Below, piece after piece: positions 1 through 64,000 of a DNA stretch of 64,000 nt. The number at the start of each line of letters is the position of its first letter. Position 1 is the stretch's first letter. Origin of the DNA: Pyropia yezoensis (taxonomy: Eukaryota; Rhodophyta; Bangiophyceae; Bangiales; Bangiaceae); contig CM020620.1 of assembly GCA_009829735.1 (NCBI GenBank), positions 16,636,354 to 16,700,353 of the forward strand. Direction: 5' to 3'. The position numbers and the translations under genes were made by a program. The notes under the pieces were generated by a model that saw only the letters and a list, made by a program, of their open reading frames with translations, ran no database searches and was not told where the DNA came from.

Positions 1-1558
1 TCTTAGAGCCCATCTTGACGTCATTAAGAGACTGCATCAACCCAGGGGAGTGCTGCTCCAAGGAAGGACAAGCAGTTGGAACAGCTACAGCCGCTGCAGC
101 TTTGCGAAGAGCAATCTTGCCGCCACTCCCAGCGAAGGCAGGCGTAGGCGGCGTGCCAGAGCCACTCTTCGATGCCGCTGCTGAAATAAAAGGGCGTCTC
201 TGCGTCCACCACTCTCGCATGAAGGCGTCCTCAAACTCCATGGAAGAGGCGTCCTGAGAGCAGTCAATCACAGCCCCGTTGTAAGGTTCCGCATCAGTAC
301 CGGTCCCACGCTCGACGACGAGAGACACCTTGGACCACTGCTTCTGCTCGGACAGGTCCATACCCAGCCGCGACAGATTGCGGAGGATCAGGCTCGAAAC
401 AGCGTCAAGCGAACCGACAAAAGACGATCTCGCAGATGACGCAGATGGCATTGACGCGCTATGGCCAGTAGAGAGAGCTGCCTGAGCGGCGGAGGGTGAC
501 CCTGATGCCAAAGAGGTCGTTGATGACCGTCCATGATCTGCAGGTCGTGCCGTCGACCCTGTCGACGGTAGCTTGAATGGCAGCGGTGCGGCCGCCAACG
601 CCAACGACGTTGGCGCAGCAGCTGCTTGAGTCAATGGTGCCTCTGGCCGAGATGAAACCGACATGTGCGCCCGTCCCGAAGCCGCAAGGAGCGGCGCCGA
701 GGATGCGCGGGGTGGCGGCGGCGGTGTTGACCGCAATCCAGCTCCCGTGGCACCAGCCCTCGTCGGGGCAGCCAGAGCCGGCGAAGGCCGAGGTGCTGAC
801 GTCACGCCATTCGGGGAGGCACCACGAGGTGGCATTTCACCTCGCTGCTGCTGCACGGCCGCAGAGGGACCATATGTCAGAGTGCCACGACCCCCCGACG
901 GAGCTCTCGGTTGCTGCGTCGGTGTTGGAGACACCGGGGCGTCCTGTGGCGTACCTTCCGCACACGTTCGCGTCGGAGATGGCTGCTGGGGCCGGGGCGG
1001 CAGGGTAAACGGCGCCCCTTGTGGAGCACTCTGCCCCGGTGTCGTAGAAGAACGAGGTGGTGGAGACCACACAGCAGGCAGCGCAGGTCGGTGCGACTGC
1101 GGCTGCGTCAGCGGCAGCAATAGCCCCGTCGACTGAGGAAGTAGTGGCCGCGGCGACAGTGGCGGCCGTGGCCATGAAGACCGCGGCGACGGTTGCCGTG
1201 AAGCCGGCTGCCCTGAGGGGCTCTCGAATGAAGTCAGCGGAAGTGCCTCACCCAAAGATGCACAGCGTCTCCCACCGACGGGCAGCGGCTGCGAAAATGG
1301 AAAAGCGGGCGAGGCCGAGAACCGACCAGCGCCAGAATCGACACCACCACCAGCAAAGCCACTCCAATCGGGCTGAGTGATTGGCGTGTCAGGAAGGGGA
1401 GGCAGCTCTGGCAGGTACGCAGTATGAGGGGGCAAGAGCACCCAACCCGGAGCAACAGGGGGGCACACAGAAAGCGTCGCATAGCCTGCGTCTGTCGATG
1501 CAGCGTAGCCGGTGGGCGGTGGTGGACGTGGGGGAGCGACCGTCGGTATCGACGCCAT
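1..1558 (-). CDS. Pro/Ser-rich protein of unknown function, 3' end beyond the window
   Basis: One reading frame stays open on the minus strand from an ATG at 1558 to the left edge, about 519 codons without a stop. I checked the frame at three internal ATG codons (1556-1558, 662-664, 239-241), and all are in phase. The N-terminal ~330 residues are low-complexity, with many PPP, SP and QQ runs (start MASIPTVAPPRPPPPTGYA). The part after about residue 370 looks more structured: helix-like text around SLDAVSSLILRNLSRLGMDL, then LVVERGTGTDAEPYNGAVID, MEFEDAFMREWWTQRRPF and an Ala/Lys stretch. I do not recognise the family, and see no signal peptide or membrane segment. It diverges from the PDI-like gene across about 1 kb. 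ORFs on the opposite strand at 577-1380 are shadows. The frame's length and non-repetitive C-terminal part argue for a real gene; the absence of the 3' end limits certainty. Confidence 0.55.
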   Translation of the reverse strand, partial: MASIPTVAPPRPPPPTGYAASTDAGYATLSVCPPVAPGWVLLPPHTAYLPELPPLPDTPITQPDWSGFAGGGVDSGAGRFSASPAFPFSQPLPVGGRRCASLGEALPLTSFESPSGQPASRQPSPRSSWPRPPLSPRPLLPQSTGLLLPLTQPQSHRPALPAVWSPPPRSSTTPGQSAPQGAPFTLPPRPQQPSPTRTCAEGTPQDAPVSPTPTQQPRAPSGGRGTLTYGPSAAVQQQRGEMPPRGASPNGVTSAPRPSPALAAPTRAGATGAGLRSTPPPPPRASSAPLLAASGRAHMSVSSRPEAPLTQAAAAPTSLALAAAPLPFKLPSTGSTARPADHGRSSTTSLASGSPSAAQAALSTGHSASMPSASSARSSFVGSLDAVSSLILRNLSRLGMDLSEQKQWSKVSLVVERGTGTDAEPYNGAVIDCSQDASSMEFEDAFMREWWTQRRPFISAAASKSGSGTPPTPAFAGSGGKIALRKAAAAVAVPTACPSLEQHSPGLMQSLNDVKMGSK

Positions 1559-2569
1559 TCTGGTGAGGTGTGGTGCTCTCCTTCAGCGTCACCGACACGC
1601 ACGCGCCGATCCAACGCCAGCACGCAGCCCGTCCTAGCGCGCGGCCGAAGCGAGCGCACGGCCGCCGCCCGCGTCGAGCCGCCGCCCGCGTCCACCGCGC
1701 CTAGGCTCGCCGTCCATACACGCTACAGAACCGACTCAAGGCGCTACACGGTAGGCGGGAGCAGGGACGTGACAATAGGTGCTGCAGACGCCAGCCTCGA
1801 GGTGCAGCAAGACGACACCATCATCCATGTAGCCGCGAAAAAGTGCGCGGCGCCCGCCCTGCGGGACCATCCACCCGGCGCGGGAAGCGCAGTGGCGCGC
1901 AGCAAAATGGCGCGCGCGTCGGCGCAGGCGGGAGGAGCAGCGTGAAGCGGCCCGCGCCAAGATCCGCGCGCCACGGCGTCGCAGGGAGATCGGCTCCATC
2001 GCGCCACTGTCCCAAATTACTGCATGCTCACATGACGGGAAGTACCATGCTGTGGTTGAATTGCCCAGCGAAGGCCCGCGCAATGAAACGAAAGCCGCTG
2101 CCTGCAATACACTTCCGGTCCAGGTGCAGTGGTCCACCTCCAGGACCGGCCCAGGGCACGGAATGTCTCGAGAGTTGCCACCAGCGGGTGTCGACATTGT
2201 GGCCCAAAAGCCGCGATGTGAGGCACTGGGCGTGGGGGGGTCGACATGCGATTGTATGGTAGAATCGGTGTCGACATCGGAACTGGTTTAATCAGCCTCG
2301 TCCCGAGTGAGTCAAGCGAGCACAATGACTGATCAACGACCGCCGGGCCGGCGGTCTGGTTGGTGGGTCACACGTCCTGCCGCCCTTCGCAGCTGCTTTT
2401 TTCCGCTGCCCGCCGCCTCTGGCTGTTGCCGCTGCCCGTCGCTGCTGCCTGTCGCGCCTGTCGTCGCCGACGCCGCCGCCGTCTGTTCGCGTCGCCGTCG
2501 CGGTGCCCACTCATAGCTGGTGGGCCCCAGCCATCCTAGGGCCGAACGGGCCCCTGCGCCCGCCCTTAC
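1559..2569. other. Intergenic region between divergent genes
   Basis: The stretch lies between two outward-pointing genes, so it presumably holds both promoters. No convincing ORF was seen. The motif GTCGACAT occurs three times within 90 bases (near 2189, 2241 and 2269), once in front of the sequence TGCGATTGTATGG. No TATA box could be assigned with confidence. Confidence 0.4.
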
Positions 2570-5052
2570 ATGGGTCCTTGCGCCCCCCCCTCGCCGCCGC
2601 CTCGGCGGCGGTGGCGGCGGGCGCCCGCGCTGCTGCTCGCCGCGGCCGCCACGGCTGCGGCCGCCGCGGCCGCCACGGCTGCGGCCGCCGCGGCAGTGGT
2701 GACGGTCCGCCCCGCCGCGGCGGCAACGGTGAGCGCAGCGGTTGCAGATGAGGCGCCCCCCCCCGCCCCCTCCGCCCGACGGCGGCGGCGCCCCCTCGCC
2801 CGCCCTGGTACTCCCTGCCGGGGAGGTGGCCATCCTGACGGCCGCCAACTTTACCGCCGCGGTCGCCCCCCCTCCCCCCGCGCTGGCCATTGTTGCGTTC
2901 AAGGTGCCCTGGTGTGGCCACTGCCAGGCGCTGACTGCGCCGTACGCGGAGGCGGCGGTGACGCTGGGCGGCACCCAGCCAACGGTCCGCCTTGCCGGCG
3001 TCGACGCGTCGGCGGCGGAGAATGCGGCGCTCAACAAGGCGCACGTGACGGTGGGGTATCCGACGATCAAAGAGTTTTCGGCGGGGGTGCTGGTGGATGA
3101 GTTCCGAGGCGTCCGCGACGCGCCGCACTTGACGGCGTGGGTGGACAAGGTCGTCCGCACGTCGGGGCGGTCGCCGGTGGTGGCGCTGCCGGGGAGCGGC
3201 GGTGGCCGGGCTGCGGGGGGGTCCCCTGCGGATACGGGGACGAAGGGAAAGAAGCGTAAGGGCAGTCGCGCTGACGCGCACGCGGGGGACACCCTCGAGG
3301 GCCTGCTCGCCGAGGGGCCTCCGCTCCTTGTCCTGCTGGACCGCTCCACCGCGTCGCCGGCCCTGGTAGCGGCGTTTGAGGCGGCCGTTACGGTACTGCG
3401 CATGCCGCCGCTGGACTTGCCCCTCGCCCGCTTTGCGTCGACCCCCCACCTGGGGGACGAGCCCGCTGTGGTGGCTGCTGTGGCGGCCGCCCCCACGGTC
3501 ACGGTCGCTTATAGTGGTGTGGGTGTGCCGCCGCTGCCCCTGGCGTCACCCGACGACGTGGCGTTGCTGTGGCGGCGGTCGCTCGCGTACGGCTCGACCG
3601 AGATGAGCCTCGTCCGCCGCCTGCGCGTCCGCGACGCGGCGGCCGTGGCGGCGGGCTCTCTGGCAACCGTTGTCGACGGTGACGCAGCCGCGGGCCGCTC
3701 ACCGCCCCCCCCGACCGACGACGCAGTCGCTGCGGTCGTTGCGTGGGCATACGACGCGTCGGTGCATCCGGTGGATGCATTCCTCGTCGACTCGGGCAAC
3801 GTACCGTTGCTCACCGGCGCTGCCGCCCCGCTCCTCGCATTTGGGCCAGACGCGCTTCCGCCGTCCCCGTTGGCGGCGGTGCTGAGCACCGCCGCCCTCC
3901 GAGCTGCACCCGCCACCGGGCAGTGCGGCGGCCGCTGACGCGACGCCTGGCGGCCGCACTGTCGGGCGGGTGGCGTACGTGCAGCGCGGGGCTGTCCCAG
4001 ACCTCGACGCTCACGTGCTTGCCGGCAGCGACGATGGGCCGCCGGCCAGCGGCGACCGCGGGCCGGTGCACTGGGCCGTCTACCGCCGTGGCGCGCGTCG
4101 GGTGGGGCGGTGCGTGTTTGGCGTGGCCGCTTGGGCCTCAGCGGTGCACGCGGCAGGGACCAACGAGGAGGTGGCGGCGGCGTCGCTGGCGGCCATGCTT
4201 ACCGCCTGGTCCGCCGCGTGCGCGGCGGGTGCGCTCGACGTGGACCCGATGGCTGGGGTGGCCCACGGCGAGGCGGTGGCGCCGTCTGGGGCAGCGTACG
4301 TGACGCTGAAAGCGGGCACGCCCCCCCCCTCGGCCGCCCCTGCCACCCTTGCCCGCCTCACAGCGGCGGCGGCCAACCTGTCGGCGGGGGTGCTGGAGCT
4401 GGGTGGCCCCGCGGGCTGGCGGCCGTGGGTGGACAATGCCGACGGCCTGGTTGTGGTATGGCTAGTCCCGGCAGCCGGTTGCAGCGACTCCTGTGCCGCC
4501 CGTGACGCGGTCGTCCGCGCCGCTGCGGCGATCCTGGCCGCCACCACCGACACGGTCGCGGTGGCACGGCTGCCCGTGGGCGCCGCTGACCCGTCTGCGG
4601 CCGCCGACGTGCCACCTCCGCTGCGGCGCGCGCTGGAGGGCGGCCGCGGCGGCCGCGCATCCGCAGACGCGCCGGCGCTGCTGCTGCTGTCGGCCGACCC
4701 TGCGGTGCCAGATGTGGTGCTGGGGGGGCCCGATCTCGACGCCGCGGCGCCTACGGCTGCGGCGCTGGTGCATCTGGCGCTGGCGGCGGCGGAGCCGCGG
4801 CCGCTGGGCGTCGGCAGCGCCGCCCCCGACGGCGGCAGCGTCGGCGGCGACACGCCCAGTTCAACCGCCCTGGCCGCTGACAGCGGCGGCGTAGCTGCCG
4901 GGGGTGGGCGGCAGGGGGTGCACCCCGCGGGGCTGCTGTTTGGGTGGCTCCTCGTTGCCGCTGCCGCGGGCTTGCTGGGCGTGGAGGTGGCGGGCGGGCG
5001 AGCGGTGGTAGCGCGGGTGGTCCGCGTCGGCCTCGCCCCCGCCGTGCGGTGA
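2570..5052 (+). CDS. Protein disulfide isomerase-like ER protein with C-terminal membrane anchor; two apparent frameshifts
   Basis: ATG at 2570 opens a signal-peptide-like N-terminus (RRRWRRAPALLL followed by a long Ala stretch). A nine-C run at 2756-2764 separates this frame from the next; one C fewer would join ...VADEAPPP to the frame that carries GEVAILTAANF and the thioredoxin active site VPWCGHCQ (about nt 2906-2930). CGHC is the classic PDI redox pair. A second thioredoxin-like (b) region follows near nt 3295-3600. The frame stops at 3936-3938, but a third frame opens at about 3886 and runs to 5052. It contains a thioredoxin-like part whose active site is degenerate (GCSDSC, so C-x3-C) and ends with a hydrophobic segment GLLFGWLLVAAAAGLLGV near nt 4930-4983. 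The expected role is oxidative folding in the ER lumen, membrane tethered. Both shifts are by one base, so sequencing error in GC homopolymers is the simplest reading; a pseudogene or short introns are alternatives. No KDEL-like tail is seen. Confidence 0.6.
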
Positions 5053-6623
5053 GCTGGGATGGCCGGTAGCGGTGGCTGGCGGGGGGGGGGTCCACCGCCT
5101 CCGGGGGGGTCCCCGGTGCGCAGCAGCAGCTGGTACCCCTAGCTGGACGAGCATGCTCGCCGTCGAGCGAAACACAGGGGGCGTGGGCGAACGCATGGAC
5201 GGATGGGGGGCGTTTCCTCTACAAAAAAAGAAAAGAAAGTGCACCCCAGGGAGACAAAGCAAAACAATCAGCCCTGGAGAAGGACCGACGCGCACGACGC
5301 TCGAGCGCTGGCACGCGCTGCCAGCCCCATCCGTCAGGCCCACCCCCCCACCGCCGCCCCACCCCGCCATCGTCGCCCAAACACCACTGTAGTGGGGTTG
5401 TCTTTCCTCCCCTCACACCTCCCTCCCCTCCCTACCCGAAGCGCGCGCCCACTTGCGTGGCGCGAGGAACCCCGCAGGGAGACACGGCCAATCCAGCCGC
5501 CGATCGCGGTCCGGGCGCGGGACGCGCCTCCACGGGCGCCGACCTTGGACAAAAGACGGGGGGGAACACCTAGGCCGGCGGCGGGGACCATGGCATCCGC
5601 GGGGAGCCGTCGTCCCCTTTCCTCCACTCCTCGTCCTCGTCATCGTCGGGGATTTTCTGCCGTGCCCCAATCGCGCCATCCATCCAAACACCCGGAAGGG
5701 GGAGGGCGAGGAGCGGGGGAGGACAGTCTAGGCAGGGCAGACGGGCGCACAACAATGGGGCGCCATGTGAGCCCAGACCGCTCCCCCAAGGCCCCACGCA
5801 AGCCCGCACCAATTTCAGCAAGATATGTATATCTGAGGCTTCCAATCTCGAGACAAACATTGTCTGCGATCTCAACCCGACCAGATTTTGTGAAATTCTT
5901 GAGAAAGACGTTGATATATCTTTGAAGGCGCACCCTGGTCAGAGGTGGAAATATAATCATTTTTGGTTGGATGACAAATGATTTCATTCAAACCCCTTGA
6001 TTTTAAATCGTATGAAGCGATTTCTGTTGATTACAATCTTTGGCCATGATCGTAATAATTCAAGCCGAAATACGTAACAATGAACGCGTCAGTCCAGGTT
6101 GTAAGGCCCGAAAATGCCACGGGAGCCGCGTGTGCCAGTGCCAAGGACGCGTCACCCTGTTCTCTTGACTTTTTTGCACACACATTTTACACGCTCCGCA
6201 AGTCATCTTGCTGTTGGATTTGTCGATTGTGAAGTAGGAGCTGCACTCTGTCGTCGGCCGACCACGCTTTCGGGGAAGAGAAAACGTGGCACTCTGGTCA
6301 CCAGGTGCCTCTGCCGAGACGCTGCTGCCAGCGGGGGATCATCTGCTTTTGGATGCGCCAAGAGCCGCACTTGTACCAGGGGCACTGGCCTAGGGTGGAA
6401 TGTGGCTAGGCACAATCCGGATCAGAGCCCAGGACTCTGCAAGGACATAGGGGAGCGCAGTCCTGACGCGTATGCGCCCTAACACTTCCCTCACCCCTTC
6501 GTAAATCGCCCTAGTGCACTCTCATGGGCCATAACCCTTTCTTGTATCTGTCTAGTGCACTCTAATGGGCCTTCCTTATCTCGCCCTAATGCTACGTAAT
6601 GCTGCCTAATGCTCCCTAATGCG
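5053..6623. other. Intergenic region with a low-GC island
   Basis: No supported gene. ORFs at 5203-5925 are low-complexity and overlap on several frames. Bases about 5800-6080 are strikingly AT-richer than everything around and include a plus-strand frame without stops for about 60 codons ending at 5972-5974, text like TNIVCDLNPTRFCEILEKD, with no start or recognised domain. The right end carries short direct repeats, reported separately. Confidence 0.4.
6511..6623. repeat. Short direct repeats at the insertion site of element 1
   Basis: CTAGTGCACTCTMATGGGCC occurs at 6511-6530 and 6552-6571 with one difference. It is followed by four close copies of CTAATGC or GTAATGC ending at the target duplication ATGCG (6619-6623). 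Confidence 0.7.
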
Positions 6624-6987
6624 TGTAGCAATATGGTTGTCCGTATTGTGACCCTAATATTAGGGGGGGCTACTTCTAATCCTTAACTTCCAATTTGAGA
6701 GTCCGAGCTGGTCACGGTATCTATAAGTTACGTATGACCAGAGGGACTTGCATCTTGGGGTGGAGGGTAGTTAGTAGTGTCTCCGAGGGTTTATAACGAG
6801 GGGGCCGGTGGCGAATCCACCGCCGGCCAAGGTAGAACAACAAACCCCTCCCATTTGGGCTCCCATCTTGGTCCCGTGGCTTGCGCTCCAAGGAAAGCAA
6901 CCTTGGCCTCCCGGTGACGTTGGTGCCGATCCCCCTTGGTGAGTGTTCCCTGAGAGTGGACGTGCGACGGATTCCTATTGTGCTACA
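6624..6987 (+). repeat. 5' LTR of element 1
   Basis: 364 bp, TGTAGCA...TGCTACA. It contains TATA-like TTTATAAC near 6789-6796, a plausible promoter core, about 190 bp before the LTR end. Nearly identical to 17083-17445. Confidence 0.95.
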
Positions 6988-6988
6988 T

Positions 6989-7005
6989 TGGTGGAGCAGC
7001 AGGGG
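6989..7005 (+). promoter_or_regulatory. Primer binding site of element 1
   Basis: TGGTGGAGCAGCAGGGG begins two bases after the LTR. TGG complements the CCA tail of a tRNA, so priming of minus-strand DNA by a tRNA whose 3' end reads CCCCTGCTGCTCCACCA is expected. The same 17 bases occur at the equivalent place in element 2. I could not assign the tRNA species. Confidence 0.8.
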
Positions 7006-7212
7006 ACGGGTTTCCGTCACCCTTGTGGTGACGCCGTCTTCGGCCCTGGCACACGGATAGGGATCCGGTCCTTTTCTTGTACTCGTGGTGTTGCGACCTG
7101 ATCGATTGTGTTGAGCTTTTACCTGTGACTGTGACCTACTGTTACTCTCCCCATTCTACCCCCTCGCTCTCTTATTCGTGGTGATCGTTGCGTCGGTTGA
7201 CTGATTGTGACT

Positions 7213-9396
7213 ATGTCTACCCAAGAGACGGGGAACGTTCAAGATGACGGATCGGCGTCGACGCCGACTCCGGAGGTGACTACGGGAACCGGGATCGGGA
7301 ACCCGATCGATAACATTGAGACGCCAATGCTTTCCGGTGCCGGATCGACGTTTGGCACGGCTCGGACGGCAGGAGGCGGGGGCCCGCCTCAACTGTCGTC
7401 GACCGACCTCACTCCGCCGCCTCCTTCACCAGGGGATTCCCTGATGGCATCATTGGACCGCATCGAGGCCCGGTTTTCCGGGCTCGACGCCCGTCAAGAT
7501 CGGACGGAGGACGCAATGGCAGTGGTGATGTCAACACGGCACACGACGGGACCCCGTCGTGTTCCTCCCACACCGGTACGGTTCGAACCGGCCGGACTAC
7601 TTTCGGAGTCCACCAGGGTCAATCCCGGGGTTGCTACTCCTGGACAACCCCCGGACACAATGGGGTATGGGTCCGACTCGTCGGCAGAGTTGGAACGGAG
7701 TCACACGGAGCGATACGCTCGGAGCACCCGAAGCGGACTCCGCGGACACGACCCGGCGGATACGTACGCCGGGGGAGAGTCGGTTATTGGGGGAGGGGGT
7801 ACCCTCTCGCAGTACCCCCACGACGAAGGAGGCCCGGCAACTCGGGTTCCCGAGGTGCCGACGCCTGAAGTACCATCTTCAGTGGTGGAAGCTATGACCG
7901 CGCAGGTAACTGCGAGCCTACTGAAGCGGATGGAGTCCGATGAGTTCGCTCATCAACTGGCTAAGCGACTGGATATCCAGGACGCTGACACGGAGATCGT
8001 CAACGAGGTCTTCCGGTCGGTTCTTACTCCGGAACGTTATCGTTTGGAGGACCGCTCTACCACCGTATCGGAATCGATGCGTAATACGTCGCATCGGGCG
8101 ATCCGCTCTATGCAGACCCTTATGAAGGGAGTCCCTATGTTCGGGGGGCCGAACGGACGCCCGTTGGCAGTCATCGGCTTCTTGACTAGCTTCAAGGCAG
8201 CCGCAGACAAGGCGCTCGTTAACGAGGGGCTGGCCCTGGAGATCCTCCCGTTCTTTGTTGATGAACGGGTGCGAGGCATTCTTCGCCAGGCATCCCCGAT
8301 GCCGGGAATGAGGGTCGCGGCCACCCCCATGGATTACCGTGGGATATTGAAGGAGCTGCTGAGCAGCTACCTCAGTGAGGACAAGTGCGAGGACCACTGT
8401 CGGGCCCTTCGCACTGCCACCGCCCAGTCCTGGGAGGATGAGGAGATGTTTGGACGCCGGATCCAAGAGCTCGACTACGAGCTGGGGAAGCTCCTCGGAG
8501 AAGGGGAGCTACGGGCCATCCTGTTCGCAGGAGTACCCAACTACGTGCGGATATCCGCACGGGGCGCCAACACGGCACGGACGAACTTCAGTCGACTGAT
8601 GCATATGTGCAAGTCCCTAGGGGACGCCTACCGGGTTCTACACCCGGAGTGTGCCTTGGCCCCGAAGCCCAAGGGTGAGGGAGGCAAGCCCAGTCTTACC
8701 CCGGTACCGAGGCAAGAGAAGGTGGAACGTAAGGCCGCACCAGTACTGGTGGCGACCGAACATACCCCTATTGGTGAGGGTGACCCTCTAGTCGACCAAC
8801 AGGGCCACCTGTTGCTACCGGCGACGCCGGTGATTGATGAACATGGTACGGTAGCGTACATCGCCCCGGCTGGGACCCGGTTCCAGGTCAACGAAGGAAC
8901 GGGACGGCGCGTCCCGTATGTGCGGACTACGGGGTACTCCCCGGTGACGGGTAACCCTCACCAACCCTTGCCAACATGGGCGGTGCGCACGGAGGCACCC
9001 CCGCAGATTGCGGGCCGACCCAACCGGTTGGGGGAGTCCATGTTCCGGTTGACCCAAGGACCCAAGGCCTACCAGGGAGCAGGCACTCGGGCGCCCGAGG
9101 GAGGCAACCGTAGCTACGGAGCTACCCCGATGCGACCTCAAGGGGGGACCGGCACGTCCGGATGTATGTTGTGTGGGGATCCCCAGCACTGGGTGTCTTC
9201 CTGCCCACTCATCCCCGAGGAGTCTCGGCGGGCAGCGGCGCAACGCAAGGCATCCACCGGGGGGTATCCCCCCCGAGCACCCGGACCCGCACCGGGTAGG
9301 CAGCCAGCTCCAGGTGGAGTACTGGCCGTCGAGGGGGCACCTCCTCAGCCGGATGTCCCGGCGGACAGCACCCTACCAAGGGCGGGAAACGAGTAA
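7213..9396 (+). CDS. gag: Gag polyprotein of element 1
   Basis: 727 codons from ATG 7213 (an upstream in-frame GTG at 7207 is not preferred) to TAA 9394-9396. The N-terminal third is low-complexity and acidic/Pro-rich. The capsid-like central region (about nt 8100-8640) has the helical pattern of Ty3/gypsy Gag (IGFLTSFKAAADKALVNEG ... YRGILKELLSSYLSEDKCED). Near nt 9166-9210 there is one CCHC zinc knuckle, CMLCGDPQHWVSSC, matching C-x2-C-x4-H-x4-C, for RNA binding. It forms the virus-like particle. The stop is followed after eight bases by the pol ATG in another frame. The ending PRAGNE resembles the Gag ending SAGNE of element 2. Confidence 0.93.
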   Translation: MSTQETGNVQDDGSASTPTPEVTTGTGIGNPIDNIETPMLSGAGSTFGTARTAGGGGPPQLSSTDLTPPPPSPGDSLMASLDRIEARFSGLDARQDRTEDAMAVVMSTRHTTGPRRVPPTPVRFEPAGLLSESTRVNPGVATPGQPPDTMGYGSDSSAELERSHTERYARSTRSGLRGHDPADTYAGGESVIGGGGTLSQYPHDEGGPATRVPEVPTPEVPSSVVEAMTAQVTASLLKRMESDEFAHQLAKRLDIQDADTEIVNEVFRSVLTPERYRLEDRSTTVSESMRNTSHRAIRSMQTLMKGVPMFGGPNGRPLAVIGFLTSFKAAADKALVNEGLALEILPFFVDERVRGILRQASPMPGMRVAATPMDYRGILKELLSSYLSEDKCEDHCRALRTATAQSWEDEEMFGRRIQELDYELGKLLGEGELRAILFAGVPNYVRISARGANTARTNFSRLMHMCKSLGDAYRVLHPECALAPKPKGEGGKPSLTPVPRQEKVERKAAPVLVATEHTPIGEGDPLVDQQGHLLLPATPVIDEHGTVAYIAPAGTRFQVNEGTGRRVPYVRTTGYSPVTGNPHQPLPTWAVRTEAPPQIAGRPNRLGESMFRLTQGPKAYQGAGTRAPEGGNRSYGATPMRPQGGTGTSGCMLCGDPQHWVSSCPLIPEESRRAAAQRKASTGGYPPRAPGPAPGRQPAPGGVLAVEGAPPQPDVPADSTLPRAGNE

Positions 9397-9404
9397 GAGG
9401 AAGG

Positions 9405-12400
9405 ATGACCGGGGGGCGCTGGGGTAACCCAAGCAAGCCACCCCGGAGTACCGCGGGGAAAGCCCCACGGAGAGCGCGGTTGAGCCGACGCCGCATCAAC
9501 CCCCGGGTACACCTTCCGGCCCCGACGACACGGCGTCAGGGGATTGATGACCAACCTCCGAGGTTGGGAGGAGAGGACGGGAAGCCCCTTCACGTTGAAC
9601 CAGACAAGGGCCCTGTTCAGGATGCCCGAGCTACACCGGATATCGGTGTAGGACATGTGTTGTTTACCTTGGAGAACTTCAAGGTATCAGCCACACTGGG
9701 GGTTGACCCCCAGTCGACACGATCGTACTACCCTGTACTGGACACAGGGGCTGGACCCAACCTTATCCGGAAGGATACCCTCCCGGACAAGTGGCTTCCA
9801 CGAGTCAGAGTGACTCGGGGACCCACCATCAAGGACGCGAATGGTCGACTCATTCGTACGACCGCAGCGATGTCGCTGCAGGTTACCATCGGGGATCTCA
9901 CCACGGAAGTTTACTTCCTGGTATGTGAAACGCTATCGGTGCCCTGCATACTGGGGTGCACCTTCATCAACGTTCACATTGATGCAATCCGGCCAGGCCG
10001 GAGGACCGTCGAGCTTCAAGAAGCCGACGGGACGAAGCGAGGACACACGGCTATCGTCAGGGACCTGACGCTACAAGGAAGCCACGTTAACGTGGCTGAG
10101 GTGTACGCAAGCGTCGAGCCGAAGACACTTCGGTTGGCCAAGCGAACTCGCTTTGAGCCGTTGTCAGAGACAGTCCTCCCGGTTAACTGCGACCTCGCAG
10201 GCATCTGCAGAGTCCAGTCCAACCTACGGACGTACAAGCGCCATGGGTTGACCATGGCCAACGGTCTCATAGACCTCCCAGCAGGAGGGTCGTCCCTCCT
10301 AGTGATGGCGAACTACCGCCGTAAGGCAGTCACCCTCCCGAAGGGAACTATCCTCGGGATTGCCGAACTCTACGAAGGAGATATCCTTACCCCTGATAAG
10401 GAAGGTCAAGTGGAACCACTTGAAGTACTGGCGGTCGCCGAGACCACCGAGCGACAGCAACCCGATGACGGGAAGCCTAACCCATCGGCGGCTCCGGCGG
10501 ACCTGCCGCCAAAGGACCAAGAGGCCTTGAAGGCACTGGCCGAGGCTGACCTCGACCACCTTCCCCCTTCGGTAGCCGAAGGGGTACGACGGATGCTAAG
10601 AAAGCATGACGTTATGTGGACAGGCGGGGCCTTGGGGACCATTGGGGCAACCCAACATCGTATAGACCTGGTACCAGGCGCACGACCCGCCCGCTCACAA
10701 CCGCACCGAGCGGGACCTATGCAACGAGAGATCGTTGATGGAGAAGTGAAGAGGATGAGTGAAGCTAAGGTGATCCGACCTTCGATGTCGGAATGGGGTG
10801 CCCCAGTCGTTATTGTGCCGAAGAAGGATCAAACCCCTCGGTTTTGCATCGATTATCGACGCCTCAACTTGGTTACCAAGAAGGAATCATACCCTTTACC
10901 AAGGATGGATGAATGCATCGACTCCCTGGGGGAGGCTACGGTGTTTACCACCATCGACTGCAATGCCGGATACTGGCAGATCCCGGTGGCGGACGAGGAT
11001 ATCCCCAAGACGGCATTCGTCTGTCACAGTGGAGTGTACGAGTTCCTAAGGATGCCCTTCGGATTGTCCAACGCCCCCGCTACATTCCAGCGGGCTATCG
11101 ACATCATACTGTCTGGGGTGAAGTGGCGTAACTGCCTAGTGCACCTCGATGACGTCATCGTCTTCTCGCGTAACATGGATGACCATGTACAACATGTTGA
11201 CGAGGTACTCACCCTCTTGAGGAACGCCGGGGTAACCCTGCGTCTGAAGAAGTGCGCCTTCTTCCAACAGACGGTCGAATATCTGGGCCACCAGATAACC
11301 CCTGGTAAACTAGGGGTACTCGAAGCCAATACCCGGGCACTCCGGGATGCCCGGTTCCCTAACACCCAGACGCAGCTCAAGAGCTTCCTGGGAATGTGCA
11401 ATGTATACCGACGGTTCGTCAAGGACTTCGCTCGGATAGCTAAACCGTTAACGGTTCTTACGAGCAGTACCTTACCCAAGGTACTCCAACCCCCTTCGCC
11501 TAGCGAAGAGGAGGCATTCGAGTCGCTGAAGCGAGCCCTACTAGCCCCACCCGTCCTTGCGTTACCGCATAGACGGGGTACCTTCGTCATCGATGTCGAT
11601 GCGTGTGATACACAAGTGGGATGCACCCTGTTACAGGGAGAGACGTTGATCGGTACCGATAACGTTATCCCGGACCTACGTCCGGTAGGGTACTTCAGCC
11701 GGACACTCAACCCGGCTGAGCGGAACTATAGTGCCACTGAGCGTGAATGCCTCGGAGTTATATGGGCAGTGCAACTGCTCCGTCCATACCTGGAGGGCTC
11801 CAGGTTCATCGTGAGGTCCGACCACGAACCCCTACGATGGCTCCTCAACCTTGGTGACAAGGATTCCGATAGCCATGGGAGGCTAGCCCGATGGAGGCTG
11901 AAGATGGCCGAGCACGACTACCGCACGGTGTATAAGGCTGGGTCAACCCACCACCTCGGAGACGCGTTGTCTCGACTCGACACCCCGAGCGGGGATACCC
12001 GCCCGGTGGACGAGGACATCCCGGTAGTACCGGTGTGCATGGTGGGTAATGCTACCCAGGGTATGGTTGACCATACCATGGCACACCTTGCGTGCCCATT
12101 GACCCTCGCGGACTTCCGCGAGGCACAGGCCAACGACGATGACTGTAGACGTCATCGTGCAACCTCCTGGCCGGTACGGCCGGCATCTTCTCCGAGAACG
12201 AAGACGGACTCATATACCGGCGGGCACCCGCCGATGGACGACATCAAGTCGTGGTTCCCGTGTCCTTACGGCAAGCCGTCATGGAACGAGAACATGAGAA
12301 CCCTACAGCCGGACACCCGGGGGGTTCACGTATGTTCGCAGCAATGCGAAGGTTCTTCTACTGGCCAGCAATGGCCGTCGACGTGGTCGACCACGTACGG

Positions 12401-13570
12401 GGATGCCACCCCTGTGCACGTAACCGCATGAGTCTACATAGGCAGGCGTCTGCCATGAAGCTATTCCCACCTGATGGGCCCAACGAGCAAGTCGCTATCG
12501 ACATACTCGGGCCACTTCCGATAACGGAAGAAGGGAACAGGTACATCCTGGTCATGTCTGACCGCTTCACTAAGCTGTCAAGAGCGGCAGCCATCCCGAA
12601 TGATACGGCATACACGATCATGAACGCAGTGGTTGACCACTGGATCAGTGCATACGGAGTCATGAAGCAACTCCTCTCCGATAACGGAGCAAACCTTACG
12701 TCGGCATTCTGCACGAAGGTCCTGGGCATGTTCGGTATCGAACCACGTCGGGCATCCGACTACCACCCGCAGTCCAACGGGCAGGTGGAGCGGTTCAACC
12801 GCACCATCGTAAAGATGCTACAGTGCTACGTGGCCGAGCACACGAACACTTGGGACAGGCTTCTGTCCGTACTCACCCTGGCATACAATGCCAGGCCACA
12901 TCGGAGCACAAACATTGCTCCGCTGGAGTGGGTCATGCCACTAGGCGTCGGTAACCTGACGCTGCCACCCGGCAGGTGCACTCGGTATGATACACCGAAG
13001 GGCCGACCCGCCGAACGCATCCACCTAGCTTGGTTGGCCAAGCTATCGTGGATGATTCCTAAGCTCAAGGGTGCCCTTGACAGAACACAACTTCGTTATA
13101 AGAAGAACTTCGACGCCCGACTACGGGTGCGCAACGCAACCCTGGTAACAGGTGACTGGGTCTATATCAGACACCAGAAGTTCCGAGGGAACAAGCTTAT
13201 GCAACCGGTCAAGGGACCGTACCAGATCCTCCACAGAGATGACCACTCTGTTATCTTACACTCCGATACGGAGATCCAACGCATCAGTATGAATGATGTC
13301 ACACCTGCTCCGAAGCCGGAACAGCCTCAGCCGGTACCGGCTGGGTTGCTACATGAAGCTCTTACAACCCACCGGTCGGATGACCCGGTGGGACCGGATG
13401 GGATTCCATACCAAGTAGAGAGCGTGGTCGGACACACCGACCCGGACATACCAGGACCCTGGTACGTCAAGGTTATGTGGGTCGGATACGACTCACCCAC
13501 CTGGGAACAGGCGGCGAATATACCCCGCCAACTACTCATGCCTTACATGAGGCGACGACGCCTACTGTAA
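9405..13570 (+). CDS. pol: Pol polyprotein of element 1 (PR-RT-RNaseH-IN-chromodomain), one frameshift
   Basis: ATG 9405 opens a frame with aspartic protease motif LDTGAGPNLIRK (nt 9737-9772), reverse transcriptase with VHLDDVIVFS (HLDD in place of the usual YLDD, nt about 11139-11168) and RNase H (FVIDVDACDTQVG near nt 11584). After the RNase H linker, at about 12140-12180, the homology moves to another frame and continues to 13570. That part contains the HHCC zinc finger (EREHENPTAGH ... GCHPCARNR) and the DDE triad at D 12499-12501, D 12680-12682 and E 12788-12790, with 35 residues between the last two. It ends in a chromodomain-like segment VESVVGHTDPD...VMWVGYDSPTWEQAANI. The first frame runs on to a stop at 12431. 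The single shift is either a recent inactivating mutation or an assembly error; LTR youth allows both. A chromodomain is thought to steer integration to marked chromatin. Confidence 0.93.
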
Positions 13571-13616
13571 CAACCCAACCGACACCGACATCGGCTGTTG
13601 GGGGGTGAGGCTTATA

Positions 13617-13740
13617 CCTACTAAGTAGGGTGTGACATGGTTACGGCAGACTTAGGTTTCTAAGTCAAATCAGACTTAGGTTTCTAAGTCGAACCAAGCT
13701 TAGGTAACTAAGTAGAGCTAAGCTTAGGTAACTAAGTAAA
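13617..13740. repeat. 24-bp tandem palindromic repeats between convergent pol and antisense ORF
   Basis: Four copies at a strict 24-bp period (cores at 13650-13665, 13674-13689, about 13698-13713 and 13722-13737). Each holds a perfect or near-perfect hairpin such as ACTTAG-GTTT-CTAAGT. A fifth palindrome, CCTACTAAGTAGG, lies at 13617-13629. The array sits in the 479-bp gap between the pol stop (13570) and the antisense ORF stop (14050). Being palindromic it reads alike on both strands, so a terminator, 3'-end or insulator role for both transcripts is possible but unproven. Confidence 0.85.
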
Positions 13741-14049
13741 ACCTGAACCTTAATAAGTTAACTTAAAGGTAAAGGCTAACCTCGATAATATCGAAGTAAC
13801 TAGGGGGCTTACACGGGAGGATGACCTCCCAAAGCCAAGACACAAAGTGAGGGAGGATAACCTCCCCAAGCATGAACCAACCGGAAGAAGTTGGACGGGA
13901 GGCAAGGCACCACTGAGCCAGAAGGGGTACTCCCCAGGGCAGCAAACAGAGGCAAGCAATGCCCCCAGCGGGGGATGAGTTTATACTCACTACTACCCGG
14001 CTACCATAAGGGTTGCCGGGGCCCTCTCCCGCACAAACAATAGCACTCC

Positions 14050-16497
14050 TCAGTGGGTAGACCCACTGCCCGAGGGAGGCCACTCACGCGTAAGCGCGTA
14101 GACCTCCGTGCTCCACCGGTCGGCAACGTCACGACGGTTGACCACCCGAGTTACCTCGGTGCATAGCTGGACGAGGGTGCTGCGGCCAGCCTCCACGTCC
14201 TCCAGAGCTTTCTGGAGGCGGTCCAGCACGCCACCGAAGCAACGCGCGGACCCAACCAGCGCAGCACCTGGGGGGATATCCCCCCAGCTAACAGAGAGAT
14301 CCCCACGCATTGCGCGGGTAACAAGGGCGTCAACGCCCTCATACCAGAGACGGGGACCCCCGTCATGTAGGACAGGGGCGGGAGGTGACACTGGCGCAGC
14401 CAGAGGAGCCACAGGAGCCGACACGGCTACCACCGGAGCCGGTGGCACTTGATACGAGGCCCGGTAGGACCCTACCGAAGGGGCTCCACCGTAACCACGG
14501 CGGTACTCCGCCCGACGACGGGACACCTCACGCTCCCCACCCACAGAGCCCCACTCTCGGGGACGACGGCCAACCGCCGCCGGCATCGGGTTACCGAACC
14601 ACGGAGCAAGGACCTGAAGAGGGTCATGGATAACCATGGGAATACCCAGGTCAGCAACAGCCTCGGTGGACGCCCACCCATGGCAACTAGGCTCACCCGG
14701 CTGAGTACGCCGGACACGCAACGAGTGACGAGGCAAGGGGCAAGCCCCAGCATGCGGGTCCCGGTACGGGGGAAGGGCCAACACCCCAGCCCAGTTCACG
14801 GCATCGTGAACAGCCAGCAGGGCTTCGAACTCCCGGGCCAACCCGGTCTTGGCAGCTATCAGATCCACGCCCAACTGCGCGATGTGCCGACGGACACCCG
14901 TCGGAAGATGAAACAGACGACCCTGCCGGCGGACGGACAGCAAGAAGGATGAAGCCTGCCCGAGGGTAACCTCAAGGGTGAAGGTACCCTGCAACGGGTG
15001 GACCGGTCGCGAGGCCAACACACTCCCGAAGTAGCGAAGACAGGAGCCGGTGTCAAACCGGAAAGCAGGGGCGGGTTCCCACCCCTCCTGCCATAGCGGC
15101 GGGCGCACGGGAGTGTATACCGGAGCACGACCGTTGCCGGTCTGCAACGCACACGTTATATCCGTGCGGAACGCATCCGCCATGACACCATGGTTACGTC
15201 GCCAACTCGACGCCGACTTCAACCCCGCCATGGGCGGGTAGGGAGCCGTCAACGACAGATACGGGGGTACCCCCGGGTAGTAGTCAAAGTCGGGATACCG
15301 ACCGGTACGGCTCACCGTCTCCCCAAACGCAACCGGCTCCGCCGCCGCCGCAATCCCCCGAGCACTAGCCGGGTAGTCAATCTCCCGCGGCAACGCGGGG
15401 GCAATCAAGTCGCAGACCCCGAAGTTGGGGTAGAGGTAGACCTCACCCCGTCCCACCCGGGTGCGCCAGAGCTGCGCATGCCGGTCGTCCGGCTGACTCA
15501 GGATCCAATGGTGTTCCACCCGGACCGCGTTCGGCTGGTTGACCAGCCGCACCAACTCCCGCTCCCAGCACGGGTCCACCTTGACGCGCCGGGAGGATTC
15601 TCCACGGGGATGCACCAGGTGGAAGTCCACCCGCATACGCCCATCGGACTCCATCGACTCTTGCACCGTGAGGCCTCGAACCCGAGCCACCAAGTCGGAC
15701 ACCGACATGGCGGGTTGACCCGCCGCCACGGCGACGCCGCCACCCAACGGGGCAACCCGGGCAGGACCAGGAAGAATCGGGGGCGCCGGGGGACGCACCA
15801 CCGGCAGAGGGGCCGACGTCGGAGATGGACGAGGCCGAGGAGGAAGAAGAGGGGCGGGCGCCCGCCCGGAGTAACTCCCGGTGTCAACCGCCATGGGAGA
15901 AGGAGCGTCTTGACCGCTCGACACCCGCGGCACCGCAGGTATGGTACCGGCGCCGGCACCACCCGTCGACGTAGCCCCCGCCTCGGAAGGGGAAGGCACT
16001 TGGACAGCCTCCGGAGCCGGAGCCCCGGCCGTGCGGACACCCGCACCGTCTTGACCCGCCGCACCGGGTGTCGCACCGCCACCACCACCCGCGTCAACGT
16101 CGGGACCGCCTCGAGGAGTCACCGCCCGGACACCCGGACCACCTTGACCAGCCGGAGTCGGCTGCGGGTCGCCACCTCCGCCGCAGGGCGGAACATCTTG
16201 AGGTACCTGCGGTGAGCCGGCACCGGCACCAGGCCCCATCCGGGCAGCCGGCAGAGAGGGGGTAGAAGCCGCCACGCGCGGTTGACCGCCGGGTTGACCT
16301 CCGGCCGACGGCACCGTCGTGCCGCTGCACACGGACGACAGTCCTCCGGCCGACAGACGGACGGACACCGCAGGCCCGTCGTCGTCAGACGAGCTCACCC
16401 CGTAACGCGCGGCGTCGGGACCGACAGGCGCGTCGTCCTCCATCTCCTCCCCGATCAGGAGGTCTTCCTCCTCTTCAAGCAGCTGGGGATAGGACAT
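14050..16497 (-). CDS. Long antisense accessory ORF of element 1 (aORF1, 815 aa)
   Basis: An uninterrupted 815-codon ORF on the strand opposite gag-pol, between pol and the 3' LTR. The first ATG of the frame is at 16497 (MSYPQLLEEEEDLLIGEEME); upstream the frame is open to a GTG at 16779. Residues 1-30 are acidic, about 40-270 are Pro/Gly/Ala-rich and disordered-looking, and 280-660 are mixed composition and look folded. A second linker follows, and the last ~100 residues (DALVTRAMRGDLSVSWG ... LTREW) look helical. There is no signal peptide, no membrane helix and no known enzyme motif. Residues about 490-569 hold FGSV, then VRRQGRLFHLP, then NW, spaced as in the antisense ORF of element 2 (FGSV, VQRRGMLWHLP, EW). 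It needs its own promoter, presumably within 16498-17445. Plus-strand ORFs over it (15190-16215) are shadows. Extra and antisense ORFs are known in some plant Tat-lineage Ty3/gypsy elements; I do not recognise this protein. Confidence 0.8.
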   Translation of the reverse strand: MSYPQLLEEEEDLLIGEEMEDDAPVGPDAARYGVSSSDDDGPAVSVRLSAGGLSSVCSGTTVPSAGGQPGGQPRVAASTPSLPAARMGPGAGAGSPQVPQDVPPCGGGGDPQPTPAGQGGPGVRAVTPRGGPDVDAGGGGGATPGAAGQDGAGVRTAGAPAPEAVQVPSPSEAGATSTGGAGAGTIPAVPRVSSGQDAPSPMAVDTGSYSGRAPAPLLPPRPRPSPTSAPLPVVRPPAPPILPGPARVAPLGGGVAVAAGQPAMSVSDLVARVRGLTVQESMESDGRMRVDFHLVHPRGESSRRVKVDPCWERELVRLVNQPNAVRVEHHWILSQPDDRHAQLWRTRVGRGEVYLYPNFGVCDLIAPALPREIDYPASARGIAAAAEPVAFGETVSRTGRYPDFDYYPGVPPYLSLTAPYPPMAGLKSASSWRRNHGVMADAFRTDITCALQTGNGRAPVYTPVRPPLWQEGWEPAPAFRFDTGSCLRYFGSVLASRPVHPLQGTFTLEVTLGQASSFLLSVRRQGRLFHLPTGVRRHIAQLGVDLIAAKTGLAREFEALLAVHDAVNWAGVLALPPYRDPHAGACPLPRHSLRVRRTQPGEPSCHGWASTEAVADLGIPMVIHDPLQVLAPWFGNPMPAAVGRRPREWGSVGGEREVSRRRAEYRRGYGGAPSVGSYRASYQVPPAPVVAVSAPVAPLAAPVSPPAPVLHDGGPRLWYEGVDALVTRAMRGDLSVSWGDIPPGAALVGSARCFGGVLDRLQKALEDVEAGRSTLVQLCTEVTRVVNRRDVADRWSTEVYALTREWPPSGSGSTH

Positions 16498-17068
16498 GAT
16501 AACGGGTGCGGAGTCCCCCGCGCCCACAAGCCGTCGACGGCTACAACCCGGTACGGTGGGATAACCGGGACGAGCCAGGGAAGCGCGGACACCCGCGCTT
16601 ATGACCACAAACGGCCACGAGAAGCGCCGCAGGCACGCGGGTCGACCCGCGCCCCACGGGGCTACGACCGCGCTCCACCCAGGCACCTGGGCGGGACGGG
16701 GCCACACCCACACACGGGGTAAGTAAGGGGGGTCACCCCCAACCGCCCCCACGCAACGCGGGCAGCCCCCGCCCCCCACTCAATCGTCCACACGAGAGGG
16801 GCCCCCCTACCACCAGGCACCTGGTGGCGGATCCGCTTGCACCACCCCTCGGAAAGGGGGGGCGTGAACAGCAACCCGCATCGGGAAATTAACGGTCCGG
16901 AAAACGGATCGTGTGTGTACCACACAAAGGGGGGCACCCCCCTCGGGCGACCTCGAAAAGGGGTGTCTGTCGCGACGGGGCGCAAAGCCCCACCCGACGG
17001 GTAAACAGTCACGCGACCCACTTACATTCGGTAACCCGAATGCAACTCGACCCGAGGACGGGCCGAAT

Positions 17069-17082
17069 CTAAGGGGGGGATA
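17069..17082 (+). promoter_or_regulatory. Polypurine tract of element 1
   Basis: AAGGGGGGGA immediately followed by TA abuts the 3' LTR start at 17083, the usual primer for plus-strand DNA. Confidence 0.75.
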
Positions 17083-17445
17083 TGTAGCAATATGGTTGTC
17101 CGTATTGTGACCCTAATATTAGGGGGGCTACTTCTAATCCTTAACTTCCAATTTGAGAGTCCGAGCTGGTCACGGTATCTATAAGTTACGTATGACCAGA
17201 GGGACTTGCATCTTGGGGTGGAGGGTAGTTAGTAGTGTCTCCGAGGGTTTATAACGAGGGGGCCGGTGGCGAATCCACCGCCGGCCAAGGTAGAACAACA
17301 AACCCCTCCCATTTGGGCTCCCATCTTGGTCCCGTGGCTTGCGCTCCAAGGACAGCAACCTTGGCCTCCCGGTGACGTTGGTGCCGATCCCCCTTGGTGA
17401 GTGTTCCCTGAGAGTGGACGTGCGACGGATTCCTATTGTGCTACA
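17083..17445 (+). repeat. 3' LTR of element 1
   Basis: 363 bp, TGTAGCA...TGCTACA, nearly identical to 6624-6987. It is followed directly by the target duplication ATGCG. Confidence 0.95.
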
Positions 17446-18160
17446 ATGCGCCGAAGTGGCACCAAGTGTGTCGGTTAACACATAGACAGTGTTTGAGCCG
17501 GGTCACAGCGTGGTGGCACTAGCCGTTCATGGAAACCAATCAGAGGGACAAGGGCTGTGTCTCAGCTAATCGTAGCAACGAGGCTACTCAAAAGCGTACA
17601 ACACCCGGTCCCATAAACAAGTCGTCTACGAGGGATTTGTCTCTCCCATCGAGTAAAATGTGGTGGGATAGCACGCCGACGGACGGGTTAAAGCCTGTCG
17701 GCGGGATCAAAAGTGTGATTCTTGGGAGGCACGAGGCCTCCCGATGCGTATACATGTCGGGGGGGGGGAGCACGGGTTGACGGTTTCCAGCATGGATTCT
17801 ATCTGGCTCAGGGACGTTCAGCCATAATCCAGCACATGCTAGTTTTTACCTATCTTGATGGAATCAAGCCATGCGACAGTGATTGCTTGCTGCACCTATG
17901 CCTTTCGACACGCACTTGGTAGCTCGAGGCTCGAATGGGTTTCCCGCAATTTGACGATCTCTATCTGTCCTCTACTAGTTAAGCCGGAAGATCCATCCTG
18001 GGCTCTGCGGTCGCTTTCGACGACCAAGGCACGGGTTGTGAGAAGTCCCGGCCCAAGACAGACGCCCAGCTATCCAGCTGTTGGGCATAAAATGTTTACC
18101 CAGCTCACGTTCCCTATTAGTGGGTGAACAATCCAACACTCGGCGAATTCTGCTGCGCAC

Positions 18161-18195
<35 letters not shown>

Positions 18196-18794
18196 AACAT
18201 CGCTATGAACGCTTGGCTGCCACATGCCAGTCCCTTTGTACCAGGTGACTCTGGTAGGGATTTCCCCACTAGCAGTTCTTGTTTGCACTTATTGTTACAT
18301 ATTGCCAGCGAAGGGCCGCCTTCCTCCAGGGTTCGCAAACACGCCCAGTTTCGGTGGGCGTGAGACGTGACCTCCTTAAACACGTGCTGAGACACGCAAA
18401 ACACTGAAAACACGCTGAACACGCCTTCACTGAATTTATTTGTAGCCCCCCCTTTCCCATAAAAGGACCTGTTGAAGTGCAATATTTGGGGCTTTGCCGA
18501 TTGTCCGGGGGCCCACGGCGTCTTGAAGCTGGACTGGCCAGCAGGCTTCAGACGCGATTGTCATTCGTGCGTACAATACAGTACTGACAACTGACAAAAG
18601 TCACTTGTTACGGGCCTTCCGATGGCGTCGTTCCATCGCGCGCGAGCATTTTTCCAACCGGAGCGTTCCTGTTCATGTGAAACACGGAAAACACGCCCGG
18701 CCATCTTGGGCGTGAGGAGTGACAAGCCCTAAAGAACGTGTCAGACACGGCTTAGGCGGGACACTCGACACGCCCAGGGCGTGTTGGCCAACCA

Positions 18795-19009
18795 TACGTG
18801 TCGCACAACCTCAGCAACAATATGACCGTGCGCCGGTGTTGAAGTACATATATTCACATTCCCATCTCCCCGGCCGCATCTCGCCGGAGCTCACGATTCC
18901 CAGCAAGAAGAGCGATATGTGTGACTGACTATGTATTTCCCCTGTTGCTGTTGTCGTTCAGTTTATGAACGGCAATCTGCGGGACGTTACACAAATACGT
19001 TTCTCATTG
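18795..19009 (+). repeat. Copy 1 of a ~216-bp dispersed direct repeat
   Basis: Begins TACGTGTCGCACAACC and ends TTTCTCATTG. It matches 19421-19636 over its whole length with scattered differences. Shared blocks include ACGCCGGAGCTCACGATTCC-like text and TGTATTTCCCCTGTTGCTGT. Confidence 0.85.
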
Positions 19010-19420
19010 CAAACCACAAATCCCTAGCCTGGCAACCGTACAGTGTTCCTCTGAGAATTATTCCAAGTTTTCCCTTCGTCCAATGCTTGAGCAGTTCTTG
19101 ATGAAATTCTTGGGATAGTCCTCAGAACGTTTCGGAGGTTCGTTAAAGAACGTTTAACGTTTTTGTTTCTCGAGCCGGCCATAGAACAGGTCAAAGAACT
19201 GTATTTCAGAACCTACATCTAATGGGCGCGAAACGCACTTCGGCAGACTTGGTATTGAGGGATCCTTCATCTGTATTCCTCACAGTCGTCAGGTCTGCTC
19301 AGAACACTAGGACTATCTCGCCTATTGCTCGCTATCGTCGGTTTATGCATAGCTTGTTCACAGTTCCTGATAGTAGTACTCCAGAGCGCGGTGCGTTTCA
19401 GTCCTGAAGCTTCCTACAGA

Positions 19421-19636
19421 TACGTGTCGCACGACCCTGGCATGAATATGCCCCGTGTGCCGGTATTGAAAAACATATAGTCATATGCCCGTTTCCCACG
19501 CCGCATCACGCCGGAGCTCACGATTCCCGGCAAGAAGAGCTAAATGTGTGACTGACCATGTATTTCCCCTGTTGCTGTTGTCGTTCAGTTTATGAAAGGC
19601 AATCTGCGGGACGTTGCACAAGTAAGTTTCTCATTG
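19421..19636 (+). repeat. Copy 2 of the ~216-bp direct repeat
   Basis: Same orientation as 18795-19009, with 411 bases between the copies. The copies do not begin TG and end CA, so they do not look like ordinary LTRs. Confidence 0.85.
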
Positions 19637-20703
19637 TAAGAGCACGCCCTTCAACAGCAAACCCCGAAGGAATATGTACACGTGGTAGAAAATTGCCCCC
19701 CAAACCACCCCAATATGACACAAATGTGGTCGATTCGACAATAAACGGGTTGGTCGGGTGCCTGTTGCAACACTGGCACCATAAGACTTTTGCAAGCGTT
19801 TTGAATTCATTTACCTCACCGACGATAAGTCCTGGTCGATTGAGATTCAGGAATGGGGTTTGGTCTTGGTCCCGCCCCATTTGTTTCAGAAATGGATGAG
19901 GACCAAGACCATTTCCCATTCTCGAGGCCCTCTGGCAGGCGATCTGGAGAGTCCGTAGCGTGCAGCGTGGCAAATTTCTGAACACCATTCTAGACGTAGA
20001 CGATCGCGTCCGCGTCGTCCGACGATCGCCTCCCGACTGGCGCTTGATGCGCCCCGCCGTCGGCTTTCTGAAGTGAAATCGCCCTCGTGTGCCGAAGCGC
20101 ATGCCGGCTATCCCATCGGGACGTGGTTGTTGCCGGCGGCAATCCACGCCGCGGTCTCATGATCAATGACAACACGCGTGTACTTTGTTGCCATCACCCC
20201 TGGGACCGTTAGTTTCCGGCAGCAAAAGCGACCTCGCCGCCCCCCTCCAGAACTGCGTGGAATGGGCACCTGGCGTGGAGGGGCGGCGGCGCCACAGTGA
20301 TTGCCGCCCGCTGGTTGTGTGAATTAATGCAGGCGGGAAAGCCTCGGAACGGCCGCCGAGCCCCCTCCCCCCGCCAACTGTGTTTTCTTGCTGGTGGCGG
20401 ATGAGCGTGCGGTGGCCCGACCGCATTGCGCCCCTGGGGCGACTGGATGAGGGGGGAGGACAGGGGGCACAGCGTTTGCCCCTGATTGGCTGACGCGAGG
20501 ATAGGAATGTGCTGGCGTGCTCTGGCCACCTGACCGCCGTCCGCAAGCATGTTCTGGGGAGTCGGGGGGGGGGCCGCGGCGTGTCTGTTGCGACACTGGC
20601 CGTGGGGCCGATTCCTGGGGGGGTGGCAAACCACGCCAACCGCCGTCGCGACCGCCGCCACGCTCATCGTCGTCGTCGTCACGCCCACCATCGTCGTCAC
20701 CCG

Positions 20704-21171
20704 TGTGGCAAAAACCACTCGCACACACAGTACCCAAGTTGGGGCGGTGTGCGAGGGCTGCCTCCCGTGTCGGGGGAACCGGAAGAAGTGCAAGTCGCAC
20801 ACACTCTATCCCTGTTGTGGGGCAATCCCCCCACGGACAAACAAGAAGATGGTGTGTGGTCCAACAGTTTCTTGGTCGGGACGGGGACGCAGGGCCAAGC
20901 CCCGCTGTCCCTCCCCTTATCCCCCCAGGGTCCACTCAGAATCTCGCCACTCAGAATCTCCCACCCCAGCACCTGCCCACCGGGCCACACGAAAATTCAA
21001 GACGATAAATGCAGAAAACCCTCAAATCCAAGTTGGATTTACTACTAAGCTAACTATCCCGAACTTAGGGAATATGGACCCAAATGCAGGGGGAGGAACG
21101 GATCAGGTTAGTGGCCTGCCGCCCCTTGCATGGCACGTGTTGCCCCCTACCTGGGGGTCAATACTGCCACA
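20704..21171 (-). repeat. 3' LTR of element 2
   Basis: 468 bp with 7-bp inverted ends TGTGGCA/TGCCACA. Identical by eye to 29617-30084. Confidence 0.95.
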
Positions 21172-21190
21172 CTCCCCTCTCCTCAGTTCC
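21172..21190 (-). promoter_or_regulatory. Polypurine tract of element 2
   Basis: On the minus strand GAGGAGAGGGGAG directly precedes the 3' LTR. The same tract precedes the LTR of element 3 at 57719-57731. Confidence 0.75.
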
Positions 21191-21548
21191 GACCGACCCG
21201 GTCGGCCCTGTGAGGGGGTGCGTAAACGCACGTCTCGGCGTTGGGGGGGGGACGCGACTTGCTGTCCCCCCTTGAGTACGTAACGCGGATGTGGAGGCGG
21301 TCACGTTGGCCGCCCCTCTCCTCAAGCTTGCCCACTTGGCAGCTTGCTCTCCTCGGTTCACACCTCACCACCACCACCACTTCTCCTCCACCTTACACGG
21401 GGCCACCCCACGCTGGGGAGGCCACCCGTTTACCCACGATCCGAGTCCCCCTCAACTCGAGGCGGGTCTCGTGCCGCGATAGCCAGGACGTCTCTCCCCA
21501 ACTTGGGGAGAGCCATGGCGACTCCGGGAGTGGAGACGGACTCTCTCG

Positions 21549-23459
21549 ATGAGCGTATGGAGGACACCTCCTACGGTGCAGCGCCTGCCGGGACTTCCGG
21601 CGGGGGCTCCGCGATCGCCCACCTCGGGTGGGACTCCCGCGTCACCCGGCTTTGGGTTGACGGCAGGATCTCCCCCGGAGGCGGGACAAGTTGTCCCGCG
21701 TGAGGCCTTGGGGCGGTGGTTTTACCCCGCTTGGCCTCTGTATGAGGAGGGGTTGACTGTTCTTCGCTGTGGCCGACTCGGCGCAGCGATGGGTCGGGTA
21801 TGGGACCGCCTACGGGAGAAGTATCCCCGTAGGGTCGGGTTCCCTGCCGGCTTCAGGACGGACCAGTTTGCCTTCCTGGACGACGAGGAGGTCGAGGACG
21901 TGCAGCGGGCCAAGGCCATGGTGGACCGCGGGGGAACTATCCCGGGTCCCGGCGACTTGCCGACCTTCACTTGGGACGCGGTGGCAACTCGCCCCCCGTA
22001 CCTTCACGAGGCCGATCCGCACACTCATCACTTTGATGTGCGGATGGAGAAGGACTTCCGGCGAGGTCCCTACTTGGTGACCTCGGCTCAACTTGAGTTT
22101 CCTCAGCAGTCTGCTGCCAGTAAGGAGCAATACTACCCGAAGAAGCCCGAGTGGTGGCCTCAAGTTGAGGTCCCCTACGGGTTCCCGGCATTGTTGCCAC
22201 GGTTGCTTGACCACTTCGGCTCCGTCATGTTGACGGCTGGCCCTGATCATCTGGTGTGGGCCATGTTGGCCACCCAGTGGCTCCTCGAGGTCATGTCGAC
22301 CTGGGTGTCATGTGTTCAGCGGCGGGGGATGCTCTGGCATCTCCCCCTCCGGCTCATCCAGGGTTTGGAACAGCTCACCCCTCAGCTAGTTGCTGAGGGG
22401 TGCTCGTCAGGACAACTCACTCTACTTGAGGAGATGCTCCGCCTCCACAAGTTTATCGAGTGGGAGAGCATTGAGCACAAGTTGCGCCGCCCCACTCGAG
22501 GGCCCAAGGACGATGGCGCACTTCGCCAGTTCGTGTGGGTCGCTCGTGAACTTCACGACGGCCGTGTGGTCCTACGAGAGGGGTTGGGCATCGGGGACTA
22601 CCCGTATGCCCCGGGGGTGGATCGTCACACTGCGCCACCTCCGGACAAGCCCATAGTTATGGCTGTGCCCTCATATGATGACCATATGACTCAACCTACT
22701 GCGGGGGCCCCAAGTCGGGGTCGCAGTTACACCCGGGTACCGCCACCTCGGCGTGCCCCTCCGCTTCCTCCTGTTCCTTTCCAGCCTCACGGGAACATCC
22801 CGATCAGCGTGGCCGTGGAGTCATCCACACCGGTGTCTCCCAACTTGGGGGCCACCCTCCTGACGGTATACCCCAAGTTGGTGTTACCGCCCACGCCTCT
22901 AACCTCAGAGATGATGATCACCACGTTGGTGCGCACCATTTCCCGGTTGGCCGCGTCGACCGCAACCCTCCAAAGTTCCGAGACTCCTCAACTTGAGGAG
23001 CGCGTTCGTACTGCAGTGGCGACCGCGAGTTGCGAGTCGGTGGCGGAGTTTATGACGGCCGAGTTGGCTCGCATTGGGGCTATTATGCCCCAGCCAACCC
23101 CACTTGGGCGTGGCAAGCGTCGTGCGAGCCGGGCATACTCGCCTCCTCGCCGTCGTCGCCGTCACTCGCGGCGCTCTCCCTCCGTGTCGGAAGACGAGTT
23201 GTCTTACTCCGTCTCGGAGTCCTCTACCCCATCGGAGACGGAGTCTGTCCAGCGTCTGCGTCGCAAACTTGCGCGCAAGACCAGGCAGAAGAGTAGCCAC
23301 GGTCGGCGCCACTTGCGCGACCGTGAGGGGCGCGACGGTTCCGACTTGGAGCCGCCGCCCCTTCCAACGAGTGGAGACCGTTATCGGCGTGGGTCTCGCC
23401 GCTCGCCTCCACGTGAGGGCGAGGGCCGTGGAGTGGGAGAGTCTAGCATGCGTGCCTAG
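21549..23459 (+). CDS. Long antisense accessory ORF of element 2 (aORF2, 636 aa)
   Basis: Uninterrupted ORF from ATG 21549 to TAG, opposite in sense to gag-pol and convergent with it; its stop lies 111 bp from the pol stop. In the decayed copy of element 3 the protein starts further upstream (MATPGVETDSLDERMEDTSY). The matching ATG here is at 21515 in another frame, with one extra base around 21617-21635, so the N-terminus in this copy is uncertain. The central part (about residues 60-380) looks folded, e.g. GRWFYPAWPLYEEGLTVLR. FGSV is at residue 223, VQRRGMLWHLP ends near 266 and EW is at 304-305, matching the order and spacing in aORF1. The C-terminal ~130 residues are Arg/Ser-rich (SPPRRRRRHSRRSPSVSEDE), resembling an RS-like nucleic-acid-binding tail. 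No signal peptide, membrane helix or known enzyme motif. Role unknown. Confidence 0.8.
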   Translation: MSVWRTPPTVQRLPGLPAGAPRSPTSGGTPASPGFGLTAGSPPEAGQVVPREALGRWFYPAWPLYEEGLTVLRCGRLGAAMGRVWDRLREKYPRRVGFPAGFRTDQFAFLDDEEVEDVQRAKAMVDRGGTIPGPGDLPTFTWDAVATRPPYLHEADPHTHHFDVRMEKDFRRGPYLVTSAQLEFPQQSAASKEQYYPKKPEWWPQVEVPYGFPALLPRLLDHFGSVMLTAGPDHLVWAMLATQWLLEVMSTWVSCVQRRGMLWHLPLRLIQGLEQLTPQLVAEGCSSGQLTLLEEMLRLHKFIEWESIEHKLRRPTRGPKDDGALRQFVWVARELHDGRVVLREGLGIGDYPYAPGVDRHTAPPPDKPIVMAVPSYDDHMTQPTAGAPSRGRSYTRVPPPRRAPPLPPVPFQPHGNIPISVAVESSTPVSPNLGATLLTVYPKLVLPPTPLTSEMMITTLVRTISRLAASTATLQSSETPQLEERVRTAVATASCESVAEFMTAELARIGAIMPQPTPLGRGKRRASRAYSPPRRRRRHSRRSPSVSEDELSYSVSESSTPSETESVQRLRRKLARKTRQKSSHGRRHLRDREGRDGSDLEPPPLPTSGDRYRRGSRRSPPREGEGRGVGESSMRA

Positions 23460-23570
23460 TTGGCAGCTGCCTTTGTTGTGAGAGTGTGAGGGTTAGGGCT
23501 GTAGTTTAAAGCCACTCTGCGTACCACTTCGACTTGAAGCACTCTCTTGGCACTGTTGCTCGGCCTTCCC

Positions 23571-26500
23571 TCACGTTGAGGGAGGGCTGTTAGGGTCTAT
23601 CTCGTTCCGGGCACAGTACGCCCGGACCTTCTCAGCAGGAAGGTCCTCCACATACTCCCACGTATCATCCTTGGCTTTGTAGCCAAACCAACGCACCCTC
23701 AACATGAGGCGGTCAGTATCCTCATCCCAGCCGTGGTCGATGAACTTGTCGAACACGTACTCCTGCGGGCCCTGTTTGGCTGCAGGCAGCGAGGGCAGGC
23801 GCCACGTTTTCAAAGCACGCGCCCAAGCTGGGTCGCCTGCAGGCGGTGGTGCAACTTTGACCACGTCCTGCCCGTTCACTGTGCGGACCCCATCGTCACT
23901 TTCGATGGTGAAGCGCCGCCCATCAGTACGAAGGACCTGGTACGGCCCCTTCGTCTGGAACACCAACTTACCCCCAGTTGGGGTGTGTGAGTGGACCAAT
24001 ACCCAGTCACCCTGCTCGGGGACATGCTTGGCGTTGCGCACCTTTTTGTCAAAGGTACGCTTGTAGCGCTTTTGTGCTTTGTCCATCTCAGCCCTGACTT
24101 TAGGGATGAGGTTTTCAAGCCTAGCAGCGAACTCCGCCTTACTCTCAGTAGGAGTGGGCGTACTGCCACCATCCTCCCTAGTTGGGAGCGGCCGCCGCAC
24201 GGCAATAGACCGCACGCGACGGGGGGTCACAAAAGCGAGGGGTACTTCCCCGGTAGATGAGTGAACCTGCGAATTGTAGGCAGTGGTCAGAATTGAAATG
24301 TATTGGTCCCACGTCTTCACGTGCTCACTCACATAATGGCGCAGCTGCCTAACAATAGTTTTGTTGAAGCGCTCCACCTGCCCATTAGTTTGTGGGTGGT
24401 AGGGGGTGGCATAGTTTGCCTTAACCCCCAACATATCCAGCACTCCTTGAAACAGTACAGACGCAAATTGCGGTCCATTGTCCGATAGTGTACTATCCGG
24501 AATGCCATACGCGGCAACCCAGTGATCTAGGAAGGCTGACACGACCGACATGGCCGTGATCTCTGCCAGTGGGATCGCTCGCGTAAGTTTCGTGAAGCGG
24601 TCACAGATGACCAGGAGGTACTGGTTGCCCTCCTCGGTCACTGGCAGTGGCCCAAGGATGTCCATCGCCAACGCGGCGAAGGGCTCCTTGGCCGGGAACA
24701 ATAGCATAGCCGTAGTAGGCCGCCGTTCCATCAGACGGTTCTGTGCACAACTTGTGCAGGCAGCCACCCAACTGTAGATGTCCACCACCATGGACGGCCA
24801 GTAGTACCTGGTCCTCAGGGTCTGGTACAGTTTACTAGACCCCAGGTGTCCACCCGTGGGAGCGTTATGCTCCCTCTCAAGGATACTGTCCTTGAGGGAT
24901 GCGGGGACGACAAGTTGTTCGGTCCCCTGGAATACCCCCCTCCTCATGAGGAGGCCATCGTCTCCCAGGAAGAACCGCGTCTCCGCCACTGTATCCAGGG
25001 TATCCCTCTGCGACTTGCAGAAGGGATCCTCGGCCTGGGCCTTCACTACTTCGTCCAGGGACAGGGGCAAGTACTTCTTGTTCCCTGGCGCCTCGGGATT
25101 CAACGCCTGACCCGAGCGCGTGACTACCCCCACGATGGGGATGTCCTCATCGACTGGGGTGGTGTCCAGTCCCTCGGTAGGTACCCGAGAGAGGCCGTCG
25201 GCAAGGGCATGTTGCCTGCCAGGTCGGTACTCAATATCAAAGTTGAAGGGTGCAAGTCGCACCCTCCACCGGTTGAGACGAGTGTTCGTACAGTCCGTCT
25301 TGAAGATGAACTGCAACGCGCGGTGGTCACAGCGGATGAGGAACTTCTCACCCTCTAGGTAGTGACGAAGTGACGTCACCGCCCATACCACTGCGAGTCC
25401 TTCCAACTCGGTGACTCCGTAGTTCTTCTCGGCCGAGTTTAGCCCCTTGCTGAAGTATCCCACCGGCAAGTACTCCTTGTCCGGCTGTTGCTGAAGCAAC
25501 ACACAACCAAGTTGGTCGTAGCTAGCGTCCACATCCAGGATGTAGTGGCCTCCCAACCTGGGAATAGCCAGGATAGGGGGCTTCAGCAGAAGGTCCCGAA
25601 GAGTCTCAAAGGATTCCTGCTCCACCCGACTTGGGGGAGGCAGGTTCTTCGGTAGCGTTGAGCTCACTAACTCATTCAACGGATTCGCCACTTTGGCGAA
25701 GCCCTTAGTGAAACGTCGGTACACGTTACACATCCCGAGGAAGCTCCTCATCTGGGTCTGGGTCCGGGGGTACTGAGCCTTGCGGATGGCCCTCAAGTTT
25801 TTCTCGTTGACACTGAGACGCCCCGGACGGACAACATGTCCCAAGTACTCCACCTCTTGAGTGAAGAGGTGGCACTTACTCGCCTTCAGTGATACTCCGG
25901 CGTCAGCAAGTAGCTTGAACACCTGGCCAAGATGGCCAATGTGTTCCTCCGGACTTCGGGAGAACACAATGATATCGTCTAGGTACACGAGACAGATCTG
26001 CCACCGTACTCCGGCCAGAATCATGTCCATAGCGCGCTGGAAAGTTGCCGGCGCGTTACACAGGCCAAACGGTAGACGCTTGCACTGGTAGGTACCACAG
26101 TGACAGGTAAAGGTAGTTTTATGCCTGTCCTCCGGGGCAATGGGAATTTGCCAGTACCCCGCGTTACAGTCCAGGGTAGAGAACACGTTTGCCTCCCCCA
26201 GAGAGTCCAGACAGTCATCCATCCGAGGTAGGGGATAACTATCCTTCACCGTGCTCTCGTTGAGCTTACGGTAGTCGATACAGAACCGGGGGGTCCCATC
26301 AACTTTGGGGACGATCACCACCGGACTCGCCCACTCGGCGTTGCTGGCCTCGATCACATCGAGGGCCTCCATGCGAGCAACTTGCTCCTTAACGAGGGCC
26401 CTTGAACGGGGTCCTCCCCTATACGGTTGTTGGCGTATAGGGGGCGCACCGGGTTTCAACTCGATCCGGTGTTGGGTAGCTCTCATGAGTCCCAATTGAC

Positions 26501-27554
26501 CATCCCACAACTTGTGATATTGGTCCAAGAGGCGTTCAACTTGAACCCTCAACCTGGGTGGAACACCCTCCATGTTTACATGGGGCCGAGGAGAGGCGGC
26601 CGACTTGGCTTGATGCTTCTCCTTTCCGGACTTCGGGTCGCTACTTGCGCCCGCGTTGAGGGTGACCGCTACTACCGGTCCCTCGTGTTGGTCGATATAG
26701 CCGAACTTGGCCCCCGACTTGAAGAACTTGGGCGACGAGCTCAGGTTCATCACCTGGATCCTCCACGGGACTCCGGCTTTGGAGTCCATCGTGCCAAGGG
26801 CAACATGCACTTGGTGCTTGCGAGCAAGACGGGGGTTAGGGTGCACCAACCCGTTCCCCGCATAATCAGTTACAACATCCACGTGCGCCACCGAGTTGGG
26901 GGGCAACATGACTTTACGGGCTAAACGCAGAGTAGCAGTAAACCCTTCCCTCACAGAACAAACAGGCTTCGACTGTGAAACTGTCACAGGAGCCACAGAC
27001 TTTCCCTTACCAAGGATGGGGATAGTCTCCCCATTCATCAACTTGACCCAGTACTCAGGGCCACAAATCAAAGGCACTTGTGTTACGACATAAGGGGTAC
27101 CCAGAAGCAGGGGTACCGATATATTCTCAACTACACCATAGGTCACGTCGACCTCATGGGTCCCCAACCGAGTTGGTAGGGTCACGGCACCAACGATGGG
27201 AAGTACCCCACCATTGATATCGATCAGATGGTCAGCTTTAGACTTCCAGCGTTGGAGCCTCATCCCCTTTGGTAATAGCGACTTGCGTATCAAGGAGGCT
27301 CCTGACCCGGTATCAAGTACGATACGGGCACAACAGGCGCGGCCGGGGGCAAGTTGCACCCGTCCAGCCACCTGGAAGTTCTCACCCGTCAGCACCGCGA
27401 TGACCCGACGTGGGTTTACGTTCTTGGGAAGTCCCACCCGAGGTGGGCGGACTCCCTTAGGTCGCCGCAGTATCCGACACGGTTGGTTCGTCCTCTTGGC
27501 CCACTTGGCCGAGGCTGCCGTTGTGAGCTTCGGACGACCAGCTCCAACGGTCAT
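23571..27554 (-). CDS. pol: Pol polyprotein of element 2, intact (PR-RT-RNaseH-IN-chromodomain)
   Basis: 1327 aa from ATG 27554. Protease motif VLDTGSGASLIRK has its Asp at residue 81. The reverse transcriptase shows RFCIDYRKLN and the catalytic LVYLDDIIVFS. RNase H has LDVDASYDQLG and the downstream RCDHRALQ. The integrase zinc finger is EREHNAPTGGH ... CTSCAQNR, and the catalytic triad lies in AMDILGPLP, SDNGPQF and GQVERFN with 35 residues between the last two. A chromodomain-like tail follows (VRWFGYKAKDDTWEYVEDLP). All key residues are present and no stop or shift interrupts the frame. Its ATG overlaps the gag stop (ATGA), so translation by termination-reinitiation is likely rather than ribosomal frameshifting. 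Confidence 0.96.
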   Translation of the reverse strand: MTVGAGRPKLTTAASAKWAKRTNQPCRILRRPKGVRPPRVGLPKNVNPRRVIAVLTGENFQVAGRVQLAPGRACCARIVLDTGSGASLIRKSLLPKGMRLQRWKSKADHLIDINGGVLPIVGAVTLPTRLGTHEVDVTYGVVENISVPLLLGTPYVVTQVPLICGPEYWVKLMNGETIPILGKGKSVAPVTVSQSKPVCSVREGFTATLRLARKVMLPPNSVAHVDVVTDYAGNGLVHPNPRLARKHQVHVALGTMDSKAGVPWRIQVMNLSSSPKFFKSGAKFGYIDQHEGPVVAVTLNAGASSDPKSGKEKHQAKSAASPRPHVNMEGVPPRLRVQVERLLDQYHKLWDGQLGLMRATQHRIELKPGAPPIRQQPYRGGPRSRALVKEQVARMEALDVIEASNAEWASPVVIVPKVDGTPRFCIDYRKLNESTVKDSYPLPRMDDCLDSLGEANVFSTLDCNAGYWQIPIAPEDRHKTTFTCHCGTYQCKRLPFGLCNAPATFQRAMDMILAGVRWQICLVYLDDIIVFSRSPEEHIGHLGQVFKLLADAGVSLKASKCHLFTQEVEYLGHVVRPGRLSVNEKNLRAIRKAQYPRTQTQMRSFLGMCNVYRRFTKGFAKVANPLNELVSSTLPKNLPPPSRVEQESFETLRDLLLKPPILAIPRLGGHYILDVDASYDQLGCVLLQQQPDKEYLPVGYFSKGLNSAEKNYGVTELEGLAVVWAVTSLRHYLEGEKFLIRCDHRALQFIFKTDCTNTRLNRWRVRLAPFNFDIEYRPGRQHALADGLSRVPTEGLDTTPVDEDIPIVGVVTRSGQALNPEAPGNKKYLPLSLDEVVKAQAEDPFCKSQRDTLDTVAETRFFLGDDGLLMRRGVFQGTEQLVVPASLKDSILEREHNAPTGGHLGSSKLYQTLRTRYYWPSMVVDIYSWVAACTSCAQNRLMERRPTTAMLLFPAKEPFAALAMDILGPLPVTEEGNQYLLVICDRFTKLTRAIPLAEITAMSVVSAFLDHWVAAYGIPDSTLSDNGPQFASVLFQGVLDMLGVKANYATPYHPQTNGQVERFNKTIVRQLRHYVSEHVKTWDQYISILTTAYNSQVHSSTGEVPLAFVTPRRVRSIAVRRPLPTREDGGSTPTPTESKAEFAARLENLIPKVRAEMDKAQKRYKRTFDKKVRNAKHVPEQGDWVLVHSHTPTGGKLVFQTKGPYQVLRTDGRRFTIESDDGVRTVNGQDVVKVAPPPAGDPAWARALKTWRLPSLPAAKQGPQEYVFDKFIDHGWDEDTDRLMLRVRWFGYKAKDDTWEYVEDLPAEKVRAYCARNEIDPNSPPST

Positions 27555-29497
27555 TCGTTTCCCGCCGACTTGGCGTCCGAATCTGAGGGCGAAGGGGACG
27601 ACGACGAGTCCGAGGACGACGTGTCCGCCCCCTCCGTCGAGGGTGTGGCGACCGCCACCACTGGTCGAGACCCACCCTCGCGGCGTGAACGCACTTCGTT
27701 CGTAGCCGACTTCTTACTCGCATTCCTAACAAGCTGTTGGATGCGTTTACTCAACTTGGGGCAATCATATGCCCAGTGACCATCGGAGTTGCAGTTCCAA
27801 CACCGATGATCAGTTCCCGGAGGGGTCTTCCCAACTGGGGAAGACGACGAGGTACCTTGGGAAGTTCCCACGGCAGCTACCACCCTCTCCTTGCGGATTC
27901 GGCGTGCCTCTCGCAACTCTCTGGCCTGGCGCGCCTCTTCCCGTTCCTTGGCCAACTCGGCCTGACGCTCCTGGAGTTGTTCCTCCCGCAACTTGCGGTA
28001 GGCCTCGCCTCTGCGGTAGGCGAACCTAGCCAACTCGGCCAGGGTCGCCCGGGCAGTGTTATGCTCCCGGGTCTCCATCCGGACTGACCAGTGGAGTCCT
28101 TCCACAAACCGACTCTTCACCACAGCTTGTGGATGAAGAAACCCACAAAGATTGTTGAGCTTACGGACTCGCTCCGCAAAGGACAACTCGTCCTCCGCCT
28201 CTTCCTGATGGGCTTGCGTAAACTCCTCGACTTGAGAAGCCAACGCCGCTTCATCAACCATGGCCCTCAACAACCAGTTGACGAGCTCCAAATAGGACGT
28301 CACCTCCCCAGCGCCTCCACTTGAGGAGCTGGGCATGACGGACATAAGTTCTGTCCGCAGGTCTCCCTTCGTAAACTCCTGTAGCATGTAAAAAGCCATG
28401 CCTTCACTTATGGCATTGTCGTCACAGGCTTTTGTGAAACGACGTAGGAACTCAAAGACACGGAGGGGGGGAGTTCCATCCCACTCCGCTTTGTGCCCAA
28501 AAGAGTGAAGTGCATTCTTCTTGGCACGGCCCATGGCTCGGGCCTGGTCAGGACCATACGCCACCGACTTGTTGTGGAGGGCGTAGGTCTCACAGTCAAA
28601 GATTCTCTGGTAGACCGGGTTGGCTACCTGGATCTTGGGCGGCACCTCACGTTGAGGGAACAGCCGCTGTGGCACTGGGGTAAGTTCACCCACAGTGCCT
28701 GTAGTCCGGCGCGGCGCGCTTGGTGTAGCCGCCGGTGTTGTCGGGGGGAACTCCCCCATGAAGGGCGTACGCCCCACCGAGTATGGTGTGGCTCCCTCGT
28801 TGGGAGTCACAGGGGTCGCCCCCTGTTCAGGGCGACCCGAGATAGGTGTCAGGGGGGGCACCCCCTGCGCCTGCGGGCTCGAAGGCCCCAATCCGGTCTG
28901 GACATTAAGGCCATCTGGCAAACTCGCCACAATCTGATTCAGAATAGTATTCGTCATCGTGACCACCAGGTCCGGCAAAGTCTGCCGCAACACAGTGGTC
29001 GCCTCCCGACGGACAGTTTCCGCGAGGAGTGGATTGACGACTCCAGTTGAGTCTCGGTCCACCTCCGGGAGTCCACCTGAGGGGTAACCACGTTCCTCAG
29101 GGGTCTCAACCGGGGGCATGGGCGCGAGCCCATCGCCGACCAACGGAGGTCCGCCGTCCTCCGAAAGCCTAGTTGGCGATGGCTCCATGCCAAAGTTGGC
29201 TCCAACCCGAGTGGAACTCGCGGGGACAGTCCTCACCCCTTGGGACGTTCCCGTTGAGTATACCACGCGGTGGCCAGACTTCGGCCCACCCACGTCAGAA
29301 GTGTCACCCGAGTGAACTCCCGACTGAGTCGGGGTGGCCTGTTGCCCGCCCGCACTTCCAGTCCTGCTGGCTTGAGGGACCTCTAGTCCCTCTGCGACCC
29401 CAGGTAAACCCACCTGTGTCTCACCAGTATTCAAAGGCACTGAAGTACGTGCGTCACCCGTGTACTCCCCGGACGACGGGGGGTCCGAGCTAGCCAT
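27551..29497 (-). CDS. gag: Gag polyprotein of element 2
   Basis: 648 aa from ATG 29497 (MASSDPPSSGEYTGDARTSV); an in-frame GTG lies at 29521. N-terminal ~270 residues are low-complexity. Capsid-like helices follow (VFEFLRRFTKACDDNAIS ... SYLELVNWLLRAMVDEAALA ... DELSFAERVRKLNNLCGFLH), then a charged coiled-coil-like Glu/Arg stretch (LREEQLQERQAELAKEREEA). A CCHC zinc knuckle CWNCNSDGHWAYDC comes next and the tail is Ser/Asp-rich. The TGA stop overlaps the pol ATG by the sequence ATGA. Confidence 0.94.
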   Translation of the reverse strand: MASSDPPSSGEYTGDARTSVPLNTGETQVGLPGVAEGLEVPQASRTGSAGGQQATPTQSGVHSGDTSDVGGPKSGHRVVYSTGTSQGVRTVPASSTRVGANFGMEPSPTRLSEDGGPPLVGDGLAPMPPVETPEERGYPSGGLPEVDRDSTGVVNPLLAETVRREATTVLRQTLPDLVVTMTNTILNQIVASLPDGLNVQTGLGPSSPQAQGVPPLTPISGRPEQGATPVTPNEGATPYSVGRTPFMGEFPPTTPAATPSAPRRTTGTVGELTPVPQRLFPQREVPPKIQVANPVYQRIFDCETYALHNKSVAYGPDQARAMGRAKKNALHSFGHKAEWDGTPPLRVFEFLRRFTKACDDNAISEGMAFYMLQEFTKGDLRTELMSVMPSSSSGGAGEVTSYLELVNWLLRAMVDEAALASQVEEFTQAHQEEAEDELSFAERVRKLNNLCGFLHPQAVVKSRFVEGLHWSVRMETREHNTARATLAELARFAYRRGEAYRKLREEQLQERQAELAKEREEARQARELREARRIRKERVVAAVGTSQGTSSSSPVGKTPPGTDHRCWNCNSDGHWAYDCPKLSKRIQQLVRNASKKSATNEVRSRREGGSRPVVAVATPSTEGADTSSSDSSSSPSPSDSDAKSAGNE

Positions 29498-29597
29498 GTT
29501 GGCTAACGATCCGTATGACACGGTCCAAGTCCACCGTTCCTCTGAGACAGAGGGCCCCCTACACCCGGGTGCACCCGGAGGTAAAGTTTACCTCTCT

Positions 29598-29614
29598 CCC
29601 CTGCTGCTCCACCA
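29598..29614 (-). promoter_or_regulatory. Primer binding site of element 2
   Basis: Minus-strand TGGTGGAGCAGCAGGGG, two bases inside the 5' LTR. The 17 bases are the same as in element 1. Confidence 0.8.
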
Positions 29615-29616
29615 AA

Positions 29617-30084
29617 TGTGGCAAAAACCACTCGCACACACAGTACCCAAGTTGGGGCGGTGTGCGAGGGCTGCCTCCCGTGTCGGGGGAACCGGAAGAA
29701 GTGCAAGTCGCACACACTCTATCCCTGTTGTGGGGCAATCCCCCCACGGACAAACAAGAAGATGGTGTGTGGTCCAACAGTTTCTTGGTCGGGACGGGGA
29801 CGCAGGGCCAAGCCCCGCTGTCCCTCCCCTTATCCCCCCAGGGTCCACTCAGAATCTCGCCACTCAGAATCTCCCACCCCAGCACCTGCCCACCGGGCCA
29901 CACGAAAATTCAAGACGATAAATGCAGAAAACCCTCAAATCCAAGTTGGATTTACTACTAAGCTAACTATCCCGAACTTAGGGAATATGGACCCAAATGC
30001 AGGGGGAGGAACGGATCAGGTTAGTGGCCTGCCGCCCCTTGCATGGCACGTGTTGCCCCCTACCTGGGGGTCAATACTGCCACA
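29617..30084 (-). repeat. 5' LTR of element 2
   Basis: 468 bp, identical by eye to 20704-21171. Followed by the target duplication ACCCG. Confidence 0.95.
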
Positions 30085-30150
30085 ACCCGCGTCCCTACGC
30101 CCGCCATTAGCTCCTTCCCCCCCCGCCAATAGACCTGTGTACCCGCCGGC

Positions 30151-31637
30151 ATGGAGGAGGAGCTTGATCTGGACGTTTGCGCGCTGATGCGGGACCAGGA
30201 GGACATTGAGGCGGCCTCGGCGGTTGCTGCCCACCTGTCCGTTCTGCGGCGATATCGCCGCGGTGTGCTCGCGACCCACCATGGGAAGCGGCTGAGGTAC
30301 CGCGGATCTGCGCGGGGTCGGCAGAACAAGTCACGGGACTGCGCGTTTGGCATGTTTTGTATCTTACGTGACTATTTTGGTGTGAATGGTGCCCCCCCTG
30401 TGTACTCGGAGGCCGATTTTAAGCGTCGCTTTCGCGTCCCTCGCGCTGTATTTGTCCGCGTGTATTGAGCTTTGAAGGACCGCCCGTGGTGGGCGCAGAA
30501 GGACCACGCAACCAGCCAACTGCAGGCCAACCCGCTGCAGAAGCTGGTTGCCGCTTTTCGAGTGCTGGGGTATGGGAAGCCACTGACCGTGCCGATGAGT
30601 ACTGCCGCATTTCCTCCACCACGATCGAGACTGCTGTGAAGAAGCTGGCTGTTTTTGTTGGTAATGAGTTTGGAGGCGAGTACCTGCGCCCACCCAATGA
30701 TGCCGAGCTGGACGTGCTGCTGAAGAGAAACGCGGAGCGGGGCATGCCGAGCAGCATTGGATCGCTGGACTGTTCCCAGTGGGAGTGGAAGAACTGTCCG
30801 AAGGGACAGGCTGGGCTGCACCAGAATAGGAAGGGGCGTCGGGCAGTTGTCATGGAGACCGTTTGTGACGAGGACCTGTATATCTGGCTCCTGTTTGTCG
30901 GCTGCCCGGGCAGTATGATTGACCTCAATGTTATGCAGCAGTCTCCGCTCTATCAGGATATCACTGCGGGGGATTGACCGCACCGTAGCAAGCCCTTCAC
31001 TATCAATGGTCACACGCGCACGCTTCCCTATTACCTGGTTGACGGCATTTACCTGCACTACGCCTTCTACTTTTGCTCGTATGGACGGGCTGTCACAGAC
31101 AAGCAGAAGACCTTCAATCGCCTCCAGGAGGCGCTGCGTAAGGACGTTGAGCGACATTACGCGGTACTGACCTCTCGCTTTCACATCGCCCTCGACCCGG
31201 CCAGGTACGCCAAGGTCACAACCATCTGTTCTGTGGCCAAGGCGGTTGCTGTATTGCACAACATGGTGACTCAGGTGCGTCGGGGGGGGTATCTGGCCAA
31301 GCAGCGGCGGGACTTCGCTGCTGCTGTTGCTGACGATAGGTCGGACTCTGGTTCTTTGAGTGAGTCTGGTGGCTCAGCCGCCGGGAGTGGTGCACCTGGC
31401 AGTAGGCGGGGGGGAGGTCCACTTGGAGGAAGCTTTCCCACCGCTGGCGAGGCAGGCCCAGACATCATGCCCATTGCCCAGGCGGCACGCAACGCGTTTG
31501 TACGAGCTATGATGGCCTGGAAGGAGGTCCGAAGTGCTAAGGAGCACGTCGCGCTGCGTAACGACCTCGCCGAGCACATCTACCGCGACCGGGGGGAGCT
31601 GCTGGAGCCGTACCTGCGAGGGAGGCCGCCAAGCTGA
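30151..31637 (+). pseudogene. PIF/Harbinger-type transposase, broken
   Basis: ATG 30151 starts a helical N-terminal part ending FKRRFRVPRAVFVRVY, then TGA at 30466-30468. The same frame continues with ALKDRPWWAQKD and LQANPLQKLVAAFRVLGYG, after which homology shifts to a second frame (DEYCRISSTTIETAVKKL). The catalytic region GSLDCSQWEWKNCPKGQAG with later CPGSMIDLNVMQQSPLY is typical of the plant-transposon/Harbinger nuclease family and supplies two of the acidic residues. Another in-frame TGA is at 30975-30977. After it the frame continues with LPYYLVDGIYLHYAFYF and an acidic, Gly/Ser-rich tail to 31637. Two stops and one frameshift make it a pseudogene unless introns are present. Together with the MYB-like gene at 33323-35516 it forms the usual two-gene Harbinger set. 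Confidence 0.85.
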
Positions 31638-31979
31638 GAGTGTAGTCGTCATCAAAGGTTTTTTTTTCCCCGTTCAGCAGGTTTTTTTTTTTTCCTTGGA
31701 CACGATTGTCTCTTGCTCTTGCTTATAACAGCACTGGACGCAACTGTGTAACCGTCCGAAGCGGGAGAAGACGGCGGGAACTCGGTGGGGGGAGGGGGTG
31801 GAGCGTAGCAACTGGCTACGCGCAGGGCGGGTGTGTCCAGCAGCGGAGAGGGGGGGAGGGTGTCCGAAAGCTGGCGGCGTGCAGGGGGAGGACTGCGCTG
31901 GATGTGATGGCGTCAAAGGGGTGCCAGTCGGGGATGGATTGCGCGCGCGTGCGGCGGTGCGAGTAAGTGGGTGGGGGGG

Positions 31980-33165
31980 GGGGGCATGTGCCCAGTCCTG
32001 CGGTGGTGGCCGCGTTCCAGGTTGGTCGCTGGGTAGCTGAGAGGATAGGATGGTAGAGGAGTGGGACGAAGGCCAGCCCCTGGGGTGCTCGCCGCCCGAA
32101 GCCATCGGGGGCGGTGGCGGTAGCGGCGCCGGCACGGCGCCAGCCGTTGCGGCTGGGGTTGCAGAGGAGGTGGGGGGACAGGGGGGGAGCGAGGGGGGGA
32201 GTGGCCACAGACCTTTGGTGCTTGCCGCCAGCCGCCATAGGCGGCGGGCGACGCCTGCGGCGGCGCTGGCCGCGGCGCCGGCCGCTCTCTCTGGCTGGGG
32301 TTGACGCCGGGGGACAGGTGGGCAGTGGGTGGGGGAAGGTGCGAGCCGGTGGGTCACTCGCCAATCGATTGCGGCGGTTGCGTCGGTTGGGGCGGCAGCC
32401 GCTGGGCCTGGCTGGCGTGGAGGAGGGGGAACTGGTGCGAGGTTAGGGGCGGAGGTGGGCCAAGCACGTGTGGCGCTCGTCGCCCCCCGCCATCGGGGCA
32501 GTGCCAGTTGGGGCGGCGGCCACAGTGCTGGCGGCCTCGGCTGTCTGCTGAGGGGGGGGAAGATGATGAGAGGAGGGTGGGGGAGCGCGATATCCATAGT
32601 GCTGCTTGCCGCGCGCCGCCATTGGACGCGGTCGGGGCGGCGGCAGCTGCCTGTGCCGGTAGGGGTGGAATATAGGACACTCGTGGGAGGTGGGGGGGGA
32701 AGGGGGCCAGCCCCTGTGGTGCTTGGCGCCCGCCACTATCGGGGGCAATGGCGGTGGCGGCGGCGGTCACGGCGCCGGCCGTCGCGGCTGGTTGCGGAGG
32801 AGGGAGGGGGACTAGGGGGGGGCGAAGAGAGAAGCGGCCACACCCCTGTGGTGCTGGCCGCCTGCCGCCATGGGCGGCGGGCGGCGTCTGCGGCGGCGCC
32901 GGCCGTGGCGCCGGCCGCTCTGGCTGGCTGGCGTGGAGGCGGGGGAACTGGTGCGAGGTGGGGGGGGAGGTGGGCCAACCCGTGTTGCGCTTGTCGCCCC
33001 CCGCCGTCGGGGCAGTGCTGCTGGCGGCGGCGGCAGGGGCGCTGGGCGCCGCGGCTGCTTGGGGTGGAAGGGGGGGGACTGGTGGGAGTCGGGGGGGGGA
33101 GCCGGCCAACCCCGTACCGCTTGCCGCCCGCCTCCATCTGCGGCGGCAGCAACGGCGGTGATGGC
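31980..33165. repeat. GC-rich minisatellite, about nine diverged units of 115-145 bp
   Basis: Units begin near 32070, 32213, 32333, 32457, 32575, 32703, 32830, 32970 and 33100. Each contains a version of GTGGTGCTTGCCGCCCGCC followed by CATCGGGGGCGG-like text, a CGGCGCCGGCCG block and a tail GTGGAGGAGGGGGAACTGGT. All frames are open at places, so ORFs here are composition artefacts. It separates the convergent Harbinger transposase and MYB-like gene. Confidence 0.75.
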
Positions 33166-33322
33166 CGACGAGGAAGTTGCCCAGATGCTCTGGTTCATCC
33201 GGGACAAACAAGAGGTATAAAAAAAAAAAAACACGCTGCCCAATGGGTGTAAAAAAACAAACTTTGATTCCCACGGTCGCGTACAAGCACAAGCAACATG
33301 CAAAACACTTCCAGGTACAACA

Positions 33323-35516
33323 CTACATGCCGGCGTCACTATCAGATTCACTGCTGGATTGGTCAGAAAGGCGGGGAGTCCGCGCCCGCCCGCGGGGCGA
33401 GGACAGCCCAGAGGACAGGTCGGACTCATCAAGGGGTAGCGTGGTGCCCAGTGACTTATTCTGCAATCTCGCCGCGGCCGCCACTTTCGTCAGTTGGGCT
33501 TTGGCCGCGCGCGAGAGCGCGAGAACAGGGGGCACAACAGTTCGGAGGCTGGAGCGTGGAGCGCCCTCCGCTGCTGTGGGTACTTGCGCAGGTGTGGCTG
33601 CCTCCGGTCGCGTGAGCGGCCGCACGGGCCGGTCCAGGGCCGCTCCAGCAGGTTCCAAAGGCCCAGCCGCAGAGGCAGGCAGCGGCACCATATGCACAGG
33701 GGCGGCGGGGGGGGACGGCGGCGGTCGCGCACTGTCGTCGTCGTCCTCCTTCTCGGCGGCAGGGGCCGCGGGGGGGGGCGGCGGCGGTCGCACACTGTCG
33801 TCGTCGTCCTCCTCCTCGTCGGAAATCTCATAAGCAGCAGGTCAGGTCGTGGCGTCCATTGCCGCCGCCGGGCTCACCGTCGGGGGGGTCCAGAACTTGG
33901 CCGGCTCGGGGCCGAGAGAAATGCCGGCCGCCTTCAGCATCTGGCGCGCCTTGGTGCGCATGAACAGCTTCGCCTCCTCCGTATCGCGCATGTTGGGCTG
34001 GATGGAAAGGATAATGGCCGACCGCTCGGCCGCGGCATTTGCCATATCCTGGAGTTCTTCAGTGCTGGCCCGCACTTTCCGCGCCGCCGCAATGTCTTCC
34101 TTGCGGCCACGCTTAGCCGCTTTGATGCCAGGTGTGCGTGGGTCAAAATTGCGTGCAGGGCCCCCGACGTTGCCACTGGTGCGGGGGCCATCCGTCGGGT
34201 CGTCCGTCTCAGCGTCCTCATGATTGCTCGTCCCGCTGCCCTCAGTGCCGCTCCGGGTGCCGACTCCCGCGGCGGCAGCTCCAGCGGCGCCGCTTTACTT
34301 GTCCGAGCTGCGCAGCACCTTCCAGCACGGGACATATTTCTGCAGCGGGTCGTTCATGCGCTTCCCAGTCTCCGCCTCCACCCCGTCCATGCGCGCCTGA
34401 TGCTTTCGGATAGCCTTGTAGATGTCCATGCCCTTGCTGTGCGCCAAAGCGCCCTGGATGACCGCCTCCTCGGACGGGTTGCCTGTCAGCTTCAGGCGCT
34501 GTACAGCTAAAAACGACGATGCCAAAGCGCTGGTCCCCTTCTTGACTTTGTCCAAGGTCTTGGTGATCGATCCCACCGTGCGGTCGTTCGTCATTGGCAT
34601 CGCCCCGCGGGCGCGCATCAGGTCATAGTACTCGTCGCGCACCCCAGTGTAGAAGTCTGCCCCCCTCTGGTCCGTCCCCACAATGTTGTCCCGCGTCTTC
34701 ACAAGCCACGCCTTGGACAAACACGCCAGCTCCACCTCCGACCACCCCAGGCCAGAGCCCATGGCGTTAGTTACGCGGAGGGCCTTGCTCGCGGTAGCCG
34801 CCACAACCACCGTGGCGCGGCAAAGACAGTCGAGGAGTCGGCGGGCGGGGGCCGAGGTCGGCGGCAGGCGGGGGCGGCGGCGGCGGTGGCGGCCGCTGGT
34901 CGTAGGGGGCAGGAGGGCGCTCGTTGTAGGGCGGGGGTAGGCGTTCGTTGTAGGGCGCGGACTGGCGCTCGTTGTAGAGCTGGGGCATGCGCTCGTCGTA
35001 CGGTGGGGGCGGGGCGTCAGGTGAGACCCAGCGGTCGCCGCGGTCCTCCTCCCAGTTGGGACTGGGGGGGCGCCGGCGTTGGTCGTCCCGATACCGCGGT
35101 GCGCGTGTTCGGCTGCGGGGGCGCAACGGCTCTTCCTGCTCAACGCTGGGGGGGTGGCTGCGTCCAAATTTGTCGTTGTCGCGACCGCCGTGGTGGCCGT
35201 GATGATCCCCACGCGGAGACGTAGGTCCGCCAACATAAGTAGTCGGCGGCGGGGTGTAGGTCCAGCCAGGAGCCGGGGGCGCCGCCCAATGGCACGGGCA
35301 AGCCCAGTGGCAGGCGGCGCGGGGCGCGCTGCTTGCGGCAAGCGGCATCCAATCAGTCGGCGTGGGCGCGGCCGGCATCCATGCGCCGTCGCGGGGAGGC
35401 AGCATCCAGGCGCCGCCCGCGAAGGGGCCACCAGCACCGCGGCCGTGCATGGCGTTACGGGCGGGGAAGGGAACGGTAGGCAGGGGCGGGGGTGGTGTCG
35501 GCCGTGCCGGCCCCAA
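33323..35516 (-). pseudogene. MYB/SANT-like DNA-binding partner protein of a Harbinger element, broken
   Basis: The core starts MGSGLGWSEVELACLSKAWL with IVGTDQRGADFYTGVRDEYY, the pattern of Harbinger-associated MYB-like proteins (Trp, acidic, AW, G-x-Q, F). It continues through VPCWKVLRSSDK to TAA at 34295-34297. The same frame goes on without other stops: a Lys/Arg nuclear-signal-like part (KAAKRGRKED), helices (STEELQDMANAAAERSAI), a TGA at 33842-33844, then an acidic repeat (EISDEEEDDDDS, EKEDDDDS) and the end DQSSSESDSDAGM at 33323. Upstream in another frame (34767-35516) is a Pro/Tyr-rich N-terminus with repeats of the PPYNER/APYNER type. The protein would help the transposase bind element ends. 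Two stops and one frame change suggest decay; introns cannot be excluded. Confidence 0.7.
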
Positions 35517-35814
35517 GGCGGGAGAGGGAAAGGCGGGAGACGGAATGGTGGGTACGGTTGGGCGGGGGCAAGCAGAGTGGCGAGCGTCGTGCGGGGTGGG
35601 GCGCGGCTATCGGTGGCGGGTGGGCGGGGTGGCGTCGACCCGGAGAGTGTCGCGACGTCCCCGCACCCTCCCGAGAAAAACCGTCGACGGCGGGTGGGAG
35701 CGCGCTCTCCGCCAGCGCAACGCCTGCGCCCCCCCCCCCACCATTGCAGAGGAGTCGGGGGGGGTGCGTGTCCGGTCGTCGGGGCTGTTGGGAGGTCAGC
35801 CCGGATTCACGTCG

Positions 35815-36240
35815 GGGGGGGGGGGGGGGGGGGGGGGGGGAATGGGGGGGGGGGGGGGGGTTTGGCGGTGTGTTCCCCCCGATCCACGGTGTGGGGGGGG
35901 ATTGAGGGGGGAGGGGCGGTCGGGGGGCGGTTTGCACTGCGTCTTCGCTGTGCATGCCGTATGGGGGGGTTATGACGAGGGACGTGGGCGTCGAGGGGCG
36001 GGCGGCTTGCACTGCACCCTCCACAGAAGCACGCTGTGGGACGGGGGTCGACCGGGGGGGGGGGATGGGGCGGCCGGAGGGCAGTTTGCACTGCGCCCCC
36101 GCCGTCCATCGCGAGTGGACGGGTTGCTGCGGGGGGGGGGGGGGGGCCCCGCGGGGCGCGCAGCGCACACTGCACCCCCGCCAAACTACTCTCAGGGAGG
36201 GGTTTGAAGGGGGGGAGGGGGCTGCTGGGGGGCTGTCGGC
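35815..36240. repeat. Poly-G tracts and minisatellite of about 75-90 bp units
   Basis: Long G runs at about 35814-35862 are followed by about four or five units, each with TTGCACTGC (35934, 36006, 36087, and a variant at about 36168) about 72-85 bp apart. The sequence is prone to length errors. Confidence 0.6.
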
Positions 36241-38368
36241 CGTGCCGGAGCTGCGGGCGGGGGGAGGGCCCAGAAATGGCTCTCCTGCCCCGGGTGGCTG
36301 GGCACTTCGTGCGGTGGAGGGTGGTGGCTGCCGCGGGAGAGTGGAGTCGGTTGTGACACAGAGCTTCGGGAAGAGGGGCCTGTGGCACACACACCCCCGT
36401 CCCCGCCTGCTGCATGCCCCGACGCAGCCGTCTTGCCCCGACGGAAAATATCCAGAGGGCTCGCGCGACCGCATTGGGAGCACCACGACGAGCGCACACT
36501 CGACTGTCCAATGACATGTTTCGTGAGGAGACTGTGGCAGGGGGGATTTGGGCAATGAGGACTGTTTGTAGGTGGCGACCTGGTGGCGCAACGCCCGAAC
36601 ACACACCTCCCTTGCAGACGGATGATAAAGACTACCTCTTGTCGGCGCCATGACGGCCTTACACTCTTCCGTTACGTAATGCCCGCCACCGGCGGCGTCA
36701 CACCATGGCCTGCCGCGAAGGAGCCCCCCCCCTCTGTGTCTCGTCCTCGTGAAAACGCTCGCCATATAGGCTCGAAAGCCATCAGAACGGTCCTCCCGAC
36801 AATCAGAACCGAGGCTTGCGGACGATGGGGTGGGGCGGACGTGCTGAGCGTTCAGAGCCCGAGGGAAGGACGACGTGGTGACTGCAAGAGAGGCTGAGTC
36901 GAGAGAGAGAGAAAAGAGAGACGATGGGTGTTGCTGACCGCAAACGGCCGGCTGCGGGGTCCACGCTGGTGCCACCCGAAAAATCAGCGGCTGATCCTTG
37001 CACATTCTTGGCGACCCGTGGAGTCACGCGGGAAGGGAACACAGGTGACATGGTTGCCATAGGAGACACCGCGACACACCCACACTAGCACCCCCCCACC
37101 AAAACCCCCTGTATACGGGGAGACTACGGCCAATGCGGCGGGTCAAAGCGAGTGTTCCACCCGTTTCTCCCCCCCCACGTCGCGCGGACGAGCACATAGG
37201 GGGTAAATCATCACGGATCATATCTGAAGCCTCGTCCTGAACAATCAAGTATCCTTAGGTCCCGGCCAGGTCGCAGAAGTATAAAAAGAGTGCTGTTGAC
37301 AAAGCACTATGAATCATCCCGTTTTTCACAATCTGTCTACTACTCACATTAGCGAGGCCAGGAACTCGGGGTGAGGGATTCATTTTTCATCCACTCTACA
37401 TTCTATCCGAGTAAGAGAAGCCAGATTCCGCATCCGAGGATTCTGAAATCCTCAGTGGCTCCCCTGATTCCCGCCCTGACGGGGCCCTTTCTCGCAGGCT
37501 GGCACGACTTTAGCCGCCTTTTTGGGCGTTGCTATCTGATTGTGTGTCCTCGAGTTCTTGGCCCCAGCAGCCGTAGCGGACGTCGACTTCTGCACAAAAA
37601 TGAGAAAAAAGGGACTGAGTAAGTCCAGATCTGTCCTTGCTATGGGCAGGCGACGTCGGATAGCATCAAGAGGCGATGATGACCAGATTCCAGGGGAACA
37701 ACTGAACTTTGGAGTACGGTCGATGAAGTAGACACGAAGACTGGGGATGAGGGCTCTTCGTTAATATATAAGTGACCCAAAAGCAATCAAAAAGAGAGTA
37801 CTAACCGCTTTACGTCGGAGATCGTCAGTCCGAGTAAAAAGCATGGTCGTTACCAAGTAAGTTTGGATATTTGCCTTGTCCCCGCCCAGTCCAGTGCACA
37901 TGGGCGGTATCCAGATTATTTGCGGGGGGGGAAAGCATAACCGTTTTCTTGGAGCGATCGTTCGAGGACCCCTGAAGTTGGCCTGGCGGCTTTTGCACCG
38001 TGCTTCTTATTGAAGGTCTATTTTTTATAGCTAGTCACTTGGGAAGCCCCAACTTTATGCCCTCCGCATGATACAGTCCATCATGGGAGCGACCAGGTTC
38101 CTGTTTTTATCGATTACAGTGCTCATAGGCATCATTTAGAACTGCTTACCTGTCTCTTGAGGGATGATCCAGTACAGTGAAAGACATAGCACTGCTTTCG
38201 TAGGCTGTACCGGCGTGTGTCTCGGTCGCATAAGTCAGAAACTCGTCTGTTTTTCCGACTTTTAGTTCCTCTTGTACGGCGCGCCATGCTGTAGCCGTCT
38301 GGAGGTCATGGATGAGTGATAGCTCTCTGGGTGCAACGTTATGCTGCTTCTTTGTCGGCACAGAGAAA
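36241..38368. other. No recognised gene
   Basis: The left half is GC-rich. From about 37240 to 38260 the sequence is clearly AT-richer, without a convincing coding frame on either strand. Confidence 0.4.
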
Positions 38369-40070
38369 AGCACCGGCGGTAGTCGTGCTCGACCATCTTC
38401 AGCCGCCATCGGGCCAGCCGACCATGGCTGTCGGAATCCTTTTCACCAAGGTTGAAGAGCCAACGTAATGGTTCGTGGTCGGACCTTAAGATGAACCTGG
38501 AACCGTCCAGGTATGGACGGAGCAGTTGTACTGCCCATATCACTCCGAGGCATTCGCGCTCGGTGGCACTATAGTTACGCTAAGTCGGGTTGAGTGTCCG
38601 GCTGAGGTACCCCACCGGATGTAGGTCCGGGATATCATTATCGTTACCGATGAGAGTCTCTCCCTGTAGCAGGGTGCACCCCACTTGGGTATTGCATGCA
38701 TTGATGTCGATGACGAAGGTCCCGCATCTATGCGGCAATGCAAGCACGGGTGGGGACAGCAGGGCCTGCTTAAGCGACTCAAACGCCTCTTCCTCGCTGG
38801 GAGAGGGGCGTTGGAGTACCGTAGGCAAGGTACTTCTTGTCAGAACCGTTAAGGGTCTTGCTATACGACCGGAGTCCTTGACGAACTGTCAATATACGTT
38901 ACTCATCCCCAGAAAGCTCTAGAGCTGTGTCTGGGTGGTTGGGTATCGGGCATCTCGGAGTGCTCGGGTACTAGCTTCAGGTACACCCAGCTTACCTGGG
39001 GTAATCTGATGACCCAGATACTCGACCGTTTGTTAAAAGAAGGCACACTTTTTGTGTCGCAGGGCTACCACGGCGTTCCTCAAGAGGGTCAGTACCTCAT
39101 TGACATGTTGGACATGGTCATCCATGATACGCGAGAAGACGATGACATCGTCCAGGTATACTAGGCAGGTACGCCACTTCGCTCTCTTCAATATAATTTC
39201 GATGGCCCGTTCGAATGTAGCGGGTGCGTTGGACAGTACGAAGGGCATCCTTAGGAGCTCGTACACTCCACTGTGGCAGACATACGCTGTCTTGGGAATA
39301 TCCTCCTCGGCCACTGGGATCCGCCAGTACCCGGCATTGCAGTCGATAGTGGTAAACACTGTCGCCTCCCCCAGGGAATCAATGCACTCATCCATCCCTA
39401 GTAAAGGATATGAGGCCTACTTAGTTACCAGGTTGAGGCGTCGATAATCGATGCAGAACCGAGATGTTTGATCCTTCTTCTGTACGATGACGACTGGGGC
39501 ACCCCATTCCGGCATACCGGGTCGGATCACCTTGGCTTCACTCATCCTCCTGACTTCACCATCAGCGATCTCTCGTTGCATAGGTCCCGCTTGGTGCGGT
39601 TGCGACCGGGCGGGTCGTGCGCCTGGTACCAGGTCTATACAATGTTGGGTTGCCCCACTGGTGCCCAAGGCTCCGCCTGTCCACATGCCGTCATGCTTTT
39701 TTAGCACTCGTTGTACCACTTCGGCTACCGAAGAGGGAAGGTGGTCGAGGTCAGCCTCGGCCAAAGCCTTTAAAGCCTCTTGGTCCTTCGGTGGAATGTC
39801 CACCTGGACTGGCGCTCGCTTCGGCTTCCCGCTGTCGGGGCCCTCCAGTTCGGGAGTTTCGGCGACAGCCAGTACCTCAAGTGGTTCCACTTGACCGTCC
39901 TAGTTAGGAGTGAGGCTGCCTCTGTCGTAGAGCTCGGCTATTCCGAGGAAAGTCCCTTTCGGAAGGGTGACTACCTTACAGCGATAGTTCTCCATCAAAA
40001 GCAGTGATAACCCCCCTGCCGGGAGATCAATGGTACCGTTAGCCATGGCGTTTGTAGGTGCGTATGTTGT
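38369..40070 (-). pseudogene. Degenerate pol fragment related to element 1
   Basis: Minus-strand remnants match element 1 Pol from the linker after protease to the end of RNase H. They include VPLEVLAVAE-like text, FCIDYRRLNLVTK, MDECIDSLGEATVFTTIDCNAGYW, LVYLDDVIVFSR and AVQLLRPYLDGSRFILRSDHEPL. The frame is broken several times (e.g. stops near 39418, 39035 and 38581). It ends abruptly near 38369 inside the RNase H/integrase linker, and the other end is lost near 40070. No LTRs, gag or integrase adjoin it. The RT motif here is YLDD, whereas element 1 has HLDD, so it descends from a relative, not from this copy. Confidence 0.88.
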
Positions 40071-41825
40071 GTAGGGGGTCGCGTGCCCTCAGGCGGCTGC
40101 GGTGGTCGAATGGTCGTTGCCTCAGGCGGTGGCGCTAGGCGCCAGTTCTGGAGGTGCTGGAGGTCGTTTCCGGTGACCCCACCAAGACGTCCAAGAGGTG
40201 ACTGGCCAATATATTACAGCGCATGCGGCTCTTACCGACCTCGAAAAAAGTGGCCATATCTTCACTCCACAGTTGTCGTCACGTGTCACGCATCTTTGTA
40301 CCGAGCTGCCCACCAATGCTTGCCGAGCGTCCCTATCAGCGGCCCCCATTTCGTTCCTCGGACGTGCCGGTCGACACGTTCAGGGCGGAGCAAGACGGAG
40401 GCAAGGCAGACACAGAGCCCACATGCTCGCACGGGGGAGCATTGGGGAGTCATCGTATGCGTTTGTCTGCTGCAGAGGGTCTATTCTTCTGTTCGGTGGA
40501 ATTTTGTCCTAAAGCCCCCCCGAACGTGTCAAGTGCCTGCACAGATCCCTCAAACCGCTCAGCCTCCGTCGAACAACTGCATTTTGAAGTAGAACTCACG
40601 TGATGTGGCGACATTCAGGTGATACTAATCCTTCCTTAATTCTCAACAGTCATCCGTGTGACAGGGAAGTGGACCCCAAGAGCCAGTATGAGCTCTTTTG
40701 AGATCGCTTTCGGTCGCGCTGTCTGTGGGTCATCCCTTCTCCTGTGTCGTGCAGAGCGGCGTCTAGGTACTCTCCGACCCCATTTTCTCCCCGCCCTGCT
40801 CGGGAGGGTGTGAGTATGGCTTCTCTTCGCGCCACCCCACAGTGGGCTACCGCTGTTTCGCAGCACGAGGTTACTTCGCTGCTGTATCGTCCACCAAGTT
40901 TGAGGTGGGTTGCCTGGCACCCGAGGCCGTGGCACTTCCTGCTACTGCAGCGGCCTACTGGCTCACGCCTTGCGCTGTTCCTTGTACGTTGACGCCGACA
41001 GGCTAACGCCTCGGTCTGCTCCCAACACGTTGAGACGTGCGGCCTTGACCGTTTCGTGCCTGGAACCCGACCAGCTTCCCTACCATCAATGCAGCACAAG
41101 GAGGCTGCCATCGTCTGTGTGCGTGAAGTTGCTTTTTTTTGCAGCCCAACTAACGACGGCGCTAGGTGCTGTGGCTCCTTTGCTGTCAATATTCTGCCCG
41201 TATGGTGCCGTGTGCCCATCGTGCGGTCGTAGGGGCACACGGGCGGAGTCCTGCTGACGGGGAGTTCTGTCGGTGGCGCAAGCGGCTTCACACGAGATGT
41301 TGGGGGCACGCGTGGGTAAGCAGCCGGTCGTCTACAAGTCGTATCCATGTCCGTCAGGCATACGGGCATGTGCCACGTCCTATCATGTTCGCCCACTGCG
41401 CGGTAAGCCGATTCTGTGTCGCCGGGTGGCAGGCGGGGCGGGACACCAGCGCAGCCCTGACCCCGGTCTTCGAGCTGGTGCCGCAGCGGAAAGGGGTGTG
41501 GTGTGCGCGCCCGACGATGTCTGGGGGATTGACGGGGGGGCCTTTCCTGGCAGTCACATACTGACGGTCCAGCCGAGGGCTATTTCTTTAAGGGGGGCAC
41601 CGCCGCTTGCTTCGCTGCTCTCCTGGACACCCGCACCACAATCCCCTGCCCGTTGCACTCGACCTCAGCCGTCCGCTTTTGTGCACGTCTCCTTTCTTCC
41701 CTCGCACCTGCTGCACGTCTTCTCCCCTACCTTCCAAGATGGCCTCCTCTGCTCGTACATCCTCATTGGTCACTTGCTGGTAATGCCCTCCCACTTTCCA
41801 TACGCCGGTCCAGCGCAGCCGCCAC
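40071..41825. other. No recognised gene
   Basis: ORFs here are short, overlapping and without recognisable motifs. Part may belong to the upstream region of the transposase that follows. Confidence 0.35.
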
Positions 41826-44800
41826 ATGGCGGCTGCCCACCCGGAGGAGAACATGCTCATCCCCCCTGCTCGTGCTGGCAACGCCGGAGCTGGGGGCTCA
41901 TCTCGTGTGCTGCCGGATCCCTGCCGCAGCGTTGCACCTGACCCATCGCGCCATGTCGGCGTCGACGTCGGCGGGGACGGGATCTTACCAATGCTGAGTG
42001 ACACGGAGGACGACGCTGCTCTGCTGGGCAGCGTGGATAGAGACGACGTTGAGACAGTCCGCGGCCACAGCAACGACGGCATGGAGCGTGGTTCGCTTGC
42101 CGTGCCAGACGTGCCGGCGGTGGCGCCGCGCAGCAGCATCTCGGCACGCATCGGGGACAACTACGCCGGCAAGCTGGAAGCTGGTCGCGCTGTCCCTTGT
42201 GAGTCAAGCGTCCACGCGCTGCTTCCCTCCGACTTTGCCACCCCGGCTTTCCAGGCCGTTCTGCGCCACATTGTAAACGCGGGCGGGGCGGGCTTGGCGC
42301 AAGGGGACCAAGAGAAGCTGGGGGCTCTACTTCTAATGCTTGAGGAGTCTTACAAGCTATCTCAGGATCAACGCCAGGTGGCGCGGCGCATCCCCAAGGC
42401 GCAGTCGCTCGTGACGTCCGTCCGGCCTGAGCAGCGCCGCGTCATTGGGGCCCGCCATTGGATGGAGATCGACATCGACATTGCCGGCGTGACGTACCCG
42501 TCTTACTTACGTGAATTGCTGCGTACGGCGCTCGACTCCCTCCGCGCGGCTGACATGATCGTGCTGGTCAGTGAGGCGCTGGACCACGACGTCGAGGGTG
42601 TGGCCCACCGCTCCCACACCTTTGACTCGAACCTTTTCTTGAATGAGCAGGAGGACGTGAGGCGGCTCCATGGTGACGCAGTAAGAGTGCTGGGCGTCCA
42701 GCTGCACGTTGATGAGGCCGTTGTGTCTTGGAACGGCGACAACTGAGTCTACCCGGTGAGGGCCAACATCATCAACGATCGCGATGGTGGCGGCTCGTGC
42801 GTGATCGTCGCACTCATTTCTCACATCAGCAAGGCTGCCGGGGACGGCAAGACGGCGCGGGCGCGTCAATCCATCAGCGACGGGCGCAATAACCTCTTGC
42901 TGCGCTGCTTGGTCGTGCTTTTGCGCGATTTCATTGAGGCGAGTGAGATGGGGGTGACCGTCGCCCTGCGCACCCAGGGAGTCGTCTTCCTTGTTCCGCG
43001 ACTGGTCGGCCTCGTTGTCGACCAGGCTGGAGAGCGGGCAACGCTGGGGTTGATGGGCAGCACGTTTCTGTACAACTGCTCGCACTGCATGGTGCGGCGC
43101 GGCGTGTCCTGTCGTACGGGCTGCCCGCTGCCTGCCGAGAGGCCGGTCATATCGACCCTGGAGGCGCAGCTTGCCGCAGCGCTGGCACGCGAGGCCGATG
43201 GACGACCCCGCACGCGACGCGTAACGTCAAAGACGATGAGCGCTCTACTATTTGCCCCCGCTCTTGGGGCGGTACACGGCCTGGGTACGGGCTCCATGAG
43301 CCTGTACCGTGTGGTCTCCTTTGACACGCTGCACGTGTGGAAGCTGCGCGTACTGCGCCTGCTTGCCCAGCGGCTGCCCGCTATGCTGGCCGCTGTTTGT
43401 GCCGGCGACTCCGCAGTGCACGGCTCCGTCGAGACAACCATGCTGGTCGTAAATTTGCGCGGCTTTCAGCTCGGCCGTCTGTGCCGCGCGTCTCCATCGG
43501 CGCCCGGGTAAGTCTGCCACTGTCTGTGTGTGTGTGTGTGTGCGTGTCTACGTGTGTGTACGCGTACTTGTTTGTGGGACTCCATCTCTTGGTGCTATCC
43601 TGCGCGTACAGTTGTTCTACGTCCACGGGAGCTCCTTCCGTTCACTCGGTTGCATGGCCCTTATTGACGCCCGATCTGTCCACCCGTTTGTCGACCTTCC
43701 CTGCTGCCAATGATTGATGGCCTTGTCACAGCTGCTTTGTTCCACCTTATGTTGCGCAGCCCTCCATTAGTAATCGCCATTGGCGGCTTTTTTGTGTCGA
43801 GTGGCCGCATATGCTGGCAGGACTGATTATGCCGGCCTTCTGGCCGACTAACGCTGCAGGGCCGGCTGCCTACGACGCAGGGGTTGACGACATGGAGGAC
43901 GCCCCGCACGATGAGTGCGAGGGTGCAACGGCGCGTCCTGATGGAGAGGAGGTGGACGATTGGGACACTTCGTCGGGTCGTCTCAACGTTCTCACCCCTG
44001 CATATCGTCAAGCGTACGGCTGCAAAAAGCTGGAAGACGCCGTGCTCGAGATGTTTTGCATGGCGGGCAAAGCTAAACGGCCAGCTGTTTGGGGACATTG
44101 TGAAGGACCCAACGGTGTCCAGCGAGACGGGCATCGAGGCAATGTCCAAGCTTGCTCAAGAGCTGGGTACGAGCATGCAGGTGTTGCTGGGGCGCCTGGA
44201 CACTACAAAGCTTCACCGGCTCATGTTCCATCTTGCGCAGGAGCTTCGGGACCGGGGCAACCTGTGGGAGGGAGATCCCAGCGAAAACGAGTCTCTCCAC
44301 GGGTCTGTGAAGACAATGTTTAAGAGAACCAACAGGCACGGGCCCACCCTCCTCCTGCAGATGCTCAGGTTGGAGGAGACGCAGTCGGACGTGCTTCAGA
44401 CCCTCGAGCGTGAAGAGAGGCGCGCGGAGCGCGACGCCAGCGTTGGCGCAGCGGGCCTCGGAGGGCCGGTACCGGACGAGGATGACGATGAGGCCCAGCG
44501 GCTGCGCCTCTTCAGGCGTGGCACTCGGGTGACTCTGAGCTCTGTTACGGCCCGCCCTGGGCTGGCGTCGTTGGCGCTTGCGCTGAAGGTTACCCAGGCA
44601 GCTTCGCTGATCATTGCCAACACCATCGTCGTGGAAGCCAAGTTTGAATGGGGCGCCAGCCCTGCTCGACAGCATGTACGAGGCGCAGACAGCTTCCAGG
44701 GCAGTCCGTGGTACTTCTTCATCCGGTACTGCGGTTCCGGGGGGGAGGTGCGATGGGGGATGATGCGGGTTGTCATCCGCGCAATTGGAGATGACGCACG

Positions 44801-45116
44801 CACCTGCGTCATCGTCCAGTGCCTGCGGCACTCCCGACCTCGCCGTGGATGCGTCCTCACAATGTACGGTTGCCAGCGCCTGCAGTGCGACTTCGCGCAC
44901 AACGATGACGAGTGGCTGCGCCTGGCTGTCGTGGACCCGGCCAACGTTTGCCGTCTTGAGCAAGTGCATGTCGACCGGCAGGACCTGACCGAGCGTCCTG
45001 GCATTGAAGCCATGCCGTCGACCTTTCCAGACACGGCGGAGGAGCGTCGCCGCACTCGCTTCTTCACCATTACTATCTATCCCTGGACCTCTCGTCCTCT
45101 TCGTGTGATTCTTTGA
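41826..45116 (+). pseudogene. KDZ/CACTA-like DDE transposase, decayed
   Basis: Most of 41826-45116 is one frame interrupted by stops. The first part (306 codons from ATG 41826) ends LGVQLHVDEAVVSWNGDN, then TGA 42744-42746, then VYPVRANIINDRDGGG in the same frame. A second acidic site lies in GLVVDQAGERATLG with a Cys pair NCSHC. SFDTLHVWKLRVLRLL follows. A GTAAGT donor at 43508 and a GCAG acceptor ending 43759 suggest an intron with a (GT)n run. Downstream, HWRLFCVEWPHMLAGLI and an acidic linker sit in a neighbouring frame, and the original frame resumes near 44090. KLHRLMFHLAQELRDRGNLW with DPSENESLHGSVKTMFKRTN supplies the terminal Glu region. The order D...D, CxxC, LH, H...E, TN resembles KDZ/Plavaka-type transposases; exact superfamily is uncertain. 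Confidence 0.6.
43521..43562. repeat. GT-rich microsatellite
   Basis: An uninterrupted (TG)n of about 20 bases followed by GTGT-rich text, inside the presumed intron of the transposase. Confidence 0.8.
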
Positions 45117-45402
45117 GTGGGCGGTGCGAGGCGGGCGTGGGGTTGTCCGGGTGTCTTGGTGGTGGAATGTGTAGGCTCCATAGTGAGCGTCTACTGGGCT
45201 TGGAAGTATCGTCATTGTCTTTTCTTTTTTTCTATGATGCACATGAGAACAGGCGGTCGTGTTGGAGTCACGTGTGCATATCGTGCGCGGGTGGCCATGT
45301 TCGAAAAGCCAGAATGCGTCGCAATGCCGCCGGCCATGTCGTCTGCCGCGTACGACGGTTTGTTGTCCACACCAACCTAGACCCACCCATTTGCCAGCCG
45401 CC
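45117..45402. other. No recognised gene
   Basis: Spacer after the transposase stop. Nothing found. Confidence 0.3.
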
Positions 45403-45900
45403 TCAGTCAATATACTCTACCACGGCGCCTGGGTAGTCGGGAATCGGGATGGGGTGCACCGTCGGTTCCAATGCGTGCTGTGTCGTGCAGCCCTCGGACG
45501 TCGACCCCGAGGTGGACGCCAAAGAAGCGACGAGGAGCGTACCCAGCATGGTGCGGGACGACGAGGGGAGCGTGCGACCTTGTAGAGGGCCTGCCATGTC
45601 GTCGGTGTAAGCAACGTAGTACCAAACGGCCTGGAACGACTGGAAGTACTCGTCGGGGGATATGCAGGAGCCAAAGGTGAGGGGGATGAAAAAAGGCGTG
45701 AAGGTGGGGAGGGCAGGCACCATGAGTCTGGTGGGCATCGTCACCAGGCGACCGTGTGCGACGGGTGTACTCTGACCAAGAGGTGCCTGAAAAAGATAGA
45801 AGGTGGTGTGTCGCGACGTCTGTACTCGCCCTCCAGGCTGATCTATCCCAACTGTCCACCGACGTGCCCAGTGTGAGAACCACCATAGCCCGCCGCCCAA
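45403..45900 (-). CDS. Protein-like ORF, unrecognised; weak resemblance to GPI mannosyltransferase N-terminus
   Basis: This 165-codon ORF has more natural composition than its neighbours. It contains a hydrophobic stretch (LMVPALPTFTPFFIPLTFG) directly followed by SCISPDEYFQSFQAVWYYV. PDEYFQS after a membrane segment resembles the first luminal loop of GT22-type ER mannosyltransferases (GPI/ALG families), where a similar acidic motif is conserved. The rest of such a protein (~450 aa with ~10 helices) is absent, so it would be a fragment, or the likeness is chance. No ATG is clearly preferred. Confidence 0.22.
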   Translation of the reverse strand: MGGGLWWFSHWARRWTVGIDQPGGRVQTSRHTTFYLFQAPLGQSTPVAHGRLVTMPTRLMVPALPTFTPFFIPLTFGSCISPDEYFQSFQAVWYYVAYTDDMAGPLQGRTLPSSSRTMLGTLLVASLASTSGSTSEGCTTQHALEPTVHPIPIPDYPGAVVEYID

Positions 45901-48417
45901 CGGGTCACTAAAGCGTTCCTAACGGCGCCCGGTGGGTTACAGACGCCACCAGGCCAAGCCGCCCTCAAAGAAGATACACGCGGGTCATGGCGGCCGCGGC
46001 GGCCTCCAGAAGTGGCAAGGAGATCGTCCCAGGGGACAGAGCACACAAGCAAGCACCACGATAGCCGATTTTCGTCGAGGGAAGGAGAGGCCACTGGGGA
46101 TGGCCACGGCAGCGGCACGTCGGGGCCATCGACGCCGGGAGGTTTGACAGGCTCATCTGCACGAAAACGGATGCGATGTTGCGCGGGCAGGCAGCCGCCG
46201 TGGCCGCTCACCAAAGGGTGCGGCGGGCGGTGTGGCGGCGTAAGACCAGCGACCGTGTATGAACCAGGGAGTGTAAGCGTGAGGCGACCGCACATGGCGC
46301 GCGCAACCAACAGCACCCGGGCAGGCCGAGTCAAGCCACCTACAAGCAGCCTCATGCGTCGCATGATGGCAGCGCACCTGGAGCCGTGACACCTGGGCGG
46401 TCCCAGTCGGGCAGGCAGGGTGGCCGGGAGGTTGCCACAGACGAGCAGCAAAAGGACGAAGATGGTGGCAAAAGCGTGGTGGCTCGGGTGACGGTGGATT
46501 GCATGAAAAACTTGCTTCAGGTCAGGGGGCGATGTCGCTCATCAGTACCGTCCCGCAAGTAACTCCCTCGTCCTGCGAGCCCCCTCCCCACGAGTCGAGC
46601 TCTCTGATTGGCTCTTCAACACCCACTCGAAGGGAGACCATCGAGATGATCCCGAGCCCCGGTCGGATCTGCAAGGCCCATAGCCCGCATGAACCGCTGC
46701 GTTATCCAAGGGTTTATCCATTGGTTAGTCCGGTGAACAAAAATGTTTTTAAGATAGGTGTTCGCGGACACCCCTTTTTGTCCAACAAAGTGTTCACTTC
46801 CACGCCTTCCCGACGACAGCCTTGAGGTTGTGACCACGGGTGGGCCGGGCAGGGCGGGCGGGGTGGGTGGATGGATGAGTCGGTGGTGAGAGGGAGAGGC
46901 TGTTGGGGAGGGAGGATGCGCTCCGCCGGGGGCGACGGTGACCGGGAGAAGCGGGCGCGATTTGTGGACCGCACGCCGGCCCGGGGCTGGGCGTCGTCGC
47001 GGGCGGGTGGGCGGCGTTGGGTCGGACGGTGCGAAAGAGGGTGGGCGAGCCTGATAAGCGGTGCAGTGAAGGGTGACGAGACGGTCAGAGTCGAGAAGAA
47101 AGTCGATAGATACATAGGTATATACCTCACCCGGCAACCACCACTCCTCGCTTGCTGACAAAGCGGTACATATTTACGTACGACCGGCAGGCACACGCCG
47201 ATTCTCGTCAAGTCTTTTCAACGAGACCTTCGAGGGCTGCTTACAGAGACTCCACCCGCAAGGACGCATAAGACTCGCCATCACAAAGAAGGCTTCGATT
47301 TATGGGGTGGTGTCCGTGCTTCAAGCGGTCGGGATACGTCCGCCCGAGCGTCCTCCCACTTTCATCCCGCCGGAGGCACACCGGCAGGGCGGTGTGGTCG
47401 ACCGATGGAGACGGGGCGCCGCGAATCTGGCTGCGTCCGTCCACTTTCTCTTGTACCTTTTTTTCTTCTCCTGTCGGCTTTGAATATGCAGGAAGACGGT
47501 GAGCAACCGCCGGTGAGGTACATCCTCGGACTGTCCCCCCTGCTGTGATGGAAAACACGGAATACTTACCGTGCGATCCTGTTTGCCTGTGTGACGACCG
47601 GGACTACTCGTGCATGTGCTGGCCCCTGCGCGGCGAGAAGGGAGGGGGTGGGGGGGTGGCGGGTGTCAACAGTTCCAACGGCTAATCGAGGCGCGCCGTC
47701 ACGGGCCACCGGCCCCGCCACTGCTGGGTGTGAGGAGAGTCGAAAGGGCCGGAGGGGGGGGGGGAAACTGTCCAAAGAAAGCGGTTGAAGGGACGGTGCG
47801 GGAGCTTGCGAGGAGGCGGGTCAAGAAATGGTGGGCAGCGATGGTGAGGGGGCGCTCCCCGCTGGTGAGCTGCTGTGCTGACCGGACTGTCTGTCGCGTT
47901 GGGTGGCTTGCATGTTGCTTGCGTGACCTTCGTTGAAGGCGGCGTCTTGCACACCGTCACCGCCCACCGCGGTGCGCGCGCTCGGCGGGAACGGGGTGAG
48001 GGGGAAGGAGCGAAGTTGTTGTTGGCACCACGGTTTGAAGGGGGGGGTTGGGCGCGGGGACGGACGGTGGGGCGTGTTGGGGTGGAAGGGGCGGATTGAC
48101 ACGGCCGTGCGTCGCGCCGCGCCGCGCCCGTCCCGCGTCGGGTAGCTGTCACAGGTCCCGGAAAGGGTGAGCACGGCAGGGAGGAATAGACGCCTTCCGC
48201 CTTGCCCGTCGGGGTGGGGGCGACATCCGCCGGGCGCCTGTCTTGTGCTGAATGAGCCTCCTCCACTCCCCTCCCGTGCGACAAGGACGACCATGAGGCC
48301 CTGTCCAGAACGGCGGACGTGTACGTGCCAGACATAGATTCGCTGCGGTCACCTGTTGTGGTGGTCAGGAGTGGGCGGCGCGCCGTTCGTCCAATATAGA
48401 CGGGGGACTTCAAATTT
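45901..48417. other. No recognised gene
   Basis: GC-rich text with many overlapping short ORFs and no recognisable motif. A GC-poorer patch (about 46690-46800) also lacks a coding signal. Confidence 0.35.
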
Positions 48418-49656
48418 ATGTCAACATGGCTTGGCCATATGGGCGCCAGCAGCCGAATGCCGTGCCTACAGTGTACAGTCATGCACAGGCGCACCATGAC
48501 GGATGGGGACCCGGTGGCCAGATATGGCTGTATGCAGGAAGTGAGCCGCGCACGTGGCGAGCTGCGGACGCGGCAGCAGCTCAAGGAAATGTCGGCGGCT
48601 TTTTCGAAGGCCCGCAACGCGGACCGGCCTGAACCACCCCCATTGGAAGTGCGCCTCTCTATTGAGCGGCGCCCGCTCATCGTCGTGGACCCCAGCCACA
48701 TATCTCTCATGCCACTTCATTTGACACTTGGCATCACCGTGTGGCTCCTGCGGCTAGGGATTGAGATTGCCTACTTCTACGGCGGCATGGCACGGGCAGA
48801 CGTGTACACGTCAGAGCTTGCCCGAGTGCTCCGATACGGCGCGGGCGTCAAGCCTGTGCCGTAATTTGGGGGCTCGTTAAAGCGGCGGCAGTGCCAGCGC
48901 ATTGGGCGGCATCTGTCATTGGTCTGCGAGCTCCTCGCCCGAGCGGCGCCCCAGACCGCGAGTGCCGTTCACACCGCAGCGTGTGCCACCTGGAGGGAGC
49001 TGCTCACCGTTTTGACCAGCTTGGCGACCTGTTCAAAAGATGACGTGGCGTCTTGCCGCTGCCGCACCGCGCTGTTCTGGGACGGCTTGATGGCTGCATT
49101 TGAGTTGGTCAGTGTGACCCCCAAGTTTCACACGCTTGTGTGCCATGCTCCCGACTTCTTGGCGCGGTTCGGCAGTTAGGGTCGGTTTATCGAGCAAGGC
49201 CTGGAGGCCTGGCACGGGCGTTACAATTTGTACTCGTCACACTACGCAGCCGACACGTTCCTGGATAGCTGCTTGGACTACGTGCGACGGGCAGCTGTCA
49301 GCCGGGCTCCCGGCGACGCCTCGCACAACCGCGGCAAGCGACGCAAGCCCGCCCTCCCCAACGCCAGATGCGCCACGCGCCCTAATTACAAGCGGACGAG
49401 CGCTGGGAAGGCGCTCGCCGGGAAGGCCCGCCTTGTGTCCGACTCCTGCGCTCAAAAGGAGGTTGATGACGGGGTGAAGTGGGCACGCGACAACCTCGCA
49501 GTCGCCGTGCGGAGAGTGGATACGTACAGGCGTGGCCTGTTAAATAGTGCTGTACCGGCCCCGGACATTGAATCTGAATGGTTATTGGCGGAGGACCACT
49601 ATGAGAAGCTTATGGAAGAAGAAACGGCGTGCATGATGCGATTGCTTGAAGTCTAA
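48418..49656 (+). pseudogene. Second DDE-type transposase remnant
   Basis: One frame runs for 413 codons with two in-frame stops (TAA 48862-48864 and TAG 49177-49179). Before the first stop are CLQCTVMHRRTMTD (Cys pair) and PLIVVDPSHISLMPLHLTLG. Between the stops is VTPKFHTLVCHAPDFLARFG. Directly after the second is GRFIEQGLEAWHGRYN. The order Cys pair, PLHLTLG, K-x-H...CH, then E-Q-x-x-E-x-x-H-x-x-x-N resembles the C-terminal half of KDZ-like and related DDE transposases. It is not a copy of the 41826-45116 gene. The helical C-terminus ends at TAA 49656. The N-terminal catalytic part is missing, so this is a decayed or truncated copy. Confidence 0.5.
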
Positions 49657-50730
49657 AGGAGACCTGTTTTTTTTCTGACAGGCGTGCGCCGGCACAGGCG
49701 CGGCATGCCCTGTGCTGCAGTGCACAGAACTTAACGGACGATGGGCGCGTGGCACAGCGGGTTCGTATCATCTGCTCGGCCGTTTTTCATTGAGCGTGTG
49801 GATAAGCCCAGCAAGACCGGGGGGGGCGCCGCTAGGGGGGGGCGGGCGGCGGCGGCCGCGGCGGCCAGGGAGGGGAGCGACGGCGGCGACAGCGGCAGCG
49901 GCAGCGGCAGGGGGGGGGGGGGGCGTGGCGAACGGCCACTCCTCGAATGGCGACTGAAGAAGGCGCCCGCGGGAGGTGGGACGCCAGGGGGGATGGCTGA
50001 ACTTGGGGTCAAGCCCGTTTGAGGGCGGTCGTCCATCACGGCGTAGTCATTGAGTGATGGGAGACCATTGGCCCTCACAGGCGAAGGCCTTTCGGTGGGC
50101 TCGGTCAAATTTCAAAGGGTGCTTGATTGTCTGGAGGGCCCGCTCAGCGCGGTTGGGCAGGGGTGCGGGCGCCACGTGACAGATATTCACTCCGAGCAGT
50201 CCCACGGACGACTGTTCGACGGAGAAAGCTGACACAATATCGCAGCACCAATGGGACCTCATCTCGCCGATGAAGAAATCCGAGGCTGCCAATGGGATCC
50301 TGAGTACTGCTCGAAGTGCCCGAAGTCGGCCCAGACGGTGTCTTCACTAGGCGTAAGCTGCCGCCAGCGCCGCCAGCTCACTGGGAGCGGTAGCGGCCGA
50401 GCGTTAGCGTTGTGCAAATGTCAGCCACGTAGGACATCTTTCATGACATGTCACGACCCCTGTCCATTTCATCTTCCTGCGCGATTTCCGGGTAGGAAAT
50501 TTCCTTCGTCATCTTGCTGAAACGTGGCGATCTGGAGCCAATGAGATATAGAACCCGCCCAGGTGCTGCCAAGTCCTCGCGACGCACCGGCGACTCCTCC
50601 TCACGTCGACCGCGTCCTGACGAGAGACTCGTCGCCACCCATCATTGCATGTGCGACACCATCGTGCCCCGTCGCGCTGTTATCCCCCCCTCCGACCCGT
50701 CTCTCCTCTCCACTCAAACCACCTATCGCC
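49657..50730. other. Mostly non-coding
   Basis: A minus-strand ORF at 49731-50108 (MTEPTERPSPVRANGLPS...) is Pro/Ala-rich and overlaps GC repeats (49818-49925). I do not call it a gene. Confidence 0.3.
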
Positions 50731-50865
50731 ATGACCCCCCGACCGCCCCGAGCCCCGCGCGGCAAGCGGGCCGTGTGGAGCTTTGTCCGGGTCTCTGTCC
50801 GCGACGGTAAGAAAACATTGTCCTGTATGGCCGACAACTGCACGTTTAGCGGCGGTAGAGCTTGA
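50731..50865 (+). CDS. Short BED-zinc-finger-like ORF, probably a hAT-type N-terminal fragment
   Basis: 44 codons from ATG 50731. A basic N-terminus (RPPRAPRGKRA) leads to VWSFVRVSVRDGKKTLSCMA with DNCTFSGG, stop at 50865. W, F, GKK, C-x4-C and GG fit the first half of a BED finger as seen at the start of hAT transposases, though BED fingers usually have C-x2-C and a following H-x-H/C pair that is missing here. It could be an exon or a truncated relic. Confidence 0.3.
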   Translation: MTPRPPRAPRGKRAVWSFVRVSVRDGKKTLSCMADNCTFSGGRA

Positions 50866-51991
50866 GAGGGGGGGGAGGGGGGCGGGAAGGGTGCGGTGCG
50901 GAGGCGGTCCAGAATGAGGAGGGGGGGCAGTCGGACGCAGTCGGACGGCAACGAAGGTCGCGCGCGGGTCGGAGAGGGGGTGATGCCACAGAGGCGTACA
51001 ACTGAAGGGAATTAAACCGCGATGTCCACGCAATCCCTCCACAAGAGCCGGCGGCAACCCCCCTTTTTTCTCTCTGTCGGGCGTCTGTCCGGTATTTCCC
51101 GGCGACAGAAATTTCCCCGGTCTTTCTGCAAAACGCTACCGTGCGTGCGGTAGGTGGAAGCGGGGTGGGCTCCCCTGCCTCCTCCCCATCCCGCGGGTTT
51201 TGACGCCCGCCCCAGAAGCAGGGCAGGAGGCGGGGGGCGCGGTGGCGTACTGTGGGGGGAGCGGGCACCCCTGGAAGGTTGGTGAACAGTGTGGTGGTGA
51301 CCATTTTTGGGCACTGGGGAGCCGTTGAGGGTGGTTGCCCACTGCTTGGCGTCGGCACTTGCCCGGTGGATAGCAGCCTCGGGGGGTGGACCCCTGTGGC
51401 GTAGGGAATGGGGTACCCTTAGGGTGGGCGGCCCCATGGGGATGACGACCCCCCGTCGGTGGGCGGTTGCCTCGGATGGACGGCTGTCGGGGATGGGAAG
51501 CTGCCTGGGACAGGTCTCCCAGTCTCGTGATCACCAGATAGGGATAGCATGCGCTACTGTATGAGCAGATTTCCACTGTCATTGAGCAAGGTCTGGGCGG
51601 CTGTCAGGGATAGGCCTGAGCGACGGACGGTTCGGCAAGGACGGGCACGTGCCGGCATGCCAGGGACGGGGCGCAGGCGGGGGGCAGCGGTAAATGGGTC
51701 CGCCCTCACCCCCCCATGGCACCGCCTAAAGTTTTCAGTTCCCTCCCCTCCCGTCCACCAGCATCCAGCGGGCGGGCACACCCGCGCAGGCGCCCACTTT
51801 AAAAGCTCACCGTCCCTTTCCCCTCACCGCCTGTCACCGTCCAGGCAAGCCACTCTTACCCCCGCAGCGCGCCTCTCTCCTTGCTTTCTCCGCTGCCCTC
51901 TACCTCCCTCCTTCAAGACCCCGCTTGTCCCCCTTTTCACCCCTACCACTCCCTCGCTTCCCCCCCCCATCCCCTTCTTCCCACGCACCAG
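50866..51991. other. No recognised gene; upstream region of the PAN-like gene
   Basis: GC-rich with overlapping ORFs on the minus strand. From about 51700 it becomes C-rich and pyrimidine-rich up to the ATG at 51992, compatible with a 5' leader. Confidence 0.35.
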
Positions 51992-52363
51992 ATGGGTGCC
52001 CACAGTGGCATGATGACCCGAGCGCTCCTCTCAATTGCGGTGGCCCTGCTCTTGGCGGCCGCCACTGCCGCAACGCACATCCAGTGGAGCACGGATGGCA
52101 CTACCGAGTGGGCGCACGGCTGCGACTGGCCCGGAGTGGGGGATATTGGCACCGCCCGGACCGCGGTGTCACATTGCGGCGAAGCCTGCGGCCGTTTCCT
52201 GGGGTGCACCCACTTTGTGTGGTCCCAACACGGGAGCAAGTGCTACTTCAAAGGCAGCAGCACCTACCGCCACAAGCTGGTACTCGCGTCGGCAGAGGTC
52301 TTGTGCGGGCGGATGCGGGGGCAGCCGGCTTGGGCCGTGGGGCTCTCCATCCCCAGTGAGTGA
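51992..52363 (+). CDS. Secreted PAN/apple-like protein, first exon
   Basis: ATGs at 51992, 52010 and 52013 precede a clear signal peptide, MTRALLSIAVALLLAAATAA. The mature part TDGTTEWAHGCDWPGVGDIG ... HCGEACGRFLGCTHFVWSQH then GSKCYFKG has five closely spaced Cys in the pattern of a PAN/apple domain, an extracellular protein- or carbohydrate-binding fold. The ORF stops soon after GLSIPSE, but a splice-donor-like GTGAGT begins at about 52352, just before the stop, so translation probably continues in a later exon. That exon would lie in the repeats or the gap that follow. Function beyond secretion and binding is not shown. Confidence 0.55.
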   Translation: MGAHSGMMTRALLSIAVALLLAAATAATHIQWSTDGTTEWAHGCDWPGVGDIGTARTAVSHCGEACGRFLGCTHFVWSQHGSKCYFKGSSTYRHKLVLASAEVLCGRMRGQPAWAVGLSIPSE

Positions 52364-52744
52364 CGTTGCCAAGGTGCGAGCAGATAGCGTTGGGCGGGGG
52401 GCACCGCTGCGGGCGGCCGTGCCCCACACGCCCTCTATTTGGTCCCGCCTCCATTGCCCGACGGTGGGGGCTGGGTCCGGTGCCGGGGGTCGGGGCGGGA
52501 GCTGGGGGGTGGGGCGGCGGTGCGCCCGGCCCGTGTTGACCGGTGGGGCAGGGAGTTCAATCCTGCATTTCTTCGAAAAGAATAGTGAACAGACATAAAT
52601 AGTGCCTGTGGCGTCTCGCCATGGCGGGCCACAGGCAACAGTGAAGCCAATCTTCAGTCTATGGGACTCGCCACCCGGCCATTGACTACGGCGCACTCGT
52701 CGCAGTTTCGTTTTTTCGCTTCCCCTCCCCCCTCCCCCCCCGGT

Positions 52745-53056
52745 GCCAAAACTTACGGCAGTCGCGGCAGCGGCGGCAGCGGGCAGACTCGTTGCTGGAA
52801 TCACCGTTTCCGCTGCGTCACCGCAGCAGGAGCAGCTGCGGCAGCCGCGGCAGCGGCGGCGGCTGGAGCAGCCGCGACAGCGGCGGCAGCGACGGTAGCG
52901 ACGGTCGCGGCGGCAGCCGCGACAGCAGCGGCAGCGGGGCAGACACGGCGCTGCAAAAACAGCTTCAACTACGTCGCCGCAGATGTGGCCGCCGCGGCAG
53001 CGACGGCAGCGGCGGCAGCGGCGATAGCGGCAATAGCGTTGGTAGCGGCGGAAGGG
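52745..53056. repeat. GCAGCGGCG-type trinucleotide repeat
   Basis: Imperfect repeats of GCAGCGGCGGCAGC encode poly-Ala, Ser/Gly or Arg according to frame. The scaffold gap begins immediately after it, so the repeat probably broke the assembly. Confidence 0.8.
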
Positions 53057-53556
53057 NNNNNNNNNNNNNNNNNNNNNNNNNNNNNNNNNNNNNNNNNNNN
53101 NNNNNNNNNNNNNNNNNNNNNNNNNNNNNNNNNNNNNNNNNNNNNNNNNNNNNNNNNNNNNNNNNNNNNNNNNNNNNNNNNNNNNNNNNNNNNNNNNNNN
53201 NNNNNNNNNNNNNNNNNNNNNNNNNNNNNNNNNNNNNNNNNNNNNNNNNNNNNNNNNNNNNNNNNNNNNNNNNNNNNNNNNNNNNNNNNNNNNNNNNNNN
53301 NNNNNNNNNNNNNNNNNNNNNNNNNNNNNNNNNNNNNNNNNNNNNNNNNNNNNNNNNNNNNNNNNNNNNNNNNNNNNNNNNNNNNNNNNNNNNNNNNNNN
53401 NNNNNNNNNNNNNNNNNNNNNNNNNNNNNNNNNNNNNNNNNNNNNNNNNNNNNNNNNNNNNNNNNNNNNNNNNNNNNNNNNNNNNNNNNNNNNNNNNNNN
53501 NNNNNNNNNNNNNNNNNNNNNNNNNNNNNNNNNNNNNNNNNNNNNNNNNNNNNNNN
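53057..53556. other. Assembly gap, 500 N
   Basis: Exactly 500 N, a conventional gap size for scaffold joins. The true distance is unknown, and ORFs crossing it are artefacts. Confidence 0.99.
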
Positions 53557-55340
53557 GAGGGTGAGAAGTTCCTCATCCGTTGTGACCACCGCGCGTTGCA
53601 GTTCATCTTTAAGACGGACTGTACGAACACTCGTCTCAACCGGTGGAGGGTGCGACTGGCACCCTTCAACTTTGACATTGAATACCGACCTGGCAGGCAA
53701 CATGCCCTTGCCGACGGCCTCTCTCGGGTACCTACCGAGGGGCTGGACACTAACCCAGTCGATGAGGACATCCCCATCGTGGGGGTAGTCACGCGCTCGG
53801 GTCAGGTGTTGAACCCGAGGCGCCAGGGAACAAGAAGTACTTGCCCCTGTCCCTGGACGAGCTGGTGAAGGCCCAGTCCGAGGATCCCTTCTGCAAGTCG
53901 CAGAGGGATACACTGGATACAGTGGCGTAGACGCGGTTCTTTCTGGGAGACGATGGCCTCCTCATGAGGAGGGGGTATTCCAGGGGACCGAACAACTTGT
54001 CTTCCCCGCATCCCTCAAGGACAGTATCCTTGAGAGGGAGCACAACGCTCCCACGGGTGGACACCTGGGGTCTAGTAAACTGTACCAGACCCTGAGGACC
54101 AGGTACTACTGGCCGTCCATGGTGGTGGACATCTACAGTTGGGTGGCTGCCTGCACAAGTTGTGCACAGAATCGTCTGATGGAACGGCGGCCTACTACGG
54201 CTATGCTATTTGTTCCCGGCCAAGGAGCCCTTTGCCGCGTTGGCGATGGACATCCTTGGGCCACTGCCAGTGACCGAGGAGGGCAACCAGTACCTCCTGG
54301 TCATCTGTGACCGCTTCACGAAACTTACGCGAGCGATCCCACTGGCAGAGATCACGGCCATGTCGGTCGTGTCAGCCTTCCTAGATCACTGGGTTGCCGC
54401 GTATGGCATCCCAGATAGTACACTATCGGACAATGGACCGCAATTTGCGTCTGTACTGTTTCAGGGAGTGCTGGATATGTTGGGGGTTAAGGCAAACTAT
54501 GCCACCCCCTACCACCCACAAACTAATGGGCACGTGGAGCGCTTCAACAAAACTATTGTTAGGCAGCTGCGCCACTATGTGAGTGAGCACGTGAAGACGT
54601 GGGACCAATACATTTGTATCCTTACTACTGCCTACAATTCGTAGGTTCACTCATCTACAGGGGAAGTACCCCTCGCTTTTGTGACCCCCCGTCGCGTGCG
54701 GTCTATTGCCGTGCGGCGGTCGCTCCCAACTAGAGAGGATGGTGGCAGTACGCCTACTCCTACTGAGAGTAAGGCGGAGTTCGCCGCTAGGCTTGAAAAC
54801 CTCGTCCCTAAAGTCAGGGCTGAGATGGACAAAGCACAAAAGCGCTACAAGCGTACCTTTGACAAAAAGGTGCGCAATGCTAAACATGTCCCCGAGCAGG
54901 GTGACTGGGTGCTGGTACACTCGCACACCCCAACTGGGGGTAAGCTGGTATTCCAGACGAAGGGACCGTACCAGGTCCTTCGTACTGATGGGCGGCGCTT
55001 CACCATCGAAAGTGACGATGGGGTCCGCACAGTGAACGGACAGGACGTGGTCAAAGTTGCACCACCGCCTGCAGGCGACCCAGCTTGGGCGCGTGCTTTG
55101 GAAGCGTGGCGCCTCCCCTCACTGCCTGCGGCCAAACAGGGCCCGCAGGAGTACGTGTTCGATAAGTTCATCGACCACGGATGGGATGAAGACACTGACC
55201 GCCTCATGTTGAGGGTGCGTTGGTTTGGCTACAAAGCCAAGGATGATACGTGGGAGTATGTGGAGGACCTTCCCGCTGAGAAGGTCCGGGCGTACTGTGC
55301 CCGGAATGAGATAGACCCTAACAGCCCTCCCTCAACGTGA
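53557..55340 (+). pseudogene. Decayed pol (RNase H end, integrase, chromodomain) of element 3
   Basis: Starts in EGEKFLIRCDHRALQF and ends in the same VRAYCARNEIDPNS tail as element 2. Compared with that copy there is a one-base loss near 53812 and a GAG to TAG nonsense change near 53928. A one-base loss lies in a G run near 53972, an extra T near 54211, and a CAG to TAG stop at 54642-54644. The integrase catalytic text GQVERFN has become GHVERFN. The chromodomain part (54681-55340) is still open. Confidence 0.92.
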
Positions 55341-55439
55341 GGGAAGGCCGAACAACAGTGCCAAGAGAGTGCTTCAAGTCGAAGTGGTACGCAGAGTGGC
55401 TTTTAGCTACAGCCCTAACCCTCACACTCTCACAACAAA

Positions 55440-57393
55440 GGCAGCTACCAACTAGGCACGCATGCCAGACTCTCCCACTCCACGGCCCTCGCCCTCACGT
55501 GGAGGCGAGCGGCGAGACCCACGCCGATAACGGTCTCCACTTGTTGGAGGGGGCGGCGGCTCCAAGTCGGAACCGTCGCGCCCCTCACGGTCGCGCAAGT
55601 GGCGCCGACCGTGGCCACTCTTCTGCCTGGTCTTGCGCGCAAGTTTTCGACGCAGACGCTGGACAGACTCCGTCTCCGACGGGGTAGAGGACTCCGAAAC
55701 GGAGTAAGACATCGTCTTCCGATACGGAAGGAGAGCGCCGCGAGTGTCGGCGACGACGGCGAGGAGGCGAGTATGCCCGGCTCGCGCGACGTTTGCCACG
55801 CCCAAGTGGGGCTGGCTGGGGCATAATAGCCCCAATGCGAGCCAACTCGGCTGTCATAAACTCCGCCACCGACTCGCAACTCGCGGTCGCCACTGCAGTA
55901 CGAACGCGCTCCTCAAGTTGAGGAGTCTCGGAACTCTGTAGGGTTGCGGTCGACGCGGCCAACCTGGAAATGGTGCGCACCAACGTGGTGATCATCATCT
56001 CTGAGGATTAGAGGCGTGGGCGGTAACACCAACTTGGGGTATACCGTCAGGAGGGTGGCCCCCAAGTTGGGGGACACCGGGGTGGAAGACTCCACGGCCA
56101 CGCTGATCGGGATGTTCCCGTGAGGTTGGAAAGGAACAGGAGGAAGCGGAGGGGCCCGCCGAGGTGGCGGTACCCGGGTGTAACTGCGACCCCGACTTGG
56201 GGCCCCGCAGTGGGTTGAGTCATATGGTCATCATAGGACGGCACGGCCATAACTATGGGCTTGTCCGGGGGTGGCGCAGTGTGGCGATCCACCCCCGGGG
56301 CATACGGGTAGTCCCCGATGCCCAACCCCTCTCGTAGGACCACACGGCCGTCGTGAAGTTCACGAGCGACCCACACGAACTGGCGAAGTGCGCCATCGTC
56401 CTTGGGCCCACGAGTGGGGCGGCGCAACTTGTGCTCAATGCTCTTCCACTCGATAAACTTATGGAGCCGGAGCATCTCCTCAAGTAGAGTGAGTTATCCT
56501 GATGAGCACCCCTCAGCAACTAGCTGAGGGGTGAGCTGTTCCAAACCTTGGAGGAGCCGGAGGGGGAGATGCCAGAGCATCCCCCGCCGCTGAACACAGG
56601 ACACCCAGGTCGACATGACCCCGAGGAGCCACTGGGTGGCCAACATGGCCCACACCAGGTGATCAGGGGCAGCCGTGAACATGACGGAGCCGAAGTGGTC
56701 AAGCAACCGTGGCAACAACGCCGGGAACCCGTAGGGGACCTCAACTTGAGGCCACCACTCGGGCTTCTTCGGATAGTACTGCTCCTTACTGGCAGCAGAC
56801 TGTTGAGGAAACTCAAGTTGAGCCGAGGTCACCAAGTAGGGACCTCGCCGGAAGTCTTTCTCCATCCGCACATCAAAGTGATGAGTGTGCGGATCGGCCT
56901 CGTGGAGGTACGGTGGGCGAGTTGCCACAGCGTCCCACGTGAAGGTCGGCAAGTCGCCGGGACCCGGGATAATTCCCCCGCGGTCCACCATGGCCTTGGC
57001 ACGCTGAACGTCCTCAACCTCCTCATCGTCCAGGAAGGCAAACTGGTCCGTCCTGAAGCCGGCAGGCAACCCGACCCTACGGGGATACTTCTCTCGTAGG
57101 CGGTCCCATACCCGGCCCATCGCTGCGCCAAGTCGGCCACAGCGAAGAACAGTCAGCCCCTCCTCATAGAGAGGCCAAGCGGGGTAAAACCACCGCCCCA
57201 AGGCCTCACGCGGGACAACTTGTCCCGTCTCCGGGGGAGACCCCGCCGTCAACCCAAAGCCGGGTGACGCGGGAGTCCCGTCCCCCGGAGCGATCGCGGA
57301 GCCCCCGCCGGAAGTCCCGGCGGGTGCTGCCCCGTAGGAGGTGTCCTCCATGCGCTCGTCAAGAGAGTCCGTCTCCACTCCTGGAGTCGCCAT
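55440..57393 (-). pseudogene. Decayed antisense accessory ORF of element 3
   Basis: Homologous to aORF2 along its whole length. ATG 57393 opens MATPGVETDSLDERMEDTSY and the frame runs 299 codons, with FGSV and the RRGMLWHLP block, to a CAA to TAA change at about 56494-56496. The same frame then continues to a one-base loss in a G run near 56205. Later shifts (e.g. near 55990 and 55700) break the Arg/Ser-rich tail. It shows that the N-terminus belongs in frame with the main body. Confidence 0.88.
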
Positions 57394-57731
57394 GGCTCTC
57401 CCAAAGTTGAGGAGAGACGCTCTGGCTATCGCAGCACGAGACCCGCCTCGAGTTGAGGGGGACTCGGATCGTGGGTATACGGGTGGCCTCCCTAGCGTGG
57501 GGCGGCCCAGTGGAAGGTGAAGGGGAGGTGGTGGTGATGGTGAAGTGTGAACTGAGGAGAGCAGGCTGCCGAGTGGGCAAGCTTGAGAAGAGGGGCGGTC
57601 AACGTGACCGCCTCCACATCCGTGTTACGTACTCGATGGGGGACAGCAAGTCGCGCCCCCAACGCCGAGACGTGCGTTTACGCACCCCCTCACAGGGCCG
57701 ACCGGGTCGGTCGGAACTGAGGAGAGGGGAG

Positions 57732-58200
57732 TGTGGCAGTATTGACCCCCAGGTAGGGGGGCAACACGTGCCATGCAAGGGGCGGCAGGCCACTAGCCTG
57801 ATCCGTTCCTCCCCCTGCATTTGGGTCCATATTCCCTAAGTTTGGGATAGTTAGCTTAGTAGTAAATCCAACTTGGATTTGAGGGTTTTCTGCATTTATC
57901 GTCTTGAATTTTCGTGTGGCCCGGTGGGCAGGTGCTGGGGTGGGAGATTCTGAGTGGCGAGATTCTGAGTGGACCCTGGGGGGATAATGGGAGGGACAGC
58001 GGGGCTTGGCCCTGCGTCCCCGTCCCGACCAAGAAACTGTTGGACCACACACCATCCTCTTGTTTGTCCGTGGGGGGTTTGCCCCACAACAGGGACAGAG
58101 TGTGTGCGACTTGCACTTCTTCCGGTTCCCCCGACACGGGAGGCAGCCCTAGCACACCGCCCCAACTTGGGTGCCGTGTGTGCTAGTGGTTTTTGCCACA
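57732..58200 (+). repeat. 3' LTR of element 3
   Basis: 469 bp, TGTGGCA...TGCCACA, preceded by purine tract GAGGAGAGGGGAG. It is diverged from the element 2 LTRs, for example GTGCTAGTGGTTTTTGCC at its end versus GCGAGTGGTTTTTGCC. Confidence 0.93.
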
Positions 58201-58521
58201 TCTTCGAGCCCGCGACATAAAAAAAGACTCGCAGCCTGCACGCGCGGGAGCTACACGAGCTCTGGCGCCTCCACACAGGCCAGCTACACACGCACACGGC
58301 CGGCCCTCGACGCAAGAGAGCCCCCATTCCCGGAGCACCCATAAACACAAAAGACACTCTCACAACGGACAGAGGACGCCAAAAAAGCTCCATCTCCGCC
58401 GCGTCCTCACACGACAGACACTCTCATGACGAAAAGCCCACAAGACGAAACCCTCCTGCACGAGGCAGCCGCCCCAGATTCGAACCCCCCTCCACAACCA
58501 CCATTGCACGGCATAATGACC
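58201..58521. other. Spacer, nothing recognised
   Basis: Flank of element 3 and 3' region of the minus-strand gene. A GGTTCGAATC word on the minus strand near 58480 is not part of a foldable tRNA. Confidence 0.4.
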
Positions 58522-60830
58522 TCAGTTCAGGTCAGCTGCGTCGCCCTCTGTCGGTCCCTTGCCCGGGTACGCAGCAACGATACAGTTATCAGACCGATAC
58601 GACCCACATGGCCGGCGGAGTGACTGGCTCTCCAGCTCCAGGTTGCATGTGAACGTACATAACATCACGAACCGGGTGGGGGCAGACTCCTGCAACGTCG
58701 ACCACTCCACTGTCTCGCCGTCCTCCGGCCCACCTTGCACATAGCCGGAGTCAAGGGCCAGCTGGAACAGGTGGTGCATGTCAGGGGACACGGGGGTGAA
58801 CTCCATTGGAGCGATAGGAGTCAGCACCGGGCTCCGCTGTTCAGCCGAGGCATCCGAGTCACCTGCGGCACCCGCCGCACCTCCGGCACCCGCTGCACCT
58901 CCGGCATCAGCATCACCAGCCGTACCCGCCGCTCGCGCGGTACCCGCGGAACGTCGGGCACCAGCATCACCAGTCGTACCCGCCGCTCGCGCGGTACCCG
59001 CGGCACGTCGGGCACCTGGAGCCCCTGCCGCACCCGCCGCACCTGCCGCACCTGGAGCGTCTGCCGCACTCACAGCACCTGCCGCACCCGTGGCAACTGC
59101 CGTACCAGCGGAACCTGCGTCAACCGCCGCACCTACGTGACCCGCCGCACTGGCGGCACCGGCGGCATCAGCGGTACGAGCCGCACCTAGAGCTCCCCCC
59201 ACACGCCGTGAAGGACCAGCTGCTTCTTGTGCAGCTCCGGCCGGCGGTGCAGCAGCACGGTCCGTCGCCCCAGCCACGTACCGTGACAATGATCCAGGCT
59301 CGACAACCGCAGCAGCAGCCTCCCCAGACGCTGCGGCGTTGATCGCCGCTGGTAGAGCAGCAACTCCGTCCGCCGATGGTGCAGCATCCGCAGCGTCCAC
59401 CGGTGGAGCGACCCCAACCGATACAGGTTGAACCGCGTCCCGTGACCCCCCTCCCGGTGCGTCGCCCACAGTAGCAGCCGCCGGAGCTGGTGCCACACCG
59501 GGGGTCCCATTCGATCCAGCATCTGGACTGGGGCCGGGCAGCAACGGTGCATCTCTGTTCACGCCCGTCGACGCCCTCTCCTCGAATTCCTCGAGGCGTC
59601 CCTCTGCTCGCGCCGCTATCCAATCTTTCGAGGCGAAGATGATCTCGTATCTGCCGCCCACGTCAAAGGACAACACCTTGCGACAGGAAGTCTGCCACTT
59701 GCCTTCGCCTCGCCATGCGGGGTTCAGCATGAAGGGAAACTGAGCGAAGATCAGGACACCCCCATAAGGCCATGCCGAGTATGGCTTGACCTGTCCCAGC
59801 TTGAACGGCGGTCGCACCACGGTTGCTCGACGCTCCCCCTCCATCAGCGCCGTGGCCGCCATCACCAAGTGTTTCTCGAACTTGCGGGTCGTCCTCTTGT
59901 GCTGGACTGAGCGAGCTGACAGACCCACGGGCACGGGCACTACAGGGTCCGCCGCCGCTGCGCGCTTTGACCCACGTGCCGCCCGCGGCGAAGGGCTAGC
60001 GGGCTGGCGTCGACCATGAGCCGGCGCCCTGCGTGCGGTAGTTCCCACGCGACCGCGGTTATCGGCGTCCTCGGCCGGTCCGCCTTCCCCCCCCCCCCCC
60101 CCACAAACTTGGGGCCTAGCACGCGAAGCACGAGGTTGAAGGTCGCGTCGGGCCGGTGAGCTGCATCCCACGTCCACTCCAGCCGGATCACCAGCGTTTG
60201 CCCGGCTTCAGCTCCACCGATGAGGCCGTTCACGGAGCGACATACCTCTGGCATCGTTGCCGGTGGCTTAACCGCATGGGATATGTAGGACATATCCTGC
60301 ATGCTCAGCCCCTCTGGGCACTCCGCGTCCGTACCAGGAGATCCCATTAGTAAGTAGTCTCGCAGCTGCACGTTCCGCGCCAGCAGAGTATGATGGCGCT
60401 TCGTCGGGTTGATGCTCTGCTGCACCAGTTCGTCGTTGAGGCTGGCTGGCTGGTTCAAAATGTGTTTTTTTGCCTGTGGCGAGGCAAGCAGACAATCAGG
60501 GAGTTAAAATCCAGCAGACAACCAGGTGGCAGCGAGCCTACGGGACATCGCGAAGAAGGACCGCGTGAGAACCACGCGAGTGGTGTCATCTCTCTCCCAC
60601 CTCAAGCCGCCCACACCCCACTGAGCAAACACATGCAAGGAGACTCACTGAAGCGTAAGCGCGCGTCATAAACGTACCTGGACTCGCATTGCGATGTCCA
60701 TGTCCTCTTCATTGACGCAGAAGGCCTCCGCCAGGTGCCGTGCAGCTTGCGCCACCTTCCCCGACCCGAAAGATGTGTTGATGAAGGTCGCCAGCGCATT
60801 CGTGTCAGACTCCGTATGCGGAAACGCTTA
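58522..60830 (-). CDS. Unrecognised gene with Ala/Gly repeats; one intron and one homopolymer shift
   Basis: An upstream exon (about 60825-60678) reads ESDTNALATFINTSFGSGKV and ends EEDMDIAMRVQ before a GTACGT donor at 60677. The CAG acceptor at 60450-60452 leads in phase to PASLNDELVQQSINPTKRHH. The intron is therefore 228 bp, a multiple of three. This frame continues to VLRVLGPKFVGG, where a C run of about 15 bases (60090-60104, plus strand) shifts the frame. After it come GRVGTTARRAPAHGRRQP, a folded-looking part (KPYSAWPYGGVLIFAQFPFM, GRYEIIFASKDWIAARAEG), a long Ala/Gly/Pro-rich region with an 18-residue repeat, and a C-terminal part ending GPTEGDAADLN at 58522. A frame upstream (60831-61208) ends at a TAA joined to this exon; whether it belongs is unclear. 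No domain recognised. Confidence 0.5.
58915..59030. repeat. 54-bp tandem coding repeat
   Basis: Two near-identical 54-bp units (18 residues, RRAAGTARAAGTTGDAGA type on the minus strand) lie within a longer zone of shorter GCC-rich repeats at 58860-59190. Confidence 0.75.
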
Positions 60831-62932
60831 GTTGCGCTGGCTCAGGATTATCCTGAACAGGACGAGCAGGGGTAGGTTGTGTCCATTGCTACTGTCAATA
60901 TCAGTCACAGTTGCCACCGTACGGCACAGCAGGAAAACGTGTCCGCCGTCCGTCCACGCAAGGTCATTGTGCCAGAAAAGGACGATCCTTGACGCGGACG
61001 GGCAGCCGGGGGCCGAAGCGCGTGCGGGTGTGCGGTGCAGACGACGGGGATGCAGGCAATGCGGGCCCTCCTTGCAGCTGCGTACCTGTGCCCTGGCGGC
61101 AAGAACGCGAAACCTCCTGCGTGCCACCTTAAAAACCTCATCGTCGCCAGCCAGCCTCCTGCTTAGATGACGTACGCCGAAGAACCAGGCTGCACGCGAC
61201 GCATGCAAAGCACGTCCGAGCTAACGGCAACGGAGAACGCTAAAGCAACCCAGTTGGGCGTGATGTGGAGGGTGGTGCAGCGGCCGCGGGGGTCGTGTCC
61301 CCCGGCGAGCGCCAACGCTGGCGTTGGCGCAAGTATGCCTGCGTGCACATCGTTGCGACTAGCAAGTGTGTGCAGCGAATTGCACTTCAAGTGCTCCGGC
61401 GTGCACTCTTGTGCAGTGGCGTTGACTGTCAGCGTGACAAGGTTTGTGACGATCAGTGCTGGAATTCGCACCGACGTGCACCCACACGCAGTGTGGCACA
61501 CATAAAGATCAGGGAGGGCAGCTGTGCCATACGTACGTTACGTCATCGCCCGATCTGGCCTTCTCTGGTCCCGGTGACGTTGGACACAACGGCACGCACT
61601 CGCCCATTCGAGTCACTTACGTTGACAGTTGTGCTTGACTGATCCCGGGTTACGACTTGCAGTGACTGCTTCGGAGCCCACCGGGAGCTCTAATGGTGTC
61701 TTTGCTGGCTGAGAGGACACTTCTTGAATCATTAGGATCATCCCAACACAATCTGATTCGGTTTCCCACTCTGCGGCAAGCTTTTCAACGCGAATAGGGA
61801 TGCACATGAATTATGCTTGGGACAAACAGACAACGACTGTAAGCAGACCTAATGGGGAAGCCACCCGGGGCACACTCCCATCCCGACGTCGGCGGCGCCA
61901 GCTGCGTCGCTGTCGTCGTCATCATCACGCTCGTCTCCAGCGGATCTGCCGTCGCCATGTTGGGGATCATGCCCGGCAACGCCGACGTCGCGGTAACCAC
62001 GGTGTTTGTCACCCGGATCCGCCACCACATTGACACTGCTATGACCACCACCACCGCCGTGGCCCGCCCCCTAGCCGTTGCAGCCACCGGTGCGGAGCTG
62101 TTCCTTTTGAAGTGCATATCGGGAGGTAGTCGGGGATCGCTGCTTTGCCTGGGATCCAAGCATCGCTGGGTGGGCAGCGATCTACCGTCTGCCTCTTTGT
62201 TGTGTATCTTCTTGTGGATCGCAATTCCCCGTGGCTGCGCACGGCCCCCCCTTCCCCTCTCGCCCCCCCCTCCACCCTTTTTTTCGGCCTCCTCCAAGGG
62301 CCAGCACGGGCTTCCGGTGGTTGCCCGAGGCGGCGACAAGGCGCCCACATTGGCGCCGCTCGGCGGGGACGAGCGGGCCTTGGAGACCGACGGGGTGACG
62401 GCGGCTGGCAGACGGCCGGCCTCGACGGCCGCGTCGGCAGCGGCGGAAAGAGGCGCTACGGGCATTGCCGCGGCGGCGGGGTGGTGGCGCTGGGCGAGGT
62501 GGTCCAAGACCCCCTCACCTGCCGTTCCACGCCAACGGCGGCCTCCGTTGCCGCCGCCCCCGCCGCGGACCTGGCGGACAAGGATCGGGCCTCGGCTGGT
62601 GCCTCGGTTCAACGGACGGCGGCGGCGCCAAGGGGAGACGCGGTGGGGACGTTGACGGGCGGTGGGGTGACGGCGCGCGGCAGACCGCCGGCGGCGGAAG
62701 AGGGAGGTGCGAGCGGCAGCGGGGTGGTGGGGGAGCGCGCAGGGGCCCTCTGCCGCCCCTCTCCCGCCACGACCAGGCGCTTGGGTTCACCATCCACACC
62801 ATTAGCGCTGGCTGCCGACGCTGCAGTCGCGGCTGCAGCGGCGCTTGCCGGCAGGGGCCCGCCCGCTGAGCACGCGCCCGCCGCCAGCTGGTATAGCCTT
62901 TGCGGCCGTGGCCGGCGCTTGGTGAGAAGAGT
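60831..62932. other. Unassigned region
   Basis: Contains overlapping ORFs on both strands. A plus-strand frame at 61852-62655 has a hydrophobic stretch (CVAVVVIITLVSSGSAVAML) but becomes low-complexity. A plus-strand frame at 62145-63095 could be a 5' exon of the right-edge gene. None is firm. Confidence 0.3.
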
Positions 62933-64000
62933 ATGCAAGCAGCGGGCCGCCAGTCCACCCCCGCCACCGCCGCCGCCACTACGGCCACGGCCGCGGCCGC
63001 CACAGACACCGCCGCAGCTGACACTGCCGCCACCGAAGCGGCCACCGTTGACGTGGCAACGACAACAGCGGCGACGGCAGTCGGCGCAGCCTTAACTGCG
63101 GTCGTCGCCACCGTCGAGCCTTCAAAGGTGTGTGGCATTGGTCTGTCGGCCGAGCAGCAGCCTCGGCCTCGGCGGTCACGGGCAGACACGGTGGCGCGTT
63201 TGGCCACGTACCACGCCCTGCGGCCGGTAGGTGGGAGGCAGTGCGACCGGCGGGAGGAGAACCGCCGCATCTACCTGCGACGGCTGACGCGCAAGGTGGC
63301 GGTCACTGCCGCGGCCGACGAGGCGGGCGTGGTGGTGGCAGGCTCGCTGCCGGGGTTGTCGGTGGTAAAACTGTATAAGGGGGAAGCGGGGACCGCTGCC
63401 GCCGACACCGCCGCCATCAACGCCGCCTCCGCTCTCAGGCTGGGCGGAGGGCTCAACGGGGTCGCGCCATCGCTCATCGTGGACGACGACGTTGAGGCAA
63501 TCCAATTGAAAGCTGTCGTTTGTCACCGTGCGTTGGTGGGCACGTTGCGGGGCAGCGGCGCAGCTTCCCCCCCCCGGCTGCCACGCTCGCCAACGGCGTT
63601 GAAGACGATGGCAGCATCGGGAACGGGTGCGGTTCTGGGGAACAGGGCGGCAGCGGCGACACGCTCTCAACACTGTCGCCCCACACACTGCCCCAGCAAT
63701 TGCCGCCGCCGGCGGGCAGAGGGGCGGCGGCGGGGGCAGCTGAGGCGACGACGGCGCAGGGGGCGGCGCTACAAGCACCCGCCCCACCCCCCTGCCAAGC
63801 CGCGGCTCGGCAGGCGCCATCCTCCCCTCGGCCATCCCCTTCTAGTCACTGAAGCGGGACCCCTTAGACGCGCTCGCGTCGGCGCTGGTGGCGTACGTGT
63901 GGGAGGGGCAGCTCGCCGTCGCTGCGGCGGTGATGACTGCCACAGCGCGCGCTGTGGCCGCCGAGGCAGTTGGCGGCCGCGCGGTGGTGCCAGAACCAGA
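62933..64000 (+). CDS. Unrecognised protein, 3' end beyond the window
   Basis: From ATG 62933 the frame stays open to the right edge (356 codons). The first ~60 residues are Thr/Ala repeats. The section GIGLSAEQQPRPRRSRADTV ... REENRRIYLRRLTRKVAVTA ... LPGLSVVKLYKGEAGTAAAD ... APSLIVDDDVEAIQLKAVVC looks like folded protein. After a C run at about 63570-63578 the text turns Arg-rich. Another plus frame near the right edge (RDPLDALASALVAYVWEGQL) looks more natural, so at least one shift or intron is likely. No family recognised. Confidence 0.4.
   Translation, partial: MQAAGRQSTPATAAATTATAAAATDTAAADTAATEAATVDVATTTAATAVGAALTAVVATVEPSKVCGIGLSAEQQPRPRRSRADTVARLATYHALRPVGGRQCDRREENRRIYLRRLTRKVAVTAAADEAGVVVAGSLPGLSVVKLYKGEAGTAAADTAAINAASALRLGGGLNGVAPSLIVDDDVEAIQLKAVVCHRALVGTLRGSGAASPPRLPRSPTALKTMAASGTGAVLGNRAAAATRSQHCRPTHCPSNCRRRRAEGRRRGQLRRRRRRGRRYKHPPHPPAKPRLGRRHPPLGHPLLVTEAGPLRRARVGAGGVRVGGAARRRCGGDDCHSARCGRRGSWRPRGGARTR

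Follow-up and report, generated by a model that had tools for sequence, protein, structure and literature searches.

Related antisense proteins in several LTR retrotransposon families of nori suggest a so far undescribed accessory gene

Antisense accessory genes of LTR elements have been described in plants and in the fungal Boty elements, with a role that the literature gives as unknown (PMC7264820, PMC11963269). In plants, they are represented by the Tat/Retand antisense ORFs (Retand, Grande gene23, RIRE2). The Retand lineage is non-chromovirus, 97% of its clusters encode a TRP28 domain (PF04195), and for the antisense gene of maize Grande a separate promoter and a product located in the nucleus are described (PMC7264820). 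Outside plants, a further antisense gene is brtn, which Boty-like Gypsy elements carry in Botrytis cinerea and also in Sclerotinia, according to the title of Zhao et al. 2011 (PMC8365987) and to PMC7264820. In the LTR elements of bdelloid rotifers, extra ORFs common to different element types (LTR, Penelope-like) have been described, several of them with recognisable domains (GDSL, DEDDy; PMC5408684).

Here we describe, in Pyropia yezoensis (nori, an edible red seaweed), an accessory gene that is antisense and conserved, with a known architecture and a new protein family. As in the plant elements, the antisense ORF (aORF) lies between pol and the 3' LTR in two families, E1 and E2, and directly after pol in two further families, E3 and E4; unlike the Retand elements, most of which encode TRP28 (PMC7264820), the nori elements bear a chromodomain and give no TRP28 match. 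The likeness with brtn, whose host is a fungus, is one of description. The antisense product of HTLV, HBZ, is a bZIP protein, and the VANDAL elements of Arabidopsis are DNA transposons. The HTLV gene is expressed from an antisense promoter in the 3' LTR (PMC7264820), and VANC of VANDALs, a transposon protein counteracting silencing (PMC10398659), would be comparable by functional analogy only.

The window, i.e. the whole stretch of 64,000 nucleotides that was analysed (61.7% GC), contains two chromodomain-bearing Ty3/Gypsy elements, namely E1 (6624-17445, + strand) and E2 (20704-30084, - strand). Both possess an LTR pair, a 5-bp target duplication (ATGCG for E1, ACCCG for E2), a primer-binding site and a PPT. 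The order gag, then protease-RT-RNase H-integrase was found in both with Pfam, the E1 gag match and the protease matches of both elements being below the cut-off. In the window copy of E1, two frames are needed to cover pol. The features are as follows.

6624..6987, + strand: E1 5' LTR, with TG...CA ends and the target duplication ATGCG immediately 5'
6989..7006, + strand: E1 primer-binding site, TGGTGGAGCAGCAGGGGA
7207..9396, + strand: E1 gag frame
9405..12431, + strand: E1 pol, first frame (protease, RT, RNase H)
12251..13570, + strand: E1 pol, second frame (integrase, GPY motif, chromodomain-like C-terminus)
13647..13743, no strand: short, palindromic 24-bp tandem repeats between the pol stop and the aORF1 stop of E1
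14050..16497, - strand: aORF1, antisense, 815 aa
14782..15417, - strand: aORF1 core block, residues 361-572, aligning with aORF2
17083..17445, + strand: E1 3' LTR, with ATGCG immediately after
20704..21171, - strand: E2 3' LTR, 468 bp, 100% identical to the E2 5' LTR, with ACCCG before
21549..23459, + strand: aORF2, antisense to E2, 636 aa, with a basic C-terminal tail and an N-terminus out of register with other copies
21798..22472, + strand: aORF2 core block, residues 84-308, aligning with aORF1
23571..27554, - strand: E2 pol (RT, RNase H, integrase, chromodomain), its ATG overlapping the gag stop (ATGA)
27551..29521, - strand: E2 gag, with a CCHC zinc knuckle
29597..29614, - strand: E2 primer-binding site, TGGTGGAGCAGCAGGGGA
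29617..30084, - strand: E2 5' LTR, 468 bp, then ACCCG

The label of chromovirus given to these elements in the preliminary description holds in the sense of a C-terminal chromodomain on the integrase (E3 by Pfam, E2 by phmmer), the RT clade being a separate matter. The E3 chromodomain is above the Pfam cut-off (37.3 vs. 25.1 bits). Those of E2 (19.4) and E4 (19.3) are below it, and phmmer matches the E2 domain to Clr4/HP1 chromodomains (E = 1e-4). The C-terminus of E1 aligns with the E2 chromodomain and scores 13.1 bits alone, far under the Pfam cut-off. The Gag and Pol proteins of E1 and E2, described as clearly distinct, do differ (Pol 43% and 39% in two parts; Gag 25% over 220 aa), yet they are clearly related.

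The two antisense ORFs are located where they had been placed, between pol and the 3' LTR, and both are convergent with pol, the ORF ends being 479 bp (E1) and 111 bp (E2) apart. aORF1 runs from an ATG at 16497 to 14050 within a 909-aa stop-to-stop frame, and comprises an acidic N-terminus rich in Pro/Gly/Ser/Ala/Thr, the conserved core, a linker with a basic patch and a C-terminal segment. The window copy of aORF2 deviates in its N-terminal reading frame from all 13 other aligned copies, and at 14 out of 14 other E2 loci examined on the correct strand aORF2 is 647 aa long and starts at a different ATG; its first ~36 residues are therefore peculiar to the window copy. The motifs reported as common to aORF1 and aORF2 were recovered, i.e. 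FGSV (490/223), HLP (530/264) and NW/EW (W at 569/305, preceded by LxxH), with 7 of 11 residues identical in VRRQGRLFHLP/VQRRGMLWHLP. The most basic 60-aa segment carries a net charge of +6 in E1, +13 in E2, +7 in E3 and +23 in E4. The aORF2 tail, previously called RS-like, is indeed strongly basic (net +13 per 60 aa), but it holds no more RS/SR dipeptides than its composition predicts (9 vs. 10.9 expected), which weakens the idea of an RS domain. No transmembrane-like stretch was detected in aORF1 or aORF2 (maximum KD19 1.37 and 1.23, respectively). Short repeats adjoin aORF1 in E1, and repeats also occur upstream of the E3 aORF; none was found in E4, and tandem repeats were rejected as a general partner of the antisense gene.

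The antisense proteins of E1 and E2 are homologous, as had been proposed. Composition-adjusted BLASTP gives 51.6 bits (E = 9e-11, 24% identity over 230 residues), the local score of 129 compares with maxima of 69 in 1000 core shuffles and 78 in 300 whole-protein shuffles, and the profile-profile comparison is significant (E = 7e-7). Between families, codon positions 1 and 2 lie above expectation and position 3 close to it; this was dropped as evidence of homology, because an alignment chosen on amino acids favours such a pattern by itself.

The related antisense ORF is also present in E3 and E4 (aORF2 vs. E3, p = 1e-8; aORF2 vs. E4, p = 3e-5; aORF2 profile vs. E3/E4, E = 3.5e-6; 104 of 359 residues identical between E3 and E4), and the RT to integrase order was found in both families with Pfam. 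Antisense orientation and a place after pol are thus common to four families. Their RT-RNase H sequences are 52-67% identical, E3 and E4 being the closest (67%), and their RTs are 34-37% identical to those of two other families of the same genome, in which no related antisense ORF was found in the 5 kb examined. The primer-binding site TGGTGGAGCAGCAGGGGA, identical in E1 and E2, is present in E4 (locus L061) and was not found in the E3 stretch examined. The best match of aORF1 with E3 (p = 6e-4) links aORF1 residues 487-598 to E3 residues 102-215, whereas aORF2 matches E3 elsewhere (245-361). An internal duplication in E3 was not supported as the cause of this non-collinear match, the two E3 halves not being alike (p = 0.69). 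At the collinear place, there is no direct match (p = 0.94; profile E = 0.09, probability 0.6%), and the comparison of E1 with E4 gives p = 0.18. E1 therefore joins E3 and E4 only through E2. In a six-sequence RT tree without outgroup, the two other families are placed beside E1 (support 0.56), so that E1-E4 need not be monophyletic. The family extends to another species, relatives of the aORF1 protein being present in Pyropia vietnamensis.

The aORF protein is under purifying selection, best seen in E3. Between E3 subfamilies, the aORF has a dN/dS of 0.15-0.21 at dS 0.5-1.05, or 0.11-0.16 for residues 10-400 (dS 0.5-1.15 over both sets), compared with 0.05-0.07 for the E3 integrase. In E1, the dN/dS of the aORF1 core is 0.16-0.47 over ten pairs; that of the whole aORF1, less constrained than the E1 integrase (0.08-0.12), is 0.39-0.55 in 14 out of 15 pairs and 1.72 in one pair with 22 changes. 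All indels between E1 subfamilies B and A are multiples of three, and the frame is open in the four B copies. In E2 copies, we counted 26 synonymous, 22 non-synonymous and 2 stop changes vs. 14.6, 33.8 and 1.6 expected (p = 6e-4), in a set of 14 sequences that is a mixture and not a random sample (the window, 7 leader-found loci outside the protein-ranked list, 1 leader-found locus inside it and 5 from the list). A first E2 test (38 synonymous and 4 non-synonymous changes, 30 copies) was withdrawn because a ranking by protein score had preselected its copies for alike proteins. Replacement copies were found via the non-coding leader beside the 3' LTR, using 8 of 40 listed places per element, and subfamily comparisons were added; the loci L047-L054 and L064-L069 come from protein-ranked lists and were picked for divergence, mostly for open frames. 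Three of the eight leader-selected E1 copies are broken. The pooled E1 sample (9 sequences), which two decayed copies dominate, gives no signal in any of the six frames (gene frame: 114 synonymous, 289 non-synonymous and 11 stop changes vs. 117.2, 285.9 and 10.9 expected). Likewise, the recent E1 family without L034 and L035 shows no selection signal (26 synonymous, 46 non-synonymous and 0 stop changes; 21.7 synonymous and 48.5 non-synonymous expected; p = 0.16). The dN/dS ratio, proposed as a check in the preliminary description, is well below 1 between subfamilies, without a signal within the recent E1 family.

We compared the proteins with databases. None of the aORF proteins searched has a Pfam match above cut-off (DUF6214 and DUF641 gave weak matches far below it), in contrast with the bZIP of HBZ. 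NCBIfam gave no match for three proteins, a PDB profile search returned three matches, all with E of 1.2 or worse, and none of 39 pattern matches in IMG/VR was confirmed. These searches and the KD19 profiles agree with the initial observation that neither antisense protein has a known enzyme, envelope or membrane motif. TRP28 (PF04195) was matched by none of 17 aligned aORF members at E up to 10, nor by the E3 and E4 aORFs at E up to 0.1. Together, the profile match, the dN/dS values and the lack of a TRP28 match support the suggestion of a conserved antisense family of chromodomain elements that differs from the Tat/Retand kind of plants. Of the three refuting conditions named in the preliminary description, two, the lack of a profile match and a dN/dS near 1, are contradicted by these results.

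More distant relatives, akin to the E4 protein, also exist outside Ty3 elements. One group, E5, is related to it over 290 aa (E = 4e-13), with no Ty3 pol found in the E5 stretches examined; in another, E6, the relative lies in convergent orientation to an ORF with a Ulp1/C48 peptidase domain at both loci examined. Close to L074, an E5 relative, there is a helicase-like gene, L076 (AAA_11/AAA_12), which was read as a neighbouring host gene. The aORFs may belong to a superfamily of transposon regulators that are antisense to their identified neighbours (E1-E4, E6) and occur, in red algae, both in LTR retrotransposons and in at least one other kind of mobile element, the convergent pair of genes with Ulp1. 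Elements would keep or exchange such a regulator as a module of general use, for anti-silencing or other regulation; we regard this wider view as tentative and rather unlikely. The same relatives favour an accessory gene that moves from one transposable element to another, unrelated one, its presence in E1-E4 reflecting repeated capture and not one acquisition. A more tangled history of this kind would fit the non-collinear way in which E1 and E2 match E3, and the rotifer extra ORFs offer a parallel (PMC5408684). However, the two other families compared are more distant by RT from the aORF-bearing Ty3 families than these are from one another, place and orientation are the same in E1-E4, the primer-binding site is the same in three of the four, and E3 and E4 are the closest both by RT and by aORF. 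We consider repeated capture rather unlikely.

The remaining alternatives are much less probable. An env-like or structural protein, or a second copy of Gag, is suggested by a location like that of env, between pol and the 3' LTR, and by a core that looks alpha-helical (an impression from the sequence, not computed). The antisense orientation and the lack of a transmembrane-like segment set the aORFs apart from env-like third ORFs, no Pfam match is above cut-off, and a duplicated Gag is unsupported, the profiles giving no match to the Gag of E1 or E2 (E = 0.23 and 0.49); we find this origin improbable. About as improbable is a role of the antisense transcript and not of the protein, by dsRNA or interference with gag-pol, the ORF being a by-product. 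The convergent arrangement in both window elements would suit it, and non-coding antisense transcripts are known in other elements (PMC7264820), but the dN/dS of E3, the indels in multiples of three and the similarity between families at the protein level argue against it. A merely compositional similarity, from GC-rich sequence in an open antisense frame, has in its favour the GC content of the window, the long spurious antisense stop-to-stop frames (406 and 275 aa) of two families without a related aORF, and the score of 105 of the in-register frame on the other strand in the E1-E2 comparison (remaining frames, 65 or less). The shuffle tests, the composition-adjusted BLASTP and the selection in the antisense frame effectively refute it for E1-E2, E2-E3 and E3-E4.

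The reading that we prefer, with about even confidence, is that aORF1 and aORF2 are versions of one accessory gene that the common ancestor of a group of chromodomain-bearing Ty3/Gypsy elements probably had already. The gene would have been acquired once, antisense to gag-pol, and would be transcribed towards pol from its own promoter in or beside the 3' LTR. The protein, with its conserved core followed by a basic segment (and an acidic N-terminus in E1), would be nuclear and serve the element in trans. Its most likely job would be anti-silencing or another control of element transcription through binding of the element's own nucleic acid, the handling of element RNA or cDNA being a close alternative.

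Related antisense proteins kept by evolution in several nori families suggest that these elements have a helper gene not described so far. Should the Ulp1-adjacent relatives turn out to be part of a different mobile element, the protein would be a tool of transposons in general and not the peculiarity of one clade. This red algal family, which occupies the same position without TRP28 and shows measured purifying selection, provides an independent system for asking what antisense genes do, and nori offers many recent, nearly identical copies.

The genome of Pyropia yezoensis consists of 48% repeats, among which LTR retrotransposons predominate, according to PMC7423979. The window holds two Ty3/Gypsy elements with a chromodomain, E1 and E2, each with a long antisense ORF (aORF1 and aORF2):

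6624-6987 and 17083-17445, forward strand: LTRs of E1, target duplication ATGCG
13647-13743: palindromic CTTAG...CTAAG repeat units between the stops of E1 pol and aORF1
14050-16497, reverse strand: aORF1, 815 aa
20704-30084, reverse strand: E2, with two identical LTRs of 468 bp each, target duplication ACCCG
21549-23459, forward strand: aORF2, 636 aa

Both elements possess gag, a pol that encodes RT, RNase H and integrase, and a GPY motif; their integrase ends in a chromodomain-like segment. In E2 this segment matches the Clr4 and HP1 chromodomains (E = 1e-4), and its counterpart in E1 can be aligned to it through W-x-GY and TWE. The primer-binding site, TGGTGGAGCAGCAGGGGA, is common to both. 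As the preliminary description had held, Gag and Pol of the two elements are distinct, with 43% and 39% identity in two parts of Pol and 25% across 220 residues of Gag. Both Gag proteins end in AGNE. E1 pol occupies two overlapping frames in the window (overlap 12251-12431). The pol ATG overlaps the gag stop in E2 (ATGA, 27551-27554) and lies 8 bases past it in E1 (junction 9385-9420); stop-start reinitiation is possible at these junctions. Two direct repeats of 187 bp, 89% identical, lie between the elements (18826-19012 and 19453-19639); the window also contains a forward-strand ORF with a thioredoxin domain (2742-3938; E = 3e-14) and a run of 500 N (53057-53556).

The two antisense ORFs and the spaced motifs first reported as common to them were both recovered, and their suspected homology was upheld. 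Compared frame against frame by BLASTP, aORF1 and aORF2 match over 230 residues (E = 9e-11), and their local alignment reaches a score of 129, while 1000 shuffles of the core never exceeded 69. When the same DNA was paired in other frames, the in-register frame of the opposite strand, which reads the same conserved bases, scored 105 and the remaining pairings no more than 65. A profile of nine E1-type proteins also matches a profile built from two E2-type proteins (E = 7e-7, 187 columns).

We then looked at other Ty3 families of the genome. From an RT-domain scan in which 150 of 3927 candidates were scored, one copy was read of each of four other families, picked for differing frame length. 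Two of them, E3 (read at locus L060) and E4 (L061), present, directly behind pol, a long antisense ORF whose stop-to-stop length is 608 and 995 aa, respectively, with 104 of 359 positions identical between the two proteins. E4 also has the primer-binding site of E1 and E2. The E2 antisense protein matches those of E3 (p = 1e-8) and E4 (p = 3e-5), and its profile matches E3/E4 with E = 3.5e-6. For E1, the match is p = 6e-4 with E3 and not significant with E4, and the profile gives E = 0.09 against E3/E4. The E1-E3 match pairs aORF1 487-598 with residues 102-215 of the E3 protein, aORF2 193-314 matches E3 245-361, and aORF1 487-572 matches aORF2 220-308; these matches are non-collinear. No resemblance exists between the two stretches of E3, and a direct test of aORF1 at E3 235-400 gave no match. 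One of the matches may be due to chance, or the proteins may have been rearranged, or they may contain repeated, much diverged domains. E1 is thus linked to E3 and E4 only via E2.

In the remaining two families (L062 and L063), the 5 kb that were read starting at RT show no similarity to aORF1 or aORF2. In RT-RNase H, E1-E4 are 52-67% identical to one another and 34-37% identical to the L062 and L063 families. An RT tree of six sequences, with no outgroup, places the latter two beside E1 with a support of 0.56, so a clade of E1-E4 is not proved by the tree. Even so, the simplest reading is that the antisense gene was acquired once, in a common ancestor of E1-E4.

The best test of selection on the antisense frame is E3, because its relatives span 99% down to 42% identity. 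Comparing E3 with open copies from two subfamilies gives dN/dS values of 0.15-0.16 (dS 0.52-0.53) and 0.21 (dS 0.94-0.96), and comparing these subfamilies with each other gives 0.18 (dS 1.05). Residues 10-400 give 0.11-0.16, and the E3 integrase, for comparison, 0.05-0.07. Pairs inside one subfamily show 0.58-0.86, as expected from changes after insertion. E1 copies fall into subfamilies A and B. Four copies of B, 87-89% identical, share six indels within the N-terminal 170 residues, each with a length divisible by three, and keep the frame open; one E1 copy (L051) has an additional 15 bp indel. Fixed A-B differences comprise 51 synonymous, 81 non-synonymous and 0 stop changes, against 38.1, 90.5 and 3.4 expected (p = 0.0099). 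For the entire aORF1, 14 out of 15 pairs have a dN/dS of 0.39-0.55; the other pair, with 22 changes, has 1.72. The core gives 0.16-0.47 (ten pairs), the C-terminal part 0.46-1.01, and the N-terminal part 0.51-0.85 in 9 out of 10 pairs, the tenth, with 12 changes, reaching 2.10; the E1 integrase gives 0.08-0.12. Family A internally displays no selection signal. Among 14 E2 sequences, synonymous, non-synonymous and stop changes number 26, 22 and 2, against 14.6, 33.8 and 1.6 expected (p = 6e-4). Synonymous divergence between E1 subfamilies (window copy, L048, L051-L053) is 0.41-0.45 in the N-terminal part of aORF1 and 0.03-0.12 in the C-terminal part, and in E3 (L060, L065, L067 with L070 and L071) dS orders the subfamilies differently in the integrase and in the antisense ORF. 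This mosaic divergence suggests recombination between subfamilies.

Among the matches listed, aORF1 lacks a stop in 54 of 55 places, and with a different query the E1-type C-terminal part is open in all 126 scored places; aORF2 is open and 98-100% identical in all 69 scored places (best 69 of 4627 candidates). These counts concern the best matches and are uninformative on broken copies. Copies were also located via the non-coding leader next to the 3' LTR, and 8 of 40 listed places were read per element. Five of the eight E1 copies are open across the full 815 aa and three are broken (L031, L034, L035). All eight E2 copies align at full length, the sole indel being one N-terminal frame difference. 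In this N-terminal frame the window copy deviates from the 13 others compared, and the 14 sequences together contain two substitutions that create a stop. All 14 other E2 loci read on the correct strand encode an aORF2 of 647 aa from its own ATG.

In the protein database, aORF2 has one relative (95% identical, source tag lgn) and aORF1 three, at 94%, 75% and 47%, the last being MMPV_009242 of P. vietnamensis. A profile search found 16 relatives, 12 of them from P. vietnamensis. Five of these start with MGEPPS..QEDDLLMEEEELEGDE, resembling the acidic start of aORF1, MSYPQLLEEEEDLLIGEEMEDD, which supports the ATG originally chosen. One annotated P. vietnamensis protein (MMPV_000838) joins an antisense-type N-terminus to Gag-looking sequence, probably a gene-model artefact across a nested insertion.

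More distant relatives were found outside Ty3 elements. The E4 query detected E5 in five genomic places (E = 4e-13 over 290 aa), and the E5 query detected E6 in five places, with surroundings read at two:

L072 224-3445, forward strand: E5, relative of the E4 antisense protein, also in L073 and L074
L078 4690-8001, reverse strand: E6, convergent with a Ulp1/C48 ORF (3-3647, forward)
L079 3734-6694, reverse strand: E6, convergent with an ORF (2-2833, forward) whose Ulp1/C48 match is below cut-off

No Ty3 pol was present in the stretches read around two E5 places; a third, L073, contains a piece of E2 gag from 2470 onward. The E6 partner matches the peptidase domain PF02902 with E = 2.9e-10 in L078 and 0.0061, below cut-off, in L079, and contains a segment that by eye resembles GIY-YIG. 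The E5 C-terminus is long, Ala-rich and coiled-coil-looking. E5 and E6 may be host genes, or they may belong to other mobile elements.

Residues 1-280 of aORF1 are acidic, with abundant P, G, S, A and T; next come a core whose net charge is +9, a linker containing a basic patch and a C-terminal segment. In aORF2 the core has a net charge of -2. Its tail, previously called RS-like, is basic (net +18 over 121 residues), but RS dipeptides show no significant enrichment there, nor in any of the seven proteins examined. The most basic 60 residues carry +6 in E1, +13 in E2, +7 in E3 and +23 in E4. As first reported, the antisense proteins have no membrane segment. No Pfam family above cut-off and none in NCBIfam was found, and PDB matches were without meaning. 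From these features we infer that the protein may work in trans as a nuclear regulator related to nucleic acids. The antisense product of Grande, nuclear according to PMC7264820, offers an analogy for this role, and VANC (PMC10398659) one for anti-silencing. The E1 repeats at 13647-13743 and those upstream of the E3 gene would be candidate target sites; E4 was checked for such repeats and none were found. In E3, the tandem repeats (L060 5309-5687) that separate the start of the antisense ORF from the next gag-like match recall the arrays of repeats in plant Retand elements (PMC11963269).

Plant Tat-type elements are known to have antisense ORFs located between pol and the 3' LTR (PMC7264820, PMC11963269), and an antisense gene is described for Boty of Botrytis and Sclerotinia (PMC7264820, PMC8365987). 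Literature searches for such ORFs in red algae returned no paper among the matches listed. The architecture of an antisense ORF behind pol is therefore of an already known kind, while the protein family and the host group appear to be new.
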